A DNA stretch of 64,000 bases from Aeoliella mucimassa (GTDB lineage: Bacteria > Planctomycetota > Planctomycetia > Pirellulales > Lacipirellulaceae), in contig NZ_CP036278.1 in assembly GCF_007748035.1 (NCBI RefSeq), forward strand, positions 5,952,001-6,016,000, in the 5' to 3' direction. The notes beneath the pieces were generated by a model. The model ran no database searches and was not told the origin of the DNA. It was given only the letters and a program-made list of their open reading frames with translations. Shown piece after piece: positions 1 to 64,000 of the stretch. The translations under genes and the position numbers were made by a program. Position 1 is the stretch's first letter. Each line of letters opens with the position of its first letter.

Positions 1-64
1 CGATAATTGCTTAGGACAGCCCGGAAACCGGTGAAGTTCGGTGTTCGGGCCCAAAAATAGGAGG

Positions 65-1297
65 TTAAAACACGGGTGCCAGCGACTTGAGACGGGCTTC
101 GGTTTCCGCCATCAGGGCGTCTTCGGCTGCTTCGTCGGCAGCGACGTAGGTCACGCTGAACCGCAAGTACGGGCCGGCGTCGTCCCAAGGCACGGTGCAG
201 ATCGACTGCTCGCGGATCAGGTACTGACTGGCGGCTTCGCCGTTTTCGAAGGTGGTGCCATCGGCCAGCCCCTTAGGAGCCGGTGTGTACAGGAAGTAAG
301 TGCCGCCGGGCATGGAGCATTCGAATCCACAACGCTTGAGTACCTCGACCAGCTTCGTCATCCGGCGACGGTACTTTTCGCGAGTTTGCTGAGGAATCGA
401 AGCATCGTCCAACGCCGCGGCAGCTGCTTTCTGGATGGCGATGAACTGACCGGAGTCGCTGTTGTCCTTCACGTCGGCAAACGCCTGCACGATGAGCGGA
501 TGACCACAGACCCAGCCGAGACGCCAACCGATCATGTCGAAGCCTTTCGACATGCTGTGGACTTCGACGCCGACCTCTTTGGCGCCGGGCACCGACAGGA
601 AGCTGGTCGGTGGATGGTCGAACGATAGCATCGAGTGGGCTGCGTCCTGCACGACGACAATTTGGTGCTGCTTGGCGAACTCCACGACCTTTTCGTAGAA
701 CTCGGTGGTGGCTGTCTTGCCGGTCGGGCTGTTGGGATAGTTGATCACCAGCAGCTTGGCCTTGGCCAGGATGTCGGGCGAGATGCCATCGAGGTCGGGG
801 AAAAAGTTGTTCTCTGCCAGCAGTGGCAGCTTGTGGACAATGCCGCCGTAGTAGCGAGTGTGGGTGCCGGCCACTGGGTAACCGGGCACGGTCATCAGGG
901 TGACGTCGCCTGGGTTGATGAACGCGGCCGGTAGCATCGCGTAGGCGGGCTTCGACCCGATCGCGTGATTTACTTCGGTTGCTGCATCGAGCTCGACGCC
1001 GAACTCGCGATGCATGAATCGGGCGACGGCCTGCTTGAACTCAATCACCCCGTTGTCGGCATAGCCGCGGTTTTCGGGCTTATTGATTTCGTCGGCCATC
1101 ACCTGACGCACGTTGGCCGGAGCCATGGAGTCGTTTTCGCCGATGCCGAAGTCGAGCAGCGCCCGCTCGGGATGATCGGCCAAGGCTTGTCGCTTGGCCC
1201 GCTTGATCTTCTCGAACTTGTAAATCTCGGTGCCTTTACCGTAGTCGGCACCCCCGATGCGGTCGGCGAACAGCTGCTGAAAATAAGGATCGGCCAT
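65..1297 (-). CDS. dapL: Class I/II aminotransferase, probable LL-diaminopimelate aminotransferase
   Basis: PLP-dependent fold-type I aminotransferase of 410 residues, in the usual size range for the family. The N-terminal region has an LDFGIGEND motif, the middle has VINYPNSPTGK, and the PLP-binding lysine lies in HSMSKGFDMIGWRLGW. The close pattern match is to planctomycete proteins annotated as LL-diaminopimelate aminotransferase, which converts tetrahydrodipicolinate directly to LL-diaminopimelate in lysine and peptidoglycan-precursor synthesis. The start is the ATG of MADPYFQQLF at 1297; an open frame continues upstream to 1495 but that part has no family similarity. It is transcribed away from the DUF1570 gene at 1516. 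No lysine-pathway neighbours are in view, so substrate assignment rests on family resemblance only. Confidence 0.72.
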   Translation of the reverse strand: MADPYFQQLFADRIGGADYGKGTEIYKFEKIKRAKRQALADHPERALLDFGIGENDSMAPANVRQVMADEINKPENRGYADNGVIEFKQAVARFMHREFGVELDAATEVNHAIGSKPAYAMLPAAFINPGDVTLMTVPGYPVAGTHTRYYGGIVHKLPLLAENNFFPDLDGISPDILAKAKLLVINYPNSPTGKTATTEFYEKVVEFAKQHQIVVVQDAAHSMLSFDHPPTSFLSVPGAKEVGVEVHSMSKGFDMIGWRLGWVCGHPLIVQAFADVKDNSDSGQFIAIQKAAAAALDDASIPQQTREKYRRRMTKLVEVLKRCGFECSMPGGTYFLYTPAPKGLADGTTFENGEAASQYLIREQSICTVPWDDAGPYLRFSVTYVAADEAAEDALMAETEARLKSLAPVF

Positions 1298-1515
1298 GGC
1301 ATTGTCCAAGCGTTGTCTCTGGAAAATTAGGTTCGGTTGCCAGATTAATGGACCGGTAATCCCAGCACAATGGGCGGTTCTGCGGGGTTTTCGCGCAACC
1401 ATCCGATTGGCCGAGGTAAAATGGAGTATCGCAGATGCAGGTGAACCTGATATGTAGCAGGCCGCCGTGCGTAGGCTGCCTGGCTGTAGTTCCATACTGT
1501 TTGCCCTGGAGAATC

Positions 1516-2694
1516 ATGCTTCCAACTGCTTTCCCTACTTGCTTGATCCTTGCGATGCTGCTGCTGGCGCCGGCGCGGGCGTGGTCCGACGAGCCGACCG
1601 ACTCCGAGCCGCAACCGGCGGTGCGGGTGACCTTTAGCGACAAGGACGAGCAACGCACCATTACCGGGCGGGTGATCGTTCAGGACCAGGAAGGGGGGAT
1701 GCTGCTCGAAGGGCAGGATGGTCGGCGGTGGGTGATCGAGGCGGCTAACGTGCTGAATCGCGAAGTGCTTGCGGCCGAGTTCACCCCGCTCACCCACGAC
1801 CAACTCGCCGAGCAGACGCTCGCGGAACTGCCCGAGGGGTTCAGCGTTCATACGACTCCGCACTACGTGGTGTGCTTCAACACGAGCCGGGCGTTTGCTC
1901 AGTGGACCAGTTCGCTGCTCGAACGTTTGCATCGGGCGTTTACCAATTACTGGGAGAACCAAGGGTTCGAAGTGCGTGAGCCGGAGTTTCCGCTGGTGGT
2001 CATCATCTATGCCACAGCGGATCAGTATCGCGAAGCGAGTCGCGAAGAGCTGGGCTCAGCCGCTGGCAGTGTGATCGGCTATTACAACATGCTGTCGAAT
2101 CATGTGACGATGTACGACCTGACCGGTGCCGAAGCCATGCGTGGCGACGATGCTGGCAGAGGTTCGCTGAAAGAGATCAATCGCATGCTCACGCAGCCGG
2201 CCGCGGTGCCGTTGGTGGCGACCGTCGTGCACGAGGCCACGCATCAGATCGCATTCAATTGTGGGCTTCAGGAGCGGCTGGCCGAGATGCCGCTGTGGTT
2301 GGTCGAAGGCATGGCGGTTTACTTTGAGGCTCCCGATCTCTCGAGCAGTCGTGGCTGGCGGGGCATCGGCAAAGTGAATTATCCTCGGCTGAGGACCTTC
2401 AAGCAAAACATGACCACCACTCGGCGGTTGTCGGTCGCCGACATGGTGGCCGACGACAAACGCTTCCGCGAGAGTCGCACCGCGGTCGATGCGTACGCCG
2501 ATGCGTGGGCGTTGAACTACTACCTGATTCGCTACCAGCCCGACCAGTACGTTTCGTACATCCAGGCGATGAGCAAAAAGCTACCGCTGCTGCCGGAAAC
2601 GCCGGAAGCTCGCAGAGAGGAGTTCCAGAAGCACTTTGGCGATATCGACGATCTCGAACGCGACTTCCTCAAACGCATGTCGCGACTGAAATAG
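1516..2694 (+). CDS. Exported DUF1570-type putative zinc metallopeptidase
   Basis: A 392-residue protein with an N-terminal signal peptide (MLPTAFPTCLILAMLLLAP, cut near ARAWS). The C-terminal two thirds match the planctomycete DUF1570 pattern, with a metallopeptidase-like zinc motif VVHEATHQIAF (HExxH) and a following WLVEGMAVYFE segment whose glutamate could be the third ligand, as in gluzincins. The residues before the domain (about 50-100) look like a small beta-rich domain. The start at 1516 has GGAG seven bases upstream, better than the GTG/ATG candidates upstream that lie in the divergent gene's leader. Proteolytic activity is inferred from the motif; the substrate is unknown. Confidence 0.75.
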   Translation: MLPTAFPTCLILAMLLLAPARAWSDEPTDSEPQPAVRVTFSDKDEQRTITGRVIVQDQEGGMLLEGQDGRRWVIEAANVLNREVLAAEFTPLTHDQLAEQTLAELPEGFSVHTTPHYVVCFNTSRAFAQWTSSLLERLHRAFTNYWENQGFEVREPEFPLVVIIYATADQYREASREELGSAAGSVIGYYNMLSNHVTMYDLTGAEAMRGDDAGRGSLKEINRMLTQPAAVPLVATVVHEATHQIAFNCGLQERLAEMPLWLVEGMAVYFEAPDLSSSRGWRGIGKVNYPRLRTFKQNMTTTRRLSVADMVADDKRFRESRTAVDAYADAWALNYYLIRYQPDQYVSYIQAMSKKLPLLPETPEARREEFQKHFGDIDDLERDFLKRMSRLK

Positions 2695-2702
2695 CCGCAG
2701 CG

Positions 2703-3833
2703 TTATTTGACCTCCAGCATGCGCTGCAAAGCTACCAGGCTCCACTTCGCGGTTTCGTCGTCGACTTCAATCAGGTTGGTCGGCGTTCCGTCGCGGTAGT
2801 TTTCGAGACTCCACGCCAGGTGCGCCAGGTCGATGCGGTACATCGTTGCGCACATGCAAACCACCGGCGACAGGAAGTGAATCTCCTGCTCGGGGTGCTG
2901 CTGCTTCAAGCGATTCACCAAGTGCAGTTCGGTGCCGATGGCCCACTTCGAGCCAGCCGGAGCGTTTTTCACGGTCTGGATGATCTTGCCGGTCGAGCCG
3001 TATTCGTCGGCCAGTTCAAACACATCCTGCGGACATTCGGGGTGCACGAGGATTTTGATGCCAGGGTGCTTTTCGCGGAACATCTCCACGTGTTCCGGGC
3101 GGAACATCTGGTGCACGCTGCAATGGCCTTTCCACAGGATGACCTTCGATTGCTTCAGCGCTTCCTCGGTGTTGCCACCTAGCTCGCTCGCAAACGGATC
3201 CCACACCGGCATCTGGTCGTTCGTGATATCCATGCCGAGCGAGGTATTGCGTCCCAGGTGCTGGTCGGGGAAGAACATCACCCGCGACCGGCGGGCGAAC
3301 GCCCACTCGAGCGCGGCCTTCGCGTTGCTACTGGTGCAAACAATCCCGCCATGACGACCGACAAACGCCTTGAGGCTGGCTGCCGAGTTGATGTAAGTGA
3401 CCGGCGTAATGTCGTCGGTATCAATCACTTCGCCGAGTTCGTCCCACGCGTCTTCAATCTGCTCGATCGCAGCCATGTCGGCCATCGAACACCCGGCGGC
3501 CATGTCGGGCAGGATCACGTTTACCCGCTCACCAGATCGCTCGGCGAGCTTCTCGGGGCGGTTCGCCAGGATGTCGGCCGTCTCGGCCATGAAGTGCACG
3601 CCGCAAAACGCAATCACTCGGCAATCGTCGCTATCCGCTGCAAGCTGCGAGAGCTGGTAGCTGTCGCCCCGCAGGTCGGCCAGCTCCACCACTTCATCCT
3701 GCTGGTAATGATGCCCAAGAATCAGCAGCCGATCGCCCAGTTCGCGTTTGATGGTCGCGATCCGCTCGTACAGCTCCTCGTTGGAGAGCGATTTGTAGGG
3801 TTTCAGTTCGTGAGCAAGCGAAACAGTAGGCAT
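2703..3833 (-). CDS. nadA: Quinolinate synthase
   Basis: NadA of 376 residues, the 4Fe-4S enzyme that condenses iminoaspartate with dihydroxyacetone phosphate to quinolinate in NAD synthesis. Visible family signatures are LILGHHYQQDEVVELAD near residue 37, the cluster cysteine in MAAGCSMADM near residue 115, TSSNAKAALEWA, HPECPQDVFELAD and a C-terminal CMCATMYRIDL segment. The three spaced cysteine regions fit the long bacterial form. It converges on the DUF1570 gene with eight bases between stops. Neither nadB nor nadC is nearby, so it is probably monocistronic. Confidence 0.95.
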   Translation of the reverse strand: MPTVSLAHELKPYKSLSNEELYERIATIKRELGDRLLILGHHYQQDEVVELADLRGDSYQLSQLAADSDDCRVIAFCGVHFMAETADILANRPEKLAERSGERVNVILPDMAAGCSMADMAAIEQIEDAWDELGEVIDTDDITPVTYINSAASLKAFVGRHGGIVCTSSNAKAALEWAFARRSRVMFFPDQHLGRNTSLGMDITNDQMPVWDPFASELGGNTEEALKQSKVILWKGHCSVHQMFRPEHVEMFREKHPGIKILVHPECPQDVFELADEYGSTGKIIQTVKNAPAGSKWAIGTELHLVNRLKQQHPEQEIHFLSPVVCMCATMYRIDLAHLAWSLENYRDGTPTNLIEVDDETAKWSLVALQRMLEVK

Positions 3834-3958
3834 AGTTCCACGACAATAATAGGAGATACTGGAAACAGGCGTTGCATTATACGCGCTGGCGTCGCTAGCA
3901 CCCAGACGACGGGCCAGGCGGTTCGCGCAAAGTTTGCCGGCTAGGGTGCCGATACGAA

Positions 3959-4870
3959 ATGGAAGAAACTCTACTCCAAGCTTTCGCCCCCCAATCTGCT
4001 AGCATGAGCGATCTGAACGCCGACCTTGTTGCCCAGATGCTGCCAGTCTGCGAAGAAAACGCCGACGAAATCGGTGCTGCCTTGATGCGCGGCATCGACG
4101 CCGAGGTAACCGTGGCAGTCGGCACGCCCGACACTTTCAACGCCGATCAGTTGCCCGAAGGGGTCGATGGCCCGGGCCTGGTCATGATGATGCAGTTCGG
4201 CGACGAGGCGATGGCCGCCATCCTGCCCGAAGAGTCGGGGCTGCTGCGGGGATGGGTCCGCGAGCCCGACATCACCGGCGAGGGAATGCTCAACACGTTG
4301 GCCCAAGAGCTCTCGATGCTCGTGGTGCCCGACACCATGTTCTCCGAGAAGTTCGGGGCGATGTGGGTCGAGAACCTCGCTCAGTCGCTGCAAGATGGCG
4401 AGCTGGCCGACGGGGCCTCGCTGCTTCCCTTGGAGCTGACTCAGGATGGGGTGACCTCGCAGCTGATGTTTCTCTGGCCTTGCGCCGAGCCAGCGAAGCT
4501 GCTGCCACCGCCGAAACCGAAGGAAGAGCCCGCTAAGGCCGCGGAAAAGGCCAAAGAGCCGCCACCACCTCCGCCGCCACCCTCGCCCAAGTCGCTTACC
4601 GAGCTGCCACCCTACGCCCGGCACTTGCTGAAGATCTCGGTGCCGGTCTCGGTGCGACTCGTCAATAAACGGCTTTCCGTGCAGGAAGTGCTGGAACTCG
4701 GCCCGGGTGCCATGGTGAGCTTCGACAAATCGTGCGACGACACGCTCGAACTGATGGTCGGCGACCGCATCATCGCTCGCGGAGCGGCCGTGAAGGTCGG
4801 CGAGCACTTCGGGCTGGAGGTCGAAGAGATGACGTTGCCCGACGAGCACTTCTACACTGCCCGACGGTAA
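3959..4870 (+). CDS. CheC/FliN-like (SpoA-domain) protein
   Basis: A 303-residue protein. The C-terminal 85 residues form a FliN/SpoA-type domain (ISVPVSVRLVNKRLSVQEV, then LGPGAMVSFDK and VGEHFGLEVEEM). The N-terminal half (about residues 20-180) resembles the CheC/FliM middle domain, with an acidic MMQFGDEAMAAILPEE stretch. A proline/lysine-rich linker with a run of prolines (about residues 183-212) joins them. This layout recalls FliY and FliM-type motor switch proteins, but no flagellar gene is near it. A second in-frame ATG at 4004 could be the true start, giving 288 residues. Role in motility is inference; it may be a solitary chemotaxis phosphatase or secretion-related protein. Confidence 0.65.
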   Translation: MEETLLQAFAPQSASMSDLNADLVAQMLPVCEENADEIGAALMRGIDAEVTVAVGTPDTFNADQLPEGVDGPGLVMMMQFGDEAMAAILPEESGLLRGWVREPDITGEGMLNTLAQELSMLVVPDTMFSEKFGAMWVENLAQSLQDGELADGASLLPLELTQDGVTSQLMFLWPCAEPAKLLPPPKPKEEPAKAAEKAKEPPPPPPPPSPKSLTELPPYARHLLKISVPVSVRLVNKRLSVQEVLELGPGAMVSFDKSCDDTLELMVGDRIIARGAAVKVGEHFGLEVEEMTLPDEHFYTARR

Positions 4871-5015
4871 CCGCCCGACGCTCGATGCGCGGAACGACGC
4901 GAAAAGCCTGCATAAACCGCACCCGATCGGCCTGCTTTCGGCCGCGACGCGCGGTTCGCAGTCAACCACTCCCCCCTGGCGAGTCGATTTTGTTAACCAG
5001 GGTATCGAAGTTCGT

Positions 5016-5267
5016 ATGAAGCTTTGGAGGCGAGTAGTTGCCATGTGGCGTGCATTCTTTCTAGCGGTTGGTGCCTATTGCTGTTTTTTAGGTGTCGAAG
5101 CGCTGCTGCTCGACCAGGCGGTGCTCAAACCTCAGGTGCGGGGTGGACAACAAATCGCCCCCGCCCGCGTGATTTCGCCCCCCGACTGGGCCCCGTGGAG
5201 CCTGATGGGAGCCGGCGCGGTGGTCGTGCTCTATTCGTTCACGATTCCCAAGCGGGTTACGGGTTAG
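5016..5267 (+). CDS. Small two-helix membrane protein
   Basis: An 83-residue protein with a basic N terminus (MKLWRRVVAMWR), a first hydrophobic segment at residues 13-33 and a second at about residues 59-76 ending in a basic tail (IPKRVTG). Codon use and the hydrophobic periodicity support coding. I do not recognise a named family; small proteins of this type are common near housekeeping genes in Pirellulales. A second start at Met10 is possible. No function is proposed. Confidence 0.55.
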   Translation: MKLWRRVVAMWRAFFLAVGAYCCFLGVEALLLDQAVLKPQVRGGQQIAPARVISPPDWAPWSLMGAGAVVVLYSFTIPKRVTG

Positions 5268-5462
5268 CGCGGGATCTGGCCGCCGCGATGGCCTAAAATT
5301 CCATCGCAGAATCGACGAATCGTGGGGCAAATGGTTGCTCCGCGAGACTTCCGCTCTTATCATGAACCGATTCGCGACCTTTCGTGTCCTCCTTTCCTCT
5401 GAAGCGGTTTCAGGGATACCGGTACGGACTTCATCTGTGTTGACACTTCGAGGCAAATAAAC

Positions 5463-7241
5463 GTGGCGATGGCAACCGAGGCAAATCCAACGACCGAATT
5501 GACAAGTGGCGCGGACATCGTGGTTCAATCCCTCGTTAACCACGGCGTCGACACCATCTTTGCCTACCCTGGCGGTTGTAGTATGCCGCTGCACCAGGCA
5601 CTCACGCGATTCAAAGACACCCTGCGCACCATCCTTCCCCGGCACGAGCAAGGGGGCGGTTTCGCCGCCCAAGGCATTGCTCGCAGCACCGGCAAGGTCG
5701 GCGTTTGCATGGCAACCAGCGGACCTGGGGCCACCAACCTGGTGACCGCGCTTGCCGATGCCAAGCTCGATAGCGTGCCGCTCGTCGCCATTACCGGCCA
5801 GGTGACCACCAAAGTGATCGGCAGCGACGCCTTTCAGGAAACTCCCATCGTGGAAGTTTGCCGCGGAATCACCAAACACCATTACCTGGTGACCGACGTG
5901 AACGACGTCGCCCGGGTGATGAAGGAAGCGTTCCTCGTCGCCAGCAGCGGCCGCCCGGGTCCTGTGTTGGTCGATATGCCGAAAGACGTGCTGCTCGACA
6001 AGTGCGTGCCGAACTACGATGTCGACATCGAGCTGCCGGGCTTCCAGCTGAACAACCCCAAGGCCCGTCCCGAGCAGATCAAGCAAATCGCCGCAGCCAT
6101 CAAGCGAGCGAAGCGCCCTGTGATCTACGCCGGCGGCGGTGTGATTACCGGCGAAGCCTCCAACGAGCTTCGCGAACTGGTCAAGAAAACCGGCATTCCG
6201 ATCACCATGACCGTCATGGGACTCGGCGTCTACCCCGGCACCGACGAACTGTCGCTCGACATGCTTGGCATGCACGGCAGCGTCTACTCGAACTACGCAG
6301 TCGACGAAGCCGATTTGCTGATCGCCCTCGGCGTGCGGTTCGACGATCGCGTGACCGGCAAGGTCGAAGAGTTCTGCAAGCATGGCAAGATCATTCATAT
6401 CGATATCGACGCCGCGGAACTCAACAAAAACAAACCTGCTCACATTCCTGTTTGCAGCGACGTGAAGTTCGCCCTCACCGAGCTCAACAAGATTGTTGAA
6501 GCCCCCGAGGACATCAGCGACTGGGTCGCCAAGTGCAAGAAGTGGAAGAAGGACGAACCGTTCCACTACAACCAGGACTATTCTGGCATCACCCAGCAGC
6601 ACGCCATCCACACGCTTTGGAAGATGACCCACCAGCTCGACCCGGTCATCACCACCGGCGTGGGGCAGCACCAAATGTGGGCAGCTCAGTACTACAAGTT
6701 CGACAAGCCAAGAACCTGGCTCTCGTCGAGCGGGCTCGGCACCATGGGCTTCGGCCTGCCAGCCGCGATGGGCGTGCAAAGCCAGTACCCAGGACGTTTG
6801 GTCGTCGACATCGACGGCGACGGCAGCTTCCTGATGAACGTGCAGGAACTCGCGACCCTTAGCTGCGAGAAGCTGCCGGTCAAAGTGTTGCTGCTCAACA
6901 ACCAGCACCTCGGCATGGTCGTGCAGTGGGAAGACCGCTTCATGCAAGGCAACCGGGCGCACACCTACCTGGGACCAATCGACAACCCCGAGTGGTCCGG
7001 CGAAGGCGACGGCATCGGCCCGATGGCCCAGGAGCATCGCTTCCCGAACTTCGTCGAGATCGCCAAAGGCTTCGGCTGCGGGTCGGCCTACGTCGAGAAG
7101 AAGGAAGACCTCGAAGCCGCACTGCAGGAGATGATCGACTACGACGGCCCCTACGTGCTCGACGTCGCCACTCCATACCAGGAACACGTGCTCCCCATGA
7201 TCCCCGGCGGTCACACCGTGAAGGACATGATCAAAGAGTAG
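5463..7241 (+). CDS. ilvB: Acetolactate synthase, large subunit
   Basis: A 592-residue thiamine-diphosphate enzyme that joins two pyruvates (or pyruvate and 2-oxobutyrate) in branched-chain amino acid synthesis. Three domains are visible: the Pyr domain with catalytic Glu62 in [12 protein letters not shown], the central FAD-binding-like domain (residues about 200-340), and the PP domain with the ThDP motif [14 protein letters not shown] near residue 455. The quinone-oxidase-like tail [15 protein letters not shown] is typical of IlvB. An extra loop near residues 505-520 ([12 protein letters not shown]) lengthens the C-terminal domain. The start is GTG at 5463; ATG at 5469 is an alternative. 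No ilvN regulatory subunit follows, which is unusual; a terminator hairpin lies 130 bases downstream. Confidence 0.93.
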
Positions 7242-7723
7242 CACCAGCACTCTCGTTGAGCACGAACACCCCAACAATCGCCGCCCTCCCACTCCACAGG
7301 GAGGAGCGGCATTCTTGTTTGGCCTCGTCGCAAGCACCGACTCCCCTCCCCTGCTCTGGCGACGCTCACGAATAGAATCCCAAATTTCCCATAGGTGGGA
7401 AAATTGGGAATCTTTTTGACCAGCTTTGGGAATCTATTCCGTCAGGGGCGGGGACTTGGCGGAGTTGGGCGAATGGGAGCGCAGGCGAACAGGTGAACTC
7501 GAGCAGGAGGTCGATCGTCGGCTTCGGCATCTACTACGTTTCGGAACGCCTGCTGAGCACCGTAGTCCGAGCGGGTTAAGCAGTTGTATTGGTTGCACGC
7601 ATCGCACGGGATTCCCGGGTGGCGGAACCTTGCCATGTTGCGAAAAGGCGACAGCCTGGTCGGATTCGGCGGGGTAGCTTTTCCTGGTCCCCTATTTCTC
7701 GCGATCGCTTGCCCCCCGCTACT
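7242..7723. other. Intergenic region with nested inverted repeats, no gene seen
   Basis: About 480 bases between ilvB and the next gene. It holds the terminator hairpin described separately and a second inverted copy of its arm (7425-7442). The remaining bases, including several short open frames, show no protein-family features or convincing ribosome binding site. Confidence 0.6.
7375..7417 (+). terminator. Rho-independent terminator after ilvB
   Basis: Arms 7375-7391 (GAATCCCAAATTTCCCA) and 7396-7412 (TGGGAAAATTGGGAATC) pair almost perfectly around a four-base loop and are followed by TTTTT at 7413-7417. A further arm at 7425-7442 can pair instead with 7368-7384, so two alternative stems are possible. 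Confidence 0.7.
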
Positions 7724-9541
7724 ATGCCCACTGAATCCCAATCCGACGACTTCTCGCCAGTCAAACGAACTGAGATCAGCGAAAGCGAACTGGCCTGCGC
7801 CAAGCGAGAGTATCGACTCCTTCGCCGGTTGGTGATCCTCGCCCTGTGGGTAGGATGCGCGGTTGCGTTGTCGCTGAACTTCACTGATCCCGACCTGTGG
7901 GGACACGTAACCTACGGGCAGGAGGTGATCCGCGACGGGCATCTGCATCGCACCGCAACGCACACCTTTACGGCCGAAGGCTATCCGTGGGTCAACCACG
8001 AGAACATCGCCGAGCTGACGTACGCGACGATTTATACCTGGTTCGACGACGAAGGGCTGCAGATTTTCAAATGCCTGGTCGGGCTAGCGATTCTGGGTGC
8101 GATGGCTTGGGCGGCCCACCGACAAGGCGTTCGCCCGCTGACGATGGCGGCCTTTTTACTGCTACTGGCGAATAACCTTACTGCGTTCTTCCCGGTCCGT
8201 CCTCAGGTGCTGAGTTTCGCCTGGTGCACGACCTTACTATTAACCCTTGAGCTGGCCTTCACTGGTTGGCGGGCTTGGCTCGTCGATGAACCAGCAAGCG
8301 ACGAGTCGTCGATCACTCCTTGGACTCCGCGGCGTTTGGGCTGGCTGGCCCTGCTACCGGTGATCATGGTGCTGTGGACCAACTCGCACGGGGCGTTCGT
8401 CGCTGGCATTTGCATCACGGGAGCCTACCTGGCCGGGCGAATCGTCGAGGCCATTTACTACCAGCGTACTAAGTCGCTCGGCATCGTCGCGGCGATGGTC
8501 GTCGCCGGACTGCTGGTGCTCGCAGCCACGTTCGTGAATCCCTACGGCACCGGGCTGCATGAGTGGTTGCTACTATCGCTCGGCAGCCCCCGCCCGGAGA
8601 TTACCGAGTGGGCGGCCCCCAAACCATCGGACCCAGTGTTCTGGCCGCTGATGACTTTGATTGCGGTCGCGATCGCGAGCATCGCGTTCACCCGCCAGCG
8701 TCGCGACTGGGTGCAAATCGCCATCCTCCTACTGGTGGGTTGGCAAGCCTGCTCGCACCTGCGACACATTGCGTTCTTTACGCTCTTATGCGGGTTCTGG
8801 GTACCGGTGCATTTGCAATCGATGCTGCTACGGGCCAAGCCCGACACGAGCAAACTACCGGTCACCCGGCTCGGCACCTGGAGTCGCTGGGGCATTGCGA
8901 CCGCCCTGTTGGTGGCCATCGGGCTGCAAGCCAATACGCTGGGCAATCGCCTGGAGCGGTTGCCGGTGTATCGCCATAAGTATCCGGTCGACGCGTTCCA
9001 ATGGATGACCTTCAAGGATCTGCACGGCCGACTAGTGGTTCCGTTTAACTGGGCGCAGTACGCGATTGCCGCGCTGTCGCCGGAGACCACGGTGTCGTTC
9101 GACGGGCGTTTTCGCACCTGCTATCCCCAAGAGGTGGTCGACAAGAACTTCGACTTCCTACTCGGCGATAACAAAGGGTATCGCTATCGCCGCCCTGAAG
9201 CGGGGCCCATCGATCCGACAGCAGTGCTCGAACTCGGCAATCCCGATCTGGTGCTGATCGATCGGCAATACAACCAACCAATCGAGGTGATGCGGTTGGA
9301 ATCGGAGAAGCCGAATCCAGCGTGGACCCTGATTTACCAAGACGGCCTCGCCCAGCTTTGGGGCCGCTCGTCGATCTACAACGATCCCCAAAGTGATCAG
9401 TACGTGGCTCCTGAGGAGCGGCTGATTACCGACACCCTTCACGTTACCGCTTTCGACTGGCCTGCCCTGCCGGTGCAGCCGACGGCCAAAGTACTCGCCG
9501 ATCGAGAATCGTCGCAGACACCCAACGAGAACCTTCAATAG
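7724..9541 (+). CDS. Polytopic membrane protein, GT-C glycosyltransferase-like
   Basis: A 605-residue integral membrane protein with about nine to eleven hydrophobic segments, the first at residues 33-52. After it comes a conserved extracytoplasmic loop DPDLWGHVTYGQEV that recalls the acidic first-loop motif of GT-C fold glycosyltransferases. The last 150 residues are soluble. The start chosen is MPTESQSDDF at 7724, directly before the first helix; the longer open frame to 7589 adds an implausible basic stretch. It is followed after 11 bases by a GT2 enzyme, a common pairing in which GT2 makes a polyprenyl-phosphate sugar and GT-C transfers it. Substrate is unknown. Confidence 0.65.
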   Translation: MPTESQSDDFSPVKRTEISESELACAKREYRLLRRLVILALWVGCAVALSLNFTDPDLWGHVTYGQEVIRDGHLHRTATHTFTAEGYPWVNHENIAELTYATIYTWFDDEGLQIFKCLVGLAILGAMAWAAHRQGVRPLTMAAFLLLLANNLTAFFPVRPQVLSFAWCTTLLLTLELAFTGWRAWLVDEPASDESSITPWTPRRLGWLALLPVIMVLWTNSHGAFVAGICITGAYLAGRIVEAIYYQRTKSLGIVAAMVVAGLLVLAATFVNPYGTGLHEWLLLSLGSPRPEITEWAAPKPSDPVFWPLMTLIAVAIASIAFTRQRRDWVQIAILLLVGWQACSHLRHIAFFTLLCGFWVPVHLQSMLLRAKPDTSKLPVTRLGTWSRWGIATALLVAIGLQANTLGNRLERLPVYRHKYPVDAFQWMTFKDLHGRLVVPFNWAQYAIAALSPETTVSFDGRFRTCYPQEVVDKNFDFLLGDNKGYRYRRPEAGPIDPTAVLELGNPDLVLIDRQYNQPIEVMRLESEKPNPAWTLIYQDGLAQLWGRSSIYNDPQSDQYVAPEERLITDTLHVTAFDWPALPVQPTAKVLADRESSQTPNENLQ

Positions 9542-9552
9542 CGTACACAACC

Positions 9553-10449
9553 ATGGTTGAATCCTCTCAAGATACCGATACCAAAGTTCGCAGCGACCTG
9601 CCTGGTTCGTCGACCGACAACCAGCAGCGCGAGGCCCTGACGAACGAAACCACCAAGCGGATGCTCTCGACCCTGGAAGTGGCCGAAGCTGGTTTGGAGG
9701 CCCTTGAACAGCACGACGAAGCGGCCGCGCGGGAGCACGATGCCGCGAGTCGCCGGCGAACCGCGCTGAAAGTCAGCGTGCTGATTCCCGTGTACAACGA
9801 GGAGGAGACGATTCGCACGATTGTCGATCGTGTGCTTGCGACCGGCGTTGCCAACGAGGTGGTGATTGTCGACGATGCCAGCACCGATGGCACCCGCGAC
9901 GTACTGGTCGAACTGGGCCAACGCTCGAACGTGCAAGTGTTGCTGCATGGCTACAACAAAGGCAAAGGGGCCGCCCTGCACACGGCGCTCGCCCACGCCC
10001 GCGGCGACATTGTGCTAATTCAAGATGCCGACCTGGAATACGATCCGACCGATTACGAGAAGCTTATCGCTCCAATCCGCTCGGGCGAAGCCGATGTGGT
10101 TTACGGTTCGCGATTCCTGGAGAACGCTGAGCAGGACCCCTCCTGGCTGCATCGCTTCGGCAATGCGGCGTTGACCTGGCTGTCGAACGCGACAACAGGA
10201 TTGCGCCTGACCGATATGGAGACCTGCTACAAGGTGTTCCGCAAGGCAGCGGTCCGCAATATGGTGCTCCGAGAAACCCGGTTTGGCTTCGAGCCGGAGC
10301 TGACCGCCAAGCTGGCTCGCCGGAAGTGCCGATTCCTCGAGGTGCCGATTGCTTACAAAAGCCGCGGCTACGACGAGGGGAAGAAAATCCACGTTCGCGA
10401 CGGCCTGCGAGCCATCTACTGCATCCTGCGATACTGGCTGCTTGACTGA
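9553..10449 (+). CDS. GT2 glycosyltransferase, dolichol-phosphate-mannose synthase type
   Basis: A 298-residue cytoplasmic GT-A fold glycosyltransferase. After a 75-residue acidic, helical N-terminal extension comes the catalytic domain: VSVLIPVYNEEETIRTIV, VVIVDDASTDGTRDVL, and the metal-binding DADLEYDP, then GSRFLENAEQDPSWLH. The domain matches DPM1/polyprenyl-phosphate glycosyltransferases, which move a sugar from a nucleotide sugar to a lipid phosphate. There is no C-terminal membrane pair. It lies 11 bases after the GT-C-like gene, so both are probably one transcript and one pathway. The N-terminal extension is unusual for the family; a later start is not evident. Confidence 0.82.
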   Translation: MVESSQDTDTKVRSDLPGSSTDNQQREALTNETTKRMLSTLEVAEAGLEALEQHDEAAAREHDAASRRRTALKVSVLIPVYNEEETIRTIVDRVLATGVANEVVIVDDASTDGTRDVLVELGQRSNVQVLLHGYNKGKGAALHTALAHARGDIVLIQDADLEYDPTDYEKLIAPIRSGEADVVYGSRFLENAEQDPSWLHRFGNAALTWLSNATTGLRLTDMETCYKVFRKAAVRNMVLRETRFGFEPELTAKLARRKCRFLEVPIAYKSRGYDEGKKIHVRDGLRAIYCILRYWLLD

Positions 10450-10484
10450 CGTATCTATCCGCCGAAGGGCTGTTCGGTCACAAT

Positions 10485-10514
10485 CGAAGAAGTGTTCGTG
10501 TTCCTTCTTCGTTT
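10485..10514 (+). terminator. Possible terminator after the GT2 gene
   Basis: CGAAGAAG (10485-10492) pairs with CTTCTTCG (10504-10511) around an 11-base loop, followed by TTT. The stem is short and the next gene starts only 15 bases later, so it could be a regulatory hairpin instead. Confidence 0.35.
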
Positions 10515-10529
10515 GATCGAGTCGTCCCG

Positions 10530-11693
10530 ATGCCTGATACCGTTACGCTGCTCGCTGGTGTCCCTGATACCAATCGCACCCTGTTTCACCAGATTCGCTT
10601 TGCCGTGGGCGACGCCGCGGCTTACCTCGGCAATTTGCCTCCCGAAGGCAAGTCGCTACTGATCATCCGCGACCTGGAAATGCAGCGAGCACGAGCACAC
10701 GCCCAGGCCGACCAGGTCGCCTGTCCGGCCGACTTTTCCCCGGCCGGCGGACTGTCGGGCGACCGCGACGTAGCCACCGCCCAGGCGGTGGTCGAGCTGC
10801 TTACGCAGCGCGGCGTGAAGCAAGTGAAGACCGATCGCTCGCTGCCATTCCTGTTTGCCGCTAAGTTGCTGCAAGCTGGCATCGAAGTGAACCTGGACGA
10901 CGACCTCGGCGTGAAGTCGCGCCGGGTGAAGTCGGCCGACGAGATTGCCGCGCTGGAGCACGCACAGCAAATCACCGGACAGGTCATGACCAAGGCCTGT
11001 CGGTGGATCGCGACCGCGGATGTCGATTCGCAGGGGCAGCTCCTTCAAGAGGGGCAGATTTTAACTAGCGAGCGAGTCCGGCGTCAGATCACTAGCTGGC
11101 TGATTGATCTGGGGTTCGCGAATCCTCACGACTCGATCGTCGCCAGCTTGCCGCACGTGGCCGATTGCCATCACAAAGGCACTGGGCCGATTCGTACCGG
11201 TTGCCCGGTGGTGGTCGACATTTTTCCGCTCGACACCGAGTCGCACTACAACGGCGACTGCACCCGCACGGTGGTGCATGGCACCGCTTCGGAGGAGTTC
11301 ATTCGCATGCACGCAGCGGTTCAGGCGGCCAAGCAGGCAGCGATCGACGCGCTGAAGCCTGGCACAACCGGCGATGCTGTCCACCAGGCGACGGTCGCCT
11401 CGTTGGCTGAGCATGGCTATCGCTACGTACCAGCGAGCGAAGAACGCGAGCTGGAAACGCCCGTCATGAACCACGGCACCGGCCACGGCATCGGCCTCGA
11501 CGTGCACGAACCGATCTTGCTATCGACCGATGGCGAGGAGATTCTCGCCGGCGAGGTGTTCACCGTGGAGCCTGGCCTGTACTCCTCGGTGCATGGCGGC
11601 GTGCGGATCGAAGACATGGTGCACGTGACCGCAGACGGCCCGGTGACGCTCTCGCCGCTCTACGAAGGCTACGACTGGCTCGAAGTAGAATAG
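10530..11693 (+). CDS. M24-family metallopeptidase (Xaa-Pro aminopeptidase-like)
   Basis: A 387-residue pita-bread-fold protein. The N-terminal 150 residues are a creatinase-type domain. The catalytic domain shows the expected five metal ligands in order: Asp in VVVDIFPLD, Asp in NGDCTRTV, His in HGTGHGIGLDVHE, Glu in FTVEPGLYS and Glu in RIEDMV. These bind two metal ions in methionine aminopeptidase and prolidase relatives. It probably removes N-terminal residues before proline or splits Xaa-Pro dipeptides in the cytoplasm. No signal peptide is present. It converges on ribBA with about 20 bases between them. Confidence 0.88.
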   Translation: MPDTVTLLAGVPDTNRTLFHQIRFAVGDAAAYLGNLPPEGKSLLIIRDLEMQRARAHAQADQVACPADFSPAGGLSGDRDVATAQAVVELLTQRGVKQVKTDRSLPFLFAAKLLQAGIEVNLDDDLGVKSRRVKSADEIAALEHAQQITGQVMTKACRWIATADVDSQGQLLQEGQILTSERVRRQITSWLIDLGFANPHDSIVASLPHVADCHHKGTGPIRTGCPVVVDIFPLDTESHYNGDCTRTVVHGTASEEFIRMHAAVQAAKQAAIDALKPGTTGDAVHQATVASLAEHGYRYVPASEERELETPVMNHGTGHGIGLDVHEPILLSTDGEEILAGEVFTVEPGLYSSVHGGVRIEDMVHVTADGPVTLSPLYEGYDWLEVE

Positions 11694-11714
11694 CCACCCG
11701 GAGGTCACAACGAC

Positions 11715-12923
11715 CTATTGCGGCAACTGATGGCCCATTTTGTCGCGTTTGGTAGCCATGTAGCGTTCGTTGTACTTGTTGGTCGGCGAGACGATCGGAA
11801 TCTGATCGACCACCTCAAGGTCAAAGCCACCGTAGATGAACGCGTCGGTCTTCTTGGGGTTGTTGGTCAGCAGCCGGATCTTCCGCAGTCCGAGGTCCTT
11901 CAGCAGCTGAATGCCGACGCCATAGTCGCGGGGATCGGCCTTGAAGCCCAGTGCAACGTTGGCTTCCACCGTGTCCATCCCCTGATCCTGTAAGGCGTAG
12001 GCTTTTACCTTTTCGACCAGACCAATGCCGCGACCTTCCTGCGGCAAGTAGACCAGCACCCCGCAGCCTTCGCGCGAGATCATGTCGAGCGCCATGTGCA
12101 GTTGGTCGCCGCAGTCGCATCGGAGCGATTCAAGCAAGTCGCCGGTGAAGCAGGAAGAATGCAAACGAACCAGCGGGGCCTCGACCGACGTCGGATCGCC
12201 GACCACGTAGACCACTGGTTCCTGCGTCTCGTGCTGCACCCCGTAGGCGATGATGCGGCCGGTGCCATAGCGAGTGGGCAATTCAGCCTCGGCCTTACGG
12301 TACACCAGCTTCTCGCGGACCCGTCGGTAGGAGATCAGGTCCTCGATGGTGATCATCGCCAAGCCGAACTGTTCGGCGACCGCTACCAGCTCGTCGCGAT
12401 TGGCCCGATCGCCGGTGGCGTTGAGGATTTCGCAGAGCACGCCAGCGGGCATGAGCCCTGCAAGCCGAGCCAGGTCGACTGCGGCCTCGGTGTGGCCGGC
12501 ACGGCGGAGCACGCCCCCCTCCTTGGCGACCAAGGGGGCTAAGTGACCAGGACGGGCGAAGTCTTCCGGCACACTTTTCGGATCGCAAATCGCCTGGATG
12601 GTGGTCGCCCGCTCCGAGGCGGTGATGCCGGTGCGGTTGGTCCGATGGTCCACGGGAATCGTGTAGGCGGTGCCGAGCGGGGCGGTGTTGTCCTTGACGA
12701 TCGGCGGCAGATTCAGCCGCTCGCTGACCTCGGGCAGGATCGGCATGCAAAGTTGCCCTTTGCCGTGCGTGATCATAAAGTTCACTATCTCGGGCGTGAC
12801 TTTTTCTGCCGCGCAGATGAAGTCTCCCTCGTTCTCCCGGTCCTCGGCGTCCACCACCACCACGATCTCGCCACGACCTATGGCTTGGATGGCTTCCTCG
12901 ATGCTGGTGAATCTGCCGGGCAT
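11715..12923 (-). CDS. ribBA: Bifunctional 3,4-DHBP synthase / GTP cyclohydrolase II
   Basis: A 402-residue fusion of the two first riboflavin-synthesis enzymes. The RibB domain (about residues 1-200) has DAEDRENEGDFICAAE and FARPGHLAPLVA and makes 3,4-dihydroxy-2-butanone 4-phosphate from ribulose 5-phosphate. The RibA domain (about 205-402) carries the zinc site in SSCFTGDLLESLRCDCGDQ and the GRGIGLVEKVKAYALQD motif and opens GTP. All catalytic signatures are intact in both halves, so both activities are expected. It is divergent from the 13063 gene. I looked for an FMN riboswitch in the leader and found none. Confidence 0.96.
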   Translation of the reverse strand: MPGRFTSIEEAIQAIGRGEIVVVVDAEDRENEGDFICAAEKVTPEIVNFMITHGKGQLCMPILPEVSERLNLPPIVKDNTAPLGTAYTIPVDHRTNRTGITASERATTIQAICDPKSVPEDFARPGHLAPLVAKEGGVLRRAGHTEAAVDLARLAGLMPAGVLCEILNATGDRANRDELVAVAEQFGLAMITIEDLISYRRVREKLVYRKAEAELPTRYGTGRIIAYGVQHETQEPVVYVVGDPTSVEAPLVRLHSSCFTGDLLESLRCDCGDQLHMALDMISREGCGVLVYLPQEGRGIGLVEKVKAYALQDQGMDTVEANVALGFKADPRDYGVGIQLLKDLGLRKIRLLTNNPKKTDAFIYGGFDLEVVDQIPIVSPTNKYNERYMATKRDKMGHQLPQ

Positions 12924-13062
12924 GATGTTTTGTCTCGATCCAGGGGGGATGAACGGCGACCGCTTGCAGGTCGGCCCGAAGGGCGCTCTACTATCAAATG
13001 TAGCTGACTATTACGATCATAAGTGGCCATCCCCTGTTGGCCAATCCTCCGCGGTTAATCCC

Positions 13063-13956
13063 ATGCCGGAAGCTGATTCTAAGAACCCGATTTCCCCCCT
13101 GGGAATCGAGGAATACATCGAACAGGGGCATTTCTTTCGTACACTGGGCACTCGGGTGGCCGAAAACATTCCCGCCCAGGACGTGCTAGCCGCGGTACGC
13201 GAGGAGACGCTGGCTACCTGCAAGCTGCCGATGGCCATCGATTTCATGCTGGCCGAGCTACGGCATGCCGGCACGTTTGCGACCGCCATGGCCAAGCTGC
13301 CTCACTATTTCACGCCGTTTCAGACGTATGTGATCGATCAGGCGGAGAACGAGCGGGGCCGATTTGATCTGCGCGTGGGACTGGCCGTACTGGCCCAGGA
13401 AGCGGAGTACCGCGCGGGACGCTATCACGAGACCGCCCCCACGCTGCAGGGACTCTTCTTATACCAGTTCGAAGTTTTATGCCGGAATCGTCTGGGATAC
13501 GACCAAGGACTCACTGCCATCTCGGGCGACCCCGCCTATAGTGCATTGTGGCGGGAGTGGATTCTTACCATCCGACACCAGGTAGGCATGGTTGATATTG
13601 CCGATCTGCTCTACGTGCGGAGCGACTATTATCACCAACGTGCTAATCAATCGGGGCATGGCGATACCGAGCCGTCCGAGAAATCGGCACCCCTGTTTGG
13701 TGAGCGCGAAGGACGCATCGCCCTAGCGAACCGCCGCAAAGATCCATTGTTTCTGTTTGCTTCGCTCCACCGACAGTTGGGCTACCCTGAGGTACCGCGC
13801 CCAGTACTACGCGATCCGAAGGAAGATTTGCTACCGCAGATGGCTCGCCGGCTCGAGCAGCTTGAGAAACGCATGAAGCTCATGGAGGAGGAACAGCGAG
13901 GGGGCATCGACCTGACCAAGCTGTACGAACCTCCTCCCGAGTACCCAAGTCGTTAA
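13063..13956 (+). CDS. Conserved hypothetical protein with C-terminal coiled coil
   Basis: A 297-residue soluble protein of unknown function. It is rich in helix (repeated segments such as EYIEQGHFFRTLG and AVLAQEAEYRAGRY) and ends with a heptad-like stretch (MARRLEQLEKRMKLMEEEQ, about residues 260-280) and a proline-rich tail. No signal peptide, membrane segment or catalytic motif is seen. The open frame runs back to 12670, but that part is antisense to ribBA; MPEADSKNPI at 13063 is the credible start. It precedes the 2-oxoacid oxidoreductase genes by 117 bases, which may be coincidence. Confidence 0.6.
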   Translation: MPEADSKNPISPLGIEEYIEQGHFFRTLGTRVAENIPAQDVLAAVREETLATCKLPMAIDFMLAELRHAGTFATAMAKLPHYFTPFQTYVIDQAENERGRFDLRVGLAVLAQEAEYRAGRYHETAPTLQGLFLYQFEVLCRNRLGYDQGLTAISGDPAYSALWREWILTIRHQVGMVDIADLLYVRSDYYHQRANQSGHGDTEPSEKSAPLFGEREGRIALANRRKDPLFLFASLHRQLGYPEVPRPVLRDPKEDLLPQMARRLEQLEKRMKLMEEEQRGGIDLTKLYEPPPEYPSR

Positions 13957-14073
13957 TCCCACCCGGCATATTTTGCCCAACAAGTGCGGTTCAACACCTG
14001 CCCGCCGCGCGTTACACTCACGGAATGCCCTCCGCTGGCATCTGTCAATCAGGCACTCTCCCCACTCAACATC

Positions 14074-15927
14074 ATGTCGACTGCTACCGAAAAACCTAGG
14101 CAACAACTAGATGAAGCTACCGTTCGTTTTTGTGGCGATTCGGGCGACGGTATGCAACTCGCGGGAACCCAATTCACCAACACCTCGGCGCTAGCTGGCA
14201 ACGATGTCGCGACGTTTCCCGACTTTCCGGCCGAGATTCGCGCCCCGCGCGGCACCAAAGCTGGCGTCAGTGGCTTTCAGATCCACTTCTCGAGCCGCGA
14301 CATCTACACGCCCGGCGACACGGTCGACGCGCTAGTTGCCATGAATCCGGCCGCGCTGATCACCAACATCGGCGATCTCCGCGACGGTGGCATCCTCGTG
14401 TGCAACGAGAGTGCATTCGACAAGAAAGGCCTGGAACAGGCTGGCTACGCTTCGAACCCTCTGGAAGATGGCTCGCTGGAGCAGAGCTACAAACTGCACA
14501 AGGTCGACATGACCAAGCTCACCCGGCTGGCGGTCGAGGGCTTGGGACTCAGCCAGAAGGAAGCCGATCGCTGCCGCAACTTCTTCGCGATGGGCCTGGT
14601 GTTCTGGCTTTACGATCGATCGCTCGATCCGACGCTACGTTTCATCGACGCAAAGTTCGGCAAAAACCCCGACGTTGCCGAAGCCAACCGCCGTGCGTTG
14701 AAGGCTGGCTACAACTATGGCGAAACCGTCGAAGCCATCAGCACCCAGTATCACGTGGGCAAGGCCGACCTGACGCCTGGTACCTATCGCAACATCATGG
14801 GCAACACCGCCCTGGCTTGGGGACTAGTTACCGCGGCCCACCTGAGCAAGCGTCGGTTGTTCCTCGGTGCGTACCCCATAACTCCCGCTAGCGATATTTT
14901 GCACGAACTGGCGAAGCTTAAGAACTTCGACGTGCTGACTTTCCAGGCCGAAGACGAAATTGCCGCCGTCACCGCGACCATCGGGGCGTCGTTTGCCGGT
15001 GAGATGGCCGTGACCGCCAGCAGTGGCCCTGGTATCGCCCTCAAAGGCGAAGCCCTTGGCCTGGCGGTGATGACCGAGTTGCCGATGATCGTGATCAACG
15101 TGCAACGAGGTGGCCCCTCGACCGGTCTGCCGACCAAGACCGAGCAGGCCGACCTGTTCCAGGCCATGTACGGTCGCAATGGCGAATGCCCGATGCCGGT
15201 GATTGCGGCGTCGAGCCCCGCCGACTGCTTCGAAGTCGCTCAGGAAGCTTGGCGCATTGCCGTGGAGCATATGATCCCCGTCTTCCTGCTGACCGACGGT
15301 TACATCGCGAACGGCTCGGAGCCATGGCGCATTCCCGATGTCGGCAGCTTGCCGCGCACCGAGGTGAAGTACGCCGAACCGCTCAGCAACGGCGACGTAT
15401 TCCATCCCTACGAACGCAACGAGCGACTCGCTCGTCCCTGGGCTCGGCCCGGCACCCCGACCTTGATGCACCGCGTTGGTGGATTGGAAAAGCAAGACAT
15501 CACCGGCAACGTCAGCTACGATCCCGCGAATCACCAACACATGATCGAGACCCGGGCTCGCAAAGTGGAACTGATTGCCGATCACATTCCGCTGCAAGAA
15601 GTCGATGGCCCCGAGAGCGGCGACCTGCTGGTCGTCAGCTGGGGTGGCCCCTACGGATCGTGTGCTACAGCCGTGCACACCGCGCTCGCAGCTGGCAAGT
15701 CGGTAGCCCATTGCCACCTGCGATACCTCAATCCGTTCCCCAAGAATTTCGAGCAGATCCTTCGCAGCTATAAAAAGGTGCTCGTGCCTGAACTCAACTG
15801 CGGACAATTGCTCACCATCCTCCGCTCCAAGTTCGACATCCCCTTGGTTGGGCTCAACAAAGTCCAAGGCAAACCGTTCCAAGTGGGAGAGATCCTGGAT
15901 CGCATTCACGCCGAGTTAGAAGGCTGA
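14074..15927 (+). CDS. korA: 2-oxoacid:ferredoxin oxidoreductase, fused gamma-alpha subunit
   Basis: A 617-residue subunit of a 2-oxoglutarate (or related 2-oxoacid):ferredoxin oxidoreductase. Residues about 10-190 are the gamma domain (FCGDSGDGMQLAG near the start, TFPDFPAEIRAPRGT), and about 200-617 are the alpha ThDP pyrimidine-binding domain (GNTALAWGLVTAAH, AYPITPASDILHEL, TASSGPGIALKGEALGLAV). The start MSTATEKPRQ at 14074 places the gamma domain directly at the N terminus. It works with the beta subunit downstream to decarboxylate the oxoacid to its CoA ester and reduce ferredoxin. No delta (ferredoxin) subunit is nearby. The substrate, 2-oxoglutarate or another, cannot be fixed by eye. 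Confidence 0.9.
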   Translation: MSTATEKPRQQLDEATVRFCGDSGDGMQLAGTQFTNTSALAGNDVATFPDFPAEIRAPRGTKAGVSGFQIHFSSRDIYTPGDTVDALVAMNPAALITNIGDLRDGGILVCNESAFDKKGLEQAGYASNPLEDGSLEQSYKLHKVDMTKLTRLAVEGLGLSQKEADRCRNFFAMGLVFWLYDRSLDPTLRFIDAKFGKNPDVAEANRRALKAGYNYGETVEAISTQYHVGKADLTPGTYRNIMGNTALAWGLVTAAHLSKRRLFLGAYPITPASDILHELAKLKNFDVLTFQAEDEIAAVTATIGASFAGEMAVTASSGPGIALKGEALGLAVMTELPMIVINVQRGGPSTGLPTKTEQADLFQAMYGRNGECPMPVIAASSPADCFEVAQEAWRIAVEHMIPVFLLTDGYIANGSEPWRIPDVGSLPRTEVKYAEPLSNGDVFHPYERNERLARPWARPGTPTLMHRVGGLEKQDITGNVSYDPANHQHMIETRARKVELIADHIPLQEVDGPESGDLLVVSWGGPYGSCATAVHTALAAGKSVAHCHLRYLNPFPKNFEQILRSYKKVLVPELNCGQLLTILRSKFDIPLVGLNKVQGKPFQVGEILDRIHAELEG

Positions 15928-15944
15928 ACAGCCACCACTTATTC

Positions 15945-16025
15945 TTGACGCCAAGAAACGATGGCAATCACTCTCACTTGAGATAGTCACTACCCCACTC
16001 GTTTCGCTTGGCGGCTTTGCGTCAA
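15945..16025 (+). promoter_or_regulatory. Intercistronic hairpin between korA and korB
   Basis: The left arm TTGACGCCAAGAAACGA (15945-15961) can pair with TCGTTT, CTTGG and CGTCAA blocks within 15999-16025, broken by small bulges. It is not followed by a T-run, so it is more likely an mRNA-stability or translation-ratio element than a full terminator. Confidence 0.4.
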
Positions 16026-16055
16026 CGAATCCCACACTTAACTCCCTGTACCATC

Positions 16056-17078
16056 ATGTCCACCGATGCACTTCCGGTACTGAAACCAACCGACTTTGCC
16101 AGCGACCAAGACGTTCGCTGGTGCCCCGGGTGTGGCGACTACGCCATTCTCGCGCAGATGAAAAAGGTGCTGCCTTCGCTGGGAGTGCCTCGCGAGAAAA
16201 TCGTGTTCATCTCCGGCATCGGCTGCAGCAGTCGATTCCCCTACTACATGAACACGTACGGCATGCACTCGATCCATGGCCGTGCTCCGGCGGTGGCCTC
16301 GGGCCTGAAGACCGTACGTCCTGACTTGCAAGTGTGGGTCATCACCGGCGACGGCGACGGGTTGTCCATCGGCGGCAATCACCTGATGCATGCGATTCGT
16401 CGCAACATGGACCTGAACATCATCCTGTTCAACAACCGCATTTACGGTTTGACCAAGGGCCAGTACTCGCCGACTTCGCTGCTCGGTGCGAAGACCAAGA
16501 GCTCGCCGATGGGAGCCATCGACAACCCGCTAAATCCCTTGTCGATCGTGGTCGGCGCCGAAGGCACCTTCGTCGCTCGCACGATCGATACGAACCTGAA
16601 GCATATGGGCAAAGTGATGGAGCGCGCCGCAGCGCACTCGGGCACTTCGTTCATCGAGGTCTACCAGAACTGCCATGTGTTCAACGACGGCGCGTGGAAC
16701 TACGCCAAGGAACGCGACGAAAAGGAAGACAACGTGCTGGAGCTTGAACATGGCAAGCCGATGATCTTCGGCAAGAACCGCGACAAAGGCATTCGCCTGA
16801 ATGGCCTAGAGCCGGAAGTCGTGGAACTTGGCAAAGGTATCTCGGAAGACGATTTGCTATTCCACGACGAGCGAGCTACCGAGCCCAGCCTAGCTTACCT
16901 GCTGACTCGCATGCGACATCAAGATGGCTTCCCCGAACCGATCGGCGTGTTCCGAGCCGTTGAGTCTCCGCAGTACGACGACCTGATCAATCGGCAGATT
17001 GAGCAAGCCATCGGAACCCAAGGCCCTGGCGACTTGGAAAAGCTGTTCCATTCCGGCGACACCTGGACCGTATCGTAG
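16056..17078 (+). CDS. korB: 2-oxoacid:ferredoxin oxidoreductase, beta subunit
   Basis: A 340-residue ThDP-pyrophosphate-binding subunit. Visible features are the cluster-type cysteines in RWCPGCGDYAIL, GIGCSSRFPYYMNTYG, and the ThDP/Mg motif ITGDGDGLSIGGNH, followed by NNRIYGLTKGQYSPTS, which is diagnostic for KorB/PorB proteins. It pairs with the gamma-alpha subunit 128 bases upstream. The C-terminal third (from about residue 245) is the usual extension of long KorB proteins. Start MSTDALPVLK at 16056 fits the family's N terminus; an open frame to 16008 has no similarity. Confidence 0.92.
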   Translation: MSTDALPVLKPTDFASDQDVRWCPGCGDYAILAQMKKVLPSLGVPREKIVFISGIGCSSRFPYYMNTYGMHSIHGRAPAVASGLKTVRPDLQVWVITGDGDGLSIGGNHLMHAIRRNMDLNIILFNNRIYGLTKGQYSPTSLLGAKTKSSPMGAIDNPLNPLSIVVGAEGTFVARTIDTNLKHMGKVMERAAAHSGTSFIEVYQNCHVFNDGAWNYAKERDEKEDNVLELEHGKPMIFGKNRDKGIRLNGLEPEVVELGKGISEDDLLFHDERATEPSLAYLLTRMRHQDGFPEPIGVFRAVESPQYDDLINRQIEQAIGTQGPGDLEKLFHSGDTWTVS

Positions 17079-17136
17079 CGGATTGCAAGGTTAGCCTAGA
17101 ACAAGTAATCGGATCGTTATCTAAAGGGGGGATACG

Positions 17137-17634
17137 ATGGCATCTGCCGATGTGCGCTTACCTCGCAAGCATCGCGCTCAATTCCCTGATCGATGCGTGC
17201 AATGCAACGCAGACCATCCTGAGAGCTTAGTGACGATTTGGACCAGCACCCAAGGCTGGTGGACATTCATCACGCTTTTCTGGGGCAAACCAGTTCGTAT
17301 CGTCGCACCGGTTTGCCCGGGCTGCCGGTGGCGGTTGCGACTCGGGCGCTGGGGAGATGGGCTGTTGATCTGGGCCGTCGGCCTAGCAGTCATCTTCACT
17401 TGCATGCCGTTTATCGAACCTCACGTGCCAAGACCGCTAGCAAAGTACGCGGTACTCATTCCGTTTATCATCTGCCTGGTCCCCTATATTATTTGGAAGA
17501 CTTACTGGCCTCCTGCGTTTGATGTCACGGCTTACGAAAAGTCGATTGATTACGAGTTCCGCAGCCTTGACTATGCAATGGAGTTCTGTGATCTCAACGA
17601 AGAGGTCGTTGAAACCGTCCTTTATCCTGAATAG
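17137..17634 (+). CDS. Hypothetical membrane protein with two CxxC pairs
   Basis: A 165-residue protein. A CVQC pair near residue 20 and a CPGC pair near residue 60 could form a small zinc ribbon. Two hydrophobic helices follow at about residues 72-92 and 103-122, then an acidic cytoplasmic tail. The ribosome binding site is strong (GGGGGG about 6-11 bases before the ATG). It follows korB by 58 bases but has no obvious link to it. No family is recognised. Confidence 0.6.
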   Translation: MASADVRLPRKHRAQFPDRCVQCNADHPESLVTIWTSTQGWWTFITLFWGKPVRIVAPVCPGCRWRLRLGRWGDGLLIWAVGLAVIFTCMPFIEPHVPRPLAKYAVLIPFIICLVPYIIWKTYWPPAFDVTAYEKSIDYEFRSLDYAMEFCDLNEEVVETVLYPE

Positions 17635-17656
17635 CGTGCGCAGGCAGACCAACTTC

Positions 17657-18763
17657 CTACTGTCCGATGGCCGCGTTCCAGGCAATGAGCTCGCCATCCC
17701 CCGCCGGCTGGTGCTGGCAATCGGGCTCTTCGGCCAGTGGATTGCCGGTGACTGCAAAGGCTCGCGACCGGCTTCCCCCACACACTGCGCGGTACTCGCA
17801 CATGCCACATTTGCCGACCAGTTGATCGTGATCGCGGAGCGAAACAAAAGTCGGATGATTCTGGTAGGCGTCGACCACCGACTGCTCGGGGAACTTGCCA
17901 CAGGATAGTGGCAGGAACCCCGCAGGGAAGATCTGACCGTCGTGGGCGACGAACATAATGCCTTTGCCATCGCGCACCCCCAAAGGTGCCCGGCGACCAT
18001 GGCTGTCGCTCCGCCCTGCGAGCGGATCGCCCTGCTTTTGCATCACAAAACGGCGATAGTGCGGGGCCTCGGTGGTTTTGATCGCGTACGGCTGCTCTTG
18101 AGTTTGCCGCCACAACAGCTCGAATACCTGCTCACACTCTTCGGCCGTGAGTCGTTGCTCTTCCACGCCTCGACCGACAGGAATCAAAAAGAACACGGCC
18201 CACATCATGATGCGATGCTTCGCCAGTTGATCGGCCAAGGCGATGAGCTGCCCGACGTTTCGCTTGGACACTGTGGTGTTTACCTGCACTGGCAAGCCGA
18301 GGCGCTTCGCGTCTTCGAGCATCTCGAGCGTGCGGGCGTAACTACCGCTCCAACCTCGAAACGCGTCGTGCGTTTCCGCATCGGCACCATCCAAGCTTAC
18401 GCCTAAGCATCCAATGCCGGCCTGCTTGGCTTGCGACAACGCGTCGTACGTCGCCAGCGGGGTGGCCGACGGGGTTAGCGCCAGGCGGAGACCTTTGTCG
18501 CGGGCGTAGCGAATCAGCTCGAACAAGTCGGGCCGCTTCAGCGGATCGCCCCCGGTAAACACCATGGTCGGAGGTTTTGGGAAGCTCGCCACGTCGTCAA
18601 TCAACGCCCGAGATTGATCAAAGGTTAGCTGCCCCGGGTGGGCTTCCGGCTGAGCCGACGCCCGACAATGCTGGCAAACCAAGTCGCACGCCTGCGTGAC
18701 TTCGTAATAGAACATCAGCGGACTGGTTGCAAAATCGGCTTCCGAATAGTCGGTAGGTATCAT
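17657..18763 (-). CDS. Radical SAM/SPASM protein, AhbD/NirJ-like
   Basis: A 368-residue radical SAM enzyme with the 4Fe-4S motif Cys26-x3-Cys30-x2-Cys33 (CDLVCQHC), FTGGDPLKRPD for SAM binding, and a C-terminal SPASM-like cysteine cluster (GKCGMCEYRAVCGGS, then EEPDC). The pattern is that of the heme-related radical SAM branch (AhbD, NirJ) and the TIGR04053-type relatives. Its ATG overlaps the stop of the upstream hemY by four bases (ATGA at 18763-18760), so the two are translationally coupled. This makes a tetrapyrrole role attractive, for example Fe-coproporphyrin III decarboxylation to heme, but that is inference; other SPASM activities are possible. Confidence 0.78.
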   Translation of the reverse strand: MIPTDYSEADFATSPLMFYYEVTQACDLVCQHCRASAQPEAHPGQLTFDQSRALIDDVASFPKPPTMVFTGGDPLKRPDLFELIRYARDKGLRLALTPSATPLATYDALSQAKQAGIGCLGVSLDGADAETHDAFRGWSGSYARTLEMLEDAKRLGLPVQVNTTVSKRNVGQLIALADQLAKHRIMMWAVFFLIPVGRGVEEQRLTAEECEQVFELLWRQTQEQPYAIKTTEAPHYRRFVMQKQGDPLAGRSDSHGRRAPLGVRDGKGIMFVAHDGQIFPAGFLPLSCGKFPEQSVVDAYQNHPTFVSLRDHDQLVGKCGMCEYRAVCGGSRSRAFAVTGNPLAEEPDCQHQPAGDGELIAWNAAIGQ

Positions 18764-20235
18764 GTGGTTGCCCCGGTTTGCGCGGTCTGGCCCGACGACT
18801 GTGGTTCATCGGCTTCCAGCTGTTCTACTAAACGCTCGGCAGTCGACTCGGCAGTATGAATGCAATGCGGAATGCCAACCCCGTGCAATGCAGCCCCTGC
18901 GAGCTCAAGTCCATGGTGCTGAGCGACGAGCTGCATGACTTCGTCAATCCGTTCGGCGTGCCCCACGTAGTACTGCGGCATCGACGACTTCCACTGCTTC
19001 ACGATGGTCGCTTGAGGTTTGGCCGTGACTCCCAGCAGACTAGCGGCTTCGTTGCAGGCCAAGTCTTGCAGAGCGGATTCATCCAAGTCGACCAGTTCCG
19101 GCTTCAATGCGCCGCCGAAAAACAAACGCAGCACGACCGAACCATCCGGCGCCCGCCCGGCATACTTCACGCTGCTAAACGAGCAAGCTTGTAGCGGGCG
19201 ACCTTCGACGTGGGGTACTACCATGCCAGAGGCATCGAGCGGATGCGGAACGTCGCTGCGATTGTACACCAATTGCACGATCGCACAGCTGGAGTACTCG
19301 ATACCTCGCATGATGTCGGCGATTCGCGGCTCGATTTGGTCGATGATCGCAGCGGTTGCTTTCGCCGGAGTTGCAACCACGACCGCATTGTACTGCTCGG
19401 TAAAGCTCGAATGGCCCTCGCCTTGCTGAATGGTTAGCTGCCAGCCGTCGGAGAGTTTCTGCGCCGACTCGACTCGCGAGCCAAGCTGCACCGCGTCGCC
19501 CAGCTTCTCGGCAAGCGTTTCGATGATCCGCCCTAACCCTCGAGCGGGAGCGACAAACACACTGGCCGGCTTACCGTTCGTGGCAGGCGGAGCCTTCTTT
19601 TTGGCGGCTTGAGTCGCTTTGATCAGGCTGCCATGTTCGGCCTCCATGCCTGCAAACTGCGGAAAGCAGGAGCGAAGACTCAGCCGCTCGGGATCGCCCA
19701 TGAAGATGCCACCTGCGAGCGGCTGCACAATCCGCTCGAAGGCTTCCTTGCCAACCCGACGACGGGCGAAATCGGCTAGGCTTTCGTCACTCGGATCGGT
19801 ACGGCGGGCAACCAGACGCTCGGCAGCCAGGCGCATCTTTCCCCATGGTGACAAAATCGGCGTGGTCACGATCGGCCACATCCGCTCGGGGGCCATGATC
19901 GCGAGCCCCTCGGGCATGCGTGTCGCGCGGCCGCGATGCACCGTGTACACTCCACGGGCGGCCGCTTCGGTGCCGATGAGCTCCCCTTCCAGGCCTAGTC
20001 GCTTGCACAATCCAACGCCCCAAGGGAGCCGGCTCAAAATGCTGTCGGGGCCTAGCTCGAACGTGAAGTCGTCTTGCCGGCGGGTTTGAATCACGCCGCC
20101 AGGGCGATCGTTGCCTTCGTGCACGACAACGCGCCAGTGCGGTTTTAGTTCTTTCAGCCGCCAGGCGGTTGCCAGTCCACTAATCCCTCCGCCGACGATG
20201 GCCACGGAGCGACTTGTTTGATCGTTGTTATTCAT
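18760..20235 (-). CDS. hemY: Protoporphyrinogen/coproporphyrinogen oxidase, HemY type
   Basis: A 491-residue FAD enzyme of the oxygen-dependent HemY family. The N terminus has the dinucleotide motif VAIVGGGISGLATAWRL and HEGNDRPGGVIQT, followed by FELGPDSILSR. The C-terminal GVGIPHCIHTAES is the usual second FAD-contact segment. It oxidises protoporphyrinogen IX, or coproporphyrinogen III in the coproporphyrin-dependent route; the two cannot be told apart by eye. MNNNDQTSRS at 20235 is the credible start. The 4-base overlap with the radical SAM gene indicates a two-gene tetrapyrrole operon. Confidence 0.92.
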   Translation of the reverse strand: MNNNDQTSRSVAIVGGGISGLATAWRLKELKPHWRVVVHEGNDRPGGVIQTRRQDDFTFELGPDSILSRLPWGVGLCKRLGLEGELIGTEAAARGVYTVHRGRATRMPEGLAIMAPERMWPIVTTPILSPWGKMRLAAERLVARRTDPSDESLADFARRRVGKEAFERIVQPLAGGIFMGDPERLSLRSCFPQFAGMEAEHGSLIKATQAAKKKAPPATNGKPASVFVAPARGLGRIIETLAEKLGDAVQLGSRVESAQKLSDGWQLTIQQGEGHSSFTEQYNAVVVATPAKATAAIIDQIEPRIADIMRGIEYSSCAIVQLVYNRSDVPHPLDASGMVVPHVEGRPLQACSFSSVKYAGRAPDGSVVLRLFFGGALKPELVDLDESALQDLACNEAASLLGVTAKPQATIVKQWKSSMPQYYVGHAERIDEVMQLVAQHHGLELAGAALHGVGIPHCIHTAESTAERLVEQLEADEPQSSGQTAQTGATT

Positions 20236-20585
20236 ACCTACTATTGTCGACCGGCGCTCCGCCTTGAAAAGGGCTACCATCGCTTGCGTAGTTGCCGAAA
20301 TGTGGATAGCAAACGCCAGATTTCAGCATTGGCGAAACACGATATTTTCGAGCGTAACGGGTCACTTGATCAACTCATTTGGTCAATTTCGTCGCGCGTT
20401 CACGCAAAGTTTTTTTGACTCGCCGCGAAATCGAACCCCCATCTTGGCGGTGCATCTTGCGACATTTGGTCGTAGTTCTAAAAATCGATCGTAGAAGCAA
20501 CATTTGGATGTACTCGCCTCGCACCAGGGCGATTACAATCGCCACCTCACACCTATGTCCCCCCGACATCCGGAGCCAGAGAACC
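20236..20585. other. Divergent promoter region between hemY and phnW
   Basis: About 350 bases between divergently transcribed genes. It is relatively AT-rich with a T7 run near 20410. An open frame covers part of it in phase with phnW but has no family similarity and is not assigned. No operator palindrome was recognised. Confidence 0.5.
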
Positions 20586-21719
20586 ATGGACGCGTGGGCT
20601 GATAACGACTACTTACTGCTTACCCCCGGCCCCCTCTCCACCTCGCCGACCGTGCGAGCGGCGATGGATCGCGACTGGTGCACCTGGGACGATGATTATA
20701 ACGTCGGCATCGTCACCCCGATTCGCGAACGACTGGTCGAGATCGCAACCGCAGAACATCGCGACCAGTACTCCGCAGTGCTCATGCAGGGTAGCGGAAC
20801 CTTCGCGGTCGAGTCGATGTTAGGCACACTGATTCCCGAAGAGGGCAAACTGCTAGTGCTCGCCAACGGAGCGTATGGCGATCGCCTGGCGAAGATTGCC
20901 TCGTACCTGAAGATCAACCACCTGGTGCACAACAGCGGCGAACTCGCTCCCCCCGATCTTGAGCAACTCGAACAAGCACTGCAGGCGGATAGCGACATCA
21001 CGCACGTCGCGTTGATTCACAACGAAACCACCACCGGCATGCTCAATCCGCTGGATGACGTCTGTCGGATCGTCAAACAGTACAACAAAGTGATGCTGCT
21101 CGACTCGATGAGCGCGTTTGGTGGCATCCCCTTCGACGTCGGCGAGTTAGGCATCGACTGCGTGGTATCGTCGTCGAACAAGTGCATCCAGGGGGTTCCT
21201 GGCTTTGGATTTGTGATCTGCCGCATCGATCTGCTGCAGCAATGCAAAGGCCGCGCCCGCTCGCTGTCGATGGATGTGTACGACCAGTGGATCACCATGG
21301 AGCAAGGCAACGGCAAATGGCGGTTTACCAGCCCCACGCATGTAGTTCGGGCTTTCCACCAGGCTTTGCAAGAGCTCGAAGCCGAAGGGGGCGTGCCCGC
21401 TCGCTACGCGCGGTATTGCGGGAACCAACAGGCGCTCGTCAAAGGCATGGAGAATCTCGGCTTCCGCAGCCTTCTCCCTCACGACTTGCACAGCCCGATC
21501 ATCACCGGATTCCTCGATCCAGAGAGTGCCGACTACAACTTCCGCGAGTTCTACGCACTGCTCAAGTCAAAAGGCTTTGTGATTTACCCAGGTAAAGTGA
21601 CCAATATCAACTCGTTCCGCATCGGCACCATCGGGCACGTGTTCCCAAGCGACATCGAACGCCTGATCGACGCGGTGGAGAGTTCGATGTACTGGCAGCA
21701 AACGCTCACCACGACCTAA
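20586..21719 (+). CDS. phnW: 2-aminoethylphosphonate:pyruvate transaminase
   Basis: A 377-residue PLP enzyme that moves the amino group of 2-aminoethylphosphonate to pyruvate, giving phosphonoacetaldehyde and alanine. It follows the PhnW pattern closely: [48 protein letters not shown], the PLP lysine in [25 protein letters not shown] and LHSPIITGF. The start MDAWADNDY at 20586 gives the normal family length. It sits next to a class III PLP enzyme and a PhnZ-like oxygenase, supporting a phosphonate role. No phnX, phnA or phnY is in the window. Confidence 0.93.
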
Positions 21720-21723
21720 CTCT

Positions 21724-21756
21724 GCAGTCGGCAACCGAAGATGGCTGACTGCTTAG
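21724..21756. terminator. Weak hairpin between convergent phnW and regulator
   Basis: GCAGTCGGC (21724-21732) can pair with GCTGACTGC (21744-21752) around an 11-base loop. It sits in the 33-base gap between convergent genes and could be a bidirectional terminator, but lacks a T-run. Confidence 0.3.
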
Positions 21757-23003
21757 CCGCGCGCATCGGGCGTGATCGGTGGTTTGCGATTGGCGAATCG
21801 CTTGCGAAACTCCGAGGGGGTCGCTTTGAACTCACGTCGGAATGCGCGGGTTAAGAGTTCAGGGCGATCGAAGCCGCATTCGTTGGCGATTTTGGTTACC
21901 GACCACTCGGTATCACACAGGAACTCGAGCGCCTTCTGTACGCGGACGCGGCGAATCTCGTCGCGTGGGGTACGACCAAGGTAACGTCGAAAGCCAATCT
22001 CCAGCGCCCGTCGACTCAGGGGGATCTCTTTCAGGATGTCGCGAATCGTAATCTCCCCCGCGTAATGCTCTTCGATGTAGCGAATCGCCTCAGCGAGCAT
22101 TTCGTCTTCTACGGCCACTTTGTCGGTCGACTGACGGGAGATGATGCGAGCCGGCGATAGCCGAATGTTGCGAATCTCGCCAGCATAGCCTGAGAGTTGG
22201 CGATCGAGCATTTCAGCCGCATGAAATCCGACTTCGTGCGCCGACTGATCCACGCCCGACAACGGTGGCGACGAAACTCGCGAACAGAGTTCGTCGTGCT
22301 CACCGCCGAGCACCGCGATGTCGTCGGGCACCACGATTCCCGATTGGGCACATGCTTCGGTCACCAGGCGACCAAGCAGATCGTCGAACGCGAGTAGCGC
22401 AGTCGGTCGCGGAAGTTGCTTGAGCCACTTCCCGAGCTCCATAAGATAGTGTTCAGTATCGAGCCTGGCGAGTTGCTCGAAATCGCCATTGAATTGAGCA
22501 CAAGCAAAACCATTTTGCTGCAACTGATCGACAAACGACTTCCCCAGACGATCATAGTAGCCAGGCCGTGTGACTGAAGCGCAATAGGCGAACTGCCGAT
22601 GCCCTTTCCCCAAGAGGTAGCGGATGGCCATTTCGGCGACCTTCTCCTCGTCGCAGGTGCAAGTCGGAATCAGGTTTTCGCCAAAGCGAAACCAGGAGAC
22701 ATTCACTGCGGGGATTTTGCGGGCAATGATCTGCTCGGCGAGATCGGGATGATTGATCCGCGCAATGACTCCATTGCCCACCCACGACTCCGGCAGCATC
22801 AGCCGATCGTTCTTGCCACGGTGCTCAAACGAGAACAACCATTGCTTGTGTTTCGCTTTGGCGTAGTCGACAATGCCTTCGATCAATCCTGCTCCCCAAG
22901 TGGTGGAGGTATCGATCAGCAGTGCAATACGTATCGGTTTGACCCCGTGCCTGGAGGTCGAGAAAGAGTCGTTCGCAGCATTCGGCAGTGTCATCATGCT
23001 CAT
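21753..23003 (-). CDS. XylR-type transcription regulator (LacI-like sensor + AraC DNA-binding domain)
   Basis: A 416-residue regulator. Residues about 20-290 are a periplasmic-binding-protein-like sensor (IRIALLIDTSTTWGAGLIEG, TALLAFDDLLGRLVTEA, PDDIAVLGGEHDELCSRVS), and residues about 305-410 are an AraC/XylS double helix-turn-helix (LKEIPLSRRALEIGFRRYLG, then VTKIANECGFDRPELLTRAF). This is the XylR architecture frequent in planctomycetes, usually for sugars. Here it is divergent from the class III PLP gene and lies between phosphonate genes, so it probably controls them; the effector is unknown. Confidence 0.85.
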   Translation of the reverse strand: MSMMTLPNAANDSFSTSRHGVKPIRIALLIDTSTTWGAGLIEGIVDYAKAKHKQWLFSFEHRGKNDRLMLPESWVGNGVIARINHPDLAEQIIARKIPAVNVSWFRFGENLIPTCTCDEEKVAEMAIRYLLGKGHRQFAYCASVTRPGYYDRLGKSFVDQLQQNGFACAQFNGDFEQLARLDTEHYLMELGKWLKQLPRPTALLAFDDLLGRLVTEACAQSGIVVPDDIAVLGGEHDELCSRVSSPPLSGVDQSAHEVGFHAAEMLDRQLSGYAGEIRNIRLSPARIISRQSTDKVAVEDEMLAEAIRYIEEHYAGEITIRDILKEIPLSRRALEIGFRRYLGRTPRDEIRRVRVQKALEFLCDTEWSVTKIANECGFDRPELLTRAFRREFKATPSEFRKRFANRKPPITPDARG

Positions 23004-23170
23004 TGGTGTAACTTCCCCCCTCTAGTTTTGTCGTGACTCACTGCGCAAAACTTCCCGCAGATTGCGTCAGGGCCCTTCAGACAAGGTATAACGTTCCCGT
23101 GGACGTCGATGACGATTGTATTCACCGAAGTTAAGATTTCGCGAAAACATCAAACTTCTTTTAAAAACCC
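23004..23170. promoter_or_regulatory. Divergent control region of the phosphonate locus
   Basis: 167 bases between the XylR-type regulator and the class III PLP enzyme gene, which start in opposite directions. The expected place for both promoters and for the regulator's operator; no clear direct repeat was recognised by eye. Confidence 0.4.
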
Positions 23171-24475
23171 ATGAACAATATGACCTGGAGTCGTAAGGCA
23201 CTCACGTATTTCCCTGCTGGAAGTAACGGGGAATTTAATCTCCCCAGCGATCTGGCGACCGTGGTTTCACATGGTGAGGGATGCCGACTGACGACCGCCG
23301 ACGGGCGGGAAATGCTCGATTTCTCCATGGGTTGGGGCTCGGTGCTGGTGGGCCATGCCGATGCTCGCATCGTGGGCCCTGTCGCCAAACGACTGCTGCA
23401 AGGCACCAACTTTGCCACCGTGACCGACGCCTCGACTGAACTTGCCGAGCAGATCATCGCAATCAGTCCTGCCTGCGATCAGGTACGATTCTGCGCTTCT
23501 GGTACCGAGGCCACGATGTACTGCTTGCGACTGGCCCGCGCGGCCCAGGGAAAACGCAAAGTGCTTCGTTTCGAAGGGGCTTATCACGGCGCCCACGATG
23601 TCGGCGTCACCAATCTGTTCCCGACCGAGCGGAACGATCCTCCTCAGCCGCGTCCTTCGAGCGATGGACTTACCGCCCACGAGAATGGTGGGGTCCTCGT
23701 CGCCCCGTTCAACGATCTGGAGATCACCACAAGAATCATCCAGGAAAACAAGCAGGAACTCGCCGCGGTGATTGTCGAACCACTGCAACGCTGCCTTCCC
23801 CCTGCAACTGGTTTCTTGGAAGGACTTCGGCAAGTCACAGCAGAGTGCGGAGTGCTTCTTGTTTTCGATGAAGTGGTGACCGGGTTCCGCTTAGCCCTCG
23901 GTGGAGCCCAAGAATACTATGGAGTGGTCCCCGATTTGGTCGCGTACGGCAAAGCACTGGGCGGGGGACTGCCGATCGGCGTATTCGGCGGTCGCGCTGA
24001 TCTTATGGAGCTAGCGTCCGAGAGCCGCCAAGGCTCCGATACCTACGTATGGACTGCCTCGACCCTCGGCGGAAACCCCATCTCCTGCACAGCGGCCTTG
24101 GCGACACTCAATATCCTGCGAGATCCGGCGAGCTACGAGCACTTGCACACATTGGGCAAATACCTTCGTCATGGCATGCGTAGCGTGATCGACCGGCTTG
24201 GCGTCCGCGCCCATGTGCTAGGTGATGGTCCTCTAGCCCAAATCGCGTTTACTCCGTCGATGCCGCACGATTACTGGTCGAGTCAGCACGAAGACCGACA
24301 ACTCGCCCGGGATCTCATGCTGCAGCTGTTTCGGAGTGGAATTTTCTTGAATCCGATGGGGACCAAGCTGTATCTGTCGCTATCACACACCCATGCAGCG
24401 TGCGACGAATTGCTGAACAAGCTCGAAGAGTCGCTCGACCAACTCACCAATACGACCGCCGTCGCTGCCAGTTAA
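23171..24475 (+). CDS. Class III PLP enzyme, possible 1-hydroxy-2-aminoethylphosphonate ammonia-lyase (PbfA-like)
   Basis: A 434-residue class III aminotransferase-fold protein similar to glutamate-1-semialdehyde aminomutases: FCASGTEATMYCLRLARA, FEGAYHGAHD, and the PLP region VFDEVVTGFRLALGG then LVAYGKALGGGLPIG containing the lysine. The generic family covers many reactions. Context narrows it: PhnW is upstream and PhnZ overlaps its 3' end. The PbfA family of class III enzymes converts (R)-1-hydroxy-2-aminoethylphosphonate to phosphonoacetaldehyde plus ammonia and is found with phnW, so this is the best hypothesis. It shares a GTTAAC palindrome for its stop with the convergent phnZ (24471-24476). 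Confidence 0.7.
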   Translation: MNNMTWSRKALTYFPAGSNGEFNLPSDLATVVSHGEGCRLTTADGREMLDFSMGWGSVLVGHADARIVGPVAKRLLQGTNFATVTDASTELAEQIIAISPACDQVRFCASGTEATMYCLRLARAAQGKRKVLRFEGAYHGAHDVGVTNLFPTERNDPPQPRPSSDGLTAHENGGVLVAPFNDLEITTRIIQENKQELAAVIVEPLQRCLPPATGFLEGLRQVTAECGVLLVFDEVVTGFRLALGGAQEYYGVVPDLVAYGKALGGGLPIGVFGGRADLMELASESRQGSDTYVWTASTLGGNPISCTAALATLNILRDPASYEHLHTLGKYLRHGMRSVIDRLGVRAHVLGDGPLAQIAFTPSMPHDYWSSQHEDRQLARDLMLQLFRSGIFLNPMGTKLYLSLSHTHAACDELLNKLEESLDQLTNTTAVAAS

Positions 24476-25062
24476 CTCTGCGGTTCGCAATCAACGACAA
24501 CTTGCTGCACGTAGTCGAGAAAATGCTCGATGGGCGGAGTTTCTAGGTTATCGATCTTCGCCAGATCGTCCCATCGCCGCAGCCGAAGCGACGCTTTAAA
24601 ATGAGGATTCGCCCGGTAATCTTCGCATTCCTGGTCGCTCATCGGTCCACCCTGAAGCTCAAGACTCTGCTTTGAAGGGGCACTCAACGACTCCCAATAG
24701 CCATCTTCGGCCGTGCAGAGGTAACGCTTCGCCTGTACGTGCAAACGCACGGGCTCTAGCACTTCGGGCGGGAAACGCGACTCAAGCCATTCGAAGGCGA
24801 GTTGCTCGTGCAAATCGTCAATGCCGTTGTCCGGAGCATCGTCAGGCAAGTGATGCAGTAGATGCCCAATGTCGTGCAACAAAGCCGCGGCGATGAGCTC
24901 GCTTCCGGCCTCTTCTTGTTCAGCCAACCAGGCAGCTTGCAACCCATGCTCCAGTTGCGACACGTCCTCTCCACCGTATTGCGAATCGCCATTCAATTGA
25001 AACAACCTGGCGATTTCAGCCACGGTATCCACTCCACATCGAGGTACTTCGTTCGTAGACAT
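24472..25062 (-). CDS. phnZ: PhnZ-type HD-domain mixed-valent di-iron oxygenase
   Basis: A 196-residue HD-domain protein matching the phosphonate-associated HD family. As I recall PhnZ, its key residues are Y24, E27, H34, H58, D59, H62, H80, H104, K108 and D161. All have counterparts here at a constant offset: Y29, E32, H39, H63, D64, H67, H85, H108, K112 and D165. PhnZ cleaves (R)-2-amino-1-hydroxyethylphosphonate to glycine and phosphate using oxygen. The usual partner PhnY (2-oxoglutarate dioxygenase) is not in the window. The gene converges on the class III PLP enzyme with a 4-base overlap. Confidence 0.85.
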   Translation of the reverse strand: MSTNEVPRCGVDTVAEIARLFQLNGDSQYGGEDVSQLEHGLQAAWLAEQEEAGSELIAAALLHDIGHLLHHLPDDAPDNGIDDLHEQLAFEWLESRFPPEVLEPVRLHVQAKRYLCTAEDGYWESLSAPSKQSLELQGGPMSDQECEDYRANPHFKASLRLRRWDDLAKIDNLETPPIEHFLDYVQQVVVDCEPQS

Positions 25063-25672
25063 CGCGGCCTATTTCTTTCGTGGTTTCTTGCGGACACGCA
25101 CCAGTTTGGTGCGAAAAGTAGTCCACATATTAAGCTCCATTTCGTGCTGTAACACCCCCGTTTTCTGAAAAACGATAAGCCACCTCGGCGATGTCACATC
25201 GAATTTGTTTCTCTGCGCGGAGCAACCTTAGCGCTGTGCGAAGAAATCCCTCCTCTTGCGCAACGCATCAAATCGGTTTCCCTTGCTCGTGGGATTTCGC
25301 ATCCCTTTTCTGAAACCCAATCAAACCCTCATCCCTTCTTCACAATCGCCCTCCATCATGTCGCCAACGACAAGCGAACGAAAGATTCCAAGACTACCCA
25401 GGCTCACCATTCTTTCAGTTTCCGCGAAGGGATCGTGCTTCTCAGGGAAACAGCTACTGGTTTGCGCGGAACGTGTGGCAGCAATCACCCTGCATACCTG
25501 ACTCCATTGAGGTCTCTGTTTCGAATTGGCACGCGAATCTGCTGCGACGGGGAGTATGCGTGAGAGGGTAGTCGAGGGCATCACGAGCCGGGTTTGTTAT
25601 CTGGCGCAATTGGCACGTTGCCATACCTGTGCGTTTGAGTTTTTCAACTTTTGGATTCGCGAGGGTTTACTA
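25063..25672. other. 610-base intergenic region, no gene seen
   Basis: Between phnZ (minus) and the first PEP-CTERM gene (plus). Several short open frames occur on both strands but none has a recognisable domain, signal peptide or good ribosome binding site. It must hold the promoters for phnZ and the PEP-CTERM array. A small hairpin CGTTTTCTGAAAAACG lies near 25161. Confidence 0.5.
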
Positions 25673-26587
25673 ATGATGAAGATATTTGGACTCGCTGCAG
25701 CAGCTCTCTGCTGCGTCGGCAATGCTTTTGCCGGCACCTACGTTCCTCGGGCCGATGACAGCATCGGTGGTCGCATCGAATGGGAAGAATGGTCGTTCGT
25801 CAATTCGACCTTCTGGGTCGATGCCGACAACCAAGGCCGTGATCAGTTCACCAAAGCTCAAGGCGTATTCGCGGTAGCGGATCCCGACGAATGGGACGAC
25901 TCCCGCGGTCCCGCCGGCATGGGCGCTCAAGGTCCCAACGGCGAAGACATCGGCTACAACACTCAGCTGATGTCGCCGACGTTCGATGTGATTGGAACCG
26001 ACATTCTCACTATTAATTTCGACTACTCTTGGCGTCCCGAAGACACTCAACAAGCCTTTGTGCGAGTGCAGTTCGACGACGGCAGCGACATTGTGCTACT
26101 TGACCTGAACACTGGTAACTCGGTCGACAGCGACGACCCATTGGTCAATCTCGACCTGAACGCCAACTACAACGACTTTGTCGAAGTGCCCGCTACCGCA
26201 ACGACGGCTACCCTGGCATTCGAAATGGTCGACGCTGGTAACGACTGGTGGTTCGCGGTGGATAACATCTCGGCCGAAAGCCTGTTCAGCAGCTCGGTGA
26301 TCCTGAGCGAAGACTTTGAAAGCCTGGCATCGGAACTCGGTCCTGGATTGGACGAAGTACGAGAAGGTTCGATCGAAGCCGACGTAATTGGTTGGACTCA
26401 AACTCCTCCCACAGGCTGGATGATAAACACCGACGACTTCGTGAGCACTGGCCCCATGGGTTCCACACTCGGTGCTACCGGCGTGTACGGCATCACCCGC
26501 GTGCCCGAGCCCTCGACCTGTGTGCTGGCTGGTTTGGCCATCCTTGGCTTGGCTGCTTTCCGTCGCAAGCAAGCAGCAAGCCGGTGA
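25673..26587 (+). CDS. PEP-CTERM protein, NDWW family
   Basis: A 304-residue exported protein with signal peptide MMKIFGLAAAALCCVGNAFA and C-terminal sorting signal VPEPSTCVLAGLAILG followed by FRRK. The ectodomain carries AVADPDEWDD, a WRPE segment and NDWWFAVDNISAE, a beta-sandwich-like domain shared with the protein at 28413. It lacks the dockerin-like block of its neighbours. PEP-CTERM proteins are exported, anchored by the C-terminal helix and processed by exosortase, so it is probably an envelope or matrix protein. Start ATG at 25673, or at 25676 immediately after, with GAGGG upstream. Confidence 0.8.
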   Translation: MMKIFGLAAAALCCVGNAFAGTYVPRADDSIGGRIEWEEWSFVNSTFWVDADNQGRDQFTKAQGVFAVADPDEWDDSRGPAGMGAQGPNGEDIGYNTQLMSPTFDVIGTDILTINFDYSWRPEDTQQAFVRVQFDDGSDIVLLDLNTGNSVDSDDPLVNLDLNANYNDFVEVPATATTATLAFEMVDAGNDWWFAVDNISAESLFSSSVILSEDFESLASELGPGLDEVREGSIEADVIGWTQTPPTGWMINTDDFVSTGPMGSTLGATGVYGITRVPEPSTCVLAGLAILGLAAFRRKQAASR

Positions 26588-26607
26588 GCCTTAGTAGTGA
26601 TTCAGTC

Positions 26608-26652
26608 CCTCGTTGTCTCGGCGTCTGATGCTCCGAGGCAACGAGGTCTTCT
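26608..26652 (+). terminator. Terminator after first PEP-CTERM gene
   Basis: CCTCGTTGTCTCGG (26608-26621) pairs with CCGAGGCAACGAGG (26633-26646), one G-U pair, 11-base loop, then TCTTCT. Plausible rho-independent terminator with a weak T-tract. Confidence 0.55.
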
Positions 26653-26706
26653 AGCCACTCGATTGATACCACCCGTTTCTTTAAGAGCATTCCACCGAGA
26701 TTGAAC

Positions 26707-28356
26707 ATGATGCGTCCTAGTATCCTGAATAGCTTCGTGGCAATGCTTGCCTTGTTGCTAGCAAACACACTTATCTACTCCACGCTGTATGCAGCGAACT
26801 CCATCGGCATCAACTTCGTCGGTGGACGTCATTCGCAAATCAACGTGGAAGGCAAGACACAAGCAGAGATCAACGCTCTGATTGCTGGATTGACCGAGGA
26901 TCAGAAGGTCTACAACCCTAACAACCCTACGGCCTACTTGAATGGCCATGAAGTCACAGGCATGGCCGGTGTTGGCGACTTCGCTCAGACCAATTGGAAC
27001 AATGTCGCTCGGTACACCGAGACGCTCAACGAAGGCACTTATGGGGCCGGAGACGATCCGAGCCTGCCTGACACCAATGGCTCGCAGACAGGGTTTATCA
27101 CCTCAACCGGTACCACGATTCCTGGCATGACCGTCACCTGGGAATCCGAGAACTCCTATCAAGCAGTCAACAACAGCATCGAGAATGAAGATGAACACTT
27201 GATGGAAGGCTATCTCGACATCTCAGGGCGAGATCGCGACATGACCGTCAAGATGACTGGCATTCCCTACAACAGCTTCGATCTGGTGGTCTACGTCGGA
27301 TCCGATGGTATCGACGGCCGCATGGCTTATATCGATGTCAATTATCCAACTGACTCCAACAGCGACGGCATCGACGACGGTATGGATGGCGTGGAAGGGC
27401 CCTACAACGACAGCGGGTTCTACTTTGTCCCCAACACTGGCAAAGGCATTTTCACTGGGCCTGATGATTACCTGCAGATCAATGCTAAGTCGATGAATCA
27501 AGCCGATGCACAGAACGGGGCCAATTATCTACTGCTTCAATCGGTGGCCGCGATGGGCGACGACAGTTCGCTTTCCATCCGCATCGAAGGCATTCGCGAC
27601 CGCAGCAATGCAGGCATCCATGGCATTCAGCTCATCGAAGCCAACGACTTGACGCTGCTCGTTGATACGGTGACTGGCGAAGTCGCCCTGCAGAACGCCA
27701 GCCCTGCTTCCTCGATTGACTTCGATTTCGATTTCTACCAAATCACAAGCGAGTCAGGCGCCCTCAGTCCTACAGGTTTCCGCGGCATGGCGGATCAAGA
27801 CTACGAAGGCAACGGCCCGACCGGCACCGGCAATGGTTGGGAAGAGATGGGGAGCCTCAGCGACACCTCGATTCAAGAAGGTTACCTGTTGGAGAGCACC
27901 ATGCTCACGCTGGGAGAAGAAATCCGTCTCGGAGCAGCGTTCACCCCAGGTGGTGCCGAAGACCTGGTATTCCGGTACAAGACGGCTTCGGGGGTGACTC
28001 GCACCGGCAAGATCATTTACGGCGAAAATGTTCTCTCCGCCGAACCCCTGTCCGGCGATTACAACGGCGACGGCATCGTCAATCTCGCCGACTACACGGT
28101 TTGGCGCGACTCTCTTGGCTCCACCACCGACCTGCGTGCAAACGGCAACGACACCGGCGCCAGCCAAGGCGTGGTCGACATGGCCGACTACCAGACTTGG
28201 AAGACCAACTTTGGCCAGACAGCTGCCGCCGGCTCGGTGCAAACAGCAAGTGTCCCCGAACCCTCGACCGCCTGCTTGCTAGTGCTGATGGGCATAGCCT
28301 GTGCGGTACGCAGCCGTCGGTCCTCAATGCAGGGCAACAACGACTCGCACGTTTAG
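26707..28356 (+). CDS. PEP-CTERM protein with dockerin-like block, GINFVGG family
   Basis: About 549 residues: a signal peptide ending near YAA, an N-terminal ectodomain of about 300 residues beginning SIGINFVGG and containing QTNWNNVA, LMEGYLDI and NAGIHGIQLIE, then the VDTVTGEVALQN module (about 310-440), a dockerin-like block SGDYNGDGIVNLADYTVW, and the anchor VPEPSTACLLVLMGIACAV with RSRR. The same N-terminal domain occurs at 32543 and twice in the protein at 34220. Dockerin-like calcium loops may bind partners or stabilise the stalk. ATG at 26707 or 26710; TTG at 26701 is also in frame. Confidence 0.82.
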   Translation: MMRPSILNSFVAMLALLLANTLIYSTLYAANSIGINFVGGRHSQINVEGKTQAEINALIAGLTEDQKVYNPNNPTAYLNGHEVTGMAGVGDFAQTNWNNVARYTETLNEGTYGAGDDPSLPDTNGSQTGFITSTGTTIPGMTVTWESENSYQAVNNSIENEDEHLMEGYLDISGRDRDMTVKMTGIPYNSFDLVVYVGSDGIDGRMAYIDVNYPTDSNSDGIDDGMDGVEGPYNDSGFYFVPNTGKGIFTGPDDYLQINAKSMNQADAQNGANYLLLQSVAAMGDDSSLSIRIEGIRDRSNAGIHGIQLIEANDLTLLVDTVTGEVALQNASPASSIDFDFDFYQITSESGALSPTGFRGMADQDYEGNGPTGTGNGWEEMGSLSDTSIQEGYLLESTMLTLGEEIRLGAAFTPGGAEDLVFRYKTASGVTRTGKIIYGENVLSAEPLSGDYNGDGIVNLADYTVWRDSLGSTTDLRANGNDTGASQGVVDMADYQTWKTNFGQTAAAGSVQTASVPEPSTACLLVLMGIACAVRSRRSSMQGNNDSHV

Positions 28357-28412
28357 CCTGCTTACCACAAACAATCATCCATTGACTACTCACTGAACCA
28401 ATCACTTACAGG

Positions 28413-29891
28413 ATGCCACCTTCAATGCGTACTCAGCAGCGACTCCATATCACATCCCTGGCGTTCATGATTCTCATGGCGGCGACCTCCGCCTTTTCGC
28501 AACAGCTGTTGTTCTCCGAAAACTTCGACTCCATCGCCCTCGGCCCTTCGGTGGACGAAAACATCGTGGTCTACGAGTTCTGGTCGAACTTCGATACCAA
28601 CCCAGGTTCGTTGCCTGGATGGGCGATCGACAACTCCGAAATGCCCACCGGCGGTGTTACCGAATGGCGTGGCTGGGCCTTCACCGATCCCGACTTGTGG
28701 GCCATCACCGACCTGCAAGCCCGCGGGCAATTCCAGAAGGGTGAAAACGTGGTCGCCGTGGCCGATCCGGACGAATGGCATGATAAGAGCCCAGGCGACG
28801 GTTACTACACCACTTTCATGAGCACCCCCGCGATTAGCGTCGGATCAGCCACCGAAGACACCCTGAGCCTGCAGTTCGATAGTAGCTGGCGACCAGAAGG
28901 TTTCGACGACACGATCGGTGGCAGTTTCCCATCCGGCACAAACAATCAGACCGCTGTGATTCGCGTTGCCTACAACGGCGGCGACTACGACACCGAGGTC
29001 ATGCGTTGGGACTCCAACGTCGGTGGTCAGTATTTCAAGCCCGATGCAACAAATGAAACCGTTACCGTAGATATACCGCTGCCTGCTGGCACCTCGAGCA
29101 TTTCTCTCGAGTTTGGCATGGAGCAGGCCCGCAACGACTGGTGGTGGGCAATCGACAACATTGGTCTCTACGACGGTGACCCAACACTGTCGCTCGTCGT
29201 CGATCGCGACACTGGGGCCATGACCATCGAGAATGGCACCAACGGTGCGGTTGATATCAAAGGCTACACAATTACTTCCGAAGCAGGGGCATTGGATCGC
29301 GCCGATCAGACCAGCCCTATGTCCAGCAGGTACTCTGGCTGGATTCCCTTCGGTGGCAACTCCCCCAAGAACGTTGTTGGCGAAGGTCACCTTTCGACCT
29401 ATTCAATCGCAAATAATGCAAGCGAAACCATTGGCAATGTCTGGCAGAAGTTCAGCATCGAAGAGGAAGACATCAACTTCACCTATCTCGATGGCAATGG
29501 AGAGGTAGTCGAAGGCATCGTTCGGTTCGAAGGAACTTCGCAAACCACTCCTTATTTACTAGGTGACTTTGACTTCAGCGGTGGCGCTCCAGATGAGCTC
29601 GACTGGCCTACGATTCGCGACAACTTCGCTGCCGATCTGTCGGGCATGTCGGAATACGACGCCTATGTTCATGGCGATATCACCGGCGACGGAGCCAACG
29701 ACCTGGCCGACTTCATTGAGTTCAAGCGCATCTTCGTTGCCGCCCACGGGTTGGAAGCCTTTCAAGCAATGGTCTCCGGTGCAGCTGTGCCCGAACCATC
29801 GACCTTCGTACTCGCTTCGCTCCTGACCATCGGCCTGGTGTTCAAAGGTCGTATCATCGGACGCAAACGCTCGCAACACGCTGCTGTGTAA
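28413..29891 (+). CDS. PEP-CTERM protein, NDWW family with dockerin-like block
   Basis: A 492-residue exported protein. After the signal peptide (cut near AFSQQ) the ectodomain carries EWRGWAFTDPDLWA, VAVADPDEWHD, SSWRPEGFDD and RNDWWWAIDNIGLYDG, homologous to the protein at 25673. A VDRDTGAMTIEN module follows at about residue 260, then a dockerin-like block (LLGDFDFSGGAPDELDWP) and the anchor VPEPSTFVLASLLTIGLVF with a basic tail. ATG at 28413 or at 28425 (Met5). It is 56 bases after the preceding PEP-CTERM gene with no terminator, so probably co-transcribed. Confidence 0.82.
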   Translation: MPPSMRTQQRLHITSLAFMILMAATSAFSQQLLFSENFDSIALGPSVDENIVVYEFWSNFDTNPGSLPGWAIDNSEMPTGGVTEWRGWAFTDPDLWAITDLQARGQFQKGENVVAVADPDEWHDKSPGDGYYTTFMSTPAISVGSATEDTLSLQFDSSWRPEGFDDTIGGSFPSGTNNQTAVIRVAYNGGDYDTEVMRWDSNVGGQYFKPDATNETVTVDIPLPAGTSSISLEFGMEQARNDWWWAIDNIGLYDGDPTLSLVVDRDTGAMTIENGTNGAVDIKGYTITSEAGALDRADQTSPMSSRYSGWIPFGGNSPKNVVGEGHLSTYSIANNASETIGNVWQKFSIEEEDINFTYLDGNGEVVEGIVRFEGTSQTTPYLLGDFDFSGGAPDELDWPTIRDNFAADLSGMSEYDAYVHGDITGDGANDLADFIEFKRIFVAAHGLEAFQAMVSGAAVPEPSTFVLASLLTIGLVFKGRIIGRKRSQHAAV

Positions 29892-29985
29892 GTGATGCAG
29901 CTCACGAGCAATCCACTCCATAATTCCTACAAAGCCACCCCTGAGTTCGGCACAACACGAACCGCCACTGAGGAGCTAACCTTCG

Positions 29986-31332
29986 ATGCGATATTCACAC
30001 GCCCTGCTATTTAGTATGGTCTGTTTCTTGACGTCGGCCATGGCCGATGCTTCGACCGTTGACCGCTGGTATCGCTTCGGCGACGAGGGTACCACAGGTA
30101 CCTTGGACAGCGCCGGCGAGTTTGATGGTTCTGGCAATCCCATTTTCGATCAGCCTGAAGTCCTATCGTTCGCCAACCTTGGCTCGGTGCTCGGCACCTC
30201 GCAACCAACGTACGCCGCTGCAGACGATCGCCCCGACCTACCTGCCGGATCCACCGGCAACATGGCCGCCAGCTTCGATGGCGATCGCGACATGTTCGGC
30301 ACGGTCAACCTGAACTTCCCGCAATCGTCGTTTTCGTCGGTGCTGAGCATCAGCGACGCCGGTGCCGGCCCCTACGACTACTCCGGCGTTAGCGACCGAT
30401 ACCTGCAGTTCTGGGTCAAACCTGCCAACGCTACCTCGACTCAGGTATTGGTGAACGACACTCAGCAACATGGTGTCCGCATACACGATGGCAAGTTCTC
30501 GATGCGATATGCCGAGACCGATTTCGACTCCGACGTGGAAGTCGAAGTTGGACGTGGAAACTTCCCTGGTACGAATGTCGACAGCAACGGTTGGTACCAC
30601 ATCATGCTGCTGACCCAAGACAACCTCTACGAGCGTGGCAGCGCTACCCTCTACGTCGATGGTGTAGCCGTTGCCGCAATCGCTGGCGACTACCAGATTC
30701 AAGGCGAAGTAGTCGACACCGGAACCACGCTAGGTGAACCAGTGGTGATCGACGACTACCCCCTCTCCATCGGCGGCGGTGCCCGCGCCCGTAACGTTAG
30801 CGGCACCATCCGCTACCTGGTTCGCGAAGCCGATTATTTCGAAGGCCTGATCGACGAACTCGAAATGGGCGTGATCGGCTTCAATCGTAACGACGAATGG
30901 GGCGAGTTTGATTTCGCCACCGAGAACCAATTCGCCCGTGAGATTGCCTTCAATGGTGTCGATCCTGCCGACGTAAACCTCGATGGCATCGTGGCCGGCG
31001 ATGGCACCGGCCCTGCTTCTTCGGACGACGTGACCGCGTTTGTCGAAAACTTCTTCTACGAAAAAACCATCGATAGCATCCTGGCCGGTGGCGACGCCGA
31101 CGAACGAGTACCCGTGCGGGTTGGCGACGTCACGACTCGTGCCCTCGGCGACTTGAACGTCGATGGCATCATCGACCTAGCCGACTGGTCGATCCTCAAC
31201 GCGGCCGATCCCTCGATGGGATCGCTCGTGCTCAACAAGCTTGGGGTCTCAACAGTGCCTGAACCAGCAAGCTGCGTTTCGCTTGCCTGCATGTTGACCA
31301 TGCTTGGTTTCGCTGCTCGGCGTTTCCGTTAA
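29986..31332 (+). CDS. PEP-CTERM protein with LamG-like domain
   Basis: A 448-residue exported protein: signal peptide cut near MADA, then STVDRWYRFGDEG, a LamG/concanavalin-like domain (about residues 70-290, with NGWYHIMLLTQDN and YFEGLIDELEMGVIG), a dockerin-like segment (ADVNLDGIVAGDG and LGDLNVDGIIDLADW) and the anchor VPEPASCVSLACMLTMLG ending AARRFR. The third unit of the 1275-residue protein at 49860 is its homologue over the whole length. A good ribosome binding site (GAGGAG) precedes the ATG. Confidence 0.82.
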   Translation: MRYSHALLFSMVCFLTSAMADASTVDRWYRFGDEGTTGTLDSAGEFDGSGNPIFDQPEVLSFANLGSVLGTSQPTYAAADDRPDLPAGSTGNMAASFDGDRDMFGTVNLNFPQSSFSSVLSISDAGAGPYDYSGVSDRYLQFWVKPANATSTQVLVNDTQQHGVRIHDGKFSMRYAETDFDSDVEVEVGRGNFPGTNVDSNGWYHIMLLTQDNLYERGSATLYVDGVAVAAIAGDYQIQGEVVDTGTTLGEPVVIDDYPLSIGGGARARNVSGTIRYLVREADYFEGLIDELEMGVIGFNRNDEWGEFDFATENQFAREIAFNGVDPADVNLDGIVAGDGTGPASSDDVTAFVENFFYEKTIDSILAGGDADERVPVRVGDVTTRALGDLNVDGIIDLADWSILNAADPSMGSLVLNKLGVSTVPEPASCVSLACMLTMLGFAARRFR

Positions 31333-31347
31333 TCGCATTTTAGGTAC

Positions 31348-31380
31348 GCGTATCAACGTGGGCGGGCCATGTTGATATGC
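31348..31380 (+). other. Strong intercistronic hairpin
   Basis: A 14-pair stem with two G-U pairs (31348-31361 with 31367-31380) and a five-base loop, 15 bases after the PEP-CTERM stop and before the DUF1559 gene. No T-run follows. It may limit read-through or be an RNA processing site; it also overlaps an upstream candidate start at 31377, which favours the start at 31413. Confidence 0.45.
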
Positions 31381-31412
31381 CTTCATGGATAGTGAAAGGG
31401 TTTGGTGGGTTT

Positions 31413-32489
31413 ATGGATTTTAAGCGTTCTACAGCGGTTAAGTCGCGATTAGCAGGCCGAAGTGCACACGCCTTCACGCTTGTTGAGTTGCTGGTAGTGA
31501 TCGCCATTATCGGCATTTTGGTAGCTCTGTTGCTGCCTGCGGTACAGTCGGCCCGCGAGTCGGCTCGGCGTGCCCAATGCCAAAACAACCTCAAGCAACT
31601 CGGACTCTCGATGGCCAACTACGAGTCGGCACGTCGGTCGTATCCGCCGGGAGCTCAATACGCGGAAGGTAGCTTTTGGAGCTTTCACCTGCTCCCTTAC
31701 TTGGAAGAAGCCAACGCCAAGGAGTTGATCACCATCAACGAAGGCGATGGCCAATGGGCCTTCAATGGTGGTAGCTACACCACCGCCGACCTGGCAGGCC
31801 CTCCCTATCAGAACGTTCAATTGCTCGAGACCGTGTTCAGCGTGATGCGTTGCCCCTCAGCGGCATTGCCGCAGCACCAATTCGATGGCACCGCCGACCC
31901 GGGCTGGATCGTGCAGCGACGAGTGCCTGGTTCGTACCTTGGTTGTGCAACGGGACTCATTCGCTTCCAGGACTCTCCCACCAAGGGGCGGAAGCTCTGG
32001 ATGGCCGACGGGGTACTGTATCCCGTGCTCTTTAACAAGAACGATCCTCTGGTGAAACTGCGGAAGATCACCGACGGACTCTCGAATACGCTGCTCATTG
32101 CCGAAACAGTACACGACGCGGATGAACAAGATCGCATCGGTCGTGAAGCGGAAGATCCCGAAGGCGACCATAAAGACCATTGGTATATCGGCAGTGACGA
32201 CATGGATACCAATAAAGGTAGCGATACATCCGAAGGCCTAGGCTCCACGGCCGTCGGCATCAATCTGCACCTTTCCGACCCCATGGCTTGTAAAGAGAAG
32301 TCGGCCCTGCCCGGCTCGACCCGATGCCATGCTCTGCAACTGTCGTTCTCTAGCGAGCATCCAGGTGGTGTTCAGGGAGTTTACTGCGATGGTTCGGTGC
32401 ATTTTATCGAGGAAGACATCGACGCTAACGCTTGGCGCGACCTTGGCACCCGCGCTGGTCAACTTCCCGAATTGCCCGGCGGTTTCTAA
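31413..32489 (+). CDS. DUF1559 pseudopilin-like protein
   Basis: About 358 residues with a type IV pilin/pseudopilin N terminus: a basic leader, then [20 protein letters not shown], cut by prepilin peptidase before the Phe, and the usual [20 protein letters not shown] helix. The rest is the DUF1559 beta domain ending with [17 protein letters not shown]. This is a large family in planctomycetes. It lies 80 bases after one PEP-CTERM gene and 53 before another, so it is probably in the same transcript. Start 31413 (MDFKRST) is preferred over 31377, which lies in a hairpin. Confidence 0.88.
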
Positions 32490-32542
32490 ACCTCACTGCT
32501 AGTTCGACAACTTTGCTTGACCACTCTCACTCGGATCGATCC

Positions 32543-34183
32543 ATGTCGCGCACCCTTGTATTCACCATCTCCCAACTCCTAACCTTCGCAGCGATGTTTT
32601 GCTGTGTTGTTGCAGATGTTCATGGCGATGCCATTGGCATCAACTTTATCGGTGGGCCTCACTCGGGAGGCCCTGATGGTCCGTGGATTGAGGGAACGGA
32701 TCGATTTGACAATCCGATCGTCAACCTCCTCGATGGTGAAGTACTCGGCCCGAACGAGACCGATTTGAATTGGACCCCCGGCACCGACTACAGCTTGCTG
32801 ATGAATCGGGCCGGGGTGGTAGCTCAGGCCAACTGGAACAATCTCGCCCCTTGGAGTGAGACCGCCAACTCTTCGAACGGGACACCGAGGGCCGATAGCA
32901 GTAAGACGGGGCTTACTTCCGACGAAGGGACCTATTTTTCGAATACTAAAATCGCTTGGGAAGCAGACAACAGCTGGTACTCTCGCAATGGCAGCACGGT
33001 CGATGCTTCAGGCAATCCCTGGCCAGCGATCGACGATGGCGATGAAGCCTTGATGCAAGGGTATATCGACGTATCGTCGAGCGATGCCGACGTCACGGTT
33101 CAACTGACGAACCTGCCATTCCCGAAGTACGACGTCTACGTCTATATCGGTTCGTCAGGCATCCAATCGGATGGGCGGATTTCGCGAGTCCGACTCTACG
33201 ACTACGAGTCGCCCGCAACGATGCCGAACCTGAGCGACGCACTTTTCTACAACACAGACGGCAACGACATCCCCGCCGACGAAGACGACCTACTCACCGA
33301 CACCTACGTGCTATCCAATACGGGATCGGGGTTCTTCGAGAGTCGCTCCGACTATCTTCGCGCAACTGCCACTTCGGAATTCGAAGCGATGAATCGTCCT
33401 TCGAACTACGTGAAATTCGAGAATCAGACCTCTAGTGATATTCAAATTCAACTCTACCGCGACCCCACCTACGGCAATATGGGCCTGGCGGGCATTCAAA
33501 TCGTCGAGGCCAAGAACCTCGATTTGGTGATCGATCGCAACTCTGGCTACGCCGAGATTCGCAACCCGAATGATATCCCCATCGACATCGACTTCTATCA
33601 GATTCTCAGTGAAAGCGGCGGAATCAACCTCGACGCGATGCTCACCCTTGAAGAACAAGACTACGAAGGCAATGGAGCTAGCGGCACCGGCAACGGTTGG
33701 GAGGTGCTTGGCGATTCGACTTCATCGAAGGTCTCCGAAGGCTACCTGAACGGCAGCACGCAAATTGCTCCCGGCGAAGCCATCTCGCTCGGCTATCTCT
33801 ATAACGGCAACGGCACCGAAGACATCCGCCTTCGCTATAACGATCTGAACAGTGATGTAAAAAACATTGCCGCGGTGTACACCGATTTATTTATCGCGGG
33901 CGATTTCAACCAGGACGGCCTGGTCAACCTCGCCGACTACACTGTTTGGCGCGACACGCTTGGCTCTACGACCGACCTGCGTGCCAATGGCGACGACACC
34001 GGCGCCAGCCAGGGCGTGGTCGACATGTCGGACTACCAGATTTGGAAGACCAACTTCGGCATGCAAGCGGGGCTGTCATCGGCCGAGTCTCAGTCGGTTC
34101 CGGAACCCCACAGCGTTTCGCTGATGGCCCTGCTGGTCGCTACCGCCATGGCAGGTCAGCGTCTACACACCTCCAGAACCTAG
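32543..34183 (+). CDS. PEP-CTERM protein with dockerin-like block, GINFIGG family
   Basis: A 546-residue exported protein with a signal peptide (cut near VHGDA), the GINFIGGPHSGG domain (QANWNNLAPW, LMQGYIDV, VYIGSSG, GLAGIQIVEAKN), a VIDRNSGYAEIRN module, a dockerin-like block (GDFNQDGLVNLADYTVWRD) and the anchor VPEPHSVSLMALLVATAMAG. The anchor tail is short and less basic (QRLHTSRT) than in its relatives. Its dockerin block is nearly identical in DNA to those at 28054 and 35366. The next gene starts 36 bases later. Confidence 0.8.
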   Translation: MSRTLVFTISQLLTFAAMFCCVVADVHGDAIGINFIGGPHSGGPDGPWIEGTDRFDNPIVNLLDGEVLGPNETDLNWTPGTDYSLLMNRAGVVAQANWNNLAPWSETANSSNGTPRADSSKTGLTSDEGTYFSNTKIAWEADNSWYSRNGSTVDASGNPWPAIDDGDEALMQGYIDVSSSDADVTVQLTNLPFPKYDVYVYIGSSGIQSDGRISRVRLYDYESPATMPNLSDALFYNTDGNDIPADEDDLLTDTYVLSNTGSGFFESRSDYLRATATSEFEAMNRPSNYVKFENQTSSDIQIQLYRDPTYGNMGLAGIQIVEAKNLDLVIDRNSGYAEIRNPNDIPIDIDFYQILSESGGINLDAMLTLEEQDYEGNGASGTGNGWEVLGDSTSSKVSEGYLNGSTQIAPGEAISLGYLYNGNGTEDIRLRYNDLNSDVKNIAAVYTDLFIAGDFNQDGLVNLADYTVWRDTLGSTTDLRANGDDTGASQGVVDMSDYQIWKTNFGMQAGLSSAESQSVPEPHSVSLMALLVATAMAGQRLHTSRT

Positions 34184-34219
34184 AACATCACCTTGCGGAC
34201 TACATCAGGGAGTAATCCA

Positions 34220-37063
34220 TTGAAAACGAAAGCACTGCTGACAACGGTCGCAGTATTCTTAGTCTTCAGCGTCCATCAGGCCAGCGGACAAAGCCAGATC
34301 GGTATCAACTTCATCGGTGGCATCACCGGCGGCGGCCCCGGCGGTACGGTCACTGGTAGTGCGGGCTGGCAAGGCACCTCCGACGGCGGCGACTACGATT
34401 ACCCACGCGACATTTCTCAAATCAACTGGAACAACGTCGCCCCTCCAGTGGATGGTGAAATCGAAGACCTGCAAGACTTCAAGGGGAGCGCGTCGGACCT
34501 AATCAACTCCGCAGGCGAGACCACTTCGCTCAGCGTATCGTGGTTGGCCGAAGAACCCTACCGTGCGTTTGGCGGCCCCTACAGCAATCAAGATCAGGAA
34601 CTGATGTCGGGATACATCGATGTCGACGACACCTGGCCTACGTCTTACGTCAACCTGACCGACATTCCCTATAACGGGTACGACCTAGTAGTCTACGTTG
34701 GAACCGATGGAAACAACCGCACCGCTAGCGTACAACTCGGCAACGACGACAACTCGCGGACCTGGTTCGTCACCAACACTGGTGGTGGAGCTTTCTCTGG
34801 CCCCGAAGACTACATTCGTGCAACCGCTATCAGTGAGTTCGATGCCGAGCCTGGTAATTTCATCGTCTACGAAGGGTTAATTTCCAGCGATCTTGAAGTA
34901 CGAATCACCCGCGGCACGAACAACGCCGGCATCAATGGCATTCAACTGATTGAGCGGAGCGACGTTCCTTTCTTAACACTGATGGTCGATACCGTAACCG
35001 GTGTCATGGCGATTCAAAACAACTCCGGCGAGGCGGTGGATTTCGATGCCTACCAGATCGAAAGCGCCGATGGCAGCCTGAATCCCACTGGCTTTCGATC
35101 GCTCGAAGACCAAGATTACGAAGGCAACGGGGCTTCTGGTTCTGGTCACGGTTGGGAGGAACTCGGAGTTCCCTCGGCCAACCTGATGGGCGAAGCATTC
35201 CTCGCCGATAGCAGCGTGCTAGATGTCGGCAGCAGCGTTTTGCTTGGGTCTTCCTTTACCGCTGAGTCGGTCGAAGACCTGGTGTTCCGGTACCACCAGA
35301 CCGGCAGCTTCACACAAAAGGGACGCGTCGAGTACTGCGAGAACTGCTTGTTCATTGATCTTCAAGGCGACTACAACAGCGATGGCGTCGTAAACCTGGC
35401 CGACTACACGGTGTGGCGCGACTCTCTAGGGTCAACCAGCGATCTGCGAGCCAACGGCGACGACACCGGCGCCAGCCAAGGCGTTGTCGACGCGACCGAC
35501 TACCAAGTTTGGAAAGCTAACTTCGGAGCCAGCACTGGTGCCAGTCAGGCCGTCGCCAACACGCAAGTCCCTGAGCCAAGCAGCGTGACGCTGTGTTGCT
35601 TGCTCGCAATTGGTTTCGTGCCTTTCGGTTTACGACGTACTCGTTGCCTTTCAGCGAATCGAGTACGTACATTTCTTTTAGCTGCTACGGTACTGGTCGC
35701 TACGGGCTTCTGCCAACCGACTTATGCGGTCTCAGTCGGCATGAACATGGTCGGTGGCATTGGATCTTCGGCCTCGGAGGTTAATGGGGTTGCCGGGTTT
35801 CGCGGCGACACGGAGAAAGGCCTCGCCGACGTTTCGCAAGCCAACTGGAACAACGTGGCCTATTTCACCGTGGGTGGGGTCGACGGGGTATACGACATTC
35901 TCGGTACTGCGGAAAACCTGAAGACCAGCGAGAATGTAGTGACCGACATGTCGGTCTCGTGGCTGGCCGATAACACCTGGGCGGCTGGAAACCCCACGAA
36001 GGACAACGACGACGAACGGTTGATGGACGGGTATGTCGACAACTCCACCGATCTAACCACATCCTATTTCACTCTGAATAACATCCCGTTTACGGGATAC
36101 GATCTATACATCTATGTCGGCTCCGATGGCAACGGTCGTGTTTCTTACACTCGACTTGGAGAAGACTCCTCGAGCGACACCTACTTCGAAACCAACACGG
36201 GACAGGGAGCCTTCACCGGCCCGGACGATTACGTTCGCGCGGAAGCAAAGAGCATCGGCGAGACCGCCCCTTCCAACTTCATCTTGTACGAAGGTCTGTT
36301 GTCGCCGAATATCGAGTTCACCGTGAACCGCGCTACCGGCAACGCAGGCGTACATGGTATTCAAGTGGTCGAACGAACAGATATTCCCTTTCTGAGTTTG
36401 GTGGTCGATCGGGTCACCGGTTACGCCGAACTGCGAAACGAATCGGGCGGCGATGTTGACCTCGACCTCTACCAAATAGGTTCACCCGACGAAGCATTAA
36501 CTCCCAGTAGCTTTTACTCGCTTGAGCAGCAGGACTACGAACAAAATGGAACTGCTGGTTCCGGCAACGGTTGGGAAGTCATGGGTACCCCTTCCACGAA
36601 ACTCATTGCGGAGTCGTTTCTGCAAGGAAGCTCACTACTAAGCATTGGTGCGAGCATCAACTTGGGACAGATCTTTGCTCCCGGCGGAGCCGAAACTCTC
36701 GAGATTCTATTCCACGAAGTCGATGGCGTTCTAAATCCAGGCCGAGTGGATTACTGCGACAATTGCGTTGCGGCCTCAGACCTTAAGGGAGACTACAACG
36801 GCGACAATCAGGTAAATCTGGCCGACTACACGATTTGGCGAGACAGCCTTGGGTCCACTGGCGATGGACTTGCCGCGGATGGCAACAACGATCAGGTGGT
36901 CGACTCTCTCGACTATCAGCTTTGGAAAAGTCACTTCGGCCAATCCATGGCAGCGCCGCTCAACGCATCGGCATCCACCACTCAAGTGCCTGAACCTGCC
37001 AGCTACACCGCCCTGCTTCTGACCGCAAGCGTTCTGGCTTGCAGACGGGTCACCTGCGTTTAG
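34220..37063 (+). CDS. Tandem double PEP-CTERM protein (putative polyprotein)
   Basis: A single 947-residue frame with two complete PEP-CTERM proteins in series. Unit 1: signal peptide, GINFIGGITGGG domain, VDTVTGVMAIQN module, dockerin-like block, then VPEPSS at residue 450, a hydrophobic helix and LRRTR. Unit 2 begins at once: RTFLLAATVLVATGFC (from residue 483) is a second signal peptide with a cut site at PTYA/VSVG (residue 503), followed by a paralogous ectodomain, VDRVTGYAELRN, a dockerin block and the final VPEPASYTALLLTASVLA. The start is TTG at 34220 with AGGGAG eight bases upstream; TTG 34193 has none. No internal stop exists. See findings. Confidence 0.82.
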   Translation: MKTKALLTTVAVFLVFSVHQASGQSQIGINFIGGITGGGPGGTVTGSAGWQGTSDGGDYDYPRDISQINWNNVAPPVDGEIEDLQDFKGSASDLINSAGETTSLSVSWLAEEPYRAFGGPYSNQDQELMSGYIDVDDTWPTSYVNLTDIPYNGYDLVVYVGTDGNNRTASVQLGNDDNSRTWFVTNTGGGAFSGPEDYIRATAISEFDAEPGNFIVYEGLISSDLEVRITRGTNNAGINGIQLIERSDVPFLTLMVDTVTGVMAIQNNSGEAVDFDAYQIESADGSLNPTGFRSLEDQDYEGNGASGSGHGWEELGVPSANLMGEAFLADSSVLDVGSSVLLGSSFTAESVEDLVFRYHQTGSFTQKGRVEYCENCLFIDLQGDYNSDGVVNLADYTVWRDSLGSTSDLRANGDDTGASQGVVDATDYQVWKANFGASTGASQAVANTQVPEPSSVTLCCLLAIGFVPFGLRRTRCLSANRVRTFLLAATVLVATGFCQPTYAVSVGMNMVGGIGSSASEVNGVAGFRGDTEKGLADVSQANWNNVAYFTVGGVDGVYDILGTAENLKTSENVVTDMSVSWLADNTWAAGNPTKDNDDERLMDGYVDNSTDLTTSYFTLNNIPFTGYDLYIYVGSDGNGRVSYTRLGEDSSSDTYFETNTGQGAFTGPDDYVRAEAKSIGETAPSNFILYEGLLSPNIEFTVNRATGNAGVHGIQVVERTDIPFLSLVVDRVTGYAELRNESGGDVDLDLYQIGSPDEALTPSSFYSLEQQDYEQNGTAGSGNGWEVMGTPSTKLIAESFLQGSSLLSIGASINLGQIFAPGGAETLEILFHEVDGVLNPGRVDYCDNCVAASDLKGDYNGDNQVNLADYTIWRDSLGSTGDGLAADGNNDQVVDSLDYQLWKSHFGQSMAAPLNASASTTQVPEPASYTALLLTASVLACRRVTCV

Positions 37064-38400
37064 GATCGCTTCCGGCTGCCGACGAATACGATGGCTCCGG
37101 CCACACTGGCAAACATCGGCCAGCACGGCGGCTCGGGAACCTGGCTTACCATCGCAGTGAATGCCCCGGTACCGAAATTCGCGTCATAGAGTGCTTCGAA
37201 CGCGAGGAAGTCAAGCTCGTCCACTCGCCCGTTGCCATCCATATCGCCGGCACGATGGGCATCCACCGCCAACATGCCGGAGACATCGGTAAACAGATTG
37301 GCCCGCATCAACGGCCAGTCGGCCGCCGAGATCAACCCATCGGCATTGAAATCGCCAACCTCAATCGGCGACTCGATCTGGGTGCCGGTATAGACTATCT
37401 CGACCTTCAGGTCTTCACTCAACAACGAAAGAGTCGCCTGCAAGTCCTCGTAAGGGCTCGGTATCCAGGCGGTGCCAAGCTCAATCGACTGGTTGTGGGC
37501 CAGCGTGGTTTCGCCGAACGTTCCTTCGGCAAGATTCGTTCGACTACCAGCGGCGGTAAAACGCAGCCACGCATTGTCGCTATCGACCGAACCATCCCCT
37601 CCATTTGCTGCTTCATCGTAGTTGCCAGCAATTGAGGTCCACTGCGACTCGCGCAATGCTCCGGCCGTGGAGAGTATGTCGTACTCAAAAAAGGTCAAAG
37701 CTTGCCCAGTAAGGTTCGTTAAAGTGAGCTGCCCGGTGTCGCGATTCACGTAAAGCTTCACCGCTGGAGTTTCGGTAATGATGGGAGTTACGATCGACCC
37801 ACTAGCCCCATCGCTTTCGATACTCAGGTTCACTCCACTTACAGCTGGTGCACCGAATACGGTGAACTTGCCCACATGCTCACTTAAGACAGCCGATGTG
37901 GTTTCGTCGGTGAAATGCACCTCGGCAGTGATGTCGGTGAAGGAGATACTCGATTCGTTCACCGGGTTATTTGGTCCTGTGAGCGTGAGCTGGGCACCGC
38001 TACCCAGCGATACATTGAGTTCTGCCAGAAACTTTGCGGCAATCGAGCCACCCGAGAGCTCAATCGTTCCTGGCATGTCGGGATTCTCCAGATACCCCAT
38101 GCCAAAATCGGCGCTGGCGATATCAATCGAACCGGCTGATTGCACCAGCGATCCCCCAGCGCGGAATCGCAAGTCCGAACTCTCCACTATCGTAGCAGGG
38201 GTATCGAGCACATACGTATCGACCAGATCCGACGTATCGATTACCCCTCCGGTCGGTGTGCCGGCCCAGTTCTGAAGCTGCGAGAAGGTGGTGCCATCGC
38301 CGGCACCGGTCCAGGTTAGTGTAACTGCGTGCGCCGAGCCGGCCAGGAACACCATCGTCCCTACCAAGGCAATGCAGCAGCAGTATCGTCGAAAGTACAT
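37060..38400 (-). CDS. PEP-CTERM protein, autotransporter-like beta-rich ectodomain
   Basis: A 446-residue exported protein with signal peptide (cut near GSAHA), then VTLTWTGAGDGTTFSQLQNW, a repeat-rich beta-solenoid-like region, a VNRDTGQLTLTN module, a dockerin-like block (VGDFNADGLISAADWP, GDMDGNGRVDELD) and the anchor VPEPPCWPMFASVAGAIVF ending SRKRS. Unit 1 of the protein at 49860 is its homologue. It is convergent with the tandem gene; the stops share the bases TTAG (37060-37063). ATG 38400 is the preferred start; GTG at 38421 is in frame. Confidence 0.78.
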   Translation of the reverse strand: MYFRRYCCCIALVGTMVFLAGSAHAVTLTWTGAGDGTTFSQLQNWAGTPTGGVIDTSDLVDTYVLDTPATIVESSDLRFRAGGSLVQSAGSIDIASADFGMGYLENPDMPGTIELSGGSIAAKFLAELNVSLGSGAQLTLTGPNNPVNESSISFTDITAEVHFTDETTSAVLSEHVGKFTVFGAPAVSGVNLSIESDGASGSIVTPIITETPAVKLYVNRDTGQLTLTNLTGQALTFFEYDILSTAGALRESQWTSIAGNYDEAANGGDGSVDSDNAWLRFTAAGSRTNLAEGTFGETTLAHNQSIELGTAWIPSPYEDLQATLSLLSEDLKVEIVYTGTQIESPIEVGDFNADGLISAADWPLMRANLFTDVSGMLAVDAHRAGDMDGNGRVDELDFLAFEALYDANFGTGAFTAMVSQVPEPPCWPMFASVAGAIVFVGSRKRS

Positions 38401-38451
38401 CACAGCTTTATTATCTTGCACTAAGGTGAGAGTCCATAAGTTGGCAACCTG

Positions 38452-40992
38452 TTAGCTGCACTTCCGCATCACAAGCCCAACACTGATACCGCCGAGTATC
38501 TGCAGCAGCGAGACCGGCTCGGGAACCTGATTGGGAGTAAACTGCGGAGCGGGCAGGTTGGCATCGAGAAAAGCCTGTCGCAACAGTCGCCAGTCGGCGC
38601 GATCGACAATGCCATCCAGGTTCAAGTCGCCCTTCTTGTAAGACCCAACATCGGGCACAGGCTGTTGATAAAGCCAACCCGCGATGAAGGCATCCACGTC
38701 GAGTTGGTTTAGCTCTCCGTCGAGGTTCACGTCGCCATCGAGCAAGTTAAAATCTCCTGCGACGAGCAGCACAAGCGAGTTTGTGTATTGCAGCGACAAC
38801 TCGACACCATCGACCGTGGGAAGCTGAATCGTAGAAAACTCGCCTTCGATCGATTCGGCTCGCATCAGCGGAAAGAACTCACCCTGCGTCGGCACGAAGC
38901 CATTCACTAGCTGCAGAGCAAGCGTACCGCCAAGCACCGCCTGGCCGACAACTTCTAGCTGGTCGAACTGCGTGCCGCCGGAAGTGCCACCGATATCGAG
39001 CGTGAGTACGCCTGATGCAAATTGCCGGTAGTCGTCTCCAACGCTCAGAATGCTAGTGCCTCCCTCGCTGTTGGAAACCGAGACTTGGCCGAAGTTATAT
39101 ACGTCGGCGTTCACGTCGCCATGCCCAACTAGCTGAGCGTTTTCGAGCACATCGACCCAACGGACTGAACTCAGGCTACCACCTTGTAGTTCGACAATAC
39201 CATACTCGCTGATGCGAATCTCGTTGCGTCCTTCCAGCGTGTGGCCTTGCTGCACCTGAACGGTTTGTGTGGCGGAGCTACCAGTGCCGCGAACCTCGAA
39301 GCCCAAGGTATGCACGTCTTCGGAGACCACTGCGGTTTTTGGACTGCGACCGTCGTTGGCCAACACCGCAGACCAGTACTCGGCTGGCACCGCAGCACCC
39401 GACCAGTTGGCGCTATCGCTCACCTCGCCGAGATCGTCGCCGGTCCAAGTATGGAATTCAATCGCGTACGAATCGTTCTGCTCCACTCCTTCGGCCAAGG
39501 CGATCGCTTGCAATTCGGTGACCATAGCCAGGTTGGCGGCATCTTGCAGACTTAGCTCATTGTTCTCGTCGTAATCATCGTTCAAACTGTAAAGCCGCAG
39601 CGTACCATCGCTGTATTTGATGAGCTTGTAATCGTCTTTAATGATCGCCCAGCGACCATTTTTCCCATCAGGGTCCGGGCCACTCCCTTCATGATGCTCC
39701 TGAATGATGTAGTCCTTGGGACGATCGACACCCTGGCCGGTTAGCTCATGGACGAGCGACACTCCGTCGAGCCCTACCGGCCCGCGCGTGCCGGCCAACT
39801 CCAAAGCCGTCGGCATGAAGTCGGGCAGATCGGTAAAGCGATCCGAAACCTGGCCGGGCTCGATGGTTCCCTTCCAGTACGCGAAGGCCGGTACGTTGAT
39901 TCCGCCATTCCAAAGGTCGCGTTTGCCGCCGCGTTTGCCACCGGAGGCATCGAAAAACGCAATCGGCGAGCCATCTTCGGCCGTAGGTCCGTTATCTGAG
40001 GTGAAGAAGATGACCGTATTCTCGAGCACGCTATCGGACTTGTCGCCATCGCCATTGGGATCGTCGAGCTTGGCCACGATCTCGCCGACCGCTGCATCGA
40101 GACGCGAAATCATCGCAGCATAAGACTTTTGATCGTCGGTCCACGAACTCGCTCCTGGCACATTCTCGTACGCAGCGAACCACTCCGGGTAGTTTCGTAC
40201 TGCATCGATGTCGAAATGTGGAATCGTCGAGGCGTACTGCAGATAAAATGGCTGCCCGGAATTGGCATGCTGCTCGATGTAAGCAACGCTCTTCGCGGTC
40301 ACTAGGTCGGCGGTATAGGCGGTATAGTTCGCATTCAGATTACTATTGGTGTTGCCTGTCTTCTCCAACCAGAGTCCGTTATCGGAGTTGGGCTGATACT
40401 TCTCCCCGACCTCGGCAATCCCATCATTGTCGTCGTCGAATGGTTCCTCGGTCGTCCACAACGAGTCAACTCGGTACGAATGCGCCCGGGCGTGATTCAA
40501 GTAACCATAGAAAGTTTGAAATCCCTGGGCGGTGGGAATCGAATTAGGCCCTGTGATCGTGGGATTGGGAATCGTTCCATCGCCGCTTGAGCCGCTGCCG
40601 CCGAAGCCCCATTTACCAAACACCGCCGTCGAGTAACCAGCCGCTTGCAGGTGATCGCCGACGGTTTGCCCCTCGGAACGCCAAGGGTCGCCGGTTAGGT
40701 TCGCATTGCTATCGACCAGCGTATGTCCGTTATGCAGGCCCGAGTACAACATCGCTCGACTTGGCCCACACACGGTAGCCGCAAAAGCGTTGTTGAATCG
40801 CATACCACCGGTAGCGAGGGCGTCGAGATTCGGCGTTTGGATCAAGGTCTGGCCATTGAAACCAACGCTGCCGAAGCCGAGGTCGTCGGCATAGATATGT
40901 ACAATATTCGGCGAATCCGCCCAGCAGGTGCTGGTGATTCCCCACAACATCAGGAAGGATGCGAATGAAGCGATTCTCTCAATACATCTCAT
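38452..40992 (-). CDS. Sulfatase fused to a dockerin/PEP-CTERM surface module
   Basis: An 846-residue exported S1-family sulfatase. The signal peptide (cut near CWADS) is followed by NIVHIYADDLGFG and the formylglycine motif Cys75-Gly-Pro-Ser-Arg79 (VCGPSRAMLYSGLHNGHT), then FFTSDNGPTAEDG with the metal-binding Asp-Asn. After residue 500 comes an unusual extension: a beta-rich region of about 200 residues, dockerin-like loops (GDVNLDGELNQLDVDAF, GDLNLDGIVDRADW) and the anchor VPEPVSLLQILGGISVGLV. The enzyme is therefore expected to be displayed on the cell surface. Its substrate, a sulfated glycan, is unknown. A formylglycine-generating enzyme is not in the window. Confidence 0.88.
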   Translation of the reverse strand: MRCIERIASFASFLMLWGITSTCWADSPNIVHIYADDLGFGSVGFNGQTLIQTPNLDALATGGMRFNNAFAATVCGPSRAMLYSGLHNGHTLVDSNANLTGDPWRSEGQTVGDHLQAAGYSTAVFGKWGFGGSGSSGDGTIPNPTITGPNSIPTAQGFQTFYGYLNHARAHSYRVDSLWTTEEPFDDDNDGIAEVGEKYQPNSDNGLWLEKTGNTNSNLNANYTAYTADLVTAKSVAYIEQHANSGQPFYLQYASTIPHFDIDAVRNYPEWFAAYENVPGASSWTDDQKSYAAMISRLDAAVGEIVAKLDDPNGDGDKSDSVLENTVIFFTSDNGPTAEDGSPIAFFDASGGKRGGKRDLWNGGINVPAFAYWKGTIEPGQVSDRFTDLPDFMPTALELAGTRGPVGLDGVSLVHELTGQGVDRPKDYIIQEHHEGSGPDPDGKNGRWAIIKDDYKLIKYSDGTLRLYSLNDDYDENNELSLQDAANLAMVTELQAIALAEGVEQNDSYAIEFHTWTGDDLGEVSDSANWSGAAVPAEYWSAVLANDGRSPKTAVVSEDVHTLGFEVRGTGSSATQTVQVQQGHTLEGRNEIRISEYGIVELQGGSLSSVRWVDVLENAQLVGHGDVNADVYNFGQVSVSNSEGGTSILSVGDDYRQFASGVLTLDIGGTSGGTQFDQLEVVGQAVLGGTLALQLVNGFVPTQGEFFPLMRAESIEGEFSTIQLPTVDGVELSLQYTNSLVLLVAGDFNLLDGDVNLDGELNQLDVDAFIAGWLYQQPVPDVGSYKKGDLNLDGIVDRADWRLLRQAFLDANLPAPQFTPNQVPEPVSLLQILGGISVGLVMRKCS

Positions 40993-41356
40993 GGTGCTCT
41001 CTCTTCAAGTCCTTTACGTCTGCGATCGTTCACTCCGCACTTTGCCGATTAGCGGGCCTTGTTCTTTTGATTGCCCCGTTTTGCTTTTGCCTTAGAGAAT
41101 AGCGATACCAATTCGGAATCGGTGTGCGCTTCCTGCATGGCGGATTTCAGCTGCTCGACAATCTCGGGGTGCTGCTGAGCGAGATCCGTGGTTTCGCTGG
41201 GGTCGGCCTCGAGATCGTAGAGCTCGAACACGGGGGCACTCTTCGTGTTGAGCACCACCCCTTTCCATTTACCTTTGCGAATCGCTTGTTTGCCGCCTTG
41301 CTCGTAGAACTCCCAGTAGAGATAGTCGTGCTCAACCTGTCCCTGCTCTCCCAATA

Positions 41357-41365
41357 GTGTGGGAG
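41357..41365. repeat. Left 9-bp target duplication of the IS903-type element
   Basis: GTGTGGGAG, identical to 42401-42409 on the other side of the element. Confidence 0.93.
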
Positions 41366-42400
41366 GGCCTTGTTGACTAACTCCACTCGAACTGTGGAAG
41401 CCCGAGTTGGGTGAATTGATTGATGATTTTACAGCGCAAGCGGGCTTCCGTTTGTTGGTTTTCGAATACTCGGTTTTTGAGATGGCTCCCAAAGCTTTGT
41501 TTCACTCGGTACATGGTCGTTTCCGCCAAGCTTCTACGATGATAGCCCACTTCCTCTTTCCAACTCCTACGCCCCTTGCGTCGAATCTGACGAATTGCCT
41601 CGTCCCGGGGCAAAGGCTCCTCCGCAGAGTTGCCATGTTGTTTGATCTTGGCGTTGTGCTGCGGCGGAATCACCGGCTCAATGCCTTCGGATTCCAGCCC
41701 TTCATAAACCTTCCACTTGTCGTAACTACCGTCGCCGTGAAACTTTTTTACGGGCTGCTCCACCTGCTCCAGCATTTCGGGAACCGCATCGGCATCGTGG
41801 CAACTGTTCTCGGTCAAAATCTCCGCCACAATCTCGCGGGTGTCAGGATTCACCGACAAATGCAGCTTCCGCCATGTCCGCCGCTTCGACTTGCCATGCG
41901 TCCGCATCTTCCATTCGCCCTCGCCAAACACTTTCATGCCGGTGCTATCCACCACGATATCGATGTCGCCCCTCTTGTTAGCGATATCGAGCGAAACATT
42001 CAGCTTGCTGGCTCGCTTGGCGAGCGAAGAATAATTGGGAATCGCTGCCTCGACGCCCAACATCGCCACCAGCGAGCGGCCGAATCCCTCAGTCTGCCGA
42101 TAGGGAAGTTTCAGCAGTTCGCGAATCGTCAGCAAGCACTCGATCGCCGTATCGCTGAAGACAAAAGGGCGACCGACTTTTGTCTGGTCGTTAGGATGTT
42201 CCCAGTTCTCCAACGCCTCGTCGCTAAACCAAATAGTGATGTTTCCACGCTCGATGAGCGACTTGTTATACTCCTTCCAGTTCGTGACTTTGTAGGTTCG
42301 TTTTTCTTTCGTAGCCATGTTCGATCTCCGTAAAAAAGGTACGTGGTTCCATTCCACGTTAGTTTTTACGGAGGTTTGTGACTAATTGTTCAACAAGGCC
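41366..42400 (-). mobile_element. IS5-family (IS903 group) insertion sequence
   Basis: A 1035-base element with terminal inverted repeats beginning GGCCTTGTTGA at the left end and its complement TCAACAAGGCC at the right end. The 9-base duplication GTGTGGGAG, the repeat sequence and the length all match the IS903 subgroup of IS5. It carries one intact transposase on the minus strand, the same strand as the interrupted sulfatase. Confidence 0.93.
41377..42318 (-). CDS. IS5-family DDE transposase
   Basis: A 313-residue DDE transposase of the IS903 type. Catalytic residues are visible in VVDSTGMKVFGEGEWK (first D), FHGDGSYDKWKVYEG (second D) and the YHRRSLAETTMYRVKQSFG block (E, the Y-R-E signature). 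The start MATKEKRTYKV at 42318 has GGAG upstream; an open frame to 42357 is not needed. No stop or frameshift is seen, so it is probably active. It fills nearly the whole element. Confidence 0.93.
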   Translation of the reverse strand: MATKEKRTYKVTNWKEYNKSLIERGNITIWFSDEALENWEHPNDQTKVGRPFVFSDTAIECLLTIRELLKLPYRQTEGFGRSLVAMLGVEAAIPNYSSLAKRASKLNVSLDIANKRGDIDIVVDSTGMKVFGEGEWKMRTHGKSKRRTWRKLHLSVNPDTREIVAEILTENSCHDADAVPEMLEQVEQPVKKFHGDGSYDKWKVYEGLESEGIEPVIPPQHNAKIKQHGNSAEEPLPRDEAIRQIRRKGRRSWKEEVGYHRRSLAETTMYRVKQSFGSHLKNRVFENQQTEARLRCKIINQFTQLGLPQFEWS

Positions 42401-42409
42401 GTGTGGGAG
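42401..42409. repeat. Right 9-bp target duplication of the IS903-type element
   Basis: GTGTGGGAG, identical to 41357-41365. Confidence 0.93.
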
Positions 42410-43534
42410 CAAAACTAATGCCATCGATGTCGTCAGGTGAGTCGACGCCGGCCAGTTCGCACGCAGTCGGCAGGAAATCCCAAAAGGCCGACATATGGTC
42501 CGACTTACTAACTGGGGCAATGGTTCCGGGCCACCAGGCAACCGTCGGCACGCGGATGCCCCCTTCGTAAAGGTCGCGTTTTCCACCACGGTACTGCCCG
42601 CTGCCATTGAAGTAGTCGCGGTTCCAGCCCCCTTCCGACATCGCCCCGTTATCGCTGCTAAAGATGACCAGGGTGTTCTCGGCAATGCCCAGTTCGTTCA
42701 GCTTGGCGACGATTTGGCCAACCGAGTGATCGAGATAGGTCACCATGCCGGCAAACGTTGCTTTGGGATTCGGTTCGGACCGATAGTGGTCGCCTTTGTA
42801 TGGCACTTCGTCGAACTTACCGAGGAACGGCTCTTTCCATTGTGTTGGAACATTGAGGTCCGCATGTGGCTGCTGCAGCGAAAGATGCAAGAAGAACGGC
42901 TCGCTGGCATGCGTGTCGAGGTAATCCAGCGCATCGCTCAAGAACAGGTCGCCCGAGTATTGGTCCCCTTCTTTGCCATGATTGTTCGGATACTCGACCA
43001 GCGTCCCATCTCGCCATAGTGACTTGGGATAGTACCGATGCGCCCCGCCATGACTGACGTAGCCAAAGAAATGATCGAAGCCCTTGCGATTGGGGAGCGA
43101 TCCATCGTCGCTGTTGCACGACAATCCGCTCTTGCCAATCATCGCCGTGTGATAGCCCGCTTCGCCGAGAATGCGGGCGATGGTCAGATCTTGGGGATCT
43201 TCGCGGAACTGCACCTGGCCGTTAAACCGCTGATACACATGGCCGGTGTGCTTGCCCGATAGCAAGCAGGCTCGCGACGGAGCGCACACGGTGCAACCGG
43301 CGTAATGATCGGTGAGCAACATGCCTTCGGCGACCAGCTGATCGATATGTTTGGTCTGGAAATGCTGTTGTCCCAGACAACTCAGATCGCCATACCCGAG
43401 GTCATCGGCCAAGATGAAGATGATATTAGGCTTCGTCGGAGAGTCGGCTGCGCGCGAAACCGCACCGACAGAAAGCAGCAACACTAGCAGGCACCCTGCG
43501 AAGCAAAAGAGTCTATTCACGGCTATGTATCCAG

Positions 43535-43987
43535 TCATTTATCGGTCGTTAGCTCAATATCCCAAGTTGGTTCCATACTGGACGTTAACTCGATGGTTAG
43601 TTCCGAGTTTGTATTGTACTTTGCTGGAATCACCTCTTTTTCCTCGGCGAGCTGGCCACCTTCGGCATCCGGATGCTTGATCATTATCCCGGTTGGTTGC
43701 ATCGACGAAACACGCACCAGATAGTTGGCCGGCAACGGAACCTCGGAGATCAGCACCTCGTACTTACCCGCTTCAATGCGGGCGCTCGCGGTTGGTCCGG
43801 CGCCTAACGGAACAAACGATATCCGCCCGTTGGGTACATCTTGTCCGTCGAGTGTTACCTTACCCGACAACGTGACTCCATTTCCTCCCTGGCAACCGGC
43901 AAGCGCAAACGCCACGGTCACTACTGCAGCCAGCGCCCACTTGCCAGGGATATACCGACACTTTTGAGATCGCACGAGTTTACTCAT
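43535..43987 (-). CDS. Putative lipoprotein with carboxypeptidase-like domain
   Basis: A 150-residue exported protein. A basic N terminus and hydrophobic segment end in the lipobox LAGC (Cys near residue 34), so it is a predicted lipoprotein. The remainder (VTLSGKVTLDGQDVPNGRISFVP) is the short beta-sandwich often found beside DUF1559 genes in planctomycetes. It has four-base ATGA overlaps with both the DUF1559 gene before it (43987) and the sulfatase after it (43538), so all three are translationally coupled. Function beyond envelope location is unknown. Confidence 0.78.
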   Translation of the reverse strand: MSKLVRSQKCRYIPGKWALAAVVTVAFALAGCQGGNGVTLSGKVTLDGQDVPNGRISFVPLGAGPTASARIEAGKYEVLISEVPLPANYLVRVSSMQPTGIMIKHPDAEGGQLAEEKEVIPAKYNTNSELTIELTSSMEPTWDIELTTDK

Positions 43988-45012
43988 TGTACAAACGATA
44001 GGGTTTCGCCACCGTTGATGGTGCTGGCTGCCTGCCACACGGCGAGGTCAATATCGTCGGAGACGAATTGCACCGATGCGTCGCACATCAGCACTACCAC
44101 TCCACCGGGATGCTGACTACGCGAACCCAAACGGCCAAGCTTTACATCGCTTCCGCCATGTTGGCACGGATACATTTCGTCGTCACTACTGCACCACGAA
44201 ACATCGGTTTCGGTACTGTTCGGCGTCGAGTAGGTGTTGATTTGATAGGTCCCATAGTCGTCGTTCCAAATGCGAGCTCGACGATCACAGGTGCCGTACG
44301 CCTCGGGAATCTGCACCATTTCCATCATGGCCAAGGTATTGCTGGTGCCATCGGTAATGTGGCGAAACTTAGCCCCCCACTCCAAATGGAACGGCGCACT
44401 GTGCATCTTTGCCGCTTCGCTCGAATCGTTCGGACAGCCACGCGAAGCGACCACTCCACCGCGCGAGGCTCGATACTCCACCACCTGGCAATCGAAACTC
44501 CAGGGGCCCCAGTTCACCCCGTAGTTGCCTTTATAGTCACGCGCAGAATTGCTATCACACAAGGTAGTCCGCACTGGTTCATCGCTAGGACAGGTAAACG
44601 CCGGCTGCGAAACCGCGAACGGAGAATTGGGGTTATTCACTTGACTATGGTAGGTAACGCTGAAATCGTAGTTCTCGAAAAGCGTTCCTTGCTCGATGAA
44701 CGGGAACAAGTAGATGGCAAATGCAATTCGTTGCGCATCGCCTCCGTAAGCCAAGGTTGTAGATTCGGGATTGCGACCACTACTCCCTAAAGGAAATCGA
44801 CCTTTGGTATCGTGATGATTGTGTAATGCAATCCCCAGTTGGTGCATCTTATTATTGCACTCGGTTCTTCGCGCCGCTTCGCGGGCTGCTTGCACCGCTG
44901 GTAGCAGCAAGGCAACAAGGATGCCGATGATGGCAATCACCACCAGCAGCTCCACCAGAGTAAAGCCGCGCAATCTCTTTCGAGACATAGCTTCGCTACG
45001 AAACTTCTGCAT
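43984..45012 (-). CDS. DUF1559 pseudopilin-like protein
   Basis: A 342-residue DUF1559 protein with leader MQKFRSEAMSRKRLRG and pilin-type segment [20 protein letters not shown], then AVQAAREAARRTECNNKMHQ. The family's C-terminal HPGGVVVLMCDASVQFV is intact. ATG at 45012 has AAGGA about nine bases upstream. It is the third gene of a five-gene minus-strand operon and overlaps the lipoprotein start by four bases. It probably forms part of a pseudopilus-like assembly, but its role is not known. Confidence 0.88.
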   Translation of the reverse strand: MQKFRSEAMSRKRLRGFTLVELLVVIAIIGILVALLLPAVQAAREAARRTECNNKMHQLGIALHNHHDTKGRFPLGSSGRNPESTTLAYGGDAQRIAFAIYLFPFIEQGTLFENYDFSVTYHSQVNNPNSPFAVSQPAFTCPSDEPVRTTLCDSNSARDYKGNYGVNWGPWSFDCQVVEYRASRGGVVASRGCPNDSSEAAKMHSAPFHLEWGAKFRHITDGTSNTLAMMEMVQIPEAYGTCDRRARIWNDDYGTYQINTYSTPNSTETDVSWCSSDDEMYPCQHGGSDVKLGRLGSRSQHPGGVVVLMCDASVQFVSDDIDLAVWQAASTINGGETLSFVQ

Positions 45013-45072
45013 GAGTTCCTTCCTTAATTACTTACTACCTACCTACCGTTGTTGCCAATGTTCGATGAACGA

Positions 45073-46830
45073 TCAATCGACATTCGCGGGTTCGCTGGGA
45101 ATGAGAGGGACCGAATACTTGTCCCCAAGATAAGCGTTCACTTGCGCAACATCTTCCGGCGCTAGCGCCGAGTTGTAGATCAGCATTTCTCCGATGTCGC
45201 CACAAAAGTGGGTAAACTCCAGTGGATGGCGACCCACTATCTTTCGCGAAACAAAAGGCTCACAAGCCGGGGCGTTCGATGTCCCTTGGCTCTTGTTGTT
45301 TACCCACATCTCCGCACGATTCGCCGCGGGATCATAAACATACGCCAACACGATGGGCTCGTTTTCGGCAATCGCGGTCTTCATCTGCACCCCTCCCACC
45401 TTGGCATGCATACGTGGCTGATCCAAGCCTGCGTAGCAAAAGGCTCGGTATCGTCCTTGCTCACGGCCATCATCGATCTGAAGGATGCTAAAGGTGCGTC
45501 TTGTCCGCGGGATATCAAACGGGGGTCCGTTATAGTAAATCAGCTGACGCTTCGTCTCCACGCGAGTTTCGGCATCCTTTCGCTGAAACACAATGAAGAC
45601 AGTCTGCTCAGGTGTGGTCATAAAAGGGGTCGTGATCATGAAGTTTCGCGAGCCGTCGAATCGCAACCCCGGCTGACCACCTATCGCATCTTCCACCCAA
45701 AGCGGACGAGACTCCTCGTCGGGCTGCCACGCGTCTTCGTCAGACTGATTGTCTCCGACGAGGATGTCTCGCCACGCAATGACTCGATCGACTGGGTCTT
45801 TCTTTACCAACACATCAGCAGCCCACCAGACTTGCAGCTTTTCCACGATTGGCAATGGCGGCAAACTTGCCTCATCGAGCCTTGCCGAAATGTCTCGCAC
45901 AAAGTGATGAGCCTTGGCCGACGACTGCTCCAGGGTTTGTCCATGACGAATGAGTGCCGCTTCGTCCTTCAGTAGCGACAGAGCTTCTTCGGTTGGCTCG
46001 CCCTTTGCATCGACCGGCCAGGTAAGCACCTCACCATCAAACACATGCACTTCGGTATCGCCGCGATCGTCAACTTCCAGCCCAAACTCGGTCCCCAAAT
46101 CGACCACCTTGGCCGTAGGGGTGGAGACTTTGAAGCCATGCGCCTGCACCGGCACTACCGCACTGAGCTTACCGGTATCCATCGAACCATCCATCGATGA
46201 TTCGACGAGGAAATTCGAAGGACCCTGCAGAATAAGCTGGGCTCCGCTTTCAAACGTCAACTTGGCGAGTCCCGATCGCAGGTCAAGCCGCCGCCCCGGG
46301 TCGAGGGGCTCGCCGTAGGTCGGCGGGGCCACCGAATCGCCCCAATGGCAGTCGACCAAACCGGTGAGCGTGGCCGCTGGAGGAGTCGTTTTCTCTCTTC
46401 GTTTTGCGTTTGACCTTGATTTGCTTGGCTTCACGTTATCAGCAGCAGTCTGATTACTGGTTGCATCGGCGACTTGCGGGGGAGTTAGCTTCAAGAAACC
46501 GCCCAAGTACAGCAGTATCACAACCGCTGCCGCACCCGCGAAAGCACTGATCGCCGAGTTCCACGCGGCAGGCCGACTGCGTCGCAACTCGAGTTTGTCC
46601 TCGAATGAGTGCTCCGCCTGGACATTCGCCAGCGGGTCGAACGAGGCATCGTCGCGCAGCGACCAACTCAGCTCTCCACAGAGCCAAGCCATTTTCAGAT
46701 AGGCTTTTCGTTTCTCTGGGTCCTCGAGAATATCCTGCTCCAAGGCGCGAAACTCTTCGGCCGACAGAGACTCGTCCGCAGTCCGATCGACTAGGTCTTC
46801 GAAATTGCCAGCTGCGTCATCCGATTTCAT
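45073..46830 (-). CDS. Membrane FecR/LamG protein, probable anti-sigma partner
   Basis: A 585-residue membrane protein. Residues 1-60 are an acidic helical cytoplasmic domain of the kind that binds ECF sigma factors. One membrane helix lies at about 93-112. Residues about 170-290 are a FecR-like domain (KVSTPTAKVVDLGTEFGLEV, then VFDGEVLTW), and about 335-575 a LamG-like domain (WWAADVLVKKDPVDRVIAW, LRFDGSRNFMITTPF). The ATG overlaps the sigma factor stop by four bases (46830-46827), so the two are translationally coupled. It likely senses an extracellular ligand and holds the sigma factor inactive. Confidence 0.82.
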   Translation of the reverse strand: MKSDDAAGNFEDLVDRTADESLSAEEFRALEQDILEDPEKRKAYLKMAWLCGELSWSLRDDASFDPLANVQAEHSFEDKLELRRSRPAAWNSAISAFAGAAAVVILLYLGGFLKLTPPQVADATSNQTAADNVKPSKSRSNAKRREKTTPPAATLTGLVDCHWGDSVAPPTYGEPLDPGRRLDLRSGLAKLTFESGAQLILQGPSNFLVESSMDGSMDTGKLSAVVPVQAHGFKVSTPTAKVVDLGTEFGLEVDDRGDTEVHVFDGEVLTWPVDAKGEPTEEALSLLKDEAALIRHGQTLEQSSAKAHHFVRDISARLDEASLPPLPIVEKLQVWWAADVLVKKDPVDRVIAWRDILVGDNQSDEDAWQPDEESRPLWVEDAIGGQPGLRFDGSRNFMITTPFMTTPEQTVFIVFQRKDAETRVETKRQLIYYNGPPFDIPRTRRTFSILQIDDGREQGRYRAFCYAGLDQPRMHAKVGGVQMKTAIAENEPIVLAYVYDPAANRAEMWVNNKSQGTSNAPACEPFVSRKIVGRHPLEFTHFCGDIGEMLIYNSALAPEDVAQVNAYLGDKYSVPLIPSEPANVD

Positions 46831-47366
46831 GCGGTGTGCTCCTCACGCCGAATGTTCATTTCCACGCACTCGAGCAACAGGCGGCGAATCCTTCGCAGCG
46901 ACTTGTAGAGCGTTCCCAAGGGACGACCCATGTCGCTCGCCATCTGGGCCGCCGAGCGGCCATCGAAATATCGCTCCACGAGAATCCGACGATCCGCCTC
47001 TGGCAATTTGCGCAAGCAATGATCGAGCTGGGCACTTCGCTTGGCAATCACCGGCGAGTCTTCTTCGATTTCCTCCGCTAGCAGCTCAATGGTCTCGGTC
47101 GCGAATACATGTTTGTCGCTAGTCCGCTTTTTCGCGTGCGCTAGCACACGGAAGCGTGCGGTGGTGCGGGCCCAGGCGCCGAAATCGGTGCCTGGCTCAA
47201 ACTCGTCGAACGATCGCCACAGTGCGATGCAGGTCTCCTGGAATACGTCCTCCACCTCTTCGGGGGAATACAGCAACGTCCGGATATAGGCATAGATCTT
47301 CCGCTGCTCTTGGTTGTAGAGCCGGAGAAACTCTTCGGTCCGCTTACCGGAGGGAAGATCTTTCAT
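46827..47366 (-). CDS. ECF RNA polymerase sigma factor
   Basis: A 179-residue sigma-70 family ECF factor. Region 2 is seen in EEFLRLYNQEQRKIYAYIR and EEVEDVFQETCIALWRSFDE, region 4 in KLPEADRRILVERYFDGRS with a helix-turn-helix at MASDMGRPLGTLYKSLRRI. It resembles the planctomycete-verrucomicrobial ECF group. The start is uncertain: ATG 47366 or TTG 47375, both without a strong ribosome binding site. It heads the operon that carries the FecR/LamG protein, DUF1559, lipoprotein and sulfatase genes and may control them. Confidence 0.9.
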   Translation of the reverse strand: MKDLPSGKRTEEFLRLYNQEQRKIYAYIRTLLYSPEEVEDVFQETCIALWRSFDEFEPGTDFGAWARTTARFRVLAHAKKRTSDKHVFATETIELLAEEIEEDSPVIAKRSAQLDHCLRKLPEADRRILVERYFDGRSAAQMASDMGRPLGTLYKSLRRIRRLLLECVEMNIRREEHTA

Positions 47367-47775
47367 ATCAGCCAAACTTGCATACAGCTAACGGATGAAG
47401 ACGAGCAAAACAGGCGAACGCATTCACTAATCAGCAAATGCTTCCTCTCTATAAGTGGACGACCTGGCCTTTTTTTACCTTCAACTACCAATAATTGCAG
47501 AAATAGTTCTGCCGCCTTGCAAAGCCGCGGCCGCCACCCCAGCCAAGCAAACACTCCGGCGAAGTCCCCCCATCAGTATTTTTTCCTTTTTCGTTTTTTT
47601 CGGTAACAGAATCGTGATCATCCTCACTTTTCAATAAGCGAGTATCTGCACTCGTCAATCAGGCGCAGAGAAGGTTCCTTGTTACTTGTCGACTCTCCCG
47701 AGTCCGACCACTTGTCTCCACCGATAGCTCCGAAGCATCACCTACTGAACCGAAGTATCTGAAAGGCTCTGACTA
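47367..47775. other. Divergent promoter region, about 400 bases
   Basis: Lies between the ECF operon (minus) and the LamG PEP-CTERM gene (plus). It contains pyrimidine-rich stretches near 47577-47600. No gene is supported; a sigma-specific promoter motif was not identified by eye. Confidence 0.45.
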
Positions 47776-48518
47776 ATGAAACACACACCTTTGCCCATAC
47801 TCCTCATTCTACCCATTCTGCTTTTAACCAGTCCAATTCAGGCTGCTCTTGTTACTCACTACCCATTCGATGCTGATGGCTCCGCGACCGTAGGAGCCGA
47901 CGCAACGCTCGGCGGATCTGCCAGCATCGATAATTCCGACTACGCTGTGGGCTCAGGCTCACTCGCCTTGTCTGCTGCAACGGACGATGCCCTCGGCGAA
48001 GATGGCGCTGTTTCCGGCGACAGCTTCACCTGGACAAGCGACATCCGCACGGTTGCCTTTTGGATGAAGGGTACCGCTGGGGACCATGGCGACTCGTTTA
48101 GTACCCTCATATCGTTGGGCGCTGGCACCGGAGCCGGCGAGCGTTTCGATGTCCGCCTGGATGGCGATGCGTTGCGACTCGAGGTGCAAAGCGGTGGCTT
48201 CACCACTTCGTCGATCGTCGCCGACGACCAGTGGCATCACATCGCGGTGGTTGTTCCCATCGACGAAGCAACCGTATCCGACGTGCAGTACTACATCGAT
48301 GGCTTGTATGTCGATAATTTCAACCACACCCGTGCCATCGCCACTGCCGAAGGGCCACTTCGTATCGGTGACAGCTACCAAGACAACGGTCGCGATTTTA
48401 AAGGCAATATTGACGACGTCCGACTGTACGACTCTGCCCTGTCGGCCCAAGAAATCGCGGACTTGGCGGCCGTGCCCGAACCGAGCACCATTTGCCTGCT
48501 AGTACGTCGTCCCGGAAG

Positions 48519-49618
48519 TCATTTCCTATAGAGTTCAGGGAAGACGCGTTTGGCGTCTTTTCGATGGAAGGTCCAATTGATTTTGATTTTCTTCCGATTG
48601 CGGTCGCGTGAACAGTGGGAGAGTTCGCTTTGAACCTTGTCGAGCGAAGCCAACCGACGTCCCAGGCATTGTCGCTGTATGGCCGAGATTTCGATCTCGG
48701 CCATGTTGAGCCAACTGGCATGCTTGGGGGTAAAATGCCACACAATCCGCTCCAGCATTGGCCGAGCCGCCTCCTCGCCAAAGGTTTCGATCAACGACTT
48801 CTCGTTGTGCGTGTTGAGGTTGTCCATCACCAGATGAACCCGCTCTGCGTCGGGATAGCGCTTCAAGAGGTCGCGGACGAACCGGGCGAAGTCGGCTCGC
48901 TTGCGGTGACGCTTGGCCTGAACGAATCGCTTGCCCGCCTTCGGCTCGACCGCCACGAACACGCTGCAGGTTCCGCAGCGGCGGTACTCGTAGTCCTGCT
49001 TCGCGATCTTGCCGGGTGCCGCGGGCTCGGGCGGCCGCGCGTCGTCGACCCTCTGATAGGGCTGCTCGTCGAGGCAGACGACCGGCTCGTTCGGGTCGAG
49101 CGGCTTCTCGTACTGCTCGAGGACGTCCTCCATCCGCTCACAGAACTCGTCGTTCAGCTTGGGCACGCACCAAGTTTTTTTCGCCACGGCTTCAGGTCGT
49201 GTTCCTTGAGCCACAGCGAGACCTCCGTCACGCTGAGCGAATCGACGAAGCCTTCCTTCACCGCGTGCTCGCACAACAATTCCAGCGTCCAGCGAGCCCG
49301 TCCCTCGGGCGGCTCGCTGCACGCCAGGGCGATTACCTGTTGCTGCTGCCGCTTGGTGAACTCTGGGGGGCGGCCCGAGCGAGGCGCATCGTACACCGCC
49401 CGCTGGACGCCCTCTTCGCAGAACCGCTTTCGGACGGCTCGGACGTTGCGCGTCGTGCAGCCCACATGCTCGGCGATCTCTTCGTCGGTGCATCCCGAGT
49501 CCGATTTCAATAATATCTGGCAGCGACGCACCACTTGCGCCGCGCGGGCGCCTGAGCGTGCTAGCTGCTCCAAACCTCCACGGGCCTGGTGGTCCAGGCA
49601 AACAATGTGCTTTTTCAT
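48519..49618 (-). CDS. IS630-family transposase, made by -1 frameshift
   Basis: OrfA starts at 49618 (MKKHIVCLDHQARGG) and encodes the helix-turn-helix DNA-binding half (TDEEIAEHVGCTTRNVRAVR). OrfB, in the -1 frame, encodes the DDE catalytic half: D in VVCLDEQPYQR, D in VHLVMDNLNTHN and E in HASWLNMAEIEIS. The frames overlap at a run of seven A on the minus strand (49181-49175) that aligns as A_AAA_AAA in the OrfA frame, a canonical slippery heptamer. The joined product is about 366 residues, normal for the family. Without slippage OrfA ends as a 154-residue protein at 49154. Confidence 0.85.
49175..49181 (-). other. Slippery heptamer for programmed -1 frameshift
   Basis: A_AAA_AAA read in the OrfA frame (codons CGA AAA AAA, then CTT), shifting to AAA AAA ACT in the OrfB frame. 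It sits exactly at the join of the DNA-binding and catalytic halves of the transposase. Confidence 0.75.
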
Positions 49619-49859
49619 TCCGCAGCATATAGCAGCGGAATGGATTTCAGGAAAGACGTACTAGTCCTGGCGATCGGTGCGATGGCTTCCGTCAGACGCT
49701 TTCGATAGTTCACACAACGCTTCACTAGCCTGGCTACCGAGCCGGCAGCTGTTGCCTTCGGTAGCTTGGCTTGTCTTATCCAACGCTTCTCACTCATTTT
49801 TAATACCTTGGCTTGAACCAGGCCGGCTTTCGAGTTTTCCATCGATATAGGGAGTTCCC

Positions 49860-52800
49860 GTGGTTGCTCTACAGAGGTTTTATGCTTGGAAATGGATAGC
49901 ACTGTTCGCACTGCTTACCTGCGGCTCGGCAAACCATACGCTGGCCGTGATTGTTTGGACCGGTGCTGGCGCTGACTCCACCGCATTGTTTGCCGTGGAC
50001 AATTACAACTTGACGGGTTCGTCGGTCACCACGATCGAAGCAGGTGTTCCGATCGAAGACGACGTGACGATCTCGGGCACAACGATAGTCGCTAGCGACT
50101 ATCCTGCTGGCTTTACGACCTTCGCCATGGCCGACGGCTACACCGCGACCCTCAACGGGGCGACCTTGGTCTCCAACGACTCGGGCGGCATTGCCGGCGA
50201 GGTCGGCTATCTGCAGAGCTATTTTCATCTGACGAATGGCAGCAGCATGGACATGCAATTCGCCACGCTGGGGGCCGACATCCTGCTCGACTCCACTAGC
50301 TCGCTCACCTTCCGCGGAGGGGGCGATCCGATCAACTCGCAAGGGGATACGACCCGAGTTCTTATGCAACCGGGTGCGACACTCACCTTGGCCTCGGAAG
50401 CCGAGTTCAGCGAACATTTGGGCGAGATCTTTGTCGATGGTGTATCCGCACTCGAAGAACCTGGCATCCTTAACATCTCTGGCAACACCGCCACGGCGGT
50501 CGCTCCGACTCCGCGTTTCTTTGTGGAAGTCGATCGACAGTCGGGCAATGTGACGCTGAGCAACCCTTTCTCTTCGTCGCTTACTCTCGTCGGCTACTCG
50601 CTCCGCTCTGACAGCGGTGCTCTCAACTCTGACAATGGGGTTTGGAACTCGATTACCGATCAAGGTCTTCAAAGCGATTGGTTCGAGTTCACCGCAACTG
50701 GCGATCGCCAGAACGTCGGCGAAGCCGAGCTTCCTGGAGGTGCCGGCCTGACCCTTGCTGCCGGCCAAAGCATCGACCTGGGCAACATCTGGATCCAAAA
50801 CCCAGCCGAAGACCTCGAACTGCAACTTCTCACCCAAGCGGGACCGACCGACGCTTCGCTTCGCTACGTCGGGGCCCCGATCATCAACGGCGACTTCAAC
50901 TCCGATGGTCTGTTTACCGAAGTGGACTGGCCTGCTTTTCGCAACAACATATTCAGGGATCTTTCTACCATGTCGGCGGCCGAGCAATTCAAAATGGGTG
51001 ACATGAATGGCGATGGTTTGAACAACGAGGAAGACTTCCTGCTGTTCAAAACCATGTACGACACCACGTTCGGCACCGGGGCGTTCGAGTCGATGGTCGC
51101 GGCAACTTCGGTCCCCGAACCATCTACCGCCTGGCTGCTGGCAGCAGTCGCTCCGCTGCTCTTTTTCTGCCGCACAGGCAATCGTCCCCGTCGGGCGCTT
51201 GTTCGAGTAGTCGCCATGTTGGTGCTTGGCGTCAGCATCCTGGCTGGCCAACCGGCTCAGGCTCTCGAAGTGCTCTCCTCGAATTTTGACGCCCACGGAT
51301 CGACCGACGGGGCAAGTGCGTTTACTGGCATCAACTGGACGACCAACGGAGTGAGCAGCCCTGGCTCCACGATTCCGCTCTCGGTCGGGGCCGTGCAAAC
51401 CGATGGGGCCGCGGAAAACGTCGATCGCCTGGCGGTTGCCTACAACATCGATACGCAAGGTCCTTGGTACATCGACTTGTCTTTCCAAGCAACGACCCCT
51501 GGTGTGATACTCGACTACCTGAAGTTCGACTATCAGTTCATCTCTGGCGGTGGTGGTAATCAAGGTGGTGCTCATAACAATAGCGGTATCGTGGATGTCA
51601 CCATCTTCGACGGTAGCATGAACTCATTATCAACCGCCCAAATTGGACCTCTCGGTACTACCGATGCTGCGAGCAACATCGGCTCGAATGTGATTGTGGA
51701 CTTCGACAATGTCTCGCTCACGAATGGTTCTACCTATACCGCACGGTTCGAGGTGAGTAGCAACGCGACCGCAGGCAACAACTTTGCCTTGGACAACCTG
51801 TCGCTGAACGCACCCGATCCTCTGCTTGCACTGCAAGTGAATACCGATACGGGAATGGTGAGTCTCAAGAACGACACTGGCTCTCCTATCGATTTAAACC
51901 TCTATAAGTTGACCAGCGAGTCGGGATCGCTGGATGTTGTAAGTTGGAATAGCCTGCAGGATCAGAATCTGGCGAGCTTCCCTGCTGGCGACGGCTCCGG
52001 CAATGGCTGGGAGGAAGCCGGCGGTAGCAATAATTCGGAACTCGGCGAGTTCTTCCTAACCGGCGACTCAACCCTGGCCGGCGGCGAACAGGTCTCGTTG
52101 GGCAGTGTGTTCAATCAAAGCTCTGGACTCGAGGACATCATGCTTCGCTACCGCGATACTTCCTCCGGTCTGTTTGTGGATGTGCCTGCCACCTATGTAA
52201 CCGGCGGGGGTACGCCCGGCGATTACAACAGCGATGGCCTGGTAAACCTCGCCGACTACACCGTGTGGCGAGACAATCTCGGTGCGAACATCACGCTCGC
52301 AAACGAAAATCCCGCGGCCAGCACTCCTGGGGTGGTCGACAGCGAGGACTATGATTTCTGGAAGAGTCAATTCGGTTCGGGTGCTCTATCTGGTTCGTTG
52401 AACGCCGGCTCAGCAGTACCAGAGCCCGCGACTTGGGCCTTGCTGCTCGTCGGTAGTCTGCTGCTGGTGGGCCGCCGGCGGGGGATGTCTGCTCTGCTGT
52501 TGGCCATCGTGTTGCTGCCGAGCATCACGTTGGCTTCGACACTCGACCGGCAGTATTTGTTTGGCGACGACCCATTGGAAGATGCCGGCAACGCAGTGAA
52601 CAACGTGGTTGGCACCGGCTCTGGCAACGTGGTAACCGATGGCACGCTCGACTCCATTGGTCCAGATACCGACTTCGAAAACTACGCCGACCTGCTTCGC
52701 TCGGGGGGTGATCCCAAGTACGTTCGCGTCGACCAGATGGGCCGCCCGGGGGCTAGCTCCGGCGATCTTGGAGTCGAGTTCCTCGGCACCGGCGATTACC

Positions 52801-53687
52801 TTGACGGTCCGAATCTGAATGGACCGGTCAACTCGTACAGTGCCGACACGCAGAATGGCGACCTCAACTACGTCGGCATTTTTGATCGTGGGATGCAGTT
52901 CTGGGCTTATCCTTACTCCTCGGGGTTAGGCACCGACCAGTCGTTGGTGGCCGACAGCCCGCAGCACTCGGTGCGTATTAGCGCCGCGGGTGAGTGGGTC
53001 ATGCAGTACTCCAATGTCGAGTACAGCTCGGGAGTCGATGTCGACTTCGACGAGTGGGCGCATGTCATGTTGGTTCGTCCTTATGGTGCGGCGAATGGCT
53101 CGCGACTATACATCAATGGCATCGCGGTAGTCGCGGGTGGTGCAGGCTATGGCAATGCGGATACTTCTCCTTTGGTAGTCGGCTCGAATAGCGGCGACAC
53201 GCCGGGCACGACCGACTACTACCAAGGCGTGCTCGACGATCTCGAATTGTTCGTCATCGGCACCTCGACGGCCGCGCCGTTCGACGACTACGGCGACTTC
53301 GACCTGGCGACCGATAACTCGTTTGTCGCCGACGCGATCGCAGGCCTCACGCCTGGCGACCTCACCGGCGACGGTGTCGTGATGGGCGATGGCACCGGCG
53401 GGGCGAATGACGACATTGCGGCGTTCATTGCCAACTGGCAAACCGAGCAGGTGATTGGCGACCTGCGTGTGGGAGACCTGAATAGCTATGGTCTCGGCGA
53501 TTTCAATATGGATGGCATCGTCGACCTGTTCGACTGGGACATCATCCGTACCAACCATGTAAACGCGGCCTCGTTGAACCTCGGCGAGTTGCTCTCTGGT
53601 CAGTCGGTTCCCGAGCCCTCCAGCATCTTGCTACTGGTTGGTGGTGGACTGCTTGCGTTGCGTTGCGTGCGCCGCAAGACAGCCTAG
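49860..53687 (+). CDS. Tandem triple PEP-CTERM protein (putative polyprotein)
   Basis: One 1275-residue frame with three PEP-CTERM units. Unit 1 is a homologue of the 37060 protein and ends at VPEPST (residue 418) with RPRRALVR. A new signal peptide VVAMLVLGVSILAG follows, cut site at PAQA/LEVL (468). Unit 2 is a jelly-roll-like domain with an LNTDTG-type module and dockerin block, ending at VPEPAT (853) with GRRRG, directly joined to MSALLLAIVLLPSITLA (cut about 892). Unit 3 is a homologue of the 29986 LamG protein and ends VPEPSSILLLVGGGLLAL (1250) with RCVRRK. GTG start at 49860 with GGGAG eight bases upstream. A strong terminator follows. Confidence 0.85.
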   Translation: MVALQRFYAWKWIALFALLTCGSANHTLAVIVWTGAGADSTALFAVDNYNLTGSSVTTIEAGVPIEDDVTISGTTIVASDYPAGFTTFAMADGYTATLNGATLVSNDSGGIAGEVGYLQSYFHLTNGSSMDMQFATLGADILLDSTSSLTFRGGGDPINSQGDTTRVLMQPGATLTLASEAEFSEHLGEIFVDGVSALEEPGILNISGNTATAVAPTPRFFVEVDRQSGNVTLSNPFSSSLTLVGYSLRSDSGALNSDNGVWNSITDQGLQSDWFEFTATGDRQNVGEAELPGGAGLTLAAGQSIDLGNIWIQNPAEDLELQLLTQAGPTDASLRYVGAPIINGDFNSDGLFTEVDWPAFRNNIFRDLSTMSAAEQFKMGDMNGDGLNNEEDFLLFKTMYDTTFGTGAFESMVAATSVPEPSTAWLLAAVAPLLFFCRTGNRPRRALVRVVAMLVLGVSILAGQPAQALEVLSSNFDAHGSTDGASAFTGINWTTNGVSSPGSTIPLSVGAVQTDGAAENVDRLAVAYNIDTQGPWYIDLSFQATTPGVILDYLKFDYQFISGGGGNQGGAHNNSGIVDVTIFDGSMNSLSTAQIGPLGTTDAASNIGSNVIVDFDNVSLTNGSTYTARFEVSSNATAGNNFALDNLSLNAPDPLLALQVNTDTGMVSLKNDTGSPIDLNLYKLTSESGSLDVVSWNSLQDQNLASFPAGDGSGNGWEEAGGSNNSELGEFFLTGDSTLAGGEQVSLGSVFNQSSGLEDIMLRYRDTSSGLFVDVPATYVTGGGTPGDYNSDGLVNLADYTVWRDNLGANITLANENPAASTPGVVDSEDYDFWKSQFGSGALSGSLNAGSAVPEPATWALLLVGSLLLVGRRRGMSALLLAIVLLPSITLASTLDRQYLFGDDPLEDAGNAVNNVVGTGSGNVVTDGTLDSIGPDTDFENYADLLRSGGDPKYVRVDQMGRPGASSGDLGVEFLGTGDYLDGPNLNGPVNSYSADTQNGDLNYVGIFDRGMQFWAYPYSSGLGTDQSLVADSPQHSVRISAAGEWVMQYSNVEYSSGVDVDFDEWAHVMLVRPYGAANGSRLYINGIAVVAGGAGYGNADTSPLVVGSNSGDTPGTTDYYQGVLDDLELFVIGTSTAAPFDDYGDFDLATDNSFVADAIAGLTPGDLTGDGVVMGDGTGGANDDIAAFIANWQTEQVIGDLRVGDLNSYGLGDFNMDGIVDLFDWDIIRTNHVNAASLNLGELLSGQSVPEPSSILLLVGGGLLALRCVRRKTA

Positions 53688-53710
53688 ACGGTGTGTTATT
53701 TGTTTGCGAT

Positions 53711-53748
53711 AGCTCCCCACTCGCCGAGAGCGAGTGGGGAGCTTTTTT
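53711..53748 (+). terminator. Rho-independent terminator after the triple PEP-CTERM gene
   Basis: AGCTCCCCACTCG (53711-53723) pairs perfectly with CGAGTGGGGAGCT (53731-53743), loop of seven bases, followed by a T-run to 53748. It separates the gene from the convergent DUF4914 gene. Confidence 0.88.
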
Positions 53749-53783
53749 ATGCGCTGCGAGTCCTTGGTCGACTCACGACGAAA

Positions 53784-55721
53784 CTACAAAAGCGACTCGT
53801 AATCTTCGATCGTCGCACCATCCAGGCAGGCCTCGATCGCTTTGCGACCGATCGGTTGCAGATCGTCGACCAGGAACTGCTTGAGCTGCTGGTGGAAGAA
53901 GTCGGTAAGGATCTTGGCACCTTTGTCGTAGGCCTCGGGGCCAACCTCTGGTTGCTGCGAGACATCCAGGAACCAGGTACCGATCGTCTGGCCTTCGACC
54001 ATCAGCGTGTGCTTGTTGTAACCCAACAGCGGGCAACGCGAAGGGCTTAGGTCGCCGGGGCGGAACGGGGCCGCGCCGCGGCGGGCCAGGTACTCGCGGG
54101 CGATCCACTGCGGAGCAAAGCCAACCTTCCAAGCACCGATGTGCTGATTGGGAATCAACACAAACAGCGTCTCTTCGGTCTTGCGAATCTGATCGAGTAG
54201 GATGTTCGCCTGATCCACTTTGCGACCTGTCGCGAACGGCCAGAACGAACCGACCCCTTCGCTCTGCATGCCGCCTTGATCAACGATCGAGGGATTGCCA
54301 TGGCCGCGGGGGGCAACCAATCGCCAGAGCCAAGCCAGCGTGGGGGGCAACACATGGAAGATGCCCATGATGCCGTACGTGGGATTCTCGGCCGTACAAG
54401 GGGGACAACGCACGCCGAAGCTACGGATGTCGACCGTCACGGGATGACTAATCACGCCCGGCACGTAGGTCCGTGGCAACACCACCCGCGGATTCGGGCA
54501 GGGCTTGCCAGGCGCGTCCATCGTGTGTTCCCAGATCAGAGCGGTCGAATCGGGCTTGGCCTGGATGTTCAGGAACAACAGTGGTCCTGGAGGATGCACC
54601 GTGATGTTTTCGAGATGCGGATCGACACCGTAGTGTTCGATGTGATTCACGCGAATAAACCAGGCAGCTTCCGCGTCGGTAAGCGAGAGCTTGCCTTCCT
54701 GCTTGTACTCGGTTTCCAGATCGGAATGGCACAGGGCCATGTCGTCGGTCACTGGCAACAGATCGCAGCCGCGGGCGAGGGCCAGCTTCCGCTGGTCGCC
54801 ATTCACCAGGTTTTCGCCGAGCAACAACGTACCATCGGCTTCACGATGCATCCGCTCGAGCATTTCGCTCTTACCACCGCCCGAAGCACCTTCGTGCATG
54901 ATGGTGGTGGTGTTCTCGTAGGGAGTCACCACTTCCACGGTCGAACAGTGGGCGGTGGTCCAAGGCTCCGCGTCGCGCTCGCCCATGGTGAGCAGCATGC
55001 CGTATACACCCTTCTTGGCCGAAGGACCGGGGTACAGGTTGTACGAGAACAGCTCGTGCAGATTCACTTCGTCTTCGAAGCGACGATTGTGCACGACGAC
55101 CTGCTTGCCCTCGAAATGCGTATGGCGGAACGGCGGGGCCACGTACAGCACGGCCCCGTGATGGTACTTAGTGCCAGCCGCGCGGATTTCGTCGAGCGGA
55201 ATGATTCCCTGGAGCATCGCCAGACCAAGGGCGAAGAAGCCCGCGTTCGCGGGAGCGATGGCCACCGCGTTTAGCGGACGATTTGGCAGACCCGTGCGAA
55301 AGAAGAACGCAGCAATCGGCTGGGTCTTCAGCCATTCGAGCGTTTCGCCGCGGAGGTCGTTAAAGGGTTTGCCAAACCGCTGCTGGTAGGTTGGCTTGTC
55401 GGTGCTGGCAATGTCGCCGACGAGCATGCAGTCGGGGTCGCGGCGACGCATATAGGGATCGATGTAGTTGGCAGCGACGCCGTTCTTTACTTTGCAGACC
55501 TTCGCTTCGGGCACGTACTCCCCGCCCGGCACGTCGTACCCCACGGTGTAGTATCCATCGGCGTCGATATCGCCAAGACCGAGCGAAGCGTCGGGTAGCG
55601 ACAGTGCGACTAGCTCCTCCACGCTGCCCGCCATGTGCAGGCGGCCAGCCTTTTCGGCGGCTTCGAGTACGGACATCGCACTGTGCGAGAGAGTCAGGTC
55701 GGGAAAATCAGCGAGGGGCAT
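53784..55721 (-). CDS. DUF4914 protein with PEPCK-like P-loop
   Basis: A 645-residue soluble protein of the DUF4914 type. A phosphate-binding loop EGASGGGKSEMLERM near residue 278 resembles the kinase-1a motif of phosphoenolpyruvate carboxykinases and HPr kinases. Other conserved-looking blocks are TKYHHGAVLYVAPPFRHTHFEG, HPPGPLLFLNIQAKPDS and PNQHIGAWKVGFAPQW. No signal peptide or membrane helix is present. The family's reaction is not established as far as I know; the P-loop suggests nucleotide-dependent phosphotransfer or carboxykinase-like chemistry. It stands alone. Confidence 0.78.
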   Translation of the reverse strand: MPLADFPDLTLSHSAMSVLEAAEKAGRLHMAGSVEELVALSLPDASLGLGDIDADGYYTVGYDVPGGEYVPEAKVCKVKNGVAANYIDPYMRRRDPDCMLVGDIASTDKPTYQQRFGKPFNDLRGETLEWLKTQPIAAFFFRTGLPNRPLNAVAIAPANAGFFALGLAMLQGIIPLDEIRAAGTKYHHGAVLYVAPPFRHTHFEGKQVVVHNRRFEDEVNLHELFSYNLYPGPSAKKGVYGMLLTMGERDAEPWTTAHCSTVEVVTPYENTTTIMHEGASGGGKSEMLERMHREADGTLLLGENLVNGDQRKLALARGCDLLPVTDDMALCHSDLETEYKQEGKLSLTDAEAAWFIRVNHIEHYGVDPHLENITVHPPGPLLFLNIQAKPDSTALIWEHTMDAPGKPCPNPRVVLPRTYVPGVISHPVTVDIRSFGVRCPPCTAENPTYGIMGIFHVLPPTLAWLWRLVAPRGHGNPSIVDQGGMQSEGVGSFWPFATGRKVDQANILLDQIRKTEETLFVLIPNQHIGAWKVGFAPQWIAREYLARRGAAPFRPGDLSPSRCPLLGYNKHTLMVEGQTIGTWFLDVSQQPEVGPEAYDKGAKILTDFFHQQLKQFLVDDLQPIGRKAIEACLDGATIEDYESLL

Positions 55722-56387
55722 CTCGATTCCTATTCTGAGTGTTTACTAAGGCCTGCGGTCGGGGGACTATTCTAGACCTGCTAGTCCGGATGGAAAAGCA
55801 CCACACTACCGACGCAGCAGGTGGAGTTTCCCCATCCTTCGGCAAAGCAGTGAAACTGCCCGGGTTGGGCCGATTGCAATCGTTCATCGGTGGTCAGCTA
55901 GCAAGCTCCGACCGGTTTTGCCCCCACTTTAGAGCCGGTGCAACTTGTTCACCTCCACGTAACATCAGTCGCAGCAACGACTTATCGAATTGCCCCCACT
56001 TTCAATTTCCGCGAAAATCGATGCGTGGGGGCTTTATTCACTCCACTCGCAGTCTGGCGATGCTGATAACACGTTACCAGCATTCAACTTACAGCGAGCG
56101 GCATCGAACCGAATCGGCCGATTGTGCCCCCACAGTGCGGGGAGCGAATCAACTCGACGTAACCATGGCCGAGATTCGACCAACGATCGACACCGTGAGT
56201 GGGGTCCTTCTGCAATACCGTAGTCGGACACCGACTCGGCCTGCAGGTCATGGTTTTCAGATAGCCCTATTAGAGCAAACTCGCGCGCAGATTCAACAAC
56301 TATTTTTGGCCACTTGGGCCATGCAAATTGGCCCGCAGGCAGTTCGCCGGGAGAGGCGAGACAACCATCGCTCTACTGGCATTCAAA
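55722..56387. other. 666-base intergenic region with repeated GCCCCCAC
   Basis: Between DUF4914 and the anti-sigma-like gene. An open frame of 224 codons (55739-56413, plus) crosses it but has no signature or ribosome binding site and is rejected. The octamer GCCCCCAC occurs at 55920, 55992 and 56126, and inverted at 56025, the first two within TTGCCCCCACTTT. Confidence 0.5.
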
Positions 56388-57929
56388 TTACTGGCATTCA
56401 AACCAGTGGATGACTACCAGCACGTCGTCCCAGTCCCAATTGCTAGTCGCGTGGGGATTGTCTTCAAAGCCGACGATTGCGGTGTCGGGGTTGTCGCCCA
56501 GCAGTTTAAACGGAATGTGCTTCCAATAATCCTTCTCCGGCACGTAGAGGCATTGAGCTTGCACCTCGTATTGGCGAACTTCGTCCGACTGATTGCGAAT
56601 CACGTACACCCCACGGTCGGGCTCGGAATTTCCTTTCAGCTCCTTGGCCGCTGGAATACCGCCATGCCGCCAAACGACCTCTTCGGTTTCGAGGTCGATG
56701 ATTTCCATAGCGTTTTGCAGAGCCGCGTACCCCGAGACCATCAGGTAAGCCTCTTCCCCAGGCCGAATACTGAATTCGTAACCAATCCCTCGAGTCTCGG
56801 CCAGTTTGGTAGGTTGGGTGGGGGTTGGCAAATACGTTGGCAGTTCCTTCGGCCCCTTCCCATCGAGGTGCGAGAACCGAATGATCGCTCGCATGTCGTT
56901 GAAGTCGCTATCCATCGAAGGATCTGGCACCGCGAATGGTCCTTCGGTCGACCAATAGGAGCGGTCGTCCCAGCCGACGATCAGTAGGCTTTCGGTGTCG
57001 ATGTAATCGTGGAAGTTGCTTGGCACCCAAGCTTCGTTTTCTTCACGCACATCGAGGTAAGCGCCCATGAACAAGAAGTACTTGGTCGAGTCGGTAGGAT
57101 TCGATTCCGACACCTTGCCAATCCAACCCGCTCGCAGGTCGACCGGCTTGCTGTTGCCGGTAACGTTGCTCACCGAGTAATTGGAGCCAACCGCTCGGCC
57201 ATATTTGTCGAGCTCGACGACCGACAAGTTGTTCTGCGACGAAGCATCGGTATCGATGAACACTTCCATCGACATGCCCGGCGGGAGCGGTACCACACGG
57301 CCCCGCTCGCGGAAGCCGGTTTCGTACTCCACCCAGGCAGTACCGCCGATGAGTTGCGGCTCGGGCAGATCGGCGGTTCCATTGGAAGGAAGCAACACCC
57401 GCACCGGCGACGACGTGCGGGTCAGCCGACTCACCAGGTTTTTGGCCTGATCGTCGGCGGTCCAGAACAATGCGTGGTTCACATCCTGATACCACCCATC
57501 CAGCCCCAATTCGGCGACGGAGTGGTTGCTAGCGGTATCGCTGCCACCTCTTGGCATCAACAGGAACACGGCAATACAAGCGGCCGCGGCCAGGAGCACC
57601 TGCTTAATCCACCGCTTGCTGCCCGACTTTCGGGTCGCTTCGGCTAGTGCAGTATCGATACGCTTTACCAGCAGCGTGCATTCGTCCTGGTCAACCACCG
57701 GCTGGCCGAGTGCAGGACTCAACGGAATGAGGGGAGTGTATCGACCGTACGAGTCGGACAGCTCGCCTACCAGCAACAAGTGAACCGACAAGTAATGGCA
57801 ATAGTGATCCTGCAGGTCGGGGCGTCCCGCCAACCGGGCGTTGAGCACGTCGATCGCGTCGGTATTGTCCTTATCTTCGATAATCTCGCAGACAAGTCGT
57901 TCGATTTCCCACTGCTCTTCGTGATTCAC
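56388..57929 (-). CDS. Membrane anti-sigma-like protein with DUF4114-like repeats
   Basis: A 513-residue single-pass membrane protein. Residues 1-60 are acidic and helical (MNHEEQWEIERLVCEII), as in ECF anti-sigma domains; a membrane helix lies at about 109-126 (QVLLAAAACIAVFLL). The extracytoplasmic part of about 390 residues contains two acidic signatures, DPSMDSDFNDMRAIIRF and a C-terminal FEDNPHATSNWDWDDVLV, that resemble the DFND calcium-binding end of DUF4114 domains. It lies 57 bases after an ECF sigma gene on the same strand, so it is its likely regulator. No FecR domain was recognised. Confidence 0.68.
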   Translation of the reverse strand: MNHEEQWEIERLVCEIIEDKDNTDAIDVLNARLAGRPDLQDHYCHYLSVHLLLVGELSDSYGRYTPLIPLSPALGQPVVDQDECTLLVKRIDTALAEATRKSGSKRWIKQVLLAAAACIAVFLLMPRGGSDTASNHSVAELGLDGWYQDVNHALFWTADDQAKNLVSRLTRTSSPVRVLLPSNGTADLPEPQLIGGTAWVEYETGFRERGRVVPLPPGMSMEVFIDTDASSQNNLSVVELDKYGRAVGSNYSVSNVTGNSKPVDLRAGWIGKVSESNPTDSTKYFLFMGAYLDVREENEAWVPSNFHDYIDTESLLIVGWDDRSYWSTEGPFAVPDPSMDSDFNDMRAIIRFSHLDGKGPKELPTYLPTPTQPTKLAETRGIGYEFSIRPGEEAYLMVSGYAALQNAMEIIDLETEEVVWRHGGIPAAKELKGNSEPDRGVYVIRNQSDEVRQYEVQAQCLYVPEKDYWKHIPFKLLGDNPDTAIVGFEDNPHATSNWDWDDVLVVIHWFECQ

Positions 57930-57986
57930 GGCCGATTCTCTCCTGACAAAAACGGCGAATTCCCTTGGAACCTCTGCCCTGTTCTA

Positions 57987-58547
57987 TTAAGTGCCTTCGA
58001 ATGCCAATTCTTTCCGAATACACTTCAAAAGAACTCGACGAAGTCGCATTAATCCCACTTTGACCGCCGAGGGAGTCTTGCCAGTACGTTTGGCGAGCTC
58101 CGAAATGGGAGTGTCTTCTTCGTATCTCTCTCGCAACAACTCCAAGTGCGAACGATTGAGTTGCGACAAACAGTGCCGCAACGCGATTCGCGGGCTGGCT
58201 TCTTCCTGGTCGGCCACGCCGAAATGGTTGCGATTCGCGATCTGCTCCATCAACTCGTCACTAAACACATGCCGATCGCGGGCATAAGCCTGAGCCTGCC
58301 AAAAGGCAATCTTACGCGACCAGGCGGTGAAGCTGGTACCGAGCTCAAACTCGGCGGCTTTCCGCCAGATCACCAAGTTGGCTTCTTGCAATACGTTTCT
58401 AGCCGCATGCGGGTCTCCCAGCAACATGGCAATATAGTTGAGCAGTTTCGATTGCTCGTCGGTGAGAAGCTGGACGAAATGCTCTTGGTGTTCCTTGCTC
58501 AATTGATCGAGCGAGGACGATTCGTCGGAGTCTTGATTTGGGCTCAA
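57987..58547 (-). CDS. ECF RNA polymerase sigma factor
   Basis: A 186-residue ECF sigma factor. Region 2 is in LLTDEQSKLLNYIAMLLG and LQEANLVIWRKAAEFELG; region 4 in QLNRSHLELLRERYEED and the helix-turn-helix ISELAKRTGKTPSAVKVGLM. The start is TTG at 58547 (then SPNQDSDES), chosen because GGGAG lies seven bases upstream; the open frame to 58601 has no better site. It is followed by a membrane anti-sigma-like gene and is divergent from a DUF1559/PEP-CTERM pair, which it may control. Confidence 0.85.
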   Translation of the reverse strand: MSPNQDSDESSSLDQLSKEHQEHFVQLLTDEQSKLLNYIAMLLGDPHAARNVLQEANLVIWRKAAEFELGTSFTAWSRKIAFWQAQAYARDRHVFSDELMEQIANRNHFGVADQEEASPRIALRHCLSQLNRSHLELLRERYEEDTPISELAKRTGKTPSAVKVGLMRLRRVLLKCIRKELAFEGT

Positions 58548-59005
58548 CGCGACACTCCCGGTGAAAGACCAGCTCTGCCTGCGGCAGGGCGCATGCGACA
58601 ATCAAGCCGGCGCATACTTCCTTCCCTATTAGGCTAGATACCAAGATAGCTCGCTTGGTTACTTACATTATTTCTGAGATCTTGAGTTGGTTCCAACCAA
58701 AGGGGGCACGAATGTTAAAAAAATCTTGTAACCTCGTTGCCTTTTTTGGTATGAATGTAGTAGGAGAGATTCCTCGCTTCCGCTTATTTGCGTTCGTCAT
58801 GCTGATAAGTGGTGAACCCATAAGGGCGCTTTTCGACCAGAATCTCTTTGCGACGACTTATCATCACCGTTGAACTAGCTAGTTCAACTTTTTGAAATAC
58901 GAGTTCCTGAGACCCAAAGCCGTGTGGGGCGGTTTGCCAAAGCAAGGTCTACAGACAGGATCCGTTACTGGTGCTTTCTAAAACTTGTCATGGAGACGCG
59001 TGCGA
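58548..59005. promoter_or_regulatory. Divergent control region with a 20-bp perfect palindrome
   Basis: About 460 bases between the ECF sigma gene and DUF1559. It contains the perfect palindrome GTTGAACTAGCTAGTTCAAC at 58869-58888, followed by TTTTT, about 120 bases before the DUF1559 start. A short frame at 58655-58873 has no features and is rejected. Confidence 0.45.
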
Positions 59006-60115
59006 ATGGCTACTTACTGCCCCCGAACCGCTAATTTCGCTAGTTGCCCGCCTAAACAGGGCCGGGGTTTCACCCTGGTAGAACTGCTGGTGGTCATTGC
59101 CATCATTGGCATTCTGGTCGCACTGCTCTTGCCAGCAGTCCAAGCCGCACGCGAATCAGCGCGTCGCATGAGCTGCACGAATAACCTGAAAAACCTTACC
59201 TTGGCCATGGTTAATCACGAATCGACCTATGGCAAAATGCCTTCGTCGGGCTGGAAAGGCCACTGGACTGGTGACCCCGACCGTGGTCATGGCAAAGAGC
59301 AACCTGGCTGCTGGATGTTCAGCGTGCTGCCGTTCATCGAACAGCAACAGCTTTACGACTTGGGGGTTGGCCTCACCGGCTCCGATCGTTTTGCCGCGTT
59401 GCAAGTACGCAATGCCACGCCGTTGGCTATCATGAACTGCCCATCGCGTCGCACCGGTGGACCTTATGCGGTGACTGCAGGTGGTAGCGTGCTATCCGGG
59501 GACGGTACCGGCAATGCAGGTTGGTACACCATGTCCCAAGGTTCGCGTGGCGACTACGCTACAAACGTAGGCGACGAGACCAGCTTCGACTCCATCTGTC
59601 TGAACATCGCCCCCGACAACTACAATCGCGAGCTTTGGAGCAAAGATTTCCCACCTTCGGCCGACGAGTACTCCGGCGTTTCGTTCTGTGGTACCGCGGT
59701 AAAACTGCGTCAGATCACCGACGGTTTATCCAACACGATCGCTCTTGGCGAGAAGTGGGTTCCCCGCGAAACCATCGAAAGCCTGCAAGGTTGGGCTGCC
59801 GACGACTGGGGAATGTTTGTGGGCTTTCAGGACGATACGGTTCGCTCCACTTACTATGTTGGCTACTCACGAGCCGGCGTTCCGCGTGCGGCAACCCACC
59901 TACCTCGATCCACCGATGAGTCGATCACCGATGTAGTTGCCGATGTCGGCGATGGCATCTCCCGCGAACTTTTCGGTAGCTCTCATCCTGGCGTCTGTCT
60001 CTTCTCGATGTGCGATGGCTCGGTTCAAGGAATCGCGTTCGATGTCGATCCCGAAGCCTATCGCCGCATGGGAAGCCGCTTTGACGGCGGCGAGAACAAA
60101 ATCTCCAACCGTTGA
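59006..60115 (+). CDS. DUF1559 pseudopilin-like protein
   Basis: A 369-residue DUF1559 protein with leader [11 protein letters not shown] and pilin-type segment [20 protein letters not shown], then [20 protein letters not shown]. The C-terminal [17 protein letters not shown] is intact. Start ATG 59006 is chosen; TTG 58985 is in frame. It is followed after 133 bases by the 1013-residue tandem PEP-CTERM protein and preceded by a divergent ECF pair, repeating the arrangement seen at 31413 and 43984. Confidence 0.88.
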
Positions 60116-60248
60116 TCCCTATCTTCTTATCTTCGTGTACCACAACTTTTGAGAACTTGTTGAAGCAAGCGTTCCATTGACGCAGGCCCTGCGAGGCGGC
60201 CTGCGAGGGCAGCAATGGACAAGCCTTTTTCTCTGGGAGAGTAGATTC

Positions 60249-63200
60249 ATGAAACGATGCATGCTGTGCCTGATGGCGCTAGTTCTAGCCGCTCAGGCAG
60301 ACTTATCTTACGCGTTCAATATTTTCACCCCTGACGATTTCATTATCGCGATCGATACCGACTTTCTTGCGCCTGTAAGCAGTACACCTGCAAGTGGGAA
60401 CGAAGATGCCCCCATGGCGATTGATGGCGACATCAACACCAAGTACCTGAACTTTGGGAAGTTCAACACTGGTATTCTGGTAACCCCCGGCGACCTGTCC
60501 ACCGTACAGAGCATGGTGCTTTCCACGGCCAACGACGCTGTCGGCCGTACTCCTGCTTCCTACATCCTGCAGGGTACCAACGTTAGTCCGACCGCTACTC
60601 CCAACAACGGCACCGGTGAAGAAATCGATTACATGTGGGAAACTATTTCGGAAGGCACCTTGGCGCTTCCCGACACGTTCCTCACGGTTGCCGACCCGGT
60701 GAACTTCACGAACTCGAGTTCCTACTCGTCGTATCGCTTGTACTTCCCCACGATTAAGGATTCCAACCAAAACAGCATGCAAATTGCTGAAATCCAGTTC
60801 TACAGTGGACTGGATGGAACTGGTAACGCCATTCTTTCGCCCACCGACCCAATCGTTGCCATTGCTGACGACGAACTGCTGCCACAAAGCGCGTCACCAG
60901 CTGCTGAACTCCCCGAAAAGGCGATCGACCGCATTCTCACGACCAAATACCTGAACTTTGCTGAAGAAAACTCGGGCTTCATTCTCACCCCTTCGGTCGG
61001 TGCAACCATCGTCAACAGCTTTAATATCACCACGGCCAACGACTGGCCTGAACGTGATCCCACCAGCTACGAGATCTGGGGCACTAACGAAGAGATTACC
61101 ACTCCTAACAATGGTATCGGCAACGAACAAAACTACACGTTGATCACCTCGGGTACTCTCGAACCTCCTATCGATCGCTTCACCCAAAGCCCCACCATCG
61201 AGTTCAGCAACAATACGGCCTACACCTCGTACAAAGTGGTGTTCCCAACCGTACGCGACGCAGCTACTGCCAACTCGATGCAGATTGCTGAGTTCTCGCT
61301 GAACGCTGCCGATGTTTCGGCGTTGGTGATTAACATTAGTGGTCCCAACGCAGGTACCGGCTTCATTCGTGCAGACGAATCTTTCTCGATCGGCAGCTAC
61401 GAAATCCGTTCGGCCTCTGGCTTGCTCGCGTCCGAAGAGTGGACCTCCATCACTTCGACCGGTGCTGATGCCAGCGACAATTGGAGCGAGTCGAGCCGCA
61501 CCGACTTCCTGATCGCCGAAGCCGATGGCGAAGGTGGTGCCGACAACGGCCTGGCCCTCTCGGCCGGTGGCCAGTTCAACCTTGGCGAAGCTTTCCGCGT
61601 GGTTCCTTCGTTCTACGCCGATGGAACGACTCCTACCAACTGGAACGATGCGATCTTCATCCTCTACGATGAGAATGGAACCGTGATCGGCGGTAACGTC
61701 GAATTCGTTGGCGACCCCGTACCTTGGGGTGATTTCAATGGTGACTTGTCGATTGATGCTGCCGACTGGCCTGCGTTCCGCGCCGGCATGGGTGGCGACT
61801 TCACCGGCATGAGCGAACTAGAAGCCTACCTGCTGGGCGACCTCGACGGTGACCTCGACAACGACATCGACGACTTCAACCTGTTCGTGAGCCTGGTTCC
61901 AGGTGGTATGGATGCGTTGATCGCTGCTGGTGTTCAAGTACCTGAGCCTTCGTCGATCGCTCTGTTCGCGATCGCTGGTGCAGTGGCCTTCGGCGTTCGC
62001 CGCCGTCGGCACATCGCTGCCATGGTCGCGATGCTTGGGTTTCTAGCGGTACCCGCTCTGTCGCAAGCCCAGTCGATGCAGAACTTCTCCGTGGTTGGCT
62101 CGACGCCTACCACTTCGATTCCTGCAGATCAAGCGAACGAGAACGAGACCTCGGGTCCCGACAATTTTTTCGACGACACGATTCTCGACGACCCTGGTCA
62201 GGTGGTCTTCGACCTATTCTCAACCGACTACAACGATCCTGAACTGTTCCCAACCGGACCTCCAGCCCAGTACGCTGGTCTGGGCGTGGAACCCAAGGTG
62301 GTTTTTTTGGACTACGGTAGCTCGGTAACTGCGAACTGGTTCATGTACGCCCAACGCTCCGGCGCCATCACCACGGCCGACCGCGTGGGCATGTTCGAGT
62401 TTTGGTTCAGCAACACCGACTTCGGCGGTGTGCTCCCCAGTTCCGATCCTGATTCGGTGGTTGAATTGCTTCCGGACGATTCCCGCATTGTCGACAGCAC
62501 CTTGCGTCCCTACACGCTCGGCGGTGATCAATCGGGACGCTACGTTGCCATGCGTTTGACCGTCTCGGAAATCTCCGGCGGCGTCGGCAACATCGGTGGT
62601 CACGAGTTTCGTCTGCTCGACGGTCCCAGCGACGTGGTACTCGACGTCAATCGCACGACTGGCGAGATGACCATTCGCAACAACCTTGCTGGCTCAGAGA
62701 ACATCTTCATGAAGGCTTACTCCATCGACAGCCCTGGCGGTGGTCTGGATGCCGATGAGTTCAACGGGCTGGCTGGCATCGGTGCCTTTACCGCGGGTAA
62801 TGGTTCGGGCAACGGCTGGGAATCGGGCGACATGAGCAACGACAGTCGCCTGATGGAAGCCTATTACCTTGGCGAAACCACCCTTTCGGCTGGTACCGCT
62901 GCCATGAGCATTGGTGCTGCCTACAACGAAGTGCTGGCCACCGAAGACCTGATCTTCAAGTGGACCAACTCTCAAGGCGAAGTCTACAACGGTCGCGTGG
63001 TATATAGCGGTGCGATTGCTCCGCTGGCTGGCGACTACAACGGCGACGACATCGTCGACCTGGCTGACTACACCGTGTGGCGCGATAACCTCGGCTCCAC
63101 CACGGCCAACCTGCCGAACGACAACACTCCGTCGATCGTCGACATGAGCGACTACGATACCTGGAAGGAAAACTTCGGAATCAGTCGCGTTGTCCCTGCT

Positions 63201-63290
63201 GGTTTGTCGACCGCTGCAGTGCCCGAGCCCGCTACTTTGGGTCTCTGCCTGTTGGCCGCCGCTGGCTTGGCTGTTTATCGCCGTCGCTAA
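60249..63290 (+). CDS. Tandem double PEP-CTERM protein with discoidin-like domains (putative polyprotein)
   Basis: One 1013-residue frame with two PEP-CTERM units. Unit 1: signal peptide (cut near LSYA), two repeated discoidin-like domains (AIDGDINTKYLNFGKFNTG and AIDRILTTKYLNF), a dockerin-like block (WGDFNGDLSIDAADWP), then VPEPSS at residue 564, a helix and VRRRRH. The next residues IAAMVAMLGFLAVPA are a new signal peptide, cut at LSQA/QSMQ (607). Unit 2: ectodomain, VNRTTGEMTIRN module, dockerin block (AGDYNGDDIVDLADYTVW) and the final VPEPATLGLCLLAAAGLAV with YRRR. ATG 60249 has GGGAGAG upstream. Confidence 0.84.
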   Translation: MKRCMLCLMALVLAAQADLSYAFNIFTPDDFIIAIDTDFLAPVSSTPASGNEDAPMAIDGDINTKYLNFGKFNTGILVTPGDLSTVQSMVLSTANDAVGRTPASYILQGTNVSPTATPNNGTGEEIDYMWETISEGTLALPDTFLTVADPVNFTNSSSYSSYRLYFPTIKDSNQNSMQIAEIQFYSGLDGTGNAILSPTDPIVAIADDELLPQSASPAAELPEKAIDRILTTKYLNFAEENSGFILTPSVGATIVNSFNITTANDWPERDPTSYEIWGTNEEITTPNNGIGNEQNYTLITSGTLEPPIDRFTQSPTIEFSNNTAYTSYKVVFPTVRDAATANSMQIAEFSLNAADVSALVINISGPNAGTGFIRADESFSIGSYEIRSASGLLASEEWTSITSTGADASDNWSESSRTDFLIAEADGEGGADNGLALSAGGQFNLGEAFRVVPSFYADGTTPTNWNDAIFILYDENGTVIGGNVEFVGDPVPWGDFNGDLSIDAADWPAFRAGMGGDFTGMSELEAYLLGDLDGDLDNDIDDFNLFVSLVPGGMDALIAAGVQVPEPSSIALFAIAGAVAFGVRRRRHIAAMVAMLGFLAVPALSQAQSMQNFSVVGSTPTTSIPADQANENETSGPDNFFDDTILDDPGQVVFDLFSTDYNDPELFPTGPPAQYAGLGVEPKVVFLDYGSSVTANWFMYAQRSGAITTADRVGMFEFWFSNTDFGGVLPSSDPDSVVELLPDDSRIVDSTLRPYTLGGDQSGRYVAMRLTVSEISGGVGNIGGHEFRLLDGPSDVVLDVNRTTGEMTIRNNLAGSENIFMKAYSIDSPGGGLDADEFNGLAGIGAFTAGNGSGNGWESGDMSNDSRLMEAYYLGETTLSAGTAAMSIGAAYNEVLATEDLIFKWTNSQGEVYNGRVVYSGAIAPLAGDYNGDDIVDLADYTVWRDNLGSTTANLPNDNTPSIVDMSDYDTWKENFGISRVVPAGLSTAAVPEPATLGLCLLAAAGLAVYRRR

Positions 63291-63673
63291 TTGCGGCCAG
63301 CAAACAATCCTCACACGGGGAACGCTGTTTCCTTAATGGCGATCCGGTAGGGCAGTCCGGGTCAACATTAAGGCACGTACCTCGAATCAAACGCCCGATG
63401 GAACTTCCATCGGGCGTTTCTTCTTATCTACCGCTCACTAAAGGAGCCGCTTCGCTTGCTCCTGCGACATTCGGTCGCAGAATCTCCGCTTTTCCGCTGC
63501 GGTACTTCTCGTTTATCCGACACCCTTCCCGAAAAGCTTGAAAACGGCCAATCCCGGCATTAGCATTCGGCAAGAACGACCCACCTGCGAGGGGCCGACA
63601 CTAAACGTTCAACAGGCGATGTTAACCAGTTGTCGGCGGCCCCACTCTTAAACATTCATTCGCGGAGTTTGAA
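63291..63673. other. Intergenic region with terminator and two small hairpins
   Basis: About 380 bases before the sialate O-acetylesterase gene. Besides the terminator, it has AGGAGC (63442-63447) pairing with GCTCCT (63458-63463) and CTGCGAC (63462-63468) pairing with GTCGCAG (63474-63480), which overlap and so exclude each other. No gene is seen. Confidence 0.5.
63389..63425 (+). terminator. Rho-independent terminator after the 60249 gene
   Basis: AAACGCCCGATGGA (63389-63402) pairs perfectly with TCCATCGGGCGTTT (63406-63419), three-base loop, followed by CTTCTT. The A-run before the stem also lets it act on the other strand. Confidence 0.82.
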
Positions 63674-64000
63674 ATGGTAACTGGTTTGCGTGCGTTGAGG
63701 CTCGCAGTGCTGACGATCCTCGTCACACTGTTTGCCTCGCAAATAGCGATGGCCCAAGAACCGGCCTCGCTCGTGGCCGATGTTTTCAGCGACCACATGG
63801 TGTTGCAGCGAGACCGCCAAATCCCGGTTTGGGGTCACGCGACTGCCGACAGCGAAGTAAGCGTGCAACTTGGCGACAACGACGCGGTAACCGCCAAGGC
63901 CGATAGTGAAGGTCGTTGGATGGTGAAGCTTCCCCCTCAGTCTGCTGGTGGTCCCGTGAAACTCACCTGCACCAGCGGTGAGCAGACTGTCGAAATCTCC
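63674..64000 (+). CDS. Sialate O-acetylesterase-like protein, 5' part only
   Basis: The first 109 codons of a gene that runs off the window. A signal peptide (TILVTLFASQIAMAQ) is followed by ADVFSDHMVLQRDRQIPVWG, the characteristic opening of the planctomycete/Bacteroidetes sialate 9-O-acetylesterase (SASA) family, and a following small beta domain. The family removes O-acetyl groups from sialic acids or other glycans. ATG 63674 has GGAG six bases upstream (63664-63667). The catalytic serine lies beyond the window. Confidence 0.78.
   Translation, partial: MVTGLRALRLAVLTILVTLFASQIAMAQEPASLVADVFSDHMVLQRDRQIPVWGHATADSEVSVQLGDNDAVTAKADSEGRWMVKLPPQSAGGPVKLTCTSGEQTVEIS

Follow-up and report, generated by a model that had tools for sequence, protein, structure and literature searches.

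How should a bacterial open reading frame (ORF) be understood when it carries three PEP-CTERM sorting tails, two of them in its interior? In the 2006 paper that defined PEP-CTERM, the domain is placed close to the very C-terminal end, and the few copies found elsewhere are called possibly non-functional because they are more variable (Haft et al., PMC1569441). The ORF considered here lies in a 64,000-nucleotide stretch of the Aeoliella mucimassa genome (the window; Table 1). An extreme C-terminal position is true of its anchor at residue 1250 and untrue of those at 418 and 853. A sequence-only reading had described a 1275-codon frame with VPEP at these three residues, signal-peptide-like segments at about 453–468 (PAQA/LEVL) and 876–892 (SITLA/STLD), and small residues at positions −3 and −1 of both cut sites. 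All of this was borne out: the PEP itself falls at 419, 854 and 1251, the 17-residue hydrophobic windows peak at 421–437, 444–466, 874–896 and 1254–1271, and the cut-site residues are A/A at the first junction and T/A at the second. TIGR02595 (NCBIfam PEP_CTERM) matches three stretches of the ORF with 43.2 bits (cut-off 16), and PF07589 scores 47.9 bits (cut-off 20.7), with two stretches passing singly. By eye, the N-terminus shows R6 and K11, a hydrophobic run and TLA/V, and the 17-residue windows do not exceed 1.6 there; our own signal score accepted the N-terminus in 37 of 59 junction ORFs, some of which are cut at locus edges. An insertion element is located just 5′ of the ORF. Two terminator-like hairpins were found in the region compared with 4.2 expected in shuffles, and the one 3′ of the ORF is the longer.

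Table 1. Features of the window (positions in nucleotides of the 64,000-nucleotide stretch; a slash within a motif marks the predicted cut site, and a slash between unit types marks separate genes).
Feature	Coordinates	Strand	Details and basis
Candidate three-unit PEP-CTERM polyprotein ORF	49860..53687	+	1275 aa, GTG start, TAG stop, open throughout
Predicted N-terminal signal peptide, residues 1-29	49860..49946	+	..NHTLA/VIVW; by eye from sequence
Unit 1 ectodomain: variable N-terminal domain, LTD-like segment, type I dockerin (residues 344-397)	49947..51110	+	Pfam, self-alignment
Internal PEP-CTERM anchor 1: VPEP at 418, hydrophobic stretch, basic residues	51111..51194	+	TIGR02595, hydropathy
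Putative internal signal peptide 1, ends AQA/LEVL at residue 468	51195..51263	+	Hydropathy; ASA/LEVL in L029
Unit 2 ectodomain: LTD-like segment and dockerin-like end, homologous to unit 1	51264..52415	+	E=3e-18; dockerin via profile A4, not Pfam
Internal PEP-CTERM anchor 2, VPEP at 853	52416..52481	+	TIGR02595, hydropathy
Putative internal signal peptide 2, ends TLA/STLD at residue 892	52482..52535	+	Hydropathy; VLA/STAD in L029
Unit 3 ectodomain: LamG (Laminin_G_3), dockerin-like end	52536..53606	+	Pfam scan of unit alone
C-terminal PEP-CTERM anchor 3	53607..53684	+	TIGR02595, Pfam
Terminator-like hairpin 3′ of ORF	53711..53743	+	14 pairs, T run; hairpin scan of region
Second fused ORF, two units (L=L)	34193..37063	+	
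Third fused ORF, two units (L=L)	60177..63290	+	
Split version, three genes L/L/C: 26701-28356, 28413-29891, 29986-31332	26701..31332	+	Unit types as in three-unit ORF

The claim that the three ectodomains are mutually unrelated does not hold and was rejected on an alignment of units 1 and 2, which are homologues: across the LTD-like segment and dockerin of their C-terminal halves, 221 columns align at 31% identity (E=3e-18). Unit 3 has only a short dockerin-like piece in common with them (E=0.003). Dockerin type I (PF00404) is found in unit 1 (26.3 bits, gathering cut-off 22.9), the Pfam scan listed no PF00404 match for units 2 and 3, and profile A4 matches dockerin chains with a best E of 2.3e-6. 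The Lamin tail domain (PF00932) reached 17.3 bits in the Pfam scan of the ORF, under its cut-off of 34.3, and the segment is therefore termed LTD-like only. Laminin_G_3 (PF13385) scored 34.4 bits (gathering cut-off 27.6) when unit 3 was scanned alone and was absent at E≤0.1 when the whole 1275-aa ORF was scanned against Pfam; among five unit-3-type proteins scanned for it, three pass, one is just under the cut-off and one has no match. We denote the type of units 1 and 2 as L and that of unit 3 as C, the folds of both being assigned from sequence profiles only, and write “/” between separate genes and “=” between fused units.

The architecture is beyond chance: among the loci fetched and read from the host's single-contig genome there are 22 fused ORFs with 35 internal junctions, and the frame is kept in the closest relative. 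Fused ORFs are present in at least 21 of the 43 genomes of the host family, Lacipirellulaceae (at least 20 besides its own), and in 10 genomes of eight other Pirellulales families, with closed frames of up to eight units. Among related planctomycetes the chains run from two to about ten units. The unit kinds strung together include LTD-like/dockerin, LamG and FGE-sulfatase-like domains and, in one planctomycete outside the class, a sulfatase. At E≤1e-10 all 43 junction matches, which come from 10 of the 43 family genomes, are free of stops. An order-wide search, which scored 16 candidates per genome, yielded at least five near-full-length matches that hold stops. Every one of the 20 regions read outside the family contains a fused junction, and seven regions of another set of 10 do, with no good one in L209, L210 and L214. 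The junction searches scored at most 150 candidates per genome, and some of them only 16 or 17, so their counts are lower bounds and a missing hit says little.

In the closest relative's ORF (L029) the frame runs through both junctions at a synonymous divergence (dS) near saturation; one whole-codon gap separates it from the window ORF, and both cut sites are kept. Junction 1 is evolving fast, with 17 of 50 residues identical and a dN of 0.77, which indicates that the pattern is conserved rather than the letters. The subtype order is 1-2-C in 22 of 22 L=L=C ORFs; these look descended from one ancestral gene and so would not represent 22 independent fusions. In the unit-3 tree, 14 sequences from five genera, all fused, fall on one side of a starred branch, and seven changes between the fused and single states are needed, at least four of them forced by starred branches. 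These changes, together with the insertion element 5′ of the ORF, might be taken to indicate an error in assembly or sequencing, or a chance fusion of recent origin and no significance. Against this stand the junctions accumulated within one single-contig genome and the fused ORFs of the other Lacipirellulaceae and of eight further families. Because the architecture recurs and its frame is conserved, an artefact or lone fusion was rejected, its probability being very close to nil.

Internal anchors match terminal ones: VPEP is present in 88% of 86 internal compared with 86% of 197 terminal anchors, and the first basic pair has a median position of 20 in both. Anchors were located by PEP pattern and hydrophobicity in loci whose retrieval did not use the junction model (A2); a few loci retrieved with A2 were added for this comparison and for the 89-junction start-codon set. 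Since A2 was built from junctions containing A-x-A, its own conserved A-x-A is circular and was not used as evidence; similarly, the cut-site score in the 89-junction set favours A, so that A at −1 in all of them arises by construction. L075, L082 and L109 (no second segment) and L076 (chance motif) were dropped by hand before the start, anchor, topology and SD counts. L114@40 (chance), L164 (a duplicate of L011) and L069 were further dropped before the anchor comparison, and the 89-junction start count still includes L114@40 and L164. The topology set of 83 became 82, one being too short, and the same 82 entered the SD counts.

In these 82 junctions, all fetched without the junction model, the loop after the anchor has a net positive charge in 82 of 82, with 338 K/R compared with 16 D/E overall. 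A hydrophobic segment comes after the loop in every case; among 551 control pieces taken from ectodomains the figure is 9.6%. The tested stretch then contains A-x-A in 60 of the 82, versus 38% in shuffles, and lacks it in the other 22. Composition-shuffled tails attain the 5th percentile of the signal score in 14% of cases. Of 87 internal PEP hits, three are not followed by a second segment, and another sits in a frame that is PgpA-like by eye; all four are taken as chance motifs. Membrane hairpins of two helices joined by a basic loop would be stable, and an uncut, multi-anchored scaffold, in which the hairpins stay in the membrane and tether the three domains together, could be built from them. 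We regard this as improbable, given that internal PEP motifs are as well kept as terminal ones, that A-x-A is in excess and that the unit types also exist as separate proteins.

These split units each have their own PEP anchor and N-terminal hydrophobic segment. The arrangements L/L/C, L/L=C and L=L/C were found alongside L=L=C, in a listing that may include near-duplicate genomes. In the window's split set the L subtypes are reversed relative to the fused gene (2-1-C versus 1-2-C), and a split cluster elsewhere in the same genome (L026) has the order 1-2-C. The split forms are also what would be expected if the open frame were incidental and each unit were produced from its own start, as in an operon with lost stops. 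In line with this, an SD-like motif with an in-frame start occurs in 10 of 23 long-loop junctions (3.7 expected), suggesting that certain downstream units may additionally be produced on their own, and ATG is found in the start zone at 28 of 89 junctions. Residue 876 of the window ORF is itself ATG (TTG in L029), which makes an internal start possible at junction 2. However, ATG, GTG and TTG are all absent from the start zone at 20 of the 89 junctions, and ATG is not enriched there (2.3% of codons versus 3.8% in anchor helices). Short-loop junctions show an SD-like motif with a start in only 1 of 59 (2.6 expected), neither candidate ATG of the window ORF has an SD-like motif, ATG453 is CTG in L029, and the 43 family junction matches contain no stops. 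A usable start is usually lacking at junctions, and the startless junctions, the lack of ATG enrichment and the lack of an SD excess at short loops lead us not to favour internal starts as the general explanation, which we consider unlikely.

We place the probability at roughly 75% that the gene product is a secreted polyprotein in which three exosortase substrates are joined, to be cut by signal peptidase and exosortase. Several unit types are carried in one conserved frame and would end as separate proteins. The earlier polyprotein reading is well supported by the recurrence, the frame kept across genera, its occurrence in other families, the anchors, loops, signal-like segments, the usual lack of a usable start and the split genes, and is corrected as to the kinship of the ectodomains. 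The genome encodes candidate machinery: PF09721 (exosortase) is above cut-off in three ORFs, all of which exceed the TIGR02602 cut-off of 105.55, and signal peptidase S26 frames are present. In the mechanism we propose, one start and one N-terminal signal peptide would open translocation, each PEP-CTERM helix would halt transfer with its basic loop remaining cytoplasmic, and the next hydrophobic segment, acting as a signal peptide within the chain, would resume transfer. Signal peptidase I would then cut this segment after A-x-A or T-x-A, leaving the upstream unit with its PEP anchor and a spare signal helix as a two-helix hairpin, and exosortase would cut at every PEP motif and hand on the mature protein. 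The predicted outcome is that a single coding sequence, ordered L1-L2-C, gives rise to three separate surface proteins; translation from a single start, the two cleavages, the final location and a fixed 1:1:1 stoichiometry are all predictions from the sequence.

We also lean, more guardedly, towards a general Pirellulales polyprotein strategy for the surface proteome. Two to about ten exosortase substrates would be joined by a standard connector (PEP-CTERM anchor, basic loop, internal signal peptide) and processed serially by signal peptidase and exosortase. Delivery would then be co-translational, ordered and matched in amount, and units could be gained, lost or split without change to the mature proteins. 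A bacterial group seems to build surface proteins as polyproteins, and PEP-CTERM may be more than a C-terminal signal, contrary to the assumption of its definition. The arrangement raises the mechanistic question of how exosortase acts on a substrate whose anchor precedes another helix, and the natural fused/split pairs pose that of whether order and ratio put fusion under selection or stop codons were lost neutrally. Counting genes would give too low a figure for the PEP-CTERM proteins of these genomes.

For the joint production of several secreted proteins in bacteria, operons rather than polyproteins are expected. We found no report of PEP-CTERM polyproteins in the literature searched, which omits most subscription journals and all bioRxiv preprints. 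FbcH, the cytochrome b/c1 precursor of Bradyrhizobium, is a single bacterial polypeptide in which a signal-like segment lies inside the chain and is cut following a membrane domain; unlike the present ORF, it consists of two respiratory subunits and is not known to have repeated sorting tails. In the bunyavirus Gn/Gc glycoprotein precursor an anchor is followed by a signal that is cut by signal peptidase. The Gc signal peptide is internal (PMC5113920), and the likeness lies in two membrane proteins sharing a chain that has a signal peptide in its interior. That system, compared by layout alone, differs in being viral, in using the eukaryotic ER, in yielding two proteins and in having no exosortase signal. 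With the PEP-CTERM/exosortase system (PMC1569441), the units share VPEP, the hydrophobic helix, the basic cluster, a putative signal peptide in front and a genomic exosortase, whereas the internal copies here are numerous, terminal-like and followed by a new signal-like segment. Finally, the split clusters of the same genome (26701-31332 and L026) have the same adjacent unit types, each PEP-anchored, but with separate stop and start codons and, in the window set, the order 2-1-C.

The frame at 49860-53687 carries VPEP motifs at residues 418, 853 and 1250, and NCBIfam PEP_CTERM matches it in three stretches. A hydropathy scan found a hydrophobic segment after the first and third motifs, the second anchor helix falling below its threshold, and two long hydrophobic runs further on, at residues 444-466 and 874-896. 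The sequence-only reading had its coordinates and cut sites right. By contrast, its claim that the three ectodomains are unrelated does not stand, as a 221-column alignment of units 1 and 2 shows 31% identity (E=3e-18). Both end in an LTD-like segment, which scores under the Pfam cut-off for LTD, and a dockerin, assigned from a Pfam match in unit 1 and a profile match for the family. Unit 3, a LamG protein (34.4 bits against a cut-off of 27.6 when scanned alone), shares only a dockerin-like piece with the other two (E=0.003). At the level of sequence, this anatomy, together with conservation, recurrence and split counterparts, supports a secreted polyprotein of exosortase substrates, cut at internal signals and PEP motifs.

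Features of the window around the three-unit frame
Feature	Position	Strand	Detail
Split L/L/C gene set	26701-31332		Separate genes
DUF1559 prepilin-like gene	31377-32489		Near PEP-CTERM genes
Second fused ORF	34193-37063		Two units
DUF1559 prepilin-like gene	43984-45012		Near PEP-CTERM genes
LamG PEP-CTERM gene	47776-48531		
IS630-like element (DDE_3)	48499-49665		Copies in L016, L019 and L025 (loci of the same genome) match it at 100% identity
Three-unit PEP-CTERM ORF	49860-53687	+	1275 codons open; GTG start, TAG stop
N-terminal domain of unit 1	49947-50501		Differs from L029
Terminator-like hairpin	53711-53743	+	14 pairs; sequence scan
DUF4914 protein	53784-55721	minus	Near full-length; 990 bits; neighbour of the three-unit ORF
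DUF1559 prepilin-like gene	58985-60115		Near PEP-CTERM genes
Third fused ORF	60177-63290		Two units

Among 87 internal PEP hits, called by motif and hydrophobicity, 84 precede a second hydrophobic segment that bears a small-x-small site and three do not; one of the 84, in locus L076, looks like chance. For the loci fetched independently of the junction model, dropping L075, L076, L082 and L109 left 83 junctions, of which 82 were long enough for topology analysis. The second segment reached a mean hydropathy of at least 1.6 in all 82, compared to 9.6% of 551 ectodomain control pieces. The loops, with 338 K/R to 16 D/E, were net positive in every case, and A-x-A came next in 60 of the 82 (38% in shuffles). 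Junctions had a mean signal-like score of 8.6. Ectodomain pieces averaged 5.2 and shuffled tails 5.9, and the 5th percentile of the real junctions was reached by 3% of the former and 14% of the latter. Internal anchors differ little from terminal ones in sequence: VPEP is present in 88% of 86 internal and 86% of 197 terminal anchors, and the first basic pair lies at median position 20 in both. A passage of Haft et al. (PMC1569441) describes a few non-terminal PEP-CTERM copies as possibly non-functional because they are more variable. The junctions of the group studied here look functional, and that view does not hold for them.

The same units also occur as separate genes. With L denoting an LTD-like/dockerin unit, C a unit of the unit-3 type and x any other, "=" a fusion and "/" a gene boundary, the 58 typed ORFs with at least two units comprise 22 L=L=C, 22 L=L, six L=C, two C=L=L, one C=L, one L=x=x=L=C, two x=L and two x=x, the last two classes including chance motifs (for example L076, L082 and L109). 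L/L/C occurs as separate genes in the window and in locus L026, and mixed layouts were found in L031 and L035 (L/L=C) and L049 (L=L/C). In the window's split set, the first protein resembles unit 2 (E=9e-32), the second resembles unit 1 (E=2e-21) and the third resembles unit 3 (E=5.5e-44). Each split protein comes with an N-terminal hydrophobic segment and an anchor, so the most economical reading is that a fused chain would be resolved into the kinds of separate proteins seen in the split sets.

The closest match outside the genome is L029, from a second Aeoliella genome (G001), which is 59% identical overall and is taken as the orthologue. Between the two, dN is 0.20-0.31 in the ectodomains, except in a differing N-terminal domain (0.92), 0.77 at junction 1 and 0.46 at junction 2, while dS runs from at least 1.29 to saturation in ectodomains and junctions, the short third anchor having a lower value (0.8). 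One whole-codon gap falls in junction 1, where 17 of 50 residues are identical, and both cut sites survive. In place of the N-terminal domain of unit 1, L029 has a LamG domain 62% identical to the window's LamG PEP-CTERM gene, apparently a domain swap.

When L units were typed against window units 1 and 2, every one of the 22 L=L=C ORFs had the order 1-2-C, so they appear to descend from a single ancient fused gene, not from independent fusions. The 22 L=L ORFs were 1-2 in 17, 2-2 in two and unclear-2 in three; the split sets read 1-2-C in L026 and 2-1-C in the window. A tree built by a quick method from 35 fused and 10 single unit-3 domains (45 in all) has a starred branch separating off 14 sequences of five genera, every one of them fused; across the tree seven changes between fused and single are required, at least four of them forced by starred branches. 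Better evidence for repeated origin than the 22 L=L=C ORFs is provided by polyproteins with other ectodomains: the FGE type and those of genomes G455 and G109.

The genome, a single contig of 6.6 Mb, has no fewer than 150 PEP-CTERM matches (150 of 314 candidates scored), and a search with the window protein gave at least a dozen stop-free frames of about 1280-1540 aa. Twenty fetched stretches plus the window contain 22 multi-unit ORFs (11 with two units, 10 with three and one with five) with 35 fused junctions, and 17 same-strand split neighbours at most 150 nt apart; as loci were picked for having such matches, the ORF count is a minimum and gives no proportion. The five-unit ORF (L017:4255-8790) has a four-unit counterpart in G001 (L215:2366-7339), their unit-3 domains being sisters on the tree. 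Two closely similar junctions spaced 262 aa apart suggest tandem duplication of one unit.

Searching this genome and 38 relatives, with at most 17 candidates scored in each, gave matches at 1e-40 in 18 genomes, all of the same family (Lacipirellulaceae by the tree tool; named relatives include Aeoliella straminimaris and Botrimarina), and in none of 15 same-order genomes outside it. G001 and A. straminimaris share an identical ORF start and junction (L144 and L065). Reading of loci placed fused ORFs in at least 21 of 43 family genomes, this one included, a lower bound since the remaining 22 may also hold them. With a junction profile model, 10 of these 43 genomes yielded 43 matches at E<=1e-10, all near full length and stop-free. 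A scan of 396 genomes of the order, with at most 16 candidates scored in each, gave matches at 1e-9 in 56, many of them limited to the PEP part or interrupted by stops; five near-full-length matches contain stops. All 20 regions fetched from 10 genomes of eight other families have a fused frame, including a closed seven-unit ORF from another Pirellulales family (L187:3094-10374, 2427 aa, an FGE-sulfatase-like domain in six stretches), a closed eight-unit ORF, and a ten-unit frame running off the end of a contig in a fragmented draft genome (81% complete). Three of 10 further regions read (L209, L210 and L214) have no good fused junction. Among 392 phylum genomes, with at most 16 candidates scored in each, a full-length match free of stops came only from this genome and from G109, which lies outside the class; in G109 a sulfatase unit is fused to a second unit (1241 aa).

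Alternatively, each unit could be made from its own internal start. Across 89 junctions, two of them dubious, ATG lies in the start zone of 28, and the zone lacks all three start codons (ATG, GTG, TTG) in 20. The share of ATG among zone codons is 2.3% (36 of 1591), compared with 3.8% (153 of 4004) in anchor helices. A Shine-Dalgarno (SD)-like motif with a start occurs in 1 of 59 short loops (2.6 expected) and 10 of 23 long loops (3.7 expected); we read the long-loop junctions as younger fusions still carrying an old, possibly active, ribosome site. The window gene has short loops at both junctions, and neither candidate ATG (453 and 876) has an SD-like motif. ATG453 is CTG in L029; because ATG876 is TTG there, junction 2 may still hold a start.

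For the polyprotein, we infer translation from one start, the cuts, the location of the products and their ratio. The N-terminal signal would direct export of unit 1, the PEP helix would act as stop-transfer with the basic loop remaining inside, and the internal signal would serve as start-transfer for the next unit; signal peptidase and then exosortase would cut, the cycle repeating along the chain. The genome has signal peptidase frames and three exosortase ORFs. One exosortase (L058, G000:C1:1484638-1485399) is part of a 1742-codon frame whose later portion has TPR-like matches, and may be a fused exosortase-TPR protein. Neighbours in the window are, among others, DUF1559 prepilin-like proteins, ECF sigma, FecR and sulfatases, and 18 of the 30 loci inspected have prepilin-like ORFs; this would fit regulated surface systems for polysaccharide use. 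At the end of the LamG PEP-CTERM gene sits the IS630-like element, which seems to have truncated the gene's anchor; the G001 counterpart (L029:5502-6188, 65.8% identical) has a full anchor.

All the components are known; their arrangement appears to be new: the literature searched, whose scope excluded most subscription journals and all bioRxiv preprints, yielded no earlier report of a PEP-CTERM polyprotein. Its working principle is like that of viral glycoprotein precursors with internal signal peptides, with no kinship claimed.
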